A model generated the notes under the pieces. That model did no database searches. It was not told the origin of the DNA and saw only the letters and a program-made list of their open reading frames with translations. Position numbers and translations under genes: made by a program. This document shows, in pieces, positions 1 to 42,206 of a stretch of 42,206 bases of DNA; positions within the stretch are counted from its first letter, which is position 1, and every line of letters begins with the position of its first letter. The stretch is from Lachnospiraceae bacterium (GTDB lineage Bacteria; Bacillota; Clostridia; Lachnospirales; Lachnospiraceae), in contig JAFOEY010000029.1 of the NCBI GenBank assembly GCA_017387565.1, positions 1 through 42,206 on the forward strand, written 5' to 3'.

Positions 1-157
1 AGGGATAAACGCTGAAGGCATCTAAGCGTGAAGCCCCCCTCAAGATGAGATATCCCAATAAGTAAGACCCCTTAGAGAGTATGAGGTAGATAGGCTTAAG
101 GTGTAAGTGCAGCAATGTACTCAGCTGATAAGTACTAATCGGTCGAGGGCTTGACCA
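1..157 (+). rRNA. 23S ribosomal RNA, 3' end (partial)
   Basis: The window opens inside the last domain of 23S rRNA. The segments GCTGAAGGCATCTAAG, GATAGGC and GTACTAATCGGTCGAGG match the universally conserved 3' end of bacterial 23S rRNA, and the molecule should finish near TTGACCAA around position 157. The 5' part lies outside the window. The 90 bases that follow show no 5S rRNA signature and lead straight into tRNA-Asn. The exact 3' end is an estimate. Confidence 0.93.
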
Positions 158-247
158 AAGCTGGAAACGGAAGTCGAAAGAGACGCAAGTCGGAAAGATT
201 GAAGATCAGACGTGTTTGTTCGGTTTTGAAGGTACATCCTTCGATAA

Positions 248-320
248 TCCTCGATAGCTCAGTCGGTAGAGCATTCGGCTGTTAACCGAAGTGTCGTAGG
301 TTCGAGTCCTACTCGGGGAG
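248..320 (+). tRNA. tRNA-Asn (anticodon GTT)
   Basis: A complete cloverleaf can be drawn. The acceptor arm TCCTCGA pairs with TCGGGGA, the anticodon loop is CTGTTAA with anticodon GTT, and the T-arm contains GGTTCGAGTCC. The discriminator base is G and CCA is not encoded. It is the first tRNA after the 23S gene and is probably processed from the rRNA operon transcript. Confidence 0.96.
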
Positions 321-387
321 TTTGGAACCTGTCAGGAGAAGGCAGGGGAAAGAAAAAAGAGAGAAGCCTCGAAAGAGCGTAACATAA

Positions 388-459
388 GGCTCCGTGGTCA
401 AGCGGTTAAGACATCGCCCTTTCACGGCGGTAACACGGGTTCGATTCCCGTCGGAGTCA
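388..459 (+). tRNA. tRNA-Glu (anticodon TTC)
   Basis: The acceptor GGCTCCG pairs with CGGAGTC, with one G-U pair. The anticodon loop CTTTCAC carries TTC, and the T-arm is CGGGTTCGATTCCCG. It lies 67 bases after tRNA-Asn and 11 bases before tRNA-Cys in the same rRNA-linked cluster. CCA is not encoded. Confidence 0.96.
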
Positions 460-470
460 TTTGAAATTTT

Positions 471-541
471 GGCGCCATAGCCAAGCGGTAAGGCAAAGGT
501 CTGCAACACCTCTATCACCGGTTCAAATCCGGTTGGCGCCT
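471..541 (+). tRNA. tRNA-Cys (anticodon GCA)
   Basis: The acceptor GGCGCCA pairs with TGGCGCC. The anticodon loop CTGCAAC carries GCA, and the T-arm is CCGGTTCAAATCCGG. The discriminator is T, as is typical of tRNA-Cys. It is the last member of the rRNA-tRNA unit, and a strong terminator starts three bases later. Confidence 0.96.
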
Positions 542-543
542 CT

Positions 544-573
544 AAAAAGAAACTCATACGAGTTTCTTTTTTT
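544..573 (+). terminator. Rho-independent terminator of the rRNA-tRNA unit
   Basis: The stem AAAGAAACTC / GAGTTTCTTT is separated by a four-base loop ATAC and runs into a tract of seven or more T residues. It directly follows tRNA-Cys, so it should end the rRNA operon transcript. Confidence 0.88.
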
Positions 574-584
574 GTTATGGCGAC

Positions 585-671
585 GAGGAAAGTGCAATGT
601 GCTTGCACAATTGCACTTGACGACCGCTAATCAGCGATAAAACAAGCGAAGCGGTTTTATCGGTGTATACA
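585..671 (+). repeat. Modular two-hairpin repeat, unit 1
   Basis: The first hairpin has arms AAGTGCAA / TTGCACTT closed by an inner TGTGC-TT-GCACA stem. The second has arms CGATAAAAC / GTTTTATCG around the loop AAGCGAAGCG. The layout is the same as in units 2 and 3 downstream, but the arm sequences differ. It begins the stretch of about 380 bases between the tRNA terminator and the first protein gene, where I see no gene. Confidence 0.7.
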
Positions 672-673
672 CA

Positions 674-763
674 ATGAGCCAAGTGGATTCGTGCTTGCAC
701 GAAAATCCATTTGGCGAATGTCCATCACTGAGCATGCTTTGCATGCGATGTGTGGTGTTAACA
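674..763 (+). repeat. Modular two-hairpin repeat, unit 2
   Basis: It starts ATGAGCCAAGT. The first hairpin is CCAAGTGGATT...AATCCATTTGG closed by CGTGC-TT-GCACG. The conserved block GGCGAATGT..ATCACTGAG follows. The second hairpin is GCATGC / GCATGC nested inside CATCAC / GTGGTG. Nearly the same sequence recurs at 41338-41423. A perfect 12-bp hairpin, AAATCGAGTAGT / ACTACTCGATTT with loop TAAT, sits just after it at 764-791. Confidence 0.8.
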
Positions 764-798
764 AAATCGAGTAGTTAATACTACTCGATTTATACACG

Positions 799-894
799 AT
801 GAGCCAAGTTCAAATTTGTGCTTGCACAAGAATTTGAATTTGGCGAACGTATAATCACTGAGATGGAACGAAGTGAAATCGAAGTGATTGTACG
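799..894 (+). repeat. Modular two-hairpin repeat, unit 3
   Basis: It has the same start ATGAGCCAAGT and the same GTGCTTGCAC core as unit 2. Its first-stem arms are instead TTCAAATT and AATTTGAA, so both arms changed together and stayed complementary. The second hairpin pairs CGTATAATCACT (848-859) with AGTGATTGTACG (883-894), with one G-U pair. A further short hairpin, ACTCAGGC-GAGA-GCCTGAGT at 907-926, follows before the gene at 958. Confidence 0.75.
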
Positions 895-957
895 GAAGTG
901 TATAGTACTCAGGCGAGAGCCTGAGTGAATGTTATTAATTAGATTTGGAGAATAAAA

Positions 958-1929
958 ATGAGCAGTGCATTTATTATATTGCAGCAGATGCTGGTTTTAT
1001 TTGGTATGATGCTGGTGGGATATTTTTGTTATAAAATAAACTGGATTGACGACCACACATATGGGAAACTGTCAAAAATTGTTGTTAATATTTTAAATCC
1101 ACTTCTGGTAATTGATGGAGTATTAGGTAAAAATACAGGAGAAGATCTGAATAAGCTCGCTATCAATTTTGGCATGATGATATTATATTTTATATTTTTA
1201 ATTATTATCAGTATACCGGTTGTAAAGATTCTTCGAACGGAAAAGAAAAATTTAGAATTATATCGTCTGATGATGATATTTTCCAATGTTGGCTTCATGG
1301 GAATTCCTGTAATATCGGCATTGTATGGTTCAGGTGTAATTATCTATATTGTTTTTTACATGCTGGGTTATAATTTCCTGTTGTACACATATGGTATCAT
1401 CCTTGCAAGAAGAAGTGCTCAGAGAAATTCGCAGAGAAGTGAAAAAGAAAATGGAGAAAATAATACAGTATCCTTTAAAGATAACATTAAATCCATTATG
1501 AACCCTGGGGTTGTCGCCGGAACATTTGCAATTGTTCTTTTTGTAATGAATATACAGGTAGCTGCGCCGGTCGCTTCCTTTATAAAATACTTAAGTCAGT
1601 GCGTTGTTCCAATGTCGATGATTTTAATTGGTGCATCCATGGCGCAGCATGAATTAAAAACGATTTTTAACGAAATGAAAATGTATTGGTTTTTATTAAT
1701 ACGATTAGTCATTATTCCGATTGCAGTTGCTTTACTGGTACGTCAGTTACCAATTGATTCGCAGATATTAGGTGTATTTATTCTGATGTTAGCCATGCCT
1801 GTCGGAAGCATTGTGGTTTTGGTTGCAATGGAGCAGGGCGCAGATTCGACATGCTGTACCAAGGGAAGTGTTGTCAGTACTCTCCTGAGCATTATTACGA
1901 TTCCCATCGTAGCAATGTTTTTGCCCTGA
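958..1929 (+). CDS. AEC (auxin efflux carrier) family transporter
   Basis: This is a 323-residue integral membrane protein with about ten hydrophobic segments and a hydrophilic, Ser/Glu/Asn-rich loop near residues 155-175. It has the two-halves pattern of the AEC family: NPLLVIDG and FSNVGFMGIPV (about residue 107) in the first half and NPGVVAGTFAI (about residue 182) opening the second half. Characterised bacterial relatives move organic acids such as malate. The substrate here cannot be read from sequence, but a formate/nitrite-type channel and a D-lactate dehydrogenase follow, so a fermentation acid is plausible (inference). The ATG is preceded by a TTGGAGA ribosome binding site. The gene stands alone and follows a repeat cluster. 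Confidence 0.88.
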   Translation: MSSAFIILQQMLVLFGMMLVGYFCYKINWIDDHTYGKLSKIVVNILNPLLVIDGVLGKNTGEDLNKLAINFGMMILYFIFLIIISIPVVKILRTEKKNLELYRLMMIFSNVGFMGIPVISALYGSGVIIYIVFYMLGYNFLLYTYGIILARRSAQRNSQRSEKENGENNTVSFKDNIKSIMNPGVVAGTFAIVLFVMNIQVAAPVASFIKYLSQCVVPMSMILIGASMAQHELKTIFNEMKMYWFLLIRLVIIPIAVALLVRQLPIDSQILGVFILMLAMPVGSIVVLVAMEQGADSTCCTKGSVVSTLLSIITIPIVAMFLP

Positions 1930-1972
1930 TTTTAATAAAACGTTTTATGATATATTATACACAAGGAAAGTA

Positions 1973-2001
1973 TTGGTAGAAATTTGAATGAAATTTGATA
2001 T
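1973..2001 (+). promoter_or_regulatory. Possible promoter for the FNT channel gene
   Basis: TTGGTA and TGATAT are separated by 17 bases, about 65 bases upstream of the start codon at 2067. The match to the sigma-A consensus is only moderate. A perfect 14-bp palindrome, ATAAAACGTTTTAT, lies upstream at about 1935-1948 and could be an operator or the tail end of the preceding transcript. Confidence 0.3.
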
Positions 2002-2066
2002 GGTATCAGCTTATAAGGAATGATATACTATTGAAGGATGAAAAAAATATACTTGGAGGATAAAAG

Positions 2067-2867
2067 ATGAATTCACCTGCAGAAATTGCAAAAAATTATA
2101 TATCAATTGGAGAAGGAAAAGTCAAAATGTCTTTTCTCAAGACATTTCTTTTGGCAATCATGGCCGGAATGTTTATTGCCATTGCCGGAGCAGGTGCTTC
2201 AATAGCTGTTGTATCGGTGGAAACACCTTCATTGGCAAAGTTGATTTCCGGATGTATTTTCCCAGGAGGTCTTGCCATGGTTATTTTAGCAGGAAGTGAG
2301 TTGTTTACAGGTAACTGTTTGTTGGTAATTCCTTGTTGGACAAAAACAATTAAGATTCATGAAATGTTACGAAACTGGGTTATTGTATACCTTGGTAATC
2401 TTGTAGGTGGCCTGCTTATATGTGCAATGCTGGTCTACGGACATACGTTTTCATTATTCAATGGTGGGATGGCTGAATTTGCTGTAAATACAGCTGCTGC
2501 AAAAACATCTCTTACTTTTGGAGATGCGTTCATTCGCGGTATTTTGTGTAATATCCTGGTTTGTATCGCTGTTTGGATGGGATTTGCGGCAAAAGATGCA
2601 GGTGGAAAAGTTTTAGCAATCTTTTTGCCTATTATGATATTTGTCATTTGTGGATATGAGCACAGTGTTGCAAATATGTATTATGTTCCTGCAGGTATTA
2701 TGGCAATGAAAGAATATGGCATAGCTGCAGATGGTCTTAGCTGGCTAATCTTTTTTGTTAATAATGAGATTCCGGTAACATTAGGGAATATTGTGGGTGG
2801 TTCGTTTGTTGGTACTATGTACTGGGCAATTTATTTAAGAGAAGAGAAAAAAGAAAAAGCCAATTAA
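2067..2867 (+). CDS. Formate/nitrite transporter (FNT) family channel
   Basis: This 266-residue protein has six predicted membrane helices and the FNT-family signature LAGSELFTGN near residue 76. A second small-residue-rich repeat, NIVGGSFVGTMYW, lies near the C-terminus. FNT proteins form pentameric channels for small monovalent acids (formate, nitrite, hydrosulfide or lactate). Length and helix pattern are normal for the family. The start is supported by a TTGGAGG site nine bases upstream. A terminator follows, so it is probably transcribed on its own. With D-lactate dehydrogenase next, export of formate or lactate is a reasonable guess, but the substrate is not shown by the sequence. Confidence 0.92.
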   Translation: MNSPAEIAKNYISIGEGKVKMSFLKTFLLAIMAGMFIAIAGAGASIAVVSVETPSLAKLISGCIFPGGLAMVILAGSELFTGNCLLVIPCWTKTIKIHEMLRNWVIVYLGNLVGGLLICAMLVYGHTFSLFNGGMAEFAVNTAAAKTSLTFGDAFIRGILCNILVCIAVWMGFAAKDAGGKVLAIFLPIMIFVICGYEHSVANMYYVPAGIMAMKEYGIAADGLSWLIFFVNNEIPVTLGNIVGGSFVGTMYWAIYLREEKKEKAN

Positions 2868-2875
2868 TAAGCAAA

Positions 2876-2930
2876 AAAGGAGCTTCCAAAGTAAATTAGC
2901 TATTCTGATTTACCTTGGGAGTTTTTCTTA
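2876..2930 (+). terminator. Rho-independent terminator after the FNT gene
   Basis: A long imperfect stem pairs CTTCCAAAGTAAAT with ATTTACCTTGGGAG and ends in a T-rich run (GTTTTTCTT). It lies within ten bases of the stop codon. Confidence 0.75.
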
Positions 2931-3089
2931 TATAGAAAGCTATTTTGTAAGTAAAGAAATAGTGCTAAAATGGAAGATAAGTGGGATAATGCCGGACAGG
3001 AATGACTGTATGTATTGATATGTCCGGCTGAAAGCATGTGATTGAAATGCTATAAAATAGGACAAAGTGGAAGTATGGAGGAAAATGAA

Positions 3090-4067
3090 GTGAAAATAGC
3101 AGCATATAATTACAGAGACTTTGATGAGGCACCCTATTTTGAAAAATTCAGTAAACAATATGGTGTGGAAATCGTTCCAATCCGGGCTGTGCCCTGTGTG
3201 GAAAATGCACATCTTGCAGCCGGCTGCGAGGGAGTAAGTGTCATTACCCAGCCGATTACGGAAGAAATCATTGCTATCTGGGAAAAAGAAGGAGTAAAAC
3301 ATATTTCGACCAGAACCATCGGATTTGACCATATTGATTTAGAAGCTGCAAAAAAACACGGAATGGCTGTCAGTAATGTGACATATTCGACAGGAAGTGT
3401 AGCGGATTATACCGTCATGTTGATTTTGATGGCTTTACGCAAGATGAAATCAATTATAAAAAGAGCAGAGGGAATGGATTATTCGTTACCGGGCAATATC
3501 GGTAGGGAAATAAAGGATTTAACCGTGGGCGTTGTGGGAACCGGCAAAATTGGGACTCATGTACTTCGTAATCTTTCCGGTTTTGGATGTCGCCTTCTTT
3601 CTTATGACCCTTATCAAAATGAGGAAGCAAAGAAATATTCTTCTTATGTTTCTTTGGAACAGTTATTTTGTGAAAGTGACGTGATAACATTTCATACACC
3701 GGCAACGGAAAGCAGTTTTCATATGGTAAATGAAGAGAGTTTGAAAACGATGAAGGACGGTGTGGTTATAATCAACACGGCGAGAGGAAGTATCATTGAT
3801 ACACCGGCATTTCTGGATGCACTCGAAAGTGGTAAAGTCGGAGCTGCCGCGCTGGATGTCATTGAAAATGAACTGGGAATTTTTTATGGAGATTATAAAT
3901 ATCAGAATATCGCTCACAGAGAGATGTCTATTCTAAAAGACTTGCCCAATGTCCTGATGTTGCCGCACATGGCATTCTATACAGAGAATGCAATTTCCGA
4001 CATGGTAGAGCATTCGATTTTGAGCATTCTTCATAACAATGGAAATATTATCTCTGGGAAACAATAA
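3090..4067 (+). CDS. D-lactate dehydrogenase (VanH-like D-2-hydroxyacid dehydrogenase)
   Basis: It should reduce pyruvate to D-lactate with NADH in the cytoplasm. With the chosen start it is 325 residues, normal for this family. The Rossmann motif VGTGKIG lies near residue 148. The substrate-binding Arg is in NTARGS, the acid residue in DVIENE and the catalytic His in LPHMAFYTE. The stretch STRTIGFDHID, with SVADYT following, closely resembles VanH. An ATG at 3042 is in frame, but the GTG at 3090 has a perfect GGAGGAAAATGAA site before it and gives the family-typical N-terminus VKIAAYN. No vanA or vanX homologue is nearby, so a fermentative role is much more likely than glycopeptide resistance. 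Confidence 0.88.
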   Translation: MKIAAYNYRDFDEAPYFEKFSKQYGVEIVPIRAVPCVENAHLAAGCEGVSVITQPITEEIIAIWEKEGVKHISTRTIGFDHIDLEAAKKHGMAVSNVTYSTGSVADYTVMLILMALRKMKSIIKRAEGMDYSLPGNIGREIKDLTVGVVGTGKIGTHVLRNLSGFGCRLLSYDPYQNEEAKKYSSYVSLEQLFCESDVITFHTPATESSFHMVNEESLKTMKDGVVIINTARGSIIDTPAFLDALESGKVGAAALDVIENELGIFYGDYKYQNIAHREMSILKDLPNVLMLPHMAFYTENAISDMVEHSILSILHNNGNIISGKQ

Positions 4068-4191
4068 TATATTTCATAGTTAATCGTCAAATGAATCATG
4101 TGATGAAAGAAAGGTAGATATTTTCAAGAATGATCATAAATAACCAGAATTATTGGTAATGTAAAAAATAAAAGAAGGGAGTATTTTACAA

Positions 4192-4470
4192 ATGGATGAA
4201 TTAAATAATGCTTCAGATTTTGGAGAATATGTGACTTTTACCATAACCGCAAAAGATGGCACCGAGGTGGAGATGGCGGTTGTAGATGAATTTGAGTTTG
4301 AGAAGAAAAACTATATTGTGGCAGCTTTGGTGAAAGATGATGCGATTGATGATGAAGGGCAGTATATTTACCGTTGCCACATTACGGAAGATGGATTCAA
4401 GGCTGAGAAAATATCAAATGCACTGGATTATGAAAGAATCGCGAAGGCATATATGGAAATGGAGGATTAA
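4192..4470 (+). CDS. DUF1292 family protein
   Basis: This is a small acidic protein of 92 residues. It has the pattern of the DUF1292 (YrzB-like) family: a beta-rich stretch VTFTITAKDGTEVEM followed by FEFEKKNYIVAAL and an acidic segment. The function of this widespread Firmicutes family is unknown. A GAAGGGAG site precedes the ATG. It is followed after only three bases by an HD-domain gene whose ribosome binding site (GGAGG) lies inside the end of this one, so the two are translated from one message. Confidence 0.82.
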   Translation: MDELNNASDFGEYVTFTITAKDGTEVEMAVVDEFEFEKKNYIVAALVKDDAIDDEGQYIYRCHITEDGFKAEKISNALDYERIAKAYMEMED

Positions 4471-4473
4471 TGC

Positions 4474-5085
4474 ATGGATGACAATCGACTGCAAAAACAA
4501 ATGGAATTCTGCAGATTGATTGATGCAGAGAAGAAAATCGGCCGTCAAACCTATCTTGCTGATGCGAGTCGTAAGGAAAACGATGCGGAGCATGCCTGGC
4601 ATATGGCGATTATGACATTGCTTTTGAGCGAATACTCCAATGAAAAAATCGATGTATTAAAGACAGTCAGTATGCTTTTGATACATGATTTAGTAGAAAT
4701 ATATGCAGGTGATACTTATGCATATGATGAAGAAGCAAAAAAGACGCAAAAGGAAAGAGAATTAGCGGCGGCTAATAAACTGTTTGGAGTACTTCCCAAG
4801 GATCAGGGTCAATACCTGAGAGGATTATGGGAAGAATTTGAGGCATGGGAAAGTGCTGAAGCAAAATTTGCGCATACCATGGATAATGTACAACCAACGA
4901 TGTTAAATCATGCATCCGACGGAAAATCCTGGGCAGAAAAAAAGGTAAAAATCAGCCAGATTTTGGGTCGTAATGAGCGAACCAAAGAAGGCTCTGAAAA
5001 ATTATGGGAATATGCATATAACAACTTTATCAATCCGCATGTAGAACAGGGACATATTATCGATGATGTGAATGAGGGTTGCTGA
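4474..5085 (+). CDS. HD-domain phosphohydrolase (YfbR/HDDC2-like)
   Basis: This 203-residue soluble protein carries the metal-binding HD signature: His-40 in DAEHAWHMA, the His-Asp pair 71-72 in LIHDLVEIYAGDT and a distal Asp near residue 137 in AHTMDNVQP. The EIYAGDT extension is typical of the YfbR/HDDC2 branch, whose tested members remove phosphate from deoxynucleoside monophosphates. The precise substrate here is inferred, not seen. It is coupled to the DUF1292 gene. Confidence 0.83.
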   Translation: MDDNRLQKQMEFCRLIDAEKKIGRQTYLADASRKENDAEHAWHMAIMTLLLSEYSNEKIDVLKTVSMLLIHDLVEIYAGDTYAYDEEAKKTQKERELAAANKLFGVLPKDQGQYLRGLWEEFEAWESAEAKFAHTMDNVQPTMLNHASDGKSWAEKKVKISQILGRNERTKEGSEKLWEYAYNNFINPHVEQGHIIDDVNEGC

Positions 5086-5213
5086 GACAGGTATCTTGTT
5101 AATTATAGAAATAAAACATAGAAATATAAAAGAAGCAAAAAGCATGTATGAAATGGATTTGTGCAACACAGAAATGCGTAAGATAAAACAATATGAGTTA
5201 GCGGGAGGTAATT

Positions 5214-6098
5214 ATGAGATATTTTTTAGAAAATGATATTCTGAAAGTTGAGATTGATTCTTTTGGAGCAGAATTAAAATCAGTGATCCGTAAAGACAAC
5301 AATCGGGAATATATGTGGTATGGTAATAAAAAATTTTGGGGAAGGACCTCTCCGGTTTTGTTTCCTTTTGTCGGAAGTATGAAGGATAAAAAATTTAGCT
5401 GGCAGGGAAAGGATTATCCCATGGGTCAGCATGGATTTGCAAGGGATATGGAGCATAGTCTGGTTTCGCAGACAGAGGAAGAAATCTGGTTTTGTTTAAA
5501 ATCCAATGATGAGACATTGAAAAAGTTTCCATTTGCTTTTATTCTTTCTATCGGATATCGTTTGACAAAGGATCAGGTGGAAGTATTGTGGAAAGTAGAA
5601 AATCCGGCAGATTCTGATTTGTATTTTTCCATCGGTGCACATCCGGCATTTTTGTGTCCGGTACATGGAGAAAAGAAAAAGACCGGTTACCGTCTGACCT
5701 TTGATGGCGTATCTGAAATTCATCATCATGGAAATACATTGGATACCGGCCTGGCTATAAAAGAAGATTTGATTTTACCGTTGACAGATGGGTATGCAAC
5801 CATAACAGATGATTTCTTTGACAGATGTACCTATATGATAGAAGGAAATCAGACCGGAAAAGTTGGAATTGCTGACCAAAACGGTAATCAGATTGTGGAT
5901 GTTTTATTTGATACGCCACTGTTTGCAATCTGGTCTCCGGAAGGTAAAAATGCACCGTTTGTTTGTATTGAGCCATGGTTTGGTAGAAGTGATTCCACCG
6001 AATTTTCGGGCGATATATCACAAAGAGAATTTATACAGTGCTTAAAGGCGCAGGAGAAATTTGAAGCCGGATACCGTATGGTTTTTTATTCTGTGTGA
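5214..6098 (+). CDS. Aldose 1-epimerase family protein (LacX-like)
   Basis: This 294-residue protein belongs to the galactose-mutarotase fold family. Visible family residues are QHGFARDM (about residue 81), the catalytic-type His in IGAHPAF and the catalytic-type Glu in FVCIEPWFG. The short form without a classic GalM N-terminus resembles LacX or hexose-6-phosphate epimerase-like proteins, which interconvert alpha and beta anomers of sugars. No sugar operon surrounds it, so the substrate is open. The ATG is preceded by GCGGGAGG, a good ribosome binding site. Confidence 0.85.
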   Translation: MRYFLENDILKVEIDSFGAELKSVIRKDNNREYMWYGNKKFWGRTSPVLFPFVGSMKDKKFSWQGKDYPMGQHGFARDMEHSLVSQTEEEIWFCLKSNDETLKKFPFAFILSIGYRLTKDQVEVLWKVENPADSDLYFSIGAHPAFLCPVHGEKKKTGYRLTFDGVSEIHHHGNTLDTGLAIKEDLILPLTDGYATITDDFFDRCTYMIEGNQTGKVGIADQNGNQIVDVLFDTPLFAIWSPEGKNAPFVCIEPWFGRSDSTEFSGDISQREFIQCLKAQEKFEAGYRMVFYSV

Positions 6099-6100
6099 TA

Positions 6101-6137
6101 AGGACACAAGTCAGCATTATTTCTGCTTGCAGGATTT
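6101..6137 (+). terminator. Probable terminator after the epimerase gene
   Basis: GGACACAAGTC pairs with GATTTGTGTTC (two G-U pairs), with an inner CA/TG closure. The T-run after it is weak, so termination strength is uncertain. The right arm resembles the GGATTTGTGTT ends of another repeat family in this window. Confidence 0.5.
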
Positions 6138-6162
6138 GTGTTCTGATTTATATAATATAAGT

Positions 6163-6219
6163 GTATGATACTAGGATTGCGAGGGCGCAAAGTGCGTAGC
6201 AATCCGTAAATGTCATACA
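6163..6219 (+). repeat. Short internal derivative of the TGATACC MITE family
   Basis: The core GGATTGCGAGGGCGCAAAG and GCGTAGCAATCCG matches the inner hairpin of the full elements at 17192 and 42039. The flanks TGTATGATA and TGTCATACA are inverted. No gene is present in this gap (6099-6321). Confidence 0.6.
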
Positions 6220-6280
6220 TTTCTCTGATCATAAAAAGTAGTTAGAGAAGTGATATAGGAACAAGTTAAAGCGTTGAATG

Positions 6281-6297
6281 AATGTTTGGTAAACATT
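6281..6297 (+). promoter_or_regulatory. Perfect inverted repeat upstream of the receptor gene
   Basis: AATGTTT-GGT-AAACATT forms a perfect 7-bp dyad ending 24 bases before the start codon at 6322. It could be a repressor operator or an RNA hairpin affecting translation. No function can be assigned. Confidence 0.3.
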
Positions 6298-6321
6298 TGT
6301 AGAGAAGTACGAGGAGAAAAA

Positions 6322-9300
6322 ATGAAATTGCGAAAAACATACCAAATTGCATTGTTTGTAGCAGCCTGTATATTAATAAATTATTTTGGGAAAAGCATCG
6401 CAACTACCCTGCAACTGCCCTTATGGCTGGATGCGTTTGGGACGGTGCTTTCAGCCTATGTTTTAGGTCCGGTTTGTGGTGCTATTGTGGGATTGACCAA
6501 TAATATTATATACGGCTTTCAGGATCCGATTGCATATCTTTACGGTCTTACGAGTATTGCAATCGGTATTGTTGTTGGATTGTTTGCAAAAAGAAAATAT
6601 TTTGAAGATGTTTTTCATACACTGAGTGCAAGCGTGGTCGTAACACTGATTTCTGTCATTATTTCTTCTGCCTTAAATATCTGTTTCTATCAAGGAAACA
6701 CCGGCAATCTGTGGGGTGATGGTGCGATCCTGTATTTGCAGGAAAGGAATTTTCCGTCGATTATTGCTTATTTCACTGGTGAGTTTTATGTCGATTTTTT
6801 AGATAAATGTATCATATTGATTGCTTTATATCTTTTGATCCGGGTTGTTCGTTTCTATCGAAATAAGAAATTGCATAAATCGGTACTTCATAGTTTGATG
6901 TTTATCCTGATTTTGACAGGAGTATTTGGGTTTGCCCGTCCGGTAGATGCCAAAGAGGCAGAGGACGATTCCGGTAATTATGTGCAGACGGTGTATAACC
7001 GTGACAACGGGCTTCCATGCGACACTGCCAATACGGTTGTTCAGACCAATGATGGTATTTTATGGATTGGCACCTATGCTGGTTTGTATCGTTATAATGG
7101 AAGCGAAATTGTCCGGGTGGATGAATTTGATACCGTCAAAAATGTCAATTGTCTGTACGTGGATGAAGAGGGGCGTCTGTGGATTGGAACCAATGATAAC
7201 GGACTTGCTATCTGCATTAACGGAAAACTGGCAAATGTAGTGGATGAAGATGACGGACTGCCGTCCAATTCCGTTCGTAGCATTGTGCAGGGGGCACAGG
7301 GACAGTACTATGTAGGAACTACGGATGAAATGCAGATTGTCAGTCTGAGCGGTGGTCTGAATTTATGTAATACAATTGACGAAATCCACTATGCAGTCAG
7401 TTTGACAGCCGATGAATCCGGGAATGTCTGCGCTGTGGATTCGCAGGGCTGTCTGTATCTGATTCAGGATGAGAAAGTAGCCAGAAAAGTAGAAATAAAC
7501 AGCGAGAGCAGACAATATACCTGTGCAAAATTCGGTCCTGACGGTTTATTATATTGCGGAACATCTGCAAATAATCTGGAAATATTTGAAGTGGCTGACA
7601 ACACATTAAAGAAAAAAAGTGTTCGTTTCTGCAGCACCTTACAATATTTAAACAGTATTTATTTTGATGAAGACGGTAAGCTTTTTGTATGTGCTGATAA
7701 TGGAGTTGGTTATCTTGATGATGACAATGAATTTGTCATGATCAGTACAGGAGGGTTTAATAATTCCATCGATAATATGACCATGGATTATCAGGGAAAT
7801 ATGTGGTTTGCATCTTCCAGAATGGGATTGCTCAGACTTTGTTCTTCCAATATAACCAATTTTTATAAAATGGCAGGGATGGAAAATAAGATGGTCAATT
7901 CCATGACCCGTTATCAGGATGATCTTTATGTTGGAACCGATTCGGGACTGGATATTATCGATACAGAGGAAATGAAACCGATCTTTAATGAGCTGACAGA
8001 AGCATTGGAAGGAACCCGTATCCGATGTGTTAAGACGGATGCAAACGGAAGTTTGTGGATTTGTATTTACGGAAAAGGCGTCTGGGAAGTAACGGATCAG
8101 GAAATATATGAATATAACAGTCAAAATAGTTCTGTTGGTGATTGGGCGCGTCTGGTTTTACCACTTTCGGATGGTACAGTAGCGGTTGCAACGGAAAGTG
8201 GTGTCAGTTACATCGCCGATCACAAAGAAACGCATACTTTTACCTATAATGTAGATTTGAGCAATACGATGATTTTGAGTTTGCTGGAACTGAAGGATTC
8301 TTCTCTTTTGGTCGGAACAGATGGCGGCGGCATGGTTTTGATTAAAAATCAGGAAGTGGTTAAGACCTTTACAAGAGCTGACAGTGGACTGACATCCAAT
8401 GTTATTTTACGAACCGTTGCGGATGAGAAAGAAAATGGTGTGTTTATTATTACCAGTAACGGAATTTGTTATATGGATGTCAAGCAAGAGATTCGTGATT
8501 TAAAAAATATTCCTTATTATAATAACTATGATTTAATTGTTAGCGAAGATGGGCGGCTTTTTATCTTAGGCAGTGCCGGAATTTATGTAGTAAATCGGGA
8601 TGAATTACTGAGTGGCGAAACCGTTAATTATGAATTAATTGATTTAAAGCTTGGTTTGACAGATAGTTTAACTGCAAATTCATGGAATTACATAGAAGAC
8701 GGTTACCTTTATCTGTCCTGTGCAACCGGAGTATACGGTATGGCTTTTGATTCTTATCAGGATGAAGCGAAGTCCTATCGTATGATGGTTTCCAGTGTCC
8801 AATTAGATGGCGAATCCTATGAGGTAGAACGTGGAGAAACGATTGAAATTGGTCGTGATGTCAATAAAATTGAAATTTTCCCGGAAGTAATTAATTTTAC
8901 ATTGGAAAATCCTTATGTACAGTACTATCTGGAGGGATTTGACGAAAAGAAAACAGTTGTTTTACAGAGCGACTTAAGCAGTATTGTTTATACCAATCTT
9001 CCTTCCGGTAACTACAAATTTCATATTGCCGTGTTAGATCGTACACAGAAAAAAATGTTGGAAGAAAGCGTTTATGCTATTTCAAAAGAGAAGGCAATCT
9101 GTGATAATGACTGGTTTACGGTATATATGATTGTCGTTCTGGTTATGGCTGTAGCATGGCTGACATGGTTTCTTATGCGGACACAAATCCAGCGTACCCT
9201 TGATATGCAGCGCAAGGAGATTGCATTTGCCAAAAGACAGATTGAAATGGGAAATGAAACCATTCTTGCTATTGCGCGTACCGTGGATGCAAAGGACGAA

Positions 9301-9873
9301 AACACCAGTCATCATTCACTTCGTGTTGCAGAATATTCCGTTATGATTGCAAAAGAATGCGGAATGTCGGATGAAGATTGTGAAAATCTCCGGAAAATTG
9401 CTATGTTGCATGACATCGGTAAAATTGGTATTCCGGACCGAATTTTAAATAAGCCTGCGAAACTGACCGATGAAGAATATGAGATTATGAAGTCGCATGT
9501 AACAAAGGGTGCGGAAGTGTTAAAAGACTTTACCCTGATTGATCATGCTGCGGAAGGTACTCTGTATCATCATGAACGGTACGATGGAACCGGTTATGTC
9601 AGTGGACTGAAAGGGGAAGAAATTCCTCTTAATGCAAGAATTATCGGTATTGCGGATGCATTTGATGCAATGACTTCCAATCGTGTATATCGTAAAAAAC
9701 AGGATCTGGGATATGTATTAGGCGAATTGAAAAAAGGTCGTGGAACACAGTTTGATCCCAAACTGGTAGACATTTTTCTGAATTTAATTGAAAATGGAAA
9801 AATCAATGTGGAGCAACTCTTCCATGAAGTGGAAAAGAGCGGATTTGATAATCAGAAAGGAGAAGAAGCATGA
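6322..9873 (+). CDS. ECF-S-like / beta-propeller / HD-GYP receptor (putative c-di-GMP phosphodiesterase)
   Basis: This 1183-residue multidomain membrane protein starts at the ATG preceded by ACGAGGAG; the in-frame ATG at 6274 has no such site. Residues 1-185 hold about five helices resembling an ECF-transporter S component. A further hydrophobic segment ends in PVDA (residues 207-210), which looks like a signal-peptidase site. About residues 215-840 contain two-component-regulator propeller repeats (LWIGT, GLPSNSV, MWFAS, LWICI). A Y_Y_Y-like domain follows, then a helix at about 931-953 and a short coiled coil. The C-terminus is an HD-GYP domain with HDIGKIGIPD (His-Asp 1030-1031), HHERYDGTGY (1083) and DAMTSNRVYR; the usual GYP reads GYV. 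It probably cleaves c-di-GMP in response to an extracellular ligand. It overlaps the next gene by four bases. Confidence 0.88.
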   Translation: MKLRKTYQIALFVAACILINYFGKSIATTLQLPLWLDAFGTVLSAYVLGPVCGAIVGLTNNIIYGFQDPIAYLYGLTSIAIGIVVGLFAKRKYFEDVFHTLSASVVVTLISVIISSALNICFYQGNTGNLWGDGAILYLQERNFPSIIAYFTGEFYVDFLDKCIILIALYLLIRVVRFYRNKKLHKSVLHSLMFILILTGVFGFARPVDAKEAEDDSGNYVQTVYNRDNGLPCDTANTVVQTNDGILWIGTYAGLYRYNGSEIVRVDEFDTVKNVNCLYVDEEGRLWIGTNDNGLAICINGKLANVVDEDDGLPSNSVRSIVQGAQGQYYVGTTDEMQIVSLSGGLNLCNTIDEIHYAVSLTADESGNVCAVDSQGCLYLIQDEKVARKVEINSESRQYTCAKFGPDGLLYCGTSANNLEIFEVADNTLKKKSVRFCSTLQYLNSIYFDEDGKLFVCADNGVGYLDDDNEFVMISTGGFNNSIDNMTMDYQGNMWFASSRMGLLRLCSSNITNFYKMAGMENKMVNSMTRYQDDLYVGTDSGLDIIDTEEMKPIFNELTEALEGTRIRCVKTDANGSLWICIYGKGVWEVTDQEIYEYNSQNSSVGDWARLVLPLSDGTVAVATESGVSYIADHKETHTFTYNVDLSNTMILSLLELKDSSLLVGTDGGGMVLIKNQEVVKTFTRADSGLTSNVILRTVADEKENGVFIITSNGICYMDVKQEIRDLKNIPYYNNYDLIVSEDGRLFILGSAGIYVVNRDELLSGETVNYELIDLKLGLTDSLTANSWNYIEDGYLYLSCATGVYGMAFDSYQDEAKSYRMMVSSVQLDGESYEVERGETIEIGRDVNKIEIFPEVINFTLENPYVQYYLEGFDEKKTVVLQSDLSSIVYTNLPSGNYKFHIAVLDRTQKKMLEESVYAISKEKAICDNDWFTVYMIVVLVMAVAWLTWFLMRTQIQRTLDMQRKEIAFAKRQIEMGNETILAIARTVDAKDENTSHHSLRVAEYSVMIAKECGMSDEDCENLRKIAMLHDIGKIGIPDRILNKPAKLTDEEYEIMKSHVTKGAEVLKDFTLIDHAAEGTLYHHERYDGTGYVSGLKGEEIPLNARIIGIADAFDAMTSNRVYRKKQDLGYVLGELKKGRGTQFDPKLVDIFLNLIENGKINVEQLFHEVEKSGFDNQKGEEA

Positions 9874-11072
9874 GAAAGAAATATTTCGTTACTGCAATTA
9901 CTTCATTTCTGTTCATTTTATTCTTTGCATTTGTCCAATTTGTATTGGTTGACAAGGAAGAAAATAAAGAGGCTGTCCGTGTGGGGTTTCTCTATGTTGG
10001 TGATGCAGGAACACCTTATACCAATAATTTTATTAAGGCCCAGAACGATATTAAAAAACAATATGGAGACCGTGTTGAAATTATTGTAAAAGAAAATATT
10101 GCGGAAGGCAATGAAGAGGGCGCTCTAAATGAACTCGTGAATGAAAAGTGTAAGATTATCTTCTCCAGCAGTTATGGATATGGCAATACCGTAAAGCAAT
10201 TTGCCGAAAAAAATCCGGAGATAGAGTTTTGTCAGGCAACTTGCAGTAATGCAAATGAAGAACCGTTTTTGGAAAACTATCACACATTTATGGGGCACAT
10301 TTGTGAGGGGCGTTATGTGACCGGTGTTGTGGCGGGCATGAAGTTAAAAGAGATGATTGAAAAAGATCAGATTACGCCACAGGAGGCTAAAGTCGGGTAT
10401 GTTGCTGCTTTCCCATATGCTGAAGTTATTTCCGGCTATACTGCTTTTTTTCTGGGAGTACGTTCCATCGTGGATACTGCGACTATGGAAGTTCAATACA
10501 CCAATACTTGGAGTAATTACCGGATAGAAAAAAATGTGGCCAGAGAGATGATAGAAGACGGATGCGTGATTATTTCCCAACATTCGGATACAACCGGACC
10601 GGCTGTTGCCTGTGAACAGGAAAAAGGAAGTCGTGAGGTTTATCATGTAGGATACAATCAGAGTATGATTGATGTGGCACCGACAACATCCTTGATTAGT
10701 TGTAGGATTAACTGGTCGCCGTATTGTTTGAAGGCAGTGGAAGCCGTCATGAACGATAAAAAGATTGAAGATATGTTTGGGAGCGGAGTCAACAAAAACG
10801 ATGTCGGAGCCGGTTTTACGGATGAATGGGTAGAACTATTAGAAATGAATAAGAGTATCATTGCGGCTGGTACAGAACAAAGAGTAGAGAATTGTATCAA
10901 AGCTTTGGAAAATGATTCTTTACATGTTTTTGTAGGTAATTATACCGGAACCGATCCGTTTAATCCCGAAGACACCTATGATTTAAATGTGGAATACAAA
11001 GAAAATGAAACCTCCAGTGCACCGACATTCCACTATGTCTTAGATGATGTCATAACAGTGAGGGAAGAGTAA
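9870..11072 (+). CDS. BMP-family substrate-binding protein, membrane anchored
   Basis: This 400-residue protein belongs to the basic membrane protein (BMP/PnrA-like) branch of periplasmic-binding proteins, whose known members bind nucleosides. Family features are VGFLYVGDAGTPYTN at the start of the mature fold, SSSYGYGNTVKQFA and the hinge region VGYVAAFPYAEVISGY. One hydrophobic segment at residues 7-27 lacks a lipobox Cys, so the protein is probably tethered by an uncleaved helix. The ATG overlaps the receptor stop codon (ATGA), so the two are translationally coupled. No ATPase or permease gene lies nearby. It is likely the ligand-recognition partner of the HD-GYP receptor rather than part of a transporter (inference). 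Confidence 0.88.
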   Translation: MRKKYFVTAITSFLFILFFAFVQFVLVDKEENKEAVRVGFLYVGDAGTPYTNNFIKAQNDIKKQYGDRVEIIVKENIAEGNEEGALNELVNEKCKIIFSSSYGYGNTVKQFAEKNPEIEFCQATCSNANEEPFLENYHTFMGHICEGRYVTGVVAGMKLKEMIEKDQITPQEAKVGYVAAFPYAEVISGYTAFFLGVRSIVDTATMEVQYTNTWSNYRIEKNVAREMIEDGCVIISQHSDTTGPAVACEQEKGSREVYHVGYNQSMIDVAPTTSLISCRINWSPYCLKAVEAVMNDKKIEDMFGSGVNKNDVGAGFTDEWVELLEMNKSIIAAGTEQRVENCIKALENDSLHVFVGNYTGTDPFNPEDTYDLNVEYKENETSSAPTFHYVLDDVITVREE

Positions 11073-11160
11073 CACACAAAGTAAATATTAAATGCCGGAT
11101 TTCAAACGCAGACCTAAAGGTCTTTGAACGAAGAAATCCGGCATTATTTTTTGTGTGTTA
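11070..11160 (+). terminator. Repeat-type bidirectional terminator between convergent genes
   Basis: The outer stem TAACACACAAA / TTTTGTGTGTTA encloses a core AATGCCGGATTTC / GAAATCCGGCATT and an inner AGACC-TAAA-GGTCT hairpin. The left arm includes the stop codon of the binding-protein gene. A T-rich run (TTATTTTTT) follows the core on the + strand and an A/T run precedes it, so it can end transcription from both sides. The core is almost identical to that at 28578-28632. Confidence 0.72.
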
Positions 11161-11249
11161 CTGACACTAAGAATTACACGAAAAGATGTCAATTTACCCA
11201 GCACAGATAGTTGACGTCGCCACACATCTTGGAATTATACTTCGTTTTT

Positions 11250-11395
11250 GGATTTGTGTTTCCAGGATATTATTTAATAGATACTTTGTGAGCATGCCGC
11301 TTAGAAAGTCTAAAAACCGAAGTACGAGACGGCAAAGATATATAATTTTCAAATAATCACATTTTCAGATGTTCCTTCCGGGAACACACAAATCC
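11250..11395. repeat. Repeat element with GGATTTGTGTT termini (about 146 bp)
   Basis: The left end GGATTTGTGTTTCC and the right end GGGAACACACAAATCC are imperfect inverted repeats. The inner part (GCATGCCGCTTAGAAAG ... GGCAAAGATATAT) resembles the sequence at 25971-26030. No gene lies in 11073-11403; this element and the terminator at 11070 account for most of it. Confidence 0.55.
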
Positions 11396-11403
11396 GAAAA
11401 AGC

Positions 11404-12894
11404 CTAAGATTTATGGTACAATCTTTCTTCCTCTTCATAGCGTGGTTCACAGGTTAGCTGAATACCAAGTCTTTTGAACATTTTGTCATCGACAGAAGAC
11501 AGGATGACAGTGGAATGCGCATCACATCCGTTTAATTTTGGAAGTTGCTCTAAGGCTTTGGCAGCAAGCGCATTATCGGCGGCGGAAGTGGAAAGTGCAA
11601 TCAGTATTTCGTCGGTATGAAGACGGGGATTGCGGCTTCCTAAATAATCCGTTTTCAGTTTCTGAATAGGTGCAATGGATGTTGCGGATACTAAATCCAC
11701 TTCATGATCAATTCCGGCCAGTTCTTTTAAAGCATTTAATAAAGCTGATGCGGAGGCACCGAGAAGATTTCCGGTTTTTCCTGTAACGACTTTTCCGTCG
11801 GGAAGTTCTATGGCGACAGCCGGATGACCTCCGGTCTGTTCTGACCTTTGTGCGGCTGCTGTTACGACCTGACGATACGATGTGGAAATGCCGGCCTGAT
11901 TCATTAACAGCTCAAGTTTATATAAGTCATCCTTAGCTACACCGTTGATGCGCTGTTCACACAGGCATTTATAATATCTGCGGATGATTTCACATTTGGA
12001 AGCTTCGCGGCAGGCTTCATCGTCTACAATACAATTGCCGGCCATATTAACTCCCATATCTGTAGGAGATTTATAGATACTTTCGCCGGAAATCATTTCA
12101 AGCATAGATTCCACAACTGGAAAAATTTCAATATCCCGGTTGTAGTTTACAGTAGTTTGACCGTAGGCTTCCAAGTGAAAAGGATCAATCATATTGACAT
12201 CATTTAAGTCTGCGGTTGCTGCTTCATAAGCTAAGTTAACCGGATGCTTTAACGGAATGTTCCAGATTGGGAAAGTTTCGAATTTGGCATATCCGGCCTT
12301 GATACCGCGCTTATATTCATGATAAAGCTGTGAAAGGCAGGTTGCCATTTTTCCGCTTCCTGGTCCGGGAGCTGTAATGACGACTAAAGGTCGTTCGGTC
12401 TCAATATAATCATTTTTTCCGTAGCCTTCGTCACTTACGATTTTTGCGACATCATTGGGATAGCCTGAAATTTTATAATGACGATAGGATTTGATACCAA
12501 GATCATGCAATTTTTTTTCGAATAATTCGGCCTGGGGCTGTGCAGCATATTTTGTCAGACAGACACTGCCGACAAAAAGACCTCTGCTTGAAAATGCATC
12601 GATGAGTCGTAATACGTCAAGATCATAGGTGATTCCGTAGTCGCCACGAATTTTATTGCTTTCAATATCTTCGGCACTGATGACAATTACAATTTCAGCC
12701 TGATCTTTTAACTGTAACAGCATTTGTAATTTGGAATCGGGCTCGAATCCGGGTAATACTCTGGATGCATGGTAATCATCAAATAATTTACCGCCGAATT
12801 CCAAATAAAGCTTATTATCAAATTTTTTGATTCTTTCACGGATATGCTCGGATTGCATGGAAAGATATTTGTTGTTATCAAATCCTTTTTTCAT
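11404..12894 (-). CDS. DUF1846 (UPF0371) family protein
   Basis: This 496-residue soluble protein matches the UPF0371/DUF1846 family along its length. It opens MKKGFDNNKYLSMQSEHI and carries a nucleotide-binding-like loop ITAPGPGSGKMATC near residue 175 and the typical segment NMAGNCIVDDEACREASK. Its biochemical role is not established, although the fold suggests a nucleotide-dependent enzyme. It lies 11 bases downstream of pyrG on the same strand and is probably co-transcribed with it, so a link to nucleotide metabolism is possible (inference). Confidence 0.88.
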   Translation of the reverse strand: MKKGFDNNKYLSMQSEHIRERIKKFDNKLYLEFGGKLFDDYHASRVLPGFEPDSKLQMLLQLKDQAEIVIVISAEDIESNKIRGDYGITYDLDVLRLIDAFSSRGLFVGSVCLTKYAAQPQAELFEKKLHDLGIKSYRHYKISGYPNDVAKIVSDEGYGKNDYIETERPLVVITAPGPGSGKMATCLSQLYHEYKRGIKAGYAKFETFPIWNIPLKHPVNLAYEAATADLNDVNMIDPFHLEAYGQTTVNYNRDIEIFPVVESMLEMISGESIYKSPTDMGVNMAGNCIVDDEACREASKCEIIRRYYKCLCEQRINGVAKDDLYKLELLMNQAGISTSYRQVVTAAAQRSEQTGGHPAVAIELPDGKVVTGKTGNLLGASASALLNALKELAGIDHEVDLVSATSIAPIQKLKTDYLGSRNPRLHTDEILIALSTSAADNALAAKALEQLPKLNGCDAHSTVILSSVDDKMFKRLGIQLTCEPRYEEEERLYHKS

Positions 12895-12905
12895 GTGAAT
12901 ATTCC

Positions 12906-14513
12906 TTATAGTTGACTGTGTTTTAAAGCCGCCTCGACAAAGCCTCTGAATAAGGGATGCGGTCTGTTGGGTCTTGATTTAAACTCGGGATGAGCCTGTG
13001 TCGCAATAAAAAACGGATGCGAAGGAAGCTCGCACATTTCGACAATTCGTCCGTCCGGAGAAATGCCGGAAAGTTTAAGTCCTTTTTTCATCAAATCATC
13101 ACGGAAATCATTGTTGACTTCGTAACGGTGTCTGTGTCTTTCATGAATGGTTTCGGTTCCGTATAAGCGATAAGCCAGTGAATCTTTATCTAAAATACAA
13201 GGATAGGACCCAAGTCTTAAGGTTCCGCCGATATCTACCACACCGTTTTGATCCGGCATGAGAGAAATCACGGGATGTTTGGTATCGGGATCAAATTCTA
13301 CGGTATGTGCATCGGAATAGCCAACTACATTTCGGGCATACTCAACGATAGAAAGCTGCATACCAAGACACAGTCCTAAGAATGGAACATTGTGCTCGCG
13401 CGCATATTTTATCGCGGTAATCTTTCCTTCAATACCACGGAAACCAAAACCTCCGGGAACTAAAATGCCATCAACATCACCTAATAAATCAGAAACGGTA
13501 TCATCCGTAACGGTCTCGGAATCAATCCATTTGATATTGACGGTTGTACGTGCATAAATGCCGCCGTGTTTTAATGCCTCTACGACACTTAAATAGGCAT
13601 CATGCAACTGAATATATTTTCCAACTAAAGCAACCGTAACTTCGTGACTGGGATTATGTAATAAATCAACCATTTGAATCCAGTCGGATAAATCCGGTTC
13701 GTTACAATCAAGATGCAATGCCTGACATACAACTTCTGCCAGTTTTTCCTTTTCCATTGCAAGTGGAGCTTCATATAAATAAGGTACATCCAGATTCTGC
13801 AATACACAGTTGGTCGGAACATTACAAAACAGAGCAATCTTGTCTTTAATCTGCTGATCAAGCGGGTGCTCACTCCGACAGACAATAATATCCGGCCAGA
13901 TTCCCATTCCCTGAAGCTCTTTGACAGAAGCCTGCGTGGGTTTGGTTTTCATTTCTTCCGATGCTTTCAAATACGGAATTAATGTTACATGAATGAGAAT
14001 GGCATTTTCATGTCCAACCTCATGCTGAAACTGACGAATGGATTCCAAAAACGGCTGACTTTCAATGTCGCCGACCGTTCCACCGACCTCGATAATAGCG
14101 ATATGCATATTATCATCTTTGTCATTCCGGTAAAAACGGCTTTTTATTTCATTTGTAATATGCGGAATAACCTGAACAGTACCTCCACCGTAATCTCCGT
14201 GACGCTCTTTCTGTAATACGGACCAATATACTTTACCCGTTGTTACGTTGGAATTTTTGTCGAGATTTTCGTCAATAAATCTTTCATAGTGACCTAAATC
14301 AAGGTCTGTTTCAATACCGTCATCGGTAACATATACTTCGCCATGCTGTATTGGATTCATGGTACCGGGATCAATATTAATGTAAGGATCAAACTTCTGC
14401 ATCGTTACAGTGTAACCACGTGCTTTTAAGAGTCTGCCCAAAGATGCTGCGGTAATGCCTTTTCCCAGTCCGGATACGACACCACCAGTTACGAATACGT
14501 ACTTAACTGCCAT
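12906..14513 (-). CDS. pyrG: CTP synthase
   Basis: This 535-residue enzyme makes CTP from UTP, ATP and glutamine in the cytoplasm. The N-terminal synthetase domain opens with [16 protein letters not shown] and contains [13 protein letters not shown] and the Mg-binding [11 protein letters not shown]. The C-terminal glutamine amidotransferase domain shows the nucleophile Cys in FLGLCLGMQ, the oxyanion segment PGGFGFRG and the His-Glu pair in [10 protein letters not shown]. Length is normal for bacteria. The start is supported by AGGAGGA on the complementary strand just upstream. It is divergent from ftsH and is followed closely by the DUF1846 gene. No pyrimidine-sensing attenuator is obvious in its short leader. 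Confidence 0.98.
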
Positions 14514-14610
14514 AAACTAGTCCTCCTAACATACACAGTATTATACAATGAGTCAATTCTAAAATCTAGAATGAGATTGATTTTTTGCAGATTTTTTTTA
14601 AAACTCACTT

Positions 14611-14654
14611 TTCGGATTTGTGTTTCCAAAATATATTTTGAGAACACAAATTCA
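14611..14654. repeat. Solo palindrome of the GGATTTGTGTT repeat family
   Basis: TTCGGATTTGTGTT and AACACAAATTC form an inverted pair around an AT-rich loop. The sequence matches the terminal repeats of the element at 11250-11395 without its interior. It sits in the divergent pyrG-ftsH promoter region, which holds no other gene. Confidence 0.55.
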
Positions 14655-14711
14655 GTTCTGAGAGTTTATAGAAAATTCAGAAACTGAGCACAGAAATTTC
14701 AAAATGTTGTA

Positions 14712-14740
14712 TTGATTTATAACAATGCAAAATTTATAAT
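14712..14740 (+). promoter_or_regulatory. Promoter for ftsH
   Basis: TTGATT and TATAAT are separated by exactly 17 bases, a good sigma-A promoter, with transcription expected near 14747. This places the in-frame TTG at 14712 inside the promoter and supports the ATG at 14769 as the start of ftsH. Confidence 0.72.
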
Positions 14741-14768
14741 AAGGACAGACTTTCTAAGGAGAATTTCA

Positions 14769-17102
14769 ATGGATAATCAAAATAATCAGAATAATAACCC
14801 CAATAATCAAAATAATAATCAGAACGGACCACAGAAAAAGCAAAGTCTTTTTATGTTATTGATTGCAGTACTGATTACCATTATGGGTATGAGTTTTTTT
14901 ATGAATCTGTTGTCGGGATCCGATACCGAGATTTCTTATAGTGACTTTTTAGACATGGTAAAAGGCGGAGAAGTGGAAAGTGTACTTATTACAGACACAG
15001 AAATTGAGATTACGCCGAAAGATAAAAAAACGGATGAAAAAAATACGCCGGTTTTGGCAACAAAGCATCCCGGCACAGTCACGTATTATACCGGAAATCT
15101 GGAAGATGACAATTTGTATCAGCTTTTAGATGAATATGAGGTTGAATACCGGAAAGAAATACCCGATAATTCCGGACTTGTTTTAAATTTCATTTTAACC
15201 TGGATTGTACCGGCGCTGATGTTATATCTGCTGCTTACCTTCCTTATGAAAAAGATGAGTGGTGGAGATGGCCCGATGGGTGTTGGAAAAAGTAAGGCCA
15301 AGGTTTATGTCCAAAAAGAAACCGGCGTAACTTTTAAGGATGTTGCCGGTGAAGAGGAGGCAAAAGAATCCCTGCAGGAAGTTGTGGATTTTCTTCACAA
15401 TCCTACCAAATATACACAGATTGGGGCAAAACTCCCCAAAGGTGCTTTGCTCGTTGGACCTCCCGGTACCGGTAAAACACTTTTGGCAAAAGCTGTTGCA
15501 GGTGAGGCCCATGTGCCTTTCTTCTCTCTAACGGGATCTGATTTTGTGGAATTATATGTAGGTGTGGGAGCTTCCCGTGTCAGAGATTTATTTAAGGAAG
15601 CCAATAAAAATGCACCTTGTATTATTTTTATTGATGAAATTGATGCTATCGGACGAAGTCGTGATTCCAAGTACGGCGGCGGTAATGAAGAAAGAGAGCA
15701 GACCTTAAACCAGTTATTGTCTGAAATGGATGGTTTCGATTCTTCCAAAGGTATTTTGATTTTGGCAGCAACGAACAGACCGGAAATTCTGGATAAGGCA
15801 TTGCTTCGTCCCGGTCGTTTTGACCGTCGTGTTATTGTTGAAAAACCGGATTTAAAAGGCCGTGTAGATATTTTAAAAGTTCATTCCAAGGATGTGCTTT
15901 TGGATGAGAGTGTTGATTTGGATGAAATCGCACTGGCAACAAGCGGTGCTGTCGGTGCCGATCTTGCCAATATGGTAAATGAAGCCGCGATTAATGCGGT
16001 TAAAGAAGGACGTAAAGCCGTTTCACAAAAAGATTTATTCGGTGCGGTTGAAGTTGTTTTGGTTGGTAAAGAAAAGAAAGACCGTATTATGAGCCAGCAG
16101 GAAAGAAAGATTGTTTCTTATCACGAAGTCGGTCATGCACTGATTGCGGCGCTTCAGAAAAATTCCGAGCCGGTTCAGAAAATTACCATTGTACCAAGGA
16201 CCATGGGAGCTTTGGGATATGTTATGCAGGTTCCTGAGGAGGAAAAATATCTCAATACGGAAGCAGAACTTCATGATATGATTGTCGGCCTGCTTGGCGG
16301 TCGTGCGGCAGAAGATGTTGTGTTTGATACGGTTACAACCGGAGCCTCCAATGATATTGAAAAGGCAACAAGCCTTGCACGAAGCATGATTACCCGTTAT
16401 GGTATGAGCAAGCATTTTGGTCTGATGGGATTGGAAACTGTGGAAAGCCAGTATTTGGACGGACGTACTTCCATGAACTGTTCTGATGTGACAGCGGCAG
16501 CAGTGGATGAAGAAGTCATGAAACTGTTAAAGTCCTGCTATAAAGAAGCAAAGACCATGATCAAAGAAAACAGAGCCGTCATGGATAAGATTGCTGCTCA
16601 TCTGATCGAAAAAGAAACCATTACCGGAAAAGAATTCATGGAAATCTATTGCAAAGAAAAAGGAATTCCGGTTCCGGTCAAAGATGATGATAAAAAGCTG
16701 AAAAAAAAGAATGAGCCGGAAAAGACTGATGAAAAAACAATAGAAAAAGCTGCAGAGGAAACATTGGAGAATGCATCTGAGAGCGAGACAGATATAATAG
16801 AAAAAGAGAACGAAGAAAAGAAAAAACAGCCGGAAATGATGGATTTCAGGGAAGTTCTTACTGATATTCGAAAGGACAATGTTAAGAAAGAAAAATCTGT
16901 TTCGGAGAATAACAAGCAGGAAGAAAGTCAATCTGTGCAGAAAGATGACAATCAAAAAGGGATGCAGACTGTTCAGACAGATGACACTCAGGAAGAAATC
17001 CGGCCGGCACAAGTTGATTCGGAGCAAAGTGAAATTCCATTGGCTCAGAACGATGACAGTTCAGATGCTTCATCGTCTGACCCGGAAAATGAGCAGAAAT
17101 AA
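14769..17102 (+). CDS. ftsH: ATP-dependent zinc metalloprotease FtsH
   Basis: This 777-residue membrane protease degrades misfolded membrane proteins and regulators. After an Asn/Gln-rich start come a first helix (about residues 29-51), an extracytoplasmic domain and a second helix (about 136-160). The AAA domain has Walker A GPPGTGKT (230-237), Walker B IIFIDEIDAIG and GRFDRR. The zinc site is HEVGH (452-456), where most FtsH proteins have HEAGH; the metal ligands are intact. From about residue 640 there is a highly charged, Gln/Glu/Lys/Ser-rich tail of roughly 140 residues, far longer than in most family members, with imperfect QxxQxDD-type repeats. The start follows AAGGAGAATTTCA and the promoter at 14712. 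Confidence 0.97.
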   Translation: MDNQNNQNNNPNNQNNNQNGPQKKQSLFMLLIAVLITIMGMSFFMNLLSGSDTEISYSDFLDMVKGGEVESVLITDTEIEITPKDKKTDEKNTPVLATKHPGTVTYYTGNLEDDNLYQLLDEYEVEYRKEIPDNSGLVLNFILTWIVPALMLYLLLTFLMKKMSGGDGPMGVGKSKAKVYVQKETGVTFKDVAGEEEAKESLQEVVDFLHNPTKYTQIGAKLPKGALLVGPPGTGKTLLAKAVAGEAHVPFFSLTGSDFVELYVGVGASRVRDLFKEANKNAPCIIFIDEIDAIGRSRDSKYGGGNEEREQTLNQLLSEMDGFDSSKGILILAATNRPEILDKALLRPGRFDRRVIVEKPDLKGRVDILKVHSKDVLLDESVDLDEIALATSGAVGADLANMVNEAAINAVKEGRKAVSQKDLFGAVEVVLVGKEKKDRIMSQQERKIVSYHEVGHALIAALQKNSEPVQKITIVPRTMGALGYVMQVPEEEKYLNTEAELHDMIVGLLGGRAAEDVVFDTVTTGASNDIEKATSLARSMITRYGMSKHFGLMGLETVESQYLDGRTSMNCSDVTAAAVDEEVMKLLKSCYKEAKTMIKENRAVMDKIAAHLIEKETITGKEFMEIYCKEKGIPVPVKDDDKKLKKKNEPEKTDEKTIEKAAEETLENASESETDIIEKENEEKKKQPEMMDFREVLTDIRKDNVKKEKSVSENNKQEESQSVQKDDNQKGMQTVQTDDTQEEIRPAQVDSEQSEIPLAQNDDSSDASSSDPENEQK

Positions 17103-17151
17103 TATGGAATTAATTGCCGGAATGATGTTTGAAGAGCTATAGAAAATAAAT

Positions 17152-17183
17152 ACAAAAAGGAGCTTTTAAAGAGCTCCTTTTGT
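17152..17183 (+). terminator. Rho-independent terminator of ftsH
   Basis: ACAAAAAGGAGCT pairs with AGCTCCTTTTGT around the loop TTTAAAG. The T-run in the right arm and the position 50 bases after the ftsH stop make it a convincing terminator. Confidence 0.8.
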
Positions 17184-17191
17184 AATATAGA

Positions 17192-17376
17192 TGATACCAG
17201 GGTCAAAAGGTCATACTTTTCATGCTCGCATGAAAAAGTATAACTTTGGGACCCGCAAAACATGAGAAAGTAGCCCGATTAGGGCGGATTTCGAATGTTT
17301 TAGGATTGCGAGAGCACAAAGTGCGTAGCAATCCGTTGGTATCATGGAGGCAAAATACCTTTTGACCCCAACATCA
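17192..17376 (+). mobile_element. MITE-like element, full-length copy (185 bp)
   Basis: The left end TGATACCAGGGTCAAAAGGT and the right end ACCTTTTGACCCCAACATCA are imperfect terminal inverted repeats. TATAGA flanks both sides (17186-17191 and 17377-17382) as a candidate target duplication. Inside are hairpins around CATGCTCGCATG and GGATTGC...GCAATCC. It encodes no transposase. A reversed, truncated copy is at 42039, a copy 32 bases shorter at 29339 and fragments at 6163, 20420 and 41207. Confidence 0.75.
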
Positions 17377-17472
17377 TATAGATACTTTGTAATAGTTCGA
17401 TATTTTGCATTGTTTGACAATACAGCAACCCCAAACATCAAAATTATTCAATATTTTTCATAAGGAAAAGCC

Positions 17473-19332
17473 ATGTTTGATATTCAAGAAGAATTAAAGA
17501 AACTTCCGCATAATCCGGGTGTTTATCTGATGCATGATAAGCATGATGCGATTATTTATGTCGGAAAAGCAATCGATTTAAATAAAAGAGTTCATTCGTA
17601 CTTTCGGGCAGTAGCCAATAGGACGGCAAAAATTGAGCGGATGATTTCCCAGATTGATTATTTCGAGTACATTTTGACGGATTCAGAGCTGGAAGCCCTG
17701 GTCTTGGAAAACAATCTGATCAAAGAACATCGTCCCAAATATAATACGTTGTTAAAAGATGACAAGACCTATCCGTATATTAAAGTTACCATGGGCGAAC
17801 CTTATCCGAGACTTGTTTTTTCGAGAAGCATGAAAAAGGACAAATCCAGATACTTTGGACCATACACAAGTGCCACCGGTGTTAAAGATACGATAGAATT
17901 ATTGAATAAGCTGTTTGGATTACGGACGTGCCGTAAGGTGCTGCCGCGTGATATCGGAAAAGAAAGACCCTGTCTAAATTACCATATGAAACAATGCACG
18001 GCACCCTGCGCGGGCAATGTCACACAGGAAGAATACCGAAAGCAGATTGATGGGGCATTGGAATTTTTGAACGGACATTATGCTCCGATTTTGAATGACC
18101 TTAAAGAAAAAATGAATCGTGCCAGTGAAGAGATGGATTTTGAAGAAGCCATCCGCTACCGCGACTTATATAATAGCGTAAAATCGGTTGCGCAAAAACA
18201 AAAGATCACGGAAAGCTCAGAAGAAGATAAAGATGTAATTGCTATGGCAGCAGATGAAACAGATGCTGTTGTTCAGGTATTTTTTGTCAGAAGCGGAAAA
18301 TTGATTGGACGAGAGCATTTTTATATGACCAATGTTGCAGAGACGGGCCCCGATGAGATTATGGGTAATTTTATCAAGCAGTTTTATGCAGGAACCCCGT
18401 ATTTGCCCAAAACAATTATGCTTCAGACCGAAATTGCGGATGCGCCACTGATTGAGCAGTGGCTATCTGCGCGTAAAGGTTCCCGTGTTTATTTAGAGGT
18501 TCCAAAGATCGGAAAAAAAGAAAAACTGATTATGCTTGCTGCAAAAAATGCTGAAATTATCCTTTCTAACGATAAAGAAAGAATACGACGGGAAGAAGGA
18601 AGAACCATCGGTGCCGCAAAAGAGCTTGCTAATGCAATCGGAATTGAAAAGGCAGACCGGATAGAGGCTTTTGATATCAGTAATATCAGCGGCTTCCAAA
18701 ATGTAGGTTCCATGGTTGTTTTTGAAAAAGGAAAATCGCAGAGAAGTGATTATCGGAAATTCAGGATAAAATCAGTGGATGGTCCCAATGATTACGCCTG
18801 TATGAAGGAAGTGCTGACAAGACGATTTGTACATGGACTGGAAGAAAAACAACAGATGAAAGAAAAACAATTGGACGAGACTTTCGGAAGTTTTACCAAA
18901 TTTCCCGATCTGCTTTTGATGGATGGCGGACGCGGTCAGGTAAATATTGCGAAAGAAGTATTGGATTCTCTCCATATTGATATTCCGGTCTGTGGTATGG
19001 TAAAGGATGATCACCACAGAACGCGGGGATTGTATTTCAATCAAAAGGAAATTCCGCTTGCGAAAGACTCGGAAGGATTTAAACTGATTACCAGAGTACA
19101 GGATGAAGCACATCGTTTTGCTATTGAATATCATAGGTCTCTTCACAGAAATGAAGGAATTCATTCGGTTTTAGATGACATCAAAGGAATTGGACCGGCA
19201 AGGAGAAAGGCTCTTATGCGGCATTTTAAAACAATAGAGGAAATTAAAAATGCAGATGTCGATGCATTGCTGGCGGTCCCGGAAATCACAAAAAATCAGG
19301 CCGAAGAAATTTACCGTTTCTTTCACGACTAG
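17473..19332 (+). CDS. uvrC: Excinuclease ABC subunit C
   Basis: This 619-residue enzyme makes the two incisions around DNA lesions in nucleotide excision repair with UvrA and UvrB. The N-terminal GIY-YIG nuclease domain shows NPGVYLMHDK and IIYVGKAIDL. The UVR (UvrB-binding) motif is ASEEMDFEEAIRYRDLY near residue 215-235. The RNase H-like second nuclease domain includes EAFDISNISG and LLMDGGRGQVN. The C-terminus carries a helix-hairpin-helix pair (IKGIGPARRKALM). Length is normal. The start follows ATAAGGAAAAGCC. It lies directly after the MITE at 17192, so its promoter must lie in or just after that element. Confidence 0.98.
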   Translation: MFDIQEELKKLPHNPGVYLMHDKHDAIIYVGKAIDLNKRVHSYFRAVANRTAKIERMISQIDYFEYILTDSELEALVLENNLIKEHRPKYNTLLKDDKTYPYIKVTMGEPYPRLVFSRSMKKDKSRYFGPYTSATGVKDTIELLNKLFGLRTCRKVLPRDIGKERPCLNYHMKQCTAPCAGNVTQEEYRKQIDGALEFLNGHYAPILNDLKEKMNRASEEMDFEEAIRYRDLYNSVKSVAQKQKITESSEEDKDVIAMAADETDAVVQVFFVRSGKLIGREHFYMTNVAETGPDEIMGNFIKQFYAGTPYLPKTIMLQTEIADAPLIEQWLSARKGSRVYLEVPKIGKKEKLIMLAAKNAEIILSNDKERIRREEGRTIGAAKELANAIGIEKADRIEAFDISNISGFQNVGSMVVFEKGKSQRSDYRKFRIKSVDGPNDYACMKEVLTRRFVHGLEEKQQMKEKQLDETFGSFTKFPDLLLMDGGRGQVNIAKEVLDSLHIDIPVCGMVKDDHHRTRGLYFNQKEIPLAKDSEGFKLITRVQDEAHRFAIEYHRSLHRNEGIHSVLDDIKGIGPARRKALMRHFKTIEEIKNADVDALLAVPEITKNQAEEIYRFFHD

Positions 19333-19336
19333 TCCG

Positions 19337-19365
19337 TTGCGATAGAAAAAAATCTATGCTATATT
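19337..19365 (+). promoter_or_regulatory. Promoter for hprK
   Basis: TTGCGA and TATATT are separated by 17 bases, starting five bases after the uvrC stop codon. It would start transcription near 19372. This supports the ATG at 19427 over the in-frame ATG at 19373 and suggests that hprK starts a transcription unit of its own. Confidence 0.6.
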
Positions 19366-19426
19366 TAACATAATGATATTAGGGAAAAGCCCGATTAGTA
19401 TAAAGGGAAAACAAGGAGAAGGAAAC

Positions 19427-20359
19427 ATGGCAAGTGTATCGTTAGCAAAGATTATTGAGAGATTTAAATTGGAAAATCTGACTCCGGAGCTGGATATTTC
19501 TGATATCAAAATCATACAGCCGGATATCAACAGACCGGCGCTGCAGTTGGCAGGTTACTTTGAACACTACGAAGCAACCCGTCTCCAGATTATTGGATTT
19601 GTGGAATATACATATATGGATAGTATGGATGATGACAGAAAACTGGAAATATACAACCAGTTGTTGTCCTGTCCAATTCCCGTAATTGTATTTTGCCGTA
19701 ATCTGCAGCCGGATCCGATTTTTTTAAAGATAGCACTTGAGAAAAAAATACCGTTGCTTATGAGCAGACAGTCGACAAGTGCTTTTACAGCCGAAATAAT
19801 CCGTTGGCTGAATGTGGAACTGGCTCCCCGCATTTCCATTCACGGTGTTTTGGTTGATGTATATGGTGAAGGTGTTCTGATTACCGGAGAAAGTGGTATC
19901 GGTAAATCAGAAGCAGCGCTTGAGCTGATTAAAAGAGGTCACCGTCTGGTTAGTGATGATGTGGTGGAAATCAGTAAAGTCAGTGATGATACCCTGGTCG
20001 GTCGTGCACCGGAGATTACCAAATATTTTATCGAACTTCGCGGTATCGGAATTGTGGATGTGAAGACTTTGTTTGGTGTTTCTTCCGTAAAAGAAACGAC
20101 GTCTATTGATCTGGTTATCAAGCTGGAAGATTGGGATCGGGATAAGGAATATGACAGACTTGGTCTGGAGGAAGAATATACGGAATACCTTGGGAAAAAA
20201 GTAGTATGTCATACACTACCTATCAGACCCGGACGTAACCTTGCGGTTATTTGTGAGTCGGCTGCGGTTAACCATCGTCAGAAGAAGATGGGTTATAATG
20301 CAGCGCAGGAGTTGTATACCAGAGTTCAGAACAATCTGGCAAGAAGACGGGAAGATTAA
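19427..20359 (+). CDS. hprK: HPr kinase/phosphorylase
   Basis: This 310-residue bifunctional enzyme phosphorylates and dephosphorylates Ser-46 of HPr and Crh, and so controls carbon catabolite repression in Gram-positive bacteria. It shows the catalytic-type His in ISIHGVLVDVYG, the P-loop GESGIGKS (about 154-161), DDVVEI and the family signature RGIGIVDVKTLFG. The chosen start has AAGGAGAAGGAAAC before it and gives the usual family length. A Crh-like substrate protein is encoded five genes downstream at 23454. A glucokinase and murB follow on the same strand. Confidence 0.97.
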   Translation: MASVSLAKIIERFKLENLTPELDISDIKIIQPDINRPALQLAGYFEHYEATRLQIIGFVEYTYMDSMDDDRKLEIYNQLLSCPIPVIVFCRNLQPDPIFLKIALEKKIPLLMSRQSTSAFTAEIIRWLNVELAPRISIHGVLVDVYGEGVLITGESGIGKSEAALELIKRGHRLVSDDVVEISKVSDDTLVGRAPEITKYFIELRGIGIVDVKTLFGVSSVKETTSIDLVIKLEDWDRDKEYDRLGLEEEYTEYLGKKVVCHTLPIRPGRNLAVICESAAVNHRQKKMGYNAAQELYTRVQNNLARRRED

Positions 20360-20419
20360 TCATCCTTGGATTGGGATGGGCGCTGACCAAAAGAAGTTTG
20401 TAATGACAGAAAATCTGAT

Positions 20420-20474
20420 TGCGTAGCAATCCGTTGGTATCATGGGGGCAAAATACCTTTTGACCCCAACATCA
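20420..20474 (+). mobile_element. Truncated MITE copy upstream of glucokinase
   Basis: From TGCGTAGCAATCCG to CCCCAACATCA it matches the right-hand third of the element at 17192-17376 with few changes. The left two thirds are missing. It ends 27 bases before the glucokinase start codon and may contribute to that gene's leader. Confidence 0.65.
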
Positions 20475-20501
20475 TAATAATTAATTAAAAGGAGAATAGC
20501 A

Positions 20502-21449
20502 ATGGCAAAATACAGTTTTGGTGTTGATGTGGGTGGAACAACAATTAAAATGGGACTTTTTGATCTGGAAGGAAACGTTCTGGATAAATGGGAAATCATT
20601 ACCCGTACGGAAAATGGCGGTGTGAATGTTTTGCCGGATATTGCAGAGGCCGTAAAGGGTAAGATGAGTGAAAAGTCAATTTCTAAAGAAGATGTTGTAG
20701 GTGTCGGAATTGGAGTGCCCGGTCCGGTTGATGCAAAGGGTGTTGTACATAAATGCGTGAATTTAGGCTGGGGTGTTTTAAACATCAATGAAGAATTAGG
20801 GAAACTTTTGGATCTGCCGGTAAAAGGCGGAAATGATGCTAATGTTGCCGCACTTGGTGAAATGTGGAAAGGTGGCGGACAGGGATTTGAAAGCATTGTG
20901 GTTGTCACACTTGGAACCGGTGTAGGCGGTGGAATTATTATAGATGGAAAAATACTTACCGGTGCAAAAGGAGCTGCCGGAGAGATTGGGCATATTCATC
21001 TGGATGATCAGGAGACTGAAACATGCGGATGTGGCAATCGGGGATGTCTGGAGCAGTATGCATCGGCTACCGGTGTGGTCAGACTGGCTAATCGGGCTTT
21101 GGAAAAAACAACCAAAACCACATGTTTAAAAGCCGGTGAAATTTCAGCAAAAGATGTCTGGGATGCTGTAAAAGCCGGTGATGAAGTCGCAATAGAGATT
21201 GCAGAGCAGTTTGGCGAATATCTTGGAAAAGGACTTGCGTCTATAGCCTGTGTTGTAAATCCCGAAGCATTTGTAATCGGAGGAGGCGTTTCTAAGGCAG
21301 GCGAAGTGTTGCTTGAATATATTCGTAAAAACTATATTCCTTATGTTTTCCATGCAAGCAGGGACGTTCAGTTTACATTGGCTACATTGGGAAATGATGC
21401 CGGAATATACGGCGCAGCCAAATTGATTTTGGACGAAACATCTGCATAA
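20502..21449 (+). CDS. glcK: ROK family glucokinase
   Basis: This 315-residue cytoplasmic kinase is expected to make glucose 6-phosphate from glucose and ATP. It starts with the phosphate-binding motif GVDVGGTTIKMG. It continues with GIGVPGPVD, TLGTGVGGGI and GEIGHIHLD (sugar-binding Glu-His). The ROK zinc motif is CGCGNRGCLEQ. Length is standard for Firmicutes glucokinases. A good AAAAGGAGAA site precedes the ATG. Its position between hprK and murB/whiA/crh places sugar entry into glycolysis beside the carbon-signalling genes. Activity on N-acetyl sugars cannot be ruled out by sequence alone. Confidence 0.92.
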   Translation: MAKYSFGVDVGGTTIKMGLFDLEGNVLDKWEIITRTENGGVNVLPDIAEAVKGKMSEKSISKEDVVGVGIGVPGPVDAKGVVHKCVNLGWGVLNINEELGKLLDLPVKGGNDANVAALGEMWKGGGQGFESIVVVTLGTGVGGGIIIDGKILTGAKGAAGEIGHIHLDDQETETCGCGNRGCLEQYASATGVVRLANRALEKTTKTTCLKAGEISAKDVWDAVKAGDEVAIEIAEQFGEYLGKGLASIACVVNPEAFVIGGGVSKAGEVLLEYIRKNYIPYVFHASRDVQFTLATLGNDAGIYGAAKLILDETSA

Positions 21450-21484
21450 TTAAGCATTATAAACATATTATATTTATAGAAACT

Positions 21485-21534
21485 ATCCGGCCTGATAACG
21501 TGATATCACTCAGATTTCCGATATCAAGCCGGAT
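21485..21534 (+). terminator. Hairpin between glcK and murB
   Basis: ATCCGGCCTGATA pairs with TATCAAGCCGGAT with one mismatch, and the loop contains the palindrome GTGATATCAC. There is no T-run after it. It may act as a processing or weak termination signal rather than a full terminator. Confidence 0.45.
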
Positions 21535-21564
21535 GCAATTATAAAAAGGGGCAGCGATAGGCAG

Positions 21565-22476
21565 TTGGATACGGCATTAATAGAATTTTTACGGACAAAA
21601 GTGCCAAGTGAATATATTTTTCCGGATGAACCGATGGATAAACATACAACCTTCCGGGTTGGCGGAAGTGCCGATTGTTTTGTGGAAATCGGCACTGTGG
21701 AGGAGTTGTCAGCTATCATACGCTATCTGAAGCAAACTGAAAGAAATTATATTGTTTTGGGAAACGGCAGTAATGTTTTGGTTGGAGATAAAGGTTTTCG
21801 AGGTGTGATTTTACACATGGGAAATCGTTTTTCCAATATTATTGTGAATGGCACTACAATAAAAGCACAGGCAGGAGCCATGTTGGCGGTTGTGGCAAAA
21901 ACAGCAGCAAAACATTCGCTGACAGGACTGGAGTTTGCTGCAGGTATCCCCGGGACAATCGGTGGTGCCATTGTTATGAACGCCGGTGCATATGACGGAG
22001 AAATGAAGCAGGTGGTAAGGTCGGTTACGGTATTGAGTGAAGCTGGCGAAGTGATGGTATTATCCAATGAGACCATGAACTTTGGGTATCGGACCAGCGT
22101 CATTAAAAACAGACCTTTTATTGTCTTAGAAACGGAACTTGTGTTACAGGAAGGTGATACTTCAGCAATTCAGGAAAAGATGGCGGATTTCAATGAAAAA
22201 CGTCGCAGTAAACAGCCTTTGGAATTTCCAAGTGCGGGAAGTACCTTTAAACGTCCTGAAGGCCAATTTGCGGGAAAACTGATTATGGATGCCGGTTTGA
22301 GAGGATTTCGCATAGGTGGAGCCCAGGTATCCGAAAAGCATTGCGGTTTCATTATTAATAAAGGAAATGCGACAGCGGCAGATATTTCGGAATTGATGGA
22401 TGAGGTAACCGAAAAAGTAAAAGAACGGTTTTTTGTTACTTTAGAACCGGAAGTAATACGAATCGGCGAATTTTAA
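21565..22476 (+). CDS. murB: UDP-N-acetylenolpyruvoylglucosamine reductase
   Basis: This 303-residue flavoenzyme completes UDP-N-acetylmuramate synthesis with NADPH, in peptidoglycan precursor formation. FAD-binding features are TTFRVGGSADCF, LGNGSNVLV and GIPGTIGGAIVMNAGAYD. The catalytic segment is PSAGSTFKRP with the proton-donor Ser. The C-terminal FRIGGAQVSEKHCGFIIN lacks the extra loop of type I enzymes, so it is type II. The start is TTG: no in-frame ATG lies nearby upstream, and the AAGGGG site is rather far (14 bases), so the start is less certain than the gene. It is followed by whiA after 21 bases. Confidence 0.96.
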   Translation: MDTALIEFLRTKVPSEYIFPDEPMDKHTTFRVGGSADCFVEIGTVEELSAIIRYLKQTERNYIVLGNGSNVLVGDKGFRGVILHMGNRFSNIIVNGTTIKAQAGAMLAVVAKTAAKHSLTGLEFAAGIPGTIGGAIVMNAGAYDGEMKQVVRSVTVLSEAGEVMVLSNETMNFGYRTSVIKNRPFIVLETELVLQEGDTSAIQEKMADFNEKRRSKQPLEFPSAGSTFKRPEGQFAGKLIMDAGLRGFRIGGAQVSEKHCGFIINKGNATAADISELMDEVTEKVKERFFVTLEPEVIRIGEF

Positions 22477-22497
22477 TACAGAGGCGGATGTGAGAAC

Positions 22498-23442
22498 ATG
22501 TCTTTTTCCGGAGATGTCAAAGAAGAACTGTTATCAATTAATGGTAACGGAAGACATTGCCAGATTGCAGAACTGGCAGCTTATTTTTCCTATTGCGGAT
22601 TTGTTAAACATCATGATTTTGGCAATGTGGTGATTGGAATTACCGCGGAAAACAAAGCGATTGCAACAAAATGCTTTACATTACTTAAAAAAACATTTAA
22701 TATATATTCTGGTATTCTGATACGAAAACACAGCTTTTCATCCAGAATTCTATCTTATGAACTATATATAGATAAACCGGATGAAATCAGGGAAGTCCTG
22801 ATGGCAATTAAGAAATACAAAAAATTTGAAGAACCGGTTCTTTGTTCCTGTGCAGATATGCTTTTGCTGAAAAAGGATTGCTGCAGACGCGCGTTTATCA
22901 GAGGAACTTATCTGGCCATCGGCTCCATGAGCAATCCTGAAAAGGGATATCATATGGAGTTTGTCTTTGACCGGGAAGAAATGGCCGAAGAATTCATTCA
23001 GGTTTTACAGACTTTTTCTATCAGTGCCAAGATGGTGCTTCGGAAAAAGAATTATGTTGTATATATCAAAGATGGAGAAGAAATTGTGGATATGCTCAAT
23101 ATTATGGGTGCACATATTTCTCTTATGAACCTTGAGAATACACGCATTATGAAAGATATGCGTAATTCTATAAATCGCAGGGTTAACTGCGAAACAGCAA
23201 ATATCGCAAAAACGGTTAATGCTGCAACCAAACAGGTGGAGGATATTCTGTTTATACGGAAGGTCTATGGATTGCACAGACTTCCGGATAATCTGAGACA
23301 GGTGGCAGAGGTAAGGTTATCTTACCCGGAGGCATCGCTTGTGGAATTGTCTCAGTTGATGGATCCGCCGGTCGGAAAATCGGGTGTTAATCACAGATTG
23401 CGAAAGTTAAGTGAGCTTGCAGAGAGATTAAGGGTTAATTAG
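22498..23442 (+). CDS. whiA: DNA-binding protein WhiA
   Basis: This 314-residue protein has an N-terminal degenerate LAGLIDADG-type fold (opening MSFSGDVKEELL) and a C-terminal helix-turn-helix (LVELSQLMDPPVGKSGVNHRL, about residues 280-300). Related WhiA proteins affect cell division or sporulation. In many Firmicutes, rapZ and yvcK precede whiA. Here murB is immediately upstream and both are absent. The crh-like gene follows after 11 bases, the same pair order as in Bacillus subtilis. Confidence 0.96.
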   Translation: MSFSGDVKEELLSINGNGRHCQIAELAAYFSYCGFVKHHDFGNVVIGITAENKAIATKCFTLLKKTFNIYSGILIRKHSFSSRILSYELYIDKPDEIREVLMAIKKYKKFEEPVLCSCADMLLLKKDCCRRAFIRGTYLAIGSMSNPEKGYHMEFVFDREEMAEEFIQVLQTFSISAKMVLRKKNYVVYIKDGEEIVDMLNIMGAHISLMNLENTRIMKDMRNSINRRVNCETANIAKTVNAATKQVEDILFIRKVYGLHRLPDNLRQVAEVRLSYPEASLVELSQLMDPPVGKSGVNHRLRKLSELAERLRVN

Positions 23443-23453
23443 GAGGTCAAGGA

Positions 23454-23714
23454 ATGATTCAGAAATCTATGCAAATTCAATTGGCAAACGGACTAGAAGC
23501 AAGACCAGTCGCAGTTCTTGTTCAGAAAGCTAGTATGTTTGACAGCAAAATTTACATTGAGGCAGAAGGTAAAAAGGTAAATGCAAAGAGTATTATGGGT
23601 ATGATGAGTTTAGGACTCAATGCAGGGGAAGAGGTTACCGTTATTGCTGAAGGTGAAGATGAAAGTGCTGCCGTTGATAGTTTAGAAGATTATATCAGCG
23701 GAAAAGAGAATTAA
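23454..23714 (+). CDS. crh: Crh-like HPr paralogue with Glu in place of His-15
   Basis: This 86-residue protein has the HPr fold. The PTS phosphorylation site, normally NGLHARP with His-15, reads NGLEARP with Glu-15, so it cannot accept phosphate from enzyme I. The regulatory Ser-46 is present in AKSIMGMMSLG, the site used by HPr kinase. This combination defines Crh, which in B. subtilis has Gln-15 and acts with CcpA in catabolite repression. The whiA-crh order is the same as in B. subtilis. The gene starts after TTAGGAGGTCAAGGA, a near-perfect ribosome binding site. HprK at 19427 is the probable kinase. Confidence 0.9.
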   Translation: MIQKSMQIQLANGLEARPVAVLVQKASMFDSKIYIEAEGKKVNAKSIMGMMSLGLNAGEEVTVIAEGEDESAAVDSLEDYISGKEN

Positions 23715-23740
23715 TTCAGGCTCACGACAATCCGAGAATT

Positions 23741-23776
23741 AGGCTATCGCAAAGGAATTTGCGACAGCCTTTCTTA
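23741..23776 (+). terminator. Rho-independent terminator after crh
   Basis: AGGCTATCGCAAA pairs with TTTGCGACAGCCT around GGAA with one mismatch and is followed by TTCTT. It lies 27 bases after the crh stop and should end the murB-whiA-crh transcript. Confidence 0.75.
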
Positions 23777-23908
23777 AGTTATAGCGTTATGTCTCCTTCG
23801 GCTTGTATTATATGAAATTATGACAACATGATTCTGATAAAATGGAGTTGGATGTAGTATATTACAATTGGATGCGTTTAATTGAAATTTGATGAAAGGA
23901 TGATGTTT

Positions 23909-24850
23909 TTGGAAAAGAAATTACTTTTTGTGTATAACCCCCGTGCAGGAAAAGCAATGATAAAAAATCATTTACTCGAAATTATCGATATCTTCACTAA
24001 AGGTGGTTATGAGGTGACGGTTCATCCGACACAGGCTTGTATGGATGCTACCAATGTGGTAATTGAAAAGGCAACCGGATTCGATCTCATTGTCTGCAGT
24101 GGCGGTGATGGGACGATGGATGAAGTTGTGACGGGGATGCTTCAATTAGATAAAAAAATTCCGATTGGATATATTCCTGCCGGCTCTACCAATGATTTTG
24201 CCAGATCTCTTCGGATTTCCAATGATATGACAAAAGCAGCACGCGAGATTGTAGACGGCAGATTTTATCCCTGTGATGCCGGCAGTTTTAATGATACCTA
24301 TTTCATATATGTAGCCGCATTCGGTCTTTTTACAGATGTTTCTTATGAGACTGACCAGCATATTAAAAATGTTTTGGGGCATGCGGCTTATCTTTTGGAA
24401 GGCGCCAAAAGGCTGAGTTCGGTTACCAGTTACGAAATGAAAATTCTGTGTGACGGACAGGTATATGAAGGCGAATATATTTACGGTATGGTAACCAATT
24501 CGCGCTCGGTCGGGGGATTCTCCAAGCTGACAGGAAAAACCGTTGATTTAAATGACGGGTATTTTGAAGTATGTTTAATTAAACGCCCCCGTAATATTAA
24601 TGAATTGAATCAGATAATTATTGCCATTCTGGATGATAAGGTTGATTCGGAGTATATGCAGTGCTTTAAGGCACAGCAGATTGAATTTCGCTGTCAGGTG
24701 GAAGTTCCGTGGACTTTGGATGGTGAAAACGGAGGAAAACACACGAATGTCAAGATAAGAAATGAATTCCAGGCTTTGGATTTAATCATTCCGTCTGTTG
24801 AGGCAGTTGCACAGGCAGGATATGTGAAAGAGGAGAATTTTCTTTTTTGA
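23909..24850 (+). CDS. Diacylglycerol/lipid kinase family protein (YegS/BmrU-like)
   Basis: This protein of about 313 residues belongs to the lipid kinase superfamily. Visible motifs are VYNPRAGKA at the N-terminus, the ATP-binding GGDGTMDEVV and PAGSTNDFARS; the C-terminal domain includes PWTLDGENGG. Members phosphorylate diacylglycerol or related lipids, and the exact lipid is unknown here. I chose the TTG at 23909 because AAAGGATGA lies five bases upstream. The ATG at 23900 and TTG at 23882 are in-frame alternatives. Confidence 0.88.
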   Translation: MEKKLLFVYNPRAGKAMIKNHLLEIIDIFTKGGYEVTVHPTQACMDATNVVIEKATGFDLIVCSGGDGTMDEVVTGMLQLDKKIPIGYIPAGSTNDFARSLRISNDMTKAAREIVDGRFYPCDAGSFNDTYFIYVAAFGLFTDVSYETDQHIKNVLGHAAYLLEGAKRLSSVTSYEMKILCDGQVYEGEYIYGMVTNSRSVGGFSKLTGKTVDLNDGYFEVCLIKRPRNINELNQIIIAILDDKVDSEYMQCFKAQQIEFRCQVEVPWTLDGENGGKHTNVKIRNEFQALDLIIPSVEAVAQAGYVKEENFLF

Positions 24851-24871
24851 TATTCCATTTTAAAAAAAAGT

Positions 24872-24908
24872 GCGCTATAATAAGCGCAAGAGCGCGTACT
24901 TATTGCGC
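24872..24908 (+). promoter_or_regulatory. Dyad containing a -10 box upstream of the aldolase gene
   Basis: GCGC-TAT-AATAAG-CGC and GCG-CTTATT-GCGC form a broken inverted repeat, and TATAAT (24876-24881) lies inside its left arm. No good -35 box is seen at the right distance. A regulator binding the dyad would cover the promoter. This is a sequence observation only. Confidence 0.35.
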
Positions 24909-24939
24909 GTATTTAAAGTATAAACGGAGGTAATTTAAA

Positions 24940-25806
24940 ATGGCATTAGTTTCAGCAACAGAAATGCTCAAAAAAGCAAAAGCAGGCCACTATGCAGTAG
25001 GTCAGTTCAACATCAACAACTTAGAGTGGACAAAAGCTATCTTATTAACAGCTCAGGAATGCAATTCACCTGTCATCCTCGGTGTATCTGAAGGCGCAGG
25101 CAAATATATGGGCGGTTACGATGTTGTTATGGGTATGGTTAATGGATTAATCAAAGACCAGAACATCACAGTTCCTGTAGCAGTACATCTTGACCATGGT
25201 TCATATGACCACTGCTATAAATGTATCGAAGCAGGATTTTCATCAATCATGTTTGACGGATCTCATTTCGCAATCGATGAAAACATTGCAAAGACAACAG
25301 AATTAGTAAAAGCTGCTCATGACAAGGGAATCTCTATCGAAGCTGAAGTTGGTTCTATCGGTGGTGAAGAAGATGGTGTTGTAGGTATGGGCGAATGTGC
25401 AGATCCTGCAGAATGCAAACAGATCGCTGATTTAGGAGTAGACTTCTTAGCAGCAGGTATTGGTAACATCCATGGAAAATATCCTGCAAACTGGGCTGGA
25501 TTACAGTTTGACGTTTTAGATGCTATTCAGCAGAAAACCGGAGATCTTCCTTTAGTTCTTCACGGTGGTACAGGTATTCCGGATGACATGATCAAAAAAG
25601 CAATCGACCTTGGTGTTGCTAAAATCAACGTTAATACAGAATGCCAGTTAGTATTTGCAGATGCTACACGTAAATACATCGAAGCAGGCAAAGACTTAGA
25701 AGGAAAAGGATTTGATCCTCGTAAGTTATTAGCACCCGGTTTTGATGCAATCAAAGCTAAAGTAAAAGAAAAAATGGAATTATTTGGATCTGTTGGACAG
25801 GCTTAA
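24940..25806 (+). CDS. fba: Class II fructose-bisphosphate aldolase
   Basis: This 288-residue zinc enzyme splits fructose 1,6-bisphosphate in glycolysis. Zinc ligands and catalytic segments are visible in HLDHGSYDH, DGSHFAIDEN, AEVGSIGGEEDG, GIGNIHGKYP and LHGGTGIP; the phosphate-binding region is KINVNTECQ. Codon choice is strongly biased (many ATC, AAC, TTC, GCA) compared with neighbouring genes, as expected of a highly expressed glycolytic gene. The start follows CGGAGGTAATTTAAA. Tagatose-bisphosphate specificity is possible within the same fold but unlikely given the context. A terminator follows at once. Confidence 0.94.
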   Translation: MALVSATEMLKKAKAGHYAVGQFNINNLEWTKAILLTAQECNSPVILGVSEGAGKYMGGYDVVMGMVNGLIKDQNITVPVAVHLDHGSYDHCYKCIEAGFSSIMFDGSHFAIDENIAKTTELVKAAHDKGISIEAEVGSIGGEEDGVVGMGECADPAECKQIADLGVDFLAAGIGNIHGKYPANWAGLQFDVLDAIQQKTGDLPLVLHGGTGIPDDMIKKAIDLGVAKINVNTECQLVFADATRKYIEAGKDLEGKGFDPRKLLAPGFDAIKAKVKEKMELFGSVGQA

Positions 25807-25868
25807 GCTTAAAGCAATTTGTTTATACGGATAATAATTTTCCAAATGTGTATATTGCGCAAGAAAAC

Positions 25869-25898
25869 AAAGGCATCCCTGATCAGGGGTGCCTTTTC
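25869..25898 (+). terminator. Rho-independent terminator of the aldolase gene
   Basis: AAAGGCATCCCTGA pairs with TCAGGGGTGCCTTTT with one mismatch. It sits 63 bases after the stop codon. Confidence 0.85.
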
Positions 25899-25905
25899 TA
25901 ACTCA

Positions 25906-25966
25906 AATGACCGGTTTCAAAACTCAGACTTCGTCTTCAGACAGTTGAACCCGGTCATTATTTTTG
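25906..25966 (+). terminator. Diverged copy of the NCCGG hairpin repeat
   Basis: AATGACCGG and CCGGTCATT enclose TTCAA / TTGAA and an inner AGACTTCGTCT hairpin and are followed by ATTTTTG. The architecture matches the hairpins at 11070 and 28578 with most stem positions changed on both sides. It could back up the aldolase terminator just upstream. Confidence 0.55.
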
Positions 25967-25970
25967 TTCG

Positions 25971-26047
25971 CATATGCCACTAAGAAAGGCTCGAAACCTC
26001 GTAAAAGCCAGCGGACAAAAGATATATTGGGAACACAAATTCGAAAA
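25971..26047. repeat. Remnant of the GGATTTGTGTT repeat family
   Basis: GCATATGCCACTAAGAAAGG ... GACAAAAGATATATTGGGAACACAAATTCGAAAA matches the right half of the element at 11250-11395. The left end is missing. It sits in the 780-base gene-free gap between fba and the amt fusion. From 26048 to 26255 the gap is AT-rich, with a TATAAT at 26187 but no good -35 box. Confidence 0.5.
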
Positions 26048-26255
26048 GGGAAAATAAAAGAAAATAGAGTGGAAAATATACAAAAAAAGTCATGAAATAC
26101 ATAAAATAGAGTGATGTTCATAGTTTATTTACAATTTTGTTGCAAAAACTTAATTTACATAACACGTTTTCGTCATTTTCCTAACATATAATAAGACTAT
26201 AAGATAAATAACTAATTGATGTGCTAATTATGTTATTAAAACTTTTTCATAATAA

Positions 26256-26297
26256 ATGCCGGGCAACCAAATGGTGACCCGGCATCCTCCCTTTTTA
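26256..26297 (+). terminator. Strong hairpin in the fba-amt gap
   Basis: ATGCCGGG and CCCGGCAT form a perfect 8-bp stem, with ACC-AAAT-GGT inside. A short T-run (CTTTTTAG) comes six bases later. It lies upstream of the amt promoter, so it would end a transcript from further upstream or a small RNA starting near 26199. It may instead be a repeat relic. Confidence 0.45.
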
Positions 26298-26376
26298 GTG
26301 AATAATTAAAAAATACATATTATAATTCGTTTTGAAATTTATATGGATTGTATCGACATAAATACAATTTTTCCAG

Positions 26377-26405
26377 TTGACTTTTTAAAAGTTCTGCTCT
26401 ATACT
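26377..26405 (+). promoter_or_regulatory. Promoter for the amt-glnB fusion gene
   Basis: TTGACT and TATACT are separated by exactly 17 bases, one of the best promoter matches in the window. Transcription would begin near 26412, leaving a leader of about 175 bases that contains two terminator-like hairpins before the gene. Confidence 0.7.
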
Positions 26406-26416
26406 CAACATTAAGC

Positions 26417-26454
26417 AAGGGCGCTGAAGTAAATTCAGTGCCTTTTTTCTTTTT
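26417..26454 (+). terminator. Leader terminator 1 (attenuator) of amt
   Basis: A 12-bp stem (26417-26428 with 26434-26445, one G-U pair) closes on the loop GTAAA and runs into TTTTTTCTTTTT. It begins about five bases after the predicted transcript start, so most transcripts would stop here unless it is prevented from forming. A competing hairpin AGC-AAGGGC-GCT (26414-26425) uses the same left arm. Confidence 0.68.
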
Positions 26455-26510
26455 GAGATACCGATACTCAGAAAGAAAGACAGAAATGTTCTGTATAGTA
26501 AACAAAGGGT

Positions 26511-26565
26511 TAAAGTTTGTTACCACAAAGGCGTGGCTGTTGTGTGTAATAGACTTTATTTTTTT
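26511..26565 (+). terminator. Leader terminator 2 of amt
   Basis: A 13-bp stem pairs 26511-26523 with 26546-26558, with two G-U pairs, followed by seven T residues. Its loop contains CCAC-AAAGGC-GTGG, a small hairpin with a six-base loop. It ends 22 bases before the amt start codon and would block entry into the gene. Confidence 0.6.
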
Positions 26566-26587
26566 GTTCAATGAGGAGGAATGATTT

Positions 26588-28360
26588 ATGACAGAAGAGA
26601 TTTTTGAGGCCGTAAACGGTCAAGTGTTCGGTGTCTGGTTTTTAATCGGTACCGCACTGGTATTCTGGATGCAGGCAGGTTTTGCCATGGTGGAAGCCGG
26701 ATTTACCAGAGCAAAAAATGCAGGTAACATTATTATGAAAAACCTGATGGATTTCTGTATCGGTACAGTAACATTCATCTTAATCGGTTTTAGCTTGTTG
26801 TTGGGAGAAGATTTGATGGGCTTTATCGGTAAACCCGGATTTGATATCTTCACAAACTACGCAAATTTTGATTGGTCTAACTTCGTATTTAACTTGGTGT
26901 TCTGTGCAACCACAGCAACCATCGTTTCCGGAGCAATGGCTGAAAGAACAAAATTCTTATCATATTGTGTATACTCCGGTGTTATTTCCGCTTTGATTTA
27001 TCCGATTGAAGCACACTGGATCTGGGGCGGCGGCTGGTTAGCTCAGTTAGGCTTCCATGATTTTGCCGGTTCTTGTGCCATCCATATGGTTGGTGGTCTT
27101 GCCGCTTTAGTAGGTGCAGCAATTCTTGGACCCCGTATTGGTAAATTCCAGAAAGATAAAGATGGTAAAGTTATTAAAGTAAATGCTTTCCCCGGTCATA
27201 ACTTACCGATTGGTGCACTTGGTGTTTTCATTCTCTGGTTAGGCTGGTATGGATTTAACGGTGCTGCTGCAACAAGTGTGGAACAGCTTGGATCTATCTT
27301 TGTTACAACAACAATTGCACCTGCAATCGCAACTGTAACATGTATGATTTTCACTTGGATTAAATATGGCAAACCCGATGTTTCCATGTGCTTAAATGCA
27401 TCTTTGGCAGGTTTGGTAGCAATTACAGCTCCTTGTGATGTAACTGATGGATTTGGTGCAATTGTAATCGGTATTGTTGCCGGATTACTGGTTTGCTTTG
27501 GTGTATGGCTCTTAGATTACAAATTACATATCGATGATCCCGTTGGTGCTGTTGCCGTTCACTGTATGAATGGTATCTGGGGAACCTTATCAGTTGGTTT
27601 ATTTGCAACCAATTCTGCTCCTGGTTACAGCATTGCCAATGCAGACGGAAAAGAATTAGTAGGTCTGTTCTACGGCGGTGGATTTGAATTATTGGGATTA
27701 CAGTTTATCGGATTTATTTCTGTTGCAGCATGGGCAGTTATTACCATGATTATTGTATTCCTGATTATTAAAGCAATCTTTGGATTAAGAGTTTCCGAAG
27801 AAGAAGAAATCATTGGTCTGGATGCAAAAGAACATGGTTTACCGAGTGCATATGCAGGCTTCTCTATCATGGATATTTCCAACACCATGACAATGGAAGT
27901 AAATGCTAACACAAATCTTGGTACAGACGATTACGACGAAGCTTCTGAAGCAGCTAAGAATGCAGCAGTTTCTGTTGCAAAAGCACCTGATTTGGTACCT
28001 GCTTCCGGAATTTATAAAGTTGTTATTGTTGCAAAATTGTCAAGATATGAAGCTGTTAAGAAAGCAATGAACGACCTTGGTGTAACCGGTATGACGGTAA
28101 CACAGGTTATGGGTTGTGGTATCCAGAAAGGTGCCGGCGAGAAATACCGTGGTGTTGAAGTGGATGCAACCTTACTTCCTAAAGTAAAAATCGAAGTAGT
28201 TGTCAGTGCTATTCCTGTTGATGATGTCATCGCAGCTGCGAAAAAAGCACTCTATACAGGACATATCGGAGATGGCAAAATCTTCGTATACAATGTTGAT
28301 AAAGTAGTTAAAATCCGTACAGGAGAAGAAAACTTTGCAGCATTACAGGATGTTGAATAA
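26588..28360 (+). CDS. amt: Ammonium transporter fused to a PII signal domain (Amt-GlnB)
   Basis: This 590-residue protein joins two modules. Residues 1 to about 405 form an Amt/Rh-type ammonium channel with eleven predicted helices and family segments WMQAGFAMVEAGF, AHWIWGGGWL, DFAGSCAIHMVGG and HCMNGIWGTLSVG, including the pore histidines. A hydrophilic linker (about 406-473) leads to a complete PII/GlnB domain (about 474-588) with a T-loop of normal length (GIQKGAGEKYRGVEVD, Tyr retained) and the ATP-binding segments LPKVKIEVVV and GDGKIFV..KVVKIRTGE. In most bacteria PII is separate and plugs the channel. Here regulation would act in cis. The start has a TGAGGAGGAATGATTT site. The leader carries two terminators. 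Confidence 0.95.
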   Translation: MTEEIFEAVNGQVFGVWFLIGTALVFWMQAGFAMVEAGFTRAKNAGNIIMKNLMDFCIGTVTFILIGFSLLLGEDLMGFIGKPGFDIFTNYANFDWSNFVFNLVFCATTATIVSGAMAERTKFLSYCVYSGVISALIYPIEAHWIWGGGWLAQLGFHDFAGSCAIHMVGGLAALVGAAILGPRIGKFQKDKDGKVIKVNAFPGHNLPIGALGVFILWLGWYGFNGAAATSVEQLGSIFVTTTIAPAIATVTCMIFTWIKYGKPDVSMCLNASLAGLVAITAPCDVTDGFGAIVIGIVAGLLVCFGVWLLDYKLHIDDPVGAVAVHCMNGIWGTLSVGLFATNSAPGYSIANADGKELVGLFYGGGFELLGLQFIGFISVAAWAVITMIIVFLIIKAIFGLRVSEEEEIIGLDAKEHGLPSAYAGFSIMDISNTMTMEVNANTNLGTDDYDEASEAAKNAAVSVAKAPDLVPASGIYKVVIVAKLSRYEAVKKAMNDLGVTGMTVTQVMGCGIQKGAGEKYRGVEVDATLLPKVKIEVVVSAIPVDDVIAAAKKALYTGHIGDGKIFVYNVDKVVKIRTGEENFAALQDVE

Positions 28361-28449
28361 ACAAGCGTTTATCTAATCCCTTAGTTTAACATATACAGGG
28401 CGGGCTTCGGATGCTTCCACCATCCGGGGCTTGTTCTGTTTTTATTGTT

Positions 28450-28758
28450 GTCGCACGCTTTGCCCTTTCCGGGATGCGAAATGGAGCGGGGACGGGCTTG
28501 CGACGATGACTGCCGAGTTCGGACTACACAAATTTTTCTAGCACTTCTAAGAGGCAAAAAATACAAAGTAACGATTAAATGCCGGATTTCAAACGCAGAC
28601 CTAAAGGTCTTTGAACGGTGAAATCCGGCATTATTTTTTGTATTTTTTGCCTCTAAGAAGTGCACGAAAAACTTGCCAAGTAGTTCGAACTTCGGCAGTC
28701 ATCGTCGCAAGCCCGTCCCCGCTCCATTTCGCATCCCGGAAAGGGCAAAGCGTGCGAC
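28450..28758. repeat. 309-bp palindrome with perfect 67-bp arms
   Basis: Positions 28450-28516 are the exact reverse complement of 28692-28758. The inner flanks CTTCTAAGAGGCAAAAAATAC and its partner are also complementary, and the centre (28578-28632) is the AATGCCGGATTTC / GAAATCCGGCATT hairpin also found at 11070. The arms are visibly GC-richer than the surrounding genes. It fills most of the 413-base gap between the convergent amt and cyclophilin genes, which holds no other gene, and can act as a terminator in both directions. Confidence 0.85.
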
Positions 28759-28773
28759 GGGAGTACAGAGAGG

Positions 28774-29295
28774 TTACATTTTTTCGGGTTCGGGATAGTC
28801 GATTCCAAAGGTGTCGACTGTCATGGATTTGATTTTCTGGTCCTCGAGAGGGCGGTCAGAATAATCGGTGGGTGTTTCGGCAATTTTATTTACAACATCC
28901 ATACCTTCTGTAATTTTGCCAAATGCAGCATATGCTCCGTCTAAGTGGGGAGATGTTTTGTGCATGATGAAGAACTGACTGCCGGCAGAATTGGGCATCA
29001 TGGATCTTGCCATGGATAAAACACCTTCTGTATGTTTTAAGTCATTTTTGAAACCGTTTTGCGAAAATTCGCCTTTGATGGAATAGCCGGGGCCACCCAT
29101 TCCGGTTCCTTCGGGGCATCCGCCCTGAATCATAAAACCACGGATAACTCTGTGGAAAATGAGACCGTCATAATAACCTTTTTTAATTAAGCTGATAAAA
29201 TTGTTTACGGAAATCGGTGCAATTTCAGGATATAATTCTGCTTTCATAACATCGCCGTTTTCCATGGTAATGGTAACAATCGGATTTTGTGCCAT
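28774..29295 (-). CDS. Peptidyl-prolyl cis-trans isomerase, cyclophilin type
   Basis: This 173-residue protein is a cytoplasmic cyclophilin that speeds proline isomerisation during protein folding. The catalytic Arg lies in IFHRVIRGFMIQGGCP, and further active-site segments are MARSMMPNSAGSQFFI and LDGAYAAFGK. No signal peptide is present. The start is supported by GGAGGT eight bases upstream on the - strand. It converges with amt and its 3' end abuts the large palindrome. The MITE copy at 29339-29491 lies in its upstream region. Confidence 0.95.
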   Translation of the reverse strand: MAQNPIVTITMENGDVMKAELYPEIAPISVNNFISLIKKGYYDGLIFHRVIRGFMIQGGCPEGTGMGGPGYSIKGEFSQNGFKNDLKHTEGVLSMARSMMPNSAGSQFFIMHKTSPHLDGAYAAFGKITEGMDVVNKIAETPTDYSDRPLEDQKIKSMTVDTFGIDYPEPEKM

Positions 29296-29338
29296 TTTTA
29301 TACCTCCTGTTTGTTTCTTTTGCCGGAATCATATATAA

Positions 29339-29491
29339 TGATACCAACGGAATGCTGCGCACTTTGTGCTCTTGCAATCCGTAAACAATCGAAATTCGCC
29401 CTAATCGGGCTACTTTCTCATGTTTTGCGGGTCCCAAAGTCATACTTTTTCATGCAAGCATGAAAAGTATGACCTTTTGACCCTGGTATCA
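29339..29491 (-). mobile_element. MITE-like element, short form (153 bp)
   Basis: This is a reversed copy of the element at 17192. It begins at the inner TGATACCAACGG and ends CCCTGGTATCA, lacking the 32-base terminal module. It is flanked by TATAA on both sides (29334-29338 and 29492-29496), a candidate 5-bp target duplication. It lies between the divergent cyclophilin and acetyltransferase genes and probably contributes to their promoter region. Confidence 0.78.
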
Positions 29492-29575
29492 TATAATGAT
29501 TTTATATCCGGAATCTTATCTTATTCTAACGAAAAAAGGACCGGATGTAAAGAAACAGCCCGGAGTAAATGCAAA

Positions 29576-30547
29576 ATGGCAGATAAACTGTTAGAAATAC
29601 AAACAGAACACCAATCAGAAATAGTGATAGAAGAACAAACAGAAGAACAAAAAGAAGTGCAAACAAAAGAACCGTCGGAAAAAGGAGATGAGGTTCGAAT
29701 CCGATGCCTGGTTGTAATTTTTTCCGATAGGGTATCCGATATTCAGGAGACTGCATTAAAAGAAACACTTTCTAAAGTACATGCAATGAAATTTTGCAAG
29801 ATGTCTGCAGAAGAATTTTGGGAGATGTATACAGTTTTTGAAAAAGGGACTGAGCATGATTTTTGCATTACTGACTTTCCGGATATCTGCAGAATGGCTC
29901 AGGAGAGAGGAGTTCCTTCATTATTATATTTACATGAGGGGAATAAAGAGGAATCGATGACACAAATTCCATATGCGATAATGGACCTGGAAAGTATCGA
30001 TTATGAATATCTTTGTAATGTATATAAACGGTTTTATTATATACCATGGACCATACTTGAGACAAAACGTTGTATTTTGCGGGAAATGGCGGAGGATGAT
30101 CTGGATGCTTTATATGAGGTGTACAAGGATCCGGAAGTGAGCAGATATACCGAAAATCTGTACGAAGATCGGGAAAAAGAACTGGCCTATATCCAGGATT
30201 ATATTGAACATGTTTACCGTATGTGTGGACTGGGAATTTGGGTCATTGTATTAAAAGAGACGGATACTATTATCGGAAGAGCCGGTCTGGCTTGGAGGGA
30301 CGGATATGATACTCCGGAAATCGGATTTGTGATTGCAAAAGATTACCAGAGACAGGGGTATGCATTTGAGGTCTGCGATGCCATTCTTCATTATTGTAAA
30401 GAGATTGACCTAAAGACGATTCGCGTCTTGTATCAGAAAGAGAATACGGCATCGGATAAACTTTGTAAAAAACTCGGCTTTGAAGTAAAAAGAGAATTTG
30501 AAGCAGATGGAAAGCAGATGATAGATGCAATTAAAAGACTTTCGTAA
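29576..30547 (+). CDS. GNAT acetyltransferase with an uncharacterised N-terminal domain
   Basis: The protein has 323 residues from the chosen ATG. Residues 1-40 are Glu/Gln/Thr-rich and probably disordered. Residues about 40-160 form a folded region (VRIRCLVVIFSD, DICRMAQERGVPSLLYL) that I do not recognise. Residues about 165-320 are a RimJ/RimL-like GNAT domain: LETKRCILREMAEDD, EIGFVIAKDYQRQGYAFEV (acetyl-CoA binding) and TASDKLCKKLGFEV. The substrate is unknown. The reading frame is open further upstream into the MITE (ATG at 29420). A CGGAG site ten bases before 29576 favours the shorter form. The sugar-sensing genes start 31 bases downstream, possibly on the same transcript. Confidence 0.8.
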   Translation: MADKLLEIQTEHQSEIVIEEQTEEQKEVQTKEPSEKGDEVRIRCLVVIFSDRVSDIQETALKETLSKVHAMKFCKMSAEEFWEMYTVFEKGTEHDFCITDFPDICRMAQERGVPSLLYLHEGNKEESMTQIPYAIMDLESIDYEYLCNVYKRFYYIPWTILETKRCILREMAEDDLDALYEVYKDPEVSRYTENLYEDREKELAYIQDYIEHVYRMCGLGIWVIVLKETDTIIGRAGLAWRDGYDTPEIGFVIAKDYQRQGYAFEVCDAILHYCKEIDLKTIRVLYQKENTASDKLCKKLGFEVKREFEADGKQMIDAIKRLS

Positions 30548-30578
30548 ATATTGATTGTCAGTTTGAGAGGATTATATT

Positions 30579-31652
30579 TTGAAAACAGATTTAAATAATT
30601 CTAAAAAAAATTTTTATACCGTTACTCCGGTCCTGTTATTGGCTTTGATGATTGCAATCAGTTTTTTGGGAGTTTATATCTTCCGTGTGCAATATGATAA
30701 AAACAACTTGCAGGAGGAAATAGAGGATTACAGAAAGTATGATAAATATTATGCCATGATTACGAGCAATGACCGCGCTGACTTTTGGCAGTCTATTTAT
30801 AGTGGTGCCAAGGCAGAAGGTGAAAATTCCAATGCCTTTGTGGAACTGTTTGCAGGAAATATTGGAACCGGATACACGATGGATCAACGACTTGATATTG
30901 CCATTGCCTCAGATGTGGATGGAATCATTCTGGAAGGTGAAGATGATATTGTCTTAAAAAGAAGCATGGAAAAAGCAATCAAAAACGGAATACCGATTGT
31001 GACGGTTTCGCAGGATATTCCTGACAGCGATCGGATTAGCTATATCGGAATCAGCCGTTATAGTCTGGGACAGACATATGGGAAAGAGACGATAAAGCTG
31101 GTTGAGCATATGTTTGCGGAAAATGAGGAGTTATATAACGAAAATACGACTCTGTCAGTATTGGTGCTGATTGGAAAGGAAGCGGATAATACCGGACAAA
31201 ATCTTTTATTGACAGGGATAAAGGAGGAAATGGCAAAAAACAGTTCTTTGGCCAATCGTGTTACTGTCAGCACATATGCCGTGGATGATTCAGGTGATTT
31301 TACTGCCGAAGAATCGATTCGGGATATCTTTATCGGACAAAAGGAAGTTCCGGATATATTAATTTGTCTCAATGAAATTCATACCAATTGTGCATATCAG
31401 GCAGTCATTGATTATAACAGAGTAGGAAAAACGAATATAATCGGATATTACGATTCGAATACCATATTAAATGCGGTACAGAAGGATATTGTTTTTTCCA
31501 CTATATCTATGGATACCGCGCAGATGGGAAGATATTGCGTGAATGCCCTGAATGATTATCTGAATGAAGGCTATGTCAGCGATTATTATGCAGTAGATAC
31601 GTATGTAGTGGGACAGGATAATATCGCTGAATATATGGAGGGAGATGAGTGA
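30579..31652 (+). CDS. Membrane-anchored sugar-binding protein (XylFII-like sensor partner)
   Basis: This 357-residue protein has the type I periplasmic-binding fold of sugar ABC systems. Segments FWQSIYSGAKAEGENSN, ASDVDGIILEGED and GIPIVTVSQD match ribose/xylose-type proteins. A hydrophobic helix at residues 14-34 has no lipobox Cys and leads into a short coiled segment (NNLQEEIEDYRKYDKYY), so it is probably tethered. The start is TTG after GAGAGGA. It overlaps the histidine kinase start by one base. In Clostridium beijerinckii, the anchored XylFII binds D-xylose and works with the kinase LytS. The position and anchoring here suggest the same job, but the sugar is not determined. Confidence 0.87.
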   Translation: MKTDLNNSKKNFYTVTPVLLLALMIAISFLGVYIFRVQYDKNNLQEEIEDYRKYDKYYAMITSNDRADFWQSIYSGAKAEGENSNAFVELFAGNIGTGYTMDQRLDIAIASDVDGIILEGEDDIVLKRSMEKAIKNGIPIVTVSQDIPDSDRISYIGISRYSLGQTYGKETIKLVEHMFAENEELYNENTTLSVLVLIGKEADNTGQNLLLTGIKEEMAKNSSLANRVTVSTYAVDDSGDFTAEESIRDIFIGQKEVPDILICLNEIHTNCAYQAVIDYNRVGKTNIIGYYDSNTILNAVQKDIVFSTISMDTAQMGRYCVNALNDYLNEGYVSDYYAVDTYVVGQDNIAEYMEGDE

Positions 31653-33160
31653 TGAAAATACGAAATAAAATCAACAATCTTTCCATTCAGAAAAAATTGG
31701 TTGCAGTATACTTTTTGACGACACTGTTAGTGCTGTCGGTTAATATGTTTATGTATATCAATATCAATGTTATGATGCATCGTCTGGATCAGATTTATTC
31801 CAGTAATATTAATCTTAATACACTTTCGGATTTACTGGACCAGGTTCAAAATGATATGAATGGATATCTGAATACCAAAACAACCGATTCGATGGATGCT
31901 TATTATAAATCTTATCAGGAATACAGTGCACATCTGGAAATTTTATCAGATCAGGTTACGGGTAGCGAAGTGCAGCGTATGGAGAGAAATATCCGTAACA
32001 TGTCAGAAGAATATTTGAGTTTCACAGAATTGGCAATTGAGGCAAAACGAGGAAGAAATGTTGAAAAATACAGATATTATAATGAAGAGGCGACGACTAT
32101 TTATGAATATTTGAAATCCTATATCGGCAAGCTTAATATGTCGCAGTTTAAATATAATTCGACTAACTATATTGCGTTGTCGAAAGCGCTTCGGTATGTG
32201 GAAGTTGTTAATATGATTGTCTTTATATTTGTGGCTTTTGCGAATGTATTTCTGGTTTTGATGGTAATTCGTGATATTACCAGACCATTAACAGCACTTT
32301 CACAAGTTGCTGATGAAGTCGCTGCCGGCAATTTGGATGTTGATATGTTAGAGGTTTCATCCAAAGATGAAATCGGAGTTGTAAGTAATGCTTTTAACCA
32401 GATGATTATCAGTATCCGGAATTATATCAGCAGACTTCGTACCAGTATGGATAATGAGCGCGCGTTGAAAGAAAAAGAATTGAAAATGGAAACGCATTTG
32501 AAGGATGCACAACTAAAATATTTACAGGCTCAGATAAATCCACACTTTTTGTTTAACACCTTAAATGCCGGGGCTCAACTGGCTATGATGGAGGGAGCGG
32601 ACAGGACTTACGAATATGTCCAGAATGTGGCTCAGTTTTTCCGTTACAATATAAAAAAGGATCATGATACGGTTTCACTGAAGGAAGAACTGGAGTTGAT
32701 TGATACCTATATTTATATATTAAATGTGCGCTTTTCCGGAGAAATTCATTATGAAAAGAATATCGATGAAAAGTTAACATGCCTAATGATACCTAGTATG
32801 ATTTTACAGCCAATTATTGAAAATAGTGTTAATTATGGTATCAGAGGTATTTCGTGGGAAGGGATTATCCGCGTAGAACTGTATGAAGATAAGAATGCCA
32901 GGGTTGCACGGCTTGTTATGGAAGATAACGGAATTGGGATTTCAAAAGAGATTATTGATAAGATTATGTCAGATCAGTCATTGGAATACCATCTGGATGA
33001 GAATTCCAATGGAATTGGATTGCAGAATGTAATCAGCAGATTACGGCTTTTTTATGACAAGGAAGATATTTTTGAGATTGTATCATTGGGTGAAAATAAG
33101 GGGACACGAGTGATTATTTCCATTCCTATTCCGGATGAAAAGGAGGAAAGCTATGTATAA
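31652..33160 (+). CDS. Sensor histidine kinase, YesM/LytS type
   Basis: This 502-residue membrane kinase has helices at about 15-37 and 182-205 enclosing an extracytoplasmic helical domain that would meet the anchored binding protein. A HAMP linker (VADEVAAGNLDVDM) follows, then a coiled segment. The His_kinase domain is of the YesM class, with QINPHFLFNTLN (phospho-His-298), PSMILQPIIENSV and the ATP-binding MEDNGIGI and NGIGLQNV. It starts at the ATG overlapping the previous stop (TGATG) with GGAGGGA upstream. Its own end overlaps the response-regulator start by eight bases. It should phosphorylate that regulator when sugar is bound. Confidence 0.93.
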   Translation: MKIRNKINNLSIQKKLVAVYFLTTLLVLSVNMFMYININVMMHRLDQIYSSNINLNTLSDLLDQVQNDMNGYLNTKTTDSMDAYYKSYQEYSAHLEILSDQVTGSEVQRMERNIRNMSEEYLSFTELAIEAKRGRNVEKYRYYNEEATTIYEYLKSYIGKLNMSQFKYNSTNYIALSKALRYVEVVNMIVFIFVAFANVFLVLMVIRDITRPLTALSQVADEVAAGNLDVDMLEVSSKDEIGVVSNAFNQMIISIRNYISRLRTSMDNERALKEKELKMETHLKDAQLKYLQAQINPHFLFNTLNAGAQLAMMEGADRTYEYVQNVAQFFRYNIKKDHDTVSLKEELELIDTYIYILNVRFSGEIHYEKNIDEKLTCLMIPSMILQPIIENSVNYGIRGISWEGIIRVELYEDKNARVARLVMEDNGIGISKEIIDKIMSDQSLEYHLDENSNGIGLQNVISRLRLFYDKEDIFEIVSLGENKGTRVIISIPIPDEKEESYV

Positions 33161-34751
33161 AATTATGTTGGCAGATGATGAAGGAATTGTTATTGATTCG
33201 CTTCGTTTTATTATAGAAAAAGAATTTGGGGATGTGTGTCAGATTGAATCGGCAAAGACCGGAAGGAATGTAATAGAACTTGCGGAACATTTCAGACCGG
33301 ATATTGCATTTATGGATATTCAGATGCCGGGAATAAACGGAATTGAAGCCATGAAAGAAATCAGACTCAATAATGCGAATACCATTTTCATTGTCATGAG
33401 TGCATATGATAAATTCGATTATGCAAAAGAGGCAATCAATCTGGGTGTTTTGGAATATCTCAATAAACCGGTGGAAAAAAGTAAGATCATTGACGTTTTA
33501 AAAAGAGCTATGTCGATGATTGATAAGGATCGTGAAAAAAGAAGCGAGGAACTGATTATCCGTGAAAAGATGGAAACGGTTGTTCCTATTATAGAAAACG
33601 GATTGATTTATAATCTCTTGTTTCAGGAATATTTTGAAGAAGATGTTGAGAACTTTAAGACACTTCTGGATTTAAAATCGGACTATTGTTATATGGGTGT
33701 CTTGATATTTGGTGAAGCTCAGGAAGGAAATCATATGACAAATGCCATAGGAACCTCTGTCCGTGTTCAGGACCATTATTTTGAGGTTCGCGAAATTGTG
33801 AAAGGATATTTTCCGTGTATTATCGGTTCTGTTATGGCAAACAAAATTGCTGTATTGATACCGTCTGAGAAAGAAATACTGGACTATAATGAACGGATTA
33901 AGCTGATAGATAAAGCACGCGAACTGGTAAGGAAGCTTCGTAAAAGAACTGATGTTTCGTTCCGTATGGGCTTTGGCTCCATTGGAAAGCTTCAGGATTC
34001 CATGAAATCCTATAATGAGGCATTGCGTGCCCTGATTCAGACAGACGGCAGTGTGGCGCATGTGGACGATATTCCGATTACCTGTGATTATGAGGAAAAC
34101 TATCCGGTTGAAACAGAGCATGAGATATTCGAGGAAACCCGAAAAGGGAATGTAGACAGACAGTATATCGCCATAAATCGTTATTATGACTGGATGATTG
34201 AAAATTATGGGGATTGCGACTATGACATTAAGTTAAAGGTTCTGGAATTTGTTTTAAGAGCAGAGACCATTAGTTATAATGCTACGGGAAGAACATATCG
34301 TTTTCAATCCAGACAGGATTATCTGCCTACGATTATGGGAATAACAGATAAGGAAATGCTGCGAGGATGGTTTGTTGATAAAATGGGGCAGGCTGCACGG
34401 GAAGTGGCAAATAATATGTCAATGCAGTCCGGAGGTATTATTAATCGGGCCAAAGCATATATTCTTGCGAACTACCAGAAAGAAATATCTTTGGACGATG
34501 TATCTAGAGCCGTTGATATCAGTCCGTACTATTTCAGCAAAATATTTAAAGAAGAAACCGGTGAAAACTTTATTGAATATCTGACTTCCATCCGTATGGA
34601 AAAAGCCAAAGAATTGTTGTCCGGATCCGGTTTGTCCATGAAAGAAATCTGTGCGCAGGTGGGATATTCCGATCCGAATTATTTCAGCCGGACATTTAAA
34701 AAGAACGTTGGATTGACCCCGACAGAGTATAAGGAGAGCCAGAATGGTTAG
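33153..34751 (+). CDS. Response regulator with AraC-type DNA-binding domain, YesN type
   Basis: This 532-residue regulator has an N-terminal receiver domain with the acidic pair in LADDEG, phospho-acceptor Asp-55 in FMDIQMPG, Ser in VMSAYDKF and Lys in YLNKPVE. A long middle domain of unknown role follows. The C-terminus is two AraC-type helix-turn-helices (ISLDDVSRAVDISPYYFSKI and SMKEICAQVGYSDPNYFSR). The start is the ATG at 33153 with AAAAGGAGGAAAGCT; the frame is open from 33135. It overlaps the kinase gene and the XylF-like gene by eight bases each. Likely target promoters are those of the sugar uptake genes downstream (inference). Confidence 0.93.
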   Translation: MYKIMLADDEGIVIDSLRFIIEKEFGDVCQIESAKTGRNVIELAEHFRPDIAFMDIQMPGINGIEAMKEIRLNNANTIFIVMSAYDKFDYAKEAINLGVLEYLNKPVEKSKIIDVLKRAMSMIDKDREKRSEELIIREKMETVVPIIENGLIYNLLFQEYFEEDVENFKTLLDLKSDYCYMGVLIFGEAQEGNHMTNAIGTSVRVQDHYFEVREIVKGYFPCIIGSVMANKIAVLIPSEKEILDYNERIKLIDKARELVRKLRKRTDVSFRMGFGSIGKLQDSMKSYNEALRALIQTDGSVAHVDDIPITCDYEENYPVETEHEIFEETRKGNVDRQYIAINRYYDWMIENYGDCDYDIKLKVLEFVLRAETISYNATGRTYRFQSRQDYLPTIMGITDKEMLRGWFVDKMGQAAREVANNMSMQSGGIINRAKAYILANYQKEISLDDVSRAVDISPYYFSKIFKEETGENFIEYLTSIRMEKAKELLSGSGLSMKEICAQVGYSDPNYFSRTFKKNVGLTPTEYKESQNG

Positions 34752-35814
34752 AAGCATTATAAAAAACAATATTGTGAAAAGGATTGTTTGCTGCCTTATG
34801 ATATGTATGATGGCAGGCATGCTTTCCGGTTGTGAGAAACAGTCGGAACAGGAAGAAGTTGATCAACAAAAAGAAGATAAAATTCAAATTGGCTTTTGTT
34901 TTGATTCATTCTTAATCGAGAGATGGGAAAGAGACCGTGATATATTTGTGACAACTGCAAAGGAACTGGGCGCAGAGGTCAATGTGCAAAATGCCAATGG
35001 AGATGTGAATCAGCAGATTGCGCAGATTGAATATCTGATTGACAAAAAAATGGATGCGATTTTGATAGTGGGCGTTGATTCGGATGGGCTGGCGGAAGTT
35101 GTAAAAAAGGCAAAGGATGAAGGAATTGTTGTGATTGCGTATGACCGTATGATCTACAATGCGGATGTGGATCTGTATATTTCCTTTGACAACGAAGCTG
35201 TCGGCCGGATGATGGGTGAAGAACTGGTAAAAGCCGGTGTAGAAGGCGGCAGGGTTCTGGTTCTTGGTGGTCCGACAACTGACAATAATGTTTCCATGGT
35301 TAATGCGGGATTTGCGAAGGTCATGCGTGAAAACAACAATGAGATTGTCGATGTTATGTATGCGGATAACTGGAAACCGGAATACGCTTCCAATTATATA
35401 TATGAACATTCTGATATTCTGGATGAAATAGACGCCATTATGTGTGGAAATGACAGTCTGGCTACCCATGTAATCCGGGTTCTGGCAGAAAAAAGGAAAG
35501 CCGGGGAAATTTTAGTTACCGGACAGGATGCGGAGTTGGAAGCATGTCAGAGAATTGTGGAAGGAACACAGCTCATGACCGTATACAAGCCTGTTGAAAT
35601 ACAGGCGAAGACGGCAGCAGAATGCACGATTGAACTGATTGAAGGGAAAAAGCCGGATCAAATTAATGTCTCCATGTCTGACGGAGAATATGATGTTCCG
35701 GGGATTGTGTTTGAACCAATTGCCGTAAATGCATCCAATATGGATCGGATTATTATTGACAGTGGTTTTCACTTACGGGAAGATGTTTATTTGAATGTTG
35801 GCAACGCGGAATAA
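34744..35814 (+). CDS. XylF-like sugar-binding lipoprotein
   Basis: This 356-residue protein has a signal peptide with lipobox LSGC near residue 30, so it should be lipid-anchored outside the membrane. The mature part closely follows E. coli XylF, the D-xylose-binding protein: ERWERDRDIFVTTAKELGA, VQNANGDVNQQIAQIEYLI, IAYDRMIYNADVDLYISFDN. It is translationally coupled to the response regulator and followed by a strong terminator. It may feed the transporter encoded downstream or serve as a second sensor. No dedicated ATPase or permease directly adjoins it. Confidence 0.9.
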   Translation: MVRSIIKNNIVKRIVCCLMICMMAGMLSGCEKQSEQEEVDQQKEDKIQIGFCFDSFLIERWERDRDIFVTTAKELGAEVNVQNANGDVNQQIAQIEYLIDKKMDAILIVGVDSDGLAEVVKKAKDEGIVVIAYDRMIYNADVDLYISFDNEAVGRMMGEELVKAGVEGGRVLVLGGPTTDNNVSMVNAGFAKVMRENNNEIVDVMYADNWKPEYASNYIYEHSDILDEIDAIMCGNDSLATHVIRVLAEKRKAGEILVTGQDAELEACQRIVEGTQLMTVYKPVEIQAKTAAECTIELIEGKKPDQINVSMSDGEYDVPGIVFEPIAVNASNMDRIIIDSGFHLREDVYLNVGNAE

Positions 35815-35818
35815 CAGG

Positions 35819-35893
35819 AAAAAGATATGTACTAGCAAAAAATTGCTTTTCGACCACAAGAAGCGGACAAAAAATGCTAGACATGTCTTTTTT
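35819..35893 (+). terminator. Rho-independent terminator of the sensing operon
   Basis: A long stem pairs AAAAAGATATGT and CTAGCA (left) with TGCTAG and ACATGTCTTTTTT (right) with a single bulged base. The right arm ends in a T-run. It separates the sensing genes from the transporter genes. Confidence 0.75.
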
Positions 35894-35914
35894 GCATTTG
35901 TAAGCTCGTAAAAA

Positions 35915-35932
35915 TTTGCAGAAATTCGCAAA
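35915..35932 (+). promoter_or_regulatory. Dyad upstream of the chvE-like gene
   Basis: TTTGC and GCAAA flank eight bases, about 100 bases before the gene at 36032. A TTGCA also occurs at 35892. It is a candidate operator for the YesN-type regulator. No convincing sigma-A promoter was found beside it. Confidence 0.25.
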
Positions 35933-36031
35933 CATTTACTATTTATCATGTGCTATATTGTAAAATGTAACAAGGAGACAGATCGTTTCCTTTGGTAAAA
36001 GTATATATTTAAAAAGGGAGGAATTTCAGAA

Positions 36032-37186
36032 ATGAAAAAGAAATTACTTAGCGCAGTATTGAGCGTAGCTGTAGTTGCATCCTTGTTAGTTGGATGTGGT
36101 TCAGGCACAGAAACAACAACAAGCGAAGAAACAACAGAAACAACAGAAGAAGCTGAAGCAACAGAAGAAACTGAAGCTACAGAAGAAGCTACATCTACAG
36201 AAGGCGCCGGCACAAGAGTTGGTGTATCAATGCCTACAAAAGATTTACAGAGATGGAATCAGGATGGTGACAACATGGAAGCTGAATTAAAAGCAGCTGG
36301 CTATGAAGTTGACCTTCAGTATGCTTCTAACGATGTTCAGACACAGGTTTCACAGATCGAAAATATGATTTCAAGCGGTGCAGATGTATTAGTTATCGCA
36401 GCAATCGAAGGTTCATCACTTGGTGAAGCTCTTGATATGGCTAAAGAAGCTAACATTCCTGTAATTGCATATGACCGTTTAATTATGAACTCAGATGCAG
36501 TTTCTTATTATGCTACATTTGATAACTACATGGTAGGTACCGTTCAGGGACAGTATGTAGTAGATGCATTAGACCTTGACAATGTAGACGGACCTTTCAA
36601 TCTTGAAATCACAGCTGGTGACCCCGGTGATAACAATGCTGGTTACTTCTATCAGGGCGCTTATGATGTATTAGAGAAATACATCGAAGAAGGCAAATTA
36701 AATGTTGTTTCAGGACAGAAAACATTTGATGAATGTGCAACTCCTACATGGGCTTCAGAAGTAGCTCAGTCAAGAGCAGAGAACATCTTATCTTCTAACT
36801 ATGCAGATGGAACAAACGTAGATGTTTGGTTATGCTCAAATGACTCTACTGCACTTGGTGTAGAAAATGCTTTAGCAGCAAACTACAATGGAACATATCC
36901 GATCGTTACTGGTCAGGACTGTGATATCGAAAATACAAAGAACATGATTGCTGGAAAACAGTCTATGTCAGTATTTAAAGATACTCGTACACTTGCAAGC
37001 CAGGTTGTTAAGATGGTTGGACAGATCTTAAAGGGCGAAGAAGTTGATGTTAACGATACAACAACTTATGACAACGGTACAGGAGTTATCCCTTCATACC
37101 TTTGCCAGCCTGTATACGCAGATATTGATAACTACAAAGAATTATTAATTGACTCTGGTTACTACACAGAAGATCAGTTACAGTAA
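36032..37186 (+). CDS. chvE: Multiple-monosaccharide ABC transporter substrate-binding protein (ChvE-like)
   Basis: This 384-residue lipoprotein has its lipobox at LLVGC near residue 22. It is followed by a Thr/Glu-rich low-complexity linker (about residues 28-65) that lifts the domain off the membrane. The fold matches ChvE: VGVSMPTKDLQRWNQDG, LQYASND, AYDRLIMNSDAVSYYATFDN and SGYYTEDQLQ at the end. ChvE-type proteins bind xylose, glucose, arabinose and related sugars. Codon use is strongly biased towards preferred codons, like fba, so high expression is likely. The start follows AAAGGGAGG. A terminator-like hairpin separates it from the ATPase gene, allowing more binding protein than transporter to be made. 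Confidence 0.94.
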   Translation: MKKKLLSAVLSVAVVASLLVGCGSGTETTTSEETTETTEEAEATEETEATEEATSTEGAGTRVGVSMPTKDLQRWNQDGDNMEAELKAAGYEVDLQYASNDVQTQVSQIENMISSGADVLVIAAIEGSSLGEALDMAKEANIPVIAYDRLIMNSDAVSYYATFDNYMVGTVQGQYVVDALDLDNVDGPFNLEITAGDPGDNNAGYFYQGAYDVLEKYIEEGKLNVVSGQKTFDECATPTWASEVAQSRAENILSSNYADGTNVDVWLCSNDSTALGVENALAANYNGTYPIVTGQDCDIENTKNMIAGKQSMSVFKDTRTLASQVVKMVGQILKGEEVDVNDTTTYDNGTGVIPSYLCQPVYADIDNYKELLIDSGYYTEDQLQ

Positions 37187-37219
37187 TATCATTAATCGGA
37201 TATTCAAAATGTTTCATAG

Positions 37220-37250
37220 CAGGCGGGTGAATTAACCCGCCTGTTTATTC
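37220..37250 (+). terminator. Partial terminator between chvE and mmsA
   Basis: CAGGCGGGT and ACCCGCCTG form a perfect 9-bp stem around GAATTA, followed by TTTATT. Because the ATPase gene starts only 52 bases later without an obvious new promoter, it probably reduces rather than stops read-through. Confidence 0.72.
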
Positions 37251-37301
37251 TAATAAACACATAAAAACTATGAGAAGATTCTTTTAATTGGAGGGATAAG
37301 T

Positions 37302-38840
37302 TTGGCAAACATATTACTAGAAATGAAAAACATTACCAAAACCTTCCCCGGTGTTAAAGCTTTAGACAATGTAAATTTGCAGGTTGAAGAGGGAGAAATC
37401 CACGCACTGGTTGGAGAAAATGGTGCGGGTAAATCCACACTTATGAATGTTCTAAGTGGTATTTATCCTTATGGAAGTTATGAAGGTGACATTATTTACA
37501 ATGGAGATGTCTGTCAGTTTCATAACATTAAAGATTCGGAAGGAAAAGGAATTGTTATTATTCATCAGGAACTGGCACTTGTTCCGCAGATGTCTATTGG
37601 TGAGAATATGTTCCTCGGCAACGAAAGAGGAAGAAAAAATGCAATTAATTGGAATGAGACCTATGGTGAAGCAGATAAATATCTGAAAATGGTCGGTTTG
37701 TCCGAATCTTCACGCACACTCATAAAGGAGCTTGGTACCGGTAAGCAGCAGCTTGTGGAAATTGCCAAGGCGCTTGCCAAAAATGCCAAACTGTTGATTT
37801 TAGATGAGCCTACTTCATCTTTAAATGAAACTGATTCCAAAGCCCTGTTGGATTTAATGTTAGAGTTTAAAAAACAGGGAATGACTATGATTATTATTAC
37901 TCATAAATTAAATGAGGTTGTATATGTAGCAGATAAGATTACGGTTGTTCGAGACGGTTCTACCATTGAAACCATGAACTGTCATGAAATGGAAATCAGT
38001 GAGGACCGTATTATCAAAGGAATGGTTGGTAGAGAGATTACTGATCGTTTCCCGAAACGTCATGATGTAAAAATTGGCGATATCAATATGGAAGTAAAGG
38101 ATTGGACGGTATATCATCCGTTATATCCGGAACGTAAGGTTGTTGACAATGTACATATGAATGTCAGAAAAGGCGAAGTTGTTGGTATCTATGGACTGAT
38201 GGGAGCAGGTCGTACAGAGCTTGCAATGAGTATTTTTGGCCGTTCCTACGGAACTAATATTACCGGTACATTGACGATTAACGGAAAAGAAGTAGTACTT
38301 AAAAATCCTCGTCAGGCTATTAATGCAAAACTCGCTTATGTTACAGAAGACAGAAAAGGAAACGGCTTGGTTTTATCCAATCCAATTCGTGTCAATACTT
38401 CTCTTGCCAATATGGCAGGAGTCAGCAATCACAATGTGATTGATGTTGACAAAGAATATCAGGTCGCAGTAGAGTACAAAGATAAATTAAAAACCAAAAC
38501 ACCTTCTGTTGAGCAGAATGTCGGAAACTTGTCCGGTGGTAATCAGCAAAAGGTATTACTCGCAAAATGGATGTTCACAGATCCGGATATTTTGATTTTG
38601 GATGAACCTACCAGAGGTATCGACGTAGGTGCCAAATATGAGATTTACTGTATTATCAATGATTTGGTAGCAGCGGGTAAATCTGTTATCATGATTTCTT
38701 CTGAATTGCCGGAAGTAATTGGTATGAGTGATCGTATCTATATCATGAACGAAGCAAAAATTGTTGGTGAAATGGATGCCAGTGAGGCAACTCAGGTTAA
38801 TATTATGGCAAGCATTTTACAATCAGGAAGGAGCGAGTAA
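37302..38840 (+). CDS. mmsA: Multiple-monosaccharide ABC transporter ATPase (two nucleotide-binding domains)
   Basis: This 512-residue protein has two ATPase halves, as in XylG, RbsA and GguA. The first half has Walker [10 protein letters not shown], an atypical signature [13 protein letters not shown] and Walker [11 protein letters not shown]. The second has a degenerate Walker [10 protein letters not shown], the signature [14 protein letters not shown] and Walker [13 protein letters not shown]. It energises sugar uptake on the inner face of the membrane. The start is TTG after TTGGAGGGATAAG. The first permease gene begins two bases after its stop codon. Confidence 0.95.
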
Positions 38841-38842
38841 AA

Positions 38843-40009
38843 ATGGGTGGAATTAAAATTACAGATATTTTAAAAAAATACACAATGGTAATTGCCCTTG
38901 TTTTAGTAATAGCTTTCTTCTATTGGAAAACGGGCGGCAAGATTTTGCTTCCGCAGAATATTAACAACTTGATTTCACAAAATGCATATGTATTTATTCT
39001 GGCAGCAGGTATGTTGTTATGTATCCTGACCGGCGGTAACATTGATTTGGCTTGTGGTTCGGTTGTCTGCTTTATCGGTGGTATTGGTGCCGTTATCATG
39101 GCAGCTGATATCAATGTATGGGTTGCAGTTATTGTGATGTTAGTTGGAGGACTTTTGGTTGGTATCTGGCAGGGATTTTGGATTGCCTATATCAAGGTGC
39201 CTCCGTTTATTGCAACGCTGGCCGGTATGTATGCTTTCCGTGGATTATCCAACGTAGTTTTAAATGGTATGACAGTCGGCATCAGTAATCAGACATATTT
39301 AAATGTATTTGGTGGTGGAGCAGATTGTTATGTACCTGATTTATTCGGAAACGGTTCACTCAATCTTACCTGTCTTTTGACCGGAATCATTATTGCGGTT
39401 ATTTATGTTGCTTTTGTATTAAAAAATAGAATTAGTGCAAAAACAAAAGATTATGAAGTGCCCCCGTTGACTACAGAAGTAATTAAAATGTTTATTATTT
39501 GTGCCATTGTAATCTGGATGTTTTATAAATTGGCACAGTATAAAGGAATTCCGAGTTCTTTAATTTGGATTGTTTTGGTATTGGTTACATATGGATATAT
39601 TACTTCCAAAACAACAATGGGACGTTATCTCTATGCTGTCGGTGGTAATGAAAAGGCAACAAAACTTTCAGGTATTGATCCCAGAAAGGTATACTTCTTT
39701 GCTTATATCAATATGGGTCTCATGTCAGGTCTGGCAGGTATCTTAACTGTTGCGAGAGCATGTGGAGCACAGCCGACATTTGGACAGATGTATGAAATGG
39801 ATGCCATTGCAGCCTGCTTCGTAGGTGGTGCATCTGCATACGGTGGCGAAGGAAATGTCTTTGGTGTAGTAATCGGTGCTACTTTGATGGGTGTCATCAA
39901 CATGGGCATGAGTATCATGGGTGTTGAGGCTAACTATCAGAAGGTTGTAAAAGGTCTTGTATTGTTGGTTGCAATTATCTTTGACGTAATGTCCAAGAAG
40001 AAGAAATAA
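38843..40009 (+). CDS. mmsB: Multiple-monosaccharide ABC transporter permease 1
   Basis: This 388-residue membrane protein has about ten helices and belongs to the RbsC/XylH/GguB permease family. It shows LTGGNIDLACGS near residue 62, YIKVPPFIATLAGM and the cytoplasmic coupling region FVGGASAYGGEGNVFG. It should form the sugar pore with the ATPase upstream and the ChvE-like protein. AGGAGCGAG inside the end of mmsA serves as its ribosome binding site. The next gene encodes a clear paralogue, so the pore may be a heterodimer. Confidence 0.94.
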   Translation: MGGIKITDILKKYTMVIALVLVIAFFYWKTGGKILLPQNINNLISQNAYVFILAAGMLLCILTGGNIDLACGSVVCFIGGIGAVIMAADINVWVAVIVMLVGGLLVGIWQGFWIAYIKVPPFIATLAGMYAFRGLSNVVLNGMTVGISNQTYLNVFGGGADCYVPDLFGNGSLNLTCLLTGIIIAVIYVAFVLKNRISAKTKDYEVPPLTTEVIKMFIICAIVIWMFYKLAQYKGIPSSLIWIVLVLVTYGYITSKTTMGRYLYAVGGNEKATKLSGIDPRKVYFFAYINMGLMSGLAGILTVARACGAQPTFGQMYEMDAIAACFVGGASAYGGEGNVFGVVIGATLMGVINMGMSIMGVEANYQKVVKGLVLLVAIIFDVMSKKKK

Positions 40010-40024
40010 GGAGGAGGATGAATC

Positions 40025-41194
40025 ATGAAAAATGCAGTAGCAGTATTAAGAAAAAATACGATGTTAATTGTCCTTGTTCTTGTGTTCCTTTTCTTCACAA
40101 TCATGACAAACGGACAGATGTTTGAAGCATTAAACTTCAATGCTTTGATTACACAAAATGCTTATGTATACATTCTTGCAACCGGTATGCTGATGTGTAT
40201 GTTAACCGGTGGTAATATTGATTTGGCCTGTGGCTCTTTTGTCTGCTTTATCGGAGCAATGGGCGGTATCTTTATGGTAGTAAAAGGAATGAATCCATTT
40301 TTGGCAGTCGTACTTATGATGGGAATTGGTATCGTATACGGTTGTGTTCTCGGTTTTCTGATTGCCTATTTAAATGTTCCGCCGTGGATTGCTACACTGG
40401 CAGGTTACCTGGCTTTTCGTGGTCTGGGTACTGCACTCTTAAGTGCAAACAGTTCTACCGGTAGTATTGCACCTTTCCCGAGCGGTTTCTTAAATGCTTT
40501 TTCCGGAAAGATTTTCAGTTCTCCGATTGGACAGATCAATGTTGTATGTCTGGCAGTTGGTATTGTGGCAAGTATCATTGTTGTTGTGCTTAACGTAGTA
40601 ACAAGAGCAAACAAATTGAAAAAAGGTTATGAGGCAGATTCGATGACTGCAGTGATTGTAAAGTCAGTTCTTTCGGTTGCAGTTATTATGCTCTTTGCAT
40701 ATAAGCTTGCAAAGGCAGGCGGTATTCCTACTGTTTTAGTCTGGGTGGCAGCTATTGTTCTGGTATACAGCTTTATTACTTCCAAGACGACACTGGGCCG
40801 TTATTTCTATACCATTGGTGGTAATGCGGAAGCAACCAGATTATCCGGAATTGATACCAGAAAGATTATGTTTACAGCATATTTAAATATGGCAGTTTTG
40901 ACGGTTATCACTTCTTATATTGTTATTTCCAGATTTCAGGCAGCTAACTCTACTGCAGGTACCAACTACGAAATGGATGCGATTTCAGCCTGCGTAGTCG
41001 GCGGTGTATCTGCATATGGTGGTTCCGGTTCTGTATTTGGTATGGTTGTCGGAGCAACATTAATTGGTGTTATTAACCTTGGTATGTCTTTGATGGGTAT
41101 TGATGCAAACTGGCAGAAAGTTGTAAAGGGTCTTGTACTTCTGACTGCGGTTGTATTTGAGATATTAAACAACAAAGATAAAACAAAAGCTTAA
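40025..41194 (+). CDS. mmsB: Multiple-monosaccharide ABC transporter permease 2
   Basis: This 389-residue paralogue of the preceding gene shares LTGGNIDLACGSFVCF, YLNVPPWIATLAGY, ITSKTTLGRY and VVGGVSAYGGSGSVFG but diverges in loops and in helix 1. It starts 15 bases after permease 1, following AGGAGGATGAATC. Helix count and length equal permease 1. Two permease genes after one ATPase suggest either a heterodimeric pore or two alternative pores sharing one ATPase. It is the last gene of the transport operon. A repeat fragment and a terminator follow. Confidence 0.94.
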   Translation: MKNAVAVLRKNTMLIVLVLVFLFFTIMTNGQMFEALNFNALITQNAYVYILATGMLMCMLTGGNIDLACGSFVCFIGAMGGIFMVVKGMNPFLAVVLMMGIGIVYGCVLGFLIAYLNVPPWIATLAGYLAFRGLGTALLSANSSTGSIAPFPSGFLNAFSGKIFSSPIGQINVVCLAVGIVASIIVVVLNVVTRANKLKKGYEADSMTAVIVKSVLSVAVIMLFAYKLAKAGGIPTVLVWVAAIVLVYSFITSKTTLGRYFYTIGGNAEATRLSGIDTRKIMFTAYLNMAVLTVITSYIVISRFQAANSTAGTNYEMDAISACVVGGVSAYGGSGSVFGMVVGATLIGVINLGMSLMGIDANWQKVVKGLVLLTAVVFEILNNKDKTKA

Positions 41195-41206
41195 TATATA
41201 ATTATA

Positions 41207-41242
41207 TGATACCGGGGGCAAAAGATATTTGTCTCAATATCA
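41207..41242. mobile_element. 36-bp solo terminal module of the MITE family
   Basis: TGATACCGGGGGCAAAAG and its partner ending CAATATCA form an imperfect palindrome flanked by TTATA on both sides (41202-41206 and 41243-41247). It corresponds to the 32-base extra module found at one end of the copies at 17192 and 42039. Confidence 0.6.
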
Positions 41243-41284
41243 TTATAAGCTGAATTTATTTTTCAGAATAATCTCATAGGATTA

Positions 41285-41328
41285 AAAAGAGAAAGATACG
41301 GTTATCTGCTATCTTTCTCTTTCTTTTT
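41285..41328 (+). terminator. Rho-independent terminator of the sugar transport operon
   Basis: AAAGAGAAAGATA pairs perfectly with TATCTTTCTCTTT and is followed by CTTTTTG. It lies about 90 bases after the second permease gene. Confidence 0.85.
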
Positions 41329-41337
41329 GTAGTAACA

Positions 41338-41449
41338 ATGAGCCAAGTGGATTCATGCTTGCATGAAATCCATTTGGCGAATGTCTATCACTGAGCATGC
41401 AATGCATGCGATGTGTAGTAACAATGAGCCAAGTGGATTCATGCTTGCT
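41338..41449 (+). repeat. Modular two-hairpin repeat, one full and one truncated unit
   Basis: ATGAGCCAAGTGGATTCATG at 41338 recurs at 41424, 86 bases later, where it breaks off after CATGCTTGC. The full unit matches unit 2 at 674-763, with paired changes in the inner stem (CATGC-TT-GCATG in place of CGTGC-TT-GCACG). It lies in the 332-base gap between the permease and the small membrane protein. The rest of that gap holds the terminator at 41285, the MITE fragment at 41207 and a MITE-like scrap (GATAATAATGTTGGG) near 41470. Confidence 0.8.
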
Positions 41450-41526
41450 AACCGGGTTTTGTCGCGGTATGATAATAATGTTGGGATCAACTGCCCCCAG
41501 CCAAAGGCAGCGGAATGGAGATTAAT

Positions 41527-41949
41527 ATGAAAAAAATGTCTTTTAAAAAAGAAGCAGGAAAACAATATGATGAAAGTGCACGTAACCTTGCAAAGCGCAA
41601 ATGCACAATGATTTATCTGGTGGTATTTTATATTCTCTATCAGGCATATGGAATTGTAAATTCTAAACTTATGAATGAAACCACCATGACATGGACTGGC
41701 GTAATAATAGGCGCGGGAATTTTGGTTGTTGGGTCCTTGACGGTTGCCGTTTTTGCAACCATCAAAATGGGGAAAGAACTTGCCGAAAGTGAAATTACGG
41801 AAGATGCAATAGAAGCTGATATAAATCGAGAGGCGGATTGCGGCAGGGATGAAGAAACCTATAATGAGATAGCGCGTCGTGACAGGAATGAAGAAACATA
41901 TAATGAACATACCACAACGAATTGCAGAGAGGAAGCTGAAACCAACTGA
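41527..41949 (+). CDS. Small membrane protein of unknown function
   Basis: This 140-residue protein has two predicted helices, at about 28-44 (MIYLVVFYILYQAYGIV) and 56-76 (WTGVIIGAGILVVGSLTVAVF). The N-terminus is Lys-rich. The C-terminus is charged and contains an imperfect tandem repeat, RDEETYNEIA then RNEETYNEH. I recognise no family. The ATG at 41527 is preferred over 41515 because ATGGAG lies six bases upstream. It stands alone between repeats, with no operon partner visible. Confidence 0.7.
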   Translation: MKKMSFKKEAGKQYDESARNLAKRKCTMIYLVVFYILYQAYGIVNSKLMNETTMTWTGVIIGAGILVVGSLTVAVFATIKMGKELAESEITEDAIEADINREADCGRDEETYNEIARRDRNEETYNEHTTTNCREEAETN

Positions 41950-42038
41950 TGAACATTGATGGAAAAATCAGGACATGGATTGCAATACGGACTGAGATTG
42001 GTTAAATTGGTTGTGTAGCAAGATGAAAATGAATATAA

Positions 42039-42206
42039 TGATGTTGGGGTCAAAAGGTATTTTGACCCCATGATACCAACGGATTGCTACGCACTTTGTG
42101 CTCTCGCAATCCGTAAACAATCGAAATTCGCCCTAATCGGGCTACTTTCTCATGTTTTGCGGGTCCCAAAGTCATACTTTTTCATGCGAGCATGAAAAGT
42201 ATGACC
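42039..42206 (-). mobile_element. MITE-like element, long form, cut by the window end
   Basis: It begins TGATGTTGGGGTCAAAAGGT, the reverse complement of the right end at 17376, then continues through the inner TGATACCAACGG and the GGATTGC hairpin to AAGTATGACC. By comparison with the 185-bp copy, 17 more bases should follow outside the window. TATAA at 42034-42038 flanks it on the left. Confidence 0.78.

Follow-up and report, generated by a model that had tools for sequence, protein, structure and literature searches.

We propose that two neighbouring genes of a Lachnospiraceae bacterium likely encode one receptor complex, in which a membrane-anchored BMP-family (PnrA-like) binding protein would bind an extracellular purine, dock on a membrane receptor and control c-di-GMP hydrolysis by the HD-GYP domain of that receptor. 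The genes lie in the window, the whole stretch of DNA analysed here (42,206 nucleotides), which makes up the entire contig C31 in an assembly of 2.9 Mb. The computed basis of the proposal consists of the domain make-up of both proteins, their strict pairing, correlated trees, intact catalytic residues and a largely kept ligand pocket, together with a transporter partner that was not found in the genome and an anchor type that tracks the partner. Specifically, the BMP protein, held by its own transmembrane helix, would catch an extracellular purine (base or nucleoside) and dock in a ligand-dependent manner on either the extracellular propeller/Y_Y_Y part or the S-component-like domain of the receptor. 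The docking signal would then cross through the transmembrane (TM) helix of the receptor to the cytoplasmic HD-GYP domain, which would hydrolyse c-di-GMP. Within this mechanism we infer the physical contact, the ligand identity, the direction of control, the c-di-GMP substrate, the membrane topology and the controlled behaviour. Presentation of the ligand to the receptor, with c-di-GMP turnover as the response, is our inference, as it was in the first-pass annotation of this DNA. The features of the two genes are as follows.

6322..9873, + strand: receptor gene, 1183 aa, with an S-component-like membrane domain, a beta-propeller, a Y_Y_Y domain, a TM helix and an HD-GYP domain
6322..6930, + strand: N-terminal membrane domain of the receptor, ECF S-component/5TMR-like, about residues 1-203 (NCBIfam, Pfam, hydropathy)
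6994..8901, + strand: beta-propeller of the receptor (Reg_prop, 1.1e-24), about residues 225-860, end points estimated
8917..9054, + strand: Y_Y_Y domain of the receptor, residues 866-911 (PF07495, 3.3e-7)
9094..9189, + strand: TM helix joining the propeller to HD-GYP, residues 925-956 (hydropathy)
9277..9765, + strand: putative HD-GYP phosphodiesterase domain with LHDIGK and HHERYDGTGYV (PF13487, motifs, PmGH 4mcw 7.7e-48)
9870..11072, + strand: BMP (PnrA-like) binding protein gene, 400 aa, with a 4-base overlap with the receptor gene
9876..9962, + strand: N-terminal membrane anchor of the BMP protein, about residues 3-31, without a lipobox (hydropathy, lipobox rule)
9975..10769, + strand: ligand-binding domain of the BMP protein with Y50, S101, Y102, E185, W214, H238 and D240, a putative purine pocket (PF02608, AtzT mapping)

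The receptor ORF starts with an ATG at 6322, immediately preceded by AGGAG, and its stop at 9873 falls within the four bases ATGA (9870-9873) that it shares with the BMP ORF (9870-11072), an overlap already reported by the first-pass annotation. The domain make-up given there was recovered as well, with Pfam matches to HD_5 (5e-38), Reg_prop (1.1e-24) and Y_Y_Y (3.3e-7); HisKA and HATPase gave no match in the receptor at E 0.01. The suggested ECF-S-like membrane domain found support in the NCBIfam model ECF_S_CD3073 (6e-23), though its 81.4 bits lie under the model's own cut-off of 180, and in the Pfam matches 5TMR-LYT (1.6e-5) and ECF_trnsprt (4.9e-4). Six hydropathy peaks occur within residues 1-200, and the final hydrophobic stretch leads into the propeller, which is predicted to be extracellular from an estimated topology. 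When 25 aligned membrane domains including that of the window were searched with Pfam at E 0.05, ECF_trnsprt matched 15 and 5TMR-LYT matched 14, which fits the link between ECF S-components and 5TMR receptors published in PMC11109136. The AxxxA motif, described in that paper for docking of the S-component on EcfT in the ECF motor, was present in helix 1 of 3 of the 24 aligned sequences having residues there, the window protein among them, and thus appears not to be conserved among these receptor membrane domains. A sequence search of the membrane domain against solved chains returned nothing meaningful (best E 0.073, then mostly antibody chains), and single-sequence AlphaFold models of both proteins were too poor for use, with mean pLDDT values of 43.5 and 35.9.

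The second gene product was confirmed as a BMP protein on a helix without a lipobox: it matches PF02608 at 1e-28 (100.7 bits vs a curated cut-off of 24.1) and has a single N-terminal hydrophobic stretch at about residues 3-31 by hydropathy. The label 'nucleoside-type' used at first pass should be reworded to 'purine base or nucleoside', because the closest solved relatives bind purine bases. Only two such relatives, AtzT and 3s99, were found by sequence; in PMC6834077, guanine in AtzT is surrounded by Tyr45, Ser97, Phe98, Glu165, Trp194, Asn218 and Asn220, and adenine was modelled in the 3s99 structure. When a residue offset of 5 is applied, each of the nine AtzT positions that we checked carries the residue named in that paper. 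In the window's BMP protein, the counterparts of the seven binding residues are Y50, S101, Y102, E185, W214, H238 and D240. Y50, S101, E185 and W214 are identical, so that the stacking Tyr and Trp and the hydrogen-bonding Ser and Glu are kept, whereas Asn218/Asn220 of AtzT are replaced by H238 and D240, the residues found at the aligned places of 3s99, and the second-shell Thr139 and Asn169 are changed to R148 and G189. A further difference is that AtzT is treated as a periplasmic transport protein in PMC6834077, while the window's BMP protein has a TM anchor and is paired with a signalling receptor. Among the 31 paired BMPs, Y50, E185, W214 and D240 occur in 31/31 and H238 in 29/31; the residues aligned to AtzT Ser97/Phe98 (S101/Y102) are missing in 10/31 (7/21 in an earlier set). 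Six other BMP positions (G142, Y217, Q264, W320, L372 and N379) hardly vary among the paired proteins but do vary in the neighbouring ABC-linked BMPs. Since the purine-pocket residues of AtzT are largely kept, a purine base or nucleoside is the probable ligand. This ligand may differ from that of AtzT, with a possible shift in the ten BMPs without S101/Y102, because of these missing residues and the R148/G189 replacements.

The pairing itself was traced by searching for the BMP protein in related genomes. Among the matches listed for 299 genomes of the family, relatives occurred in 22 genomes besides the window's own, with 46-58% identity (96% in G086) and near full length except in G112, where the contig is cut. 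In the window and the 21 other loci with available upstream sequence, the next upstream gene was a full-length receptor relative, and the 4-base overlap was present in 15/22. In G112, the BMP and receptor genes lie at two contig ends, and this genome was kept out of the adjacency count and treated as paired in the motif counts and trees. A genus search found the BMP in 3/9 genomes, with the receptor upstream in each and one new locus (G683), and an order search found it in 15/392 genomes (E 1e-90), adding eight new loci with the receptor upstream in all; one of these eight is contig-cut so that only the HD-GYP end of the receptor is visible. The 31 testable loci (window, 21 loci, G683 and eight from the order search) therefore all have the receptor directly upstream of the BMP orthologue on the same strand, and the pair proved conserved in relatives; the lack of conservation that would have counted against the first-pass reading was not observed. 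We rejected chance adjacency on this 31/31 pairing. The relatives examined keep the two genes adjacent, which suggests that the pair serves in nutrient sensing rather than import. In a class-wide sample, the BMP was found in 3/391 genomes (E 1e-90), the window's own included, all of one family with the window; two order-level matches belong to another family, in fragmented assemblies of which one has 9% contamination. In the genomes searched here, the pair was found only in the window's order. One locus in which no BMP ORF was found (L107) and a receptor fragment on a 3 kb contig (G151) were left out, and the receptor search scored two candidates per genome, its counts being lower bounds.

A tree built from 71 BMP proteins placed the 23 that are paired with the receptor in a single group (SH-aLRT 100) next to ABC-linked BMPs and the 13 that are linked to kinases in another (SH-aLRT 100); chemoreceptor-linked BMPs fell among other ABC-linked lipoproteins. 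The 23 paired receptors likewise formed one group (100) in the receptor tree, which also held the receptors of G009 and G248, two genomes with no BMP match at E 1e-5 among the matches listed. This absence is best read as later loss, and the receptor can therefore persist without the BMP. Across the 23 pairs, distances in the two trees correlated with a Spearman coefficient of 0.52, a value that none of 2000 permutations reached; shared species history may partly contribute to this correlation. Both trees are unrooted and drawn at midpoint, so any order of recruitment is conjectural.

Sensing of the main ligand (such as a glycan or a vitamin) by the propeller or by the S-component-like domain, with the BMP protein serving as a second input or a stabiliser, is rather unlikely. 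Such sensing would agree with the 12 sampled kin receptors that share the membrane domain and propeller (with HD-GYP or kinase output) and have no BMP among their neighbouring ORFs, and with the HD-GYP residues retained in the BMP-less G009 and G248 receptors; however, the strict pairing and the kept pocket residues favour a ligand-binding role for the BMP protein, and a purine-binding complex remains our preferred reading. As a separate observation, the gene immediately upstream of one of the 12 kin receptors (L175) encodes an SBP_bac_1 lipoprotein.

The HD-GYP domain, called apparently intact at first pass, keeps HD, K.H, HHE..DG.GY and D.FDAMT in all 34 receptors read, namely 32 paired receptors (G112 counted) and the two BMP-less ones from G009 and G248. 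The upstream His is present in the 33/33 receptors reaching that far, the 34th being cut by the contig, and HDIGK is kept in the 32 paired and both BMP-less receptors. We rejected a loss of HD-GYP function on the basis of these intact motifs. The GYP motif reads GYV in the window, so that exact GYP is not matched; its third letter is P in 16/32 paired receptors and another residue in 16/32, while the Tyr is invariant. The proline of GYP is not known to be catalytic. The nearest solved domain is PmGH (4mcw, 7.7e-48), and judged by its sequence the receptor probably breaks down c-di-GMP. We counted 21 GGDEF, 15 HD_5 (in 14 proteins, two matches in one frame), 4 PilZ and 3 flagellin matches in the genome, which makes c-di-GMP control of motility plausible.

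Activity of this HD-GYP domain on 3'3'-cGAMP or pGpG, or a role as a catalytically weak binding module, appears improbable. In favour of this reading are the second-best solved relative, a 3'3'-cGAMP phosphodiesterase (5z7c, 1.3e-44), and the half of paired receptors without P as third GYP letter, the window's among them. Against it, PmGH is the best solved relative, the genome has 21 GGDEF matches, and 34/34 receptors retain the tyrosine of GY together with the residues HD, HH and D. We thus keep c-di-GMP hydrolysis as the favoured output.

The anchor of BMP proteins was then compared with their partners in 40 further, non-orthologous BMP loci, picked by hand while going down the matches listed, not at random. 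No BMP ORF was found at one of them; the other 39 adjoin an ABC ATPase (26), a chemoreceptor (4) or a hybrid histidine kinase (7) or have no typed partner (2), and the seven kinase loci hold 13 BMP genes, with tandem pairs at 6/7. To type the partners, we used BLAST with one ABC ATPase, one chemoreceptor and one kinase as references, and domain labels were checked for two kinases and two chemoreceptors, one of the latter from the window's genome. Three receptor-paired loci with a second partner label (L075, L081 and L092) were counted under the receptor, and BMP ORFs were left out if their length fell outside 330-520 aa or their E was >= 1e-15. A strict lipobox rule was satisfied by 26/26 ABC-linked, 4/5 chemoreceptor (MCP)-linked, 4/4 untyped and 0/13 kinase-linked BMPs, and the fifth MCP-linked BMP, from the window's genome (L039), has a lipobox clear by eye (LSGC). 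Of the receptor-paired BMPs, 3/31 passed (L086, L216 and L219; 1/21 in the earlier set), all of them doubtful, since their cysteine sits inside a long hydrophobic helix or at its end. Anchor type thus follows the partner: the sampled BMPs are lipoproteins with ABC systems or MCPs, not with kinases and mostly not with the receptor. By eye, the window itself shows a similar contrast: next to a histidine kinase, the binding protein at 30579 has an N-terminal helix and no lipobox, whereas the two at 34744 and 36032 are lipoproteins.

The genome encodes two BMP proteins. The other one, a lipoprotein, is encoded on C18 by a gene that overlaps one for an sCache chemoreceptor. The four BPD_transp_2 permeases of the genome all lie beside non-BMP binding proteins, two in the Peripla_BP_4 operon of the window and two in single-permease systems with a non-BMP lipoprotein gene. 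Within the window, the ABC ATPase and permeases are far downstream (36032-41194) and have their own Peripla_BP_4 binding proteins, and no ECF module was seen by eye among the listed ORFs of at least 100 aa. These results agree with the first-pass statement that no ATPase, permease or ECF module is nearby, and a BMP transporter elsewhere that could use this binding protein, which would have counted against the first-pass reading, was not found in the genome. In place of the hallmarks of ABC-transport BMPs, a TM anchor replaces the lipobox and a receptor gene replaces the ABC genes. We rejected a transport role, as no permease partner was found in the genome: that the BMP is an ordinary binding protein feeding a purine transporter encoded elsewhere, with the receptor merely adjacent, is very improbable, for although PF02608 is described as a transport family and the nearest BMPs in the tree are ABC-linked, the receptor adjoins 31/31 testable orthologues, the BPD_transp_2 permeases are all paired with other binding proteins and the lipobox of the 26 ABC-linked BMPs is absent here.

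The proposed complex resembles NspS-MbaA of Vibrio cholerae and Sinorhizobium meliloti, in which the c-di-GMP enzyme sits in the membrane and a periplasmic binding protein, a polypeptide of its own, acts on it (PMC8967002; PMC9993111), in that a binding protein would again act with such an enzyme. The parts, however, are unrelated: NspS binds polyamines and MbaA carries GGDEF and EAL (PMC8967002), whereas the pair described here combines a TM-anchored PnrA-like protein with an S-component-like domain, a propeller and HD-GYP. With the S-component-fold receptors (5TMR/YpdA and BtsS), the window receptor shares an S-component-like membrane domain for putative sensing in which AxxxA is not conserved (PMC11109136). 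Those receptors are presented in that paper as sensor histidine kinases, whereas the output here is HD-GYP; a search of the main text of that paper for HD-GYP and propeller found neither term. A propeller with Y_Y_Y is described as a sensor in hybrid two-component proteins and in Reg_prop proteins of Xanthomonas c-di-GMP networks (PMC6637768, PMC8463545). The window receptor differs from the Reg_prop/Y_Y_Y receptors covered there by its HD-GYP output, extra multi-helix membrane domain and partner binding protein, and from the hybrid two-component sensors by having no histidine kinase output. No paper describing the BMP-receptor pair was found in the open-access literature, as far as its available text extends.

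On a wider and more tentative reading, which we regard as possible rather than likely, purine-binding BMPs of Lachnospirales would have been recruited more than once from transport to signalling, by HD-GYP propeller receptors, hybrid histidine kinases and chemoreceptors, the HD-GYP and kinase recruitments being accompanied by a switch from a lipid to a TM anchor. The receptor would then combine two sensors of transporter origin, one being the purine binder outside the cell and the other a membrane pocket resembling an S-component, and c-di-GMP, itself made from purine nucleotides, would be set by the outside purine supply. According to a 2022 review (PMC8846402), studies of c-di-GMP networks had dealt with only one domain family out of the 27 families in the periplasmic-binding-protein clan. 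New in this analysis are the purine-pocket residues in a receptor-paired BMP and the pattern of anchor by partner. For an HD-GYP receptor of gut Lachnospirales, the pair offers a class of ligand that can be tested, and the choice of TM anchor versus lipobox is a simple marker that may help to separate sensing from transport binding proteins. More broadly, the pair suggests repeated recruitment of transport parts for signalling within one bacterial order.

A single other BMP protein is encoded in the genome to which the window belongs, namely a lipoprotein whose gene overlaps that of an sCache_3_3 chemoreceptor (locus L039:10216-13181, contig C18), and a chemoreceptor gene likewise adjoins a BMP gene in four sampled relatives. 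At seven further loci (L118 and L129-L134), the BMP gene or genes are followed by a gene for a hybrid histidine kinase, an identity that was checked for two of the kinases. Six of these seven loci hold two BMP genes in tandem, the BMP products are TM-anchored, and in the BMP tree the kinase-linked proteins form a separate group. Locus L119 (genome G101, contig C8) carries a row of three BMP lipoprotein genes without a typed partner.

The design of the window pair also occurs with a different binding-protein family. At L175:1659-7755, the gene of an SBP_bac_1 lipoprotein is followed, 19 bases downstream, by the gene of a receptor that joins an S-component-like domain, a propeller and a hybrid kinase.

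Several other features were recorded in the window, among them three copies of the Clostridiales-1 RNA within this single 42 kb contig:
4474-5085, HD_3/YfbR-like (deoxynucleotidase-like) gene, two genes upstream of the receptor-BMP pair
17192-17344, + strand, Clostridiales-1 RNA, copy 1
26588-28360, ammonium transporter with a P-II domain fused at its C-terminus
29339-29491, - strand, Clostridiales-1 RNA, copy 2
42071-42206, - strand, Clostridiales-1 RNA, copy 3, cut by the contig end

The gene row at 30579-41194 begins with a binding protein that has an N-terminal helix and, as judged by eye, no lipobox, followed by a histidine kinase, an AraC-type regulator, two lipoprotein binding proteins, an ATPase and two permeases. 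Here, the anchor type of the binding proteins again matches their role.
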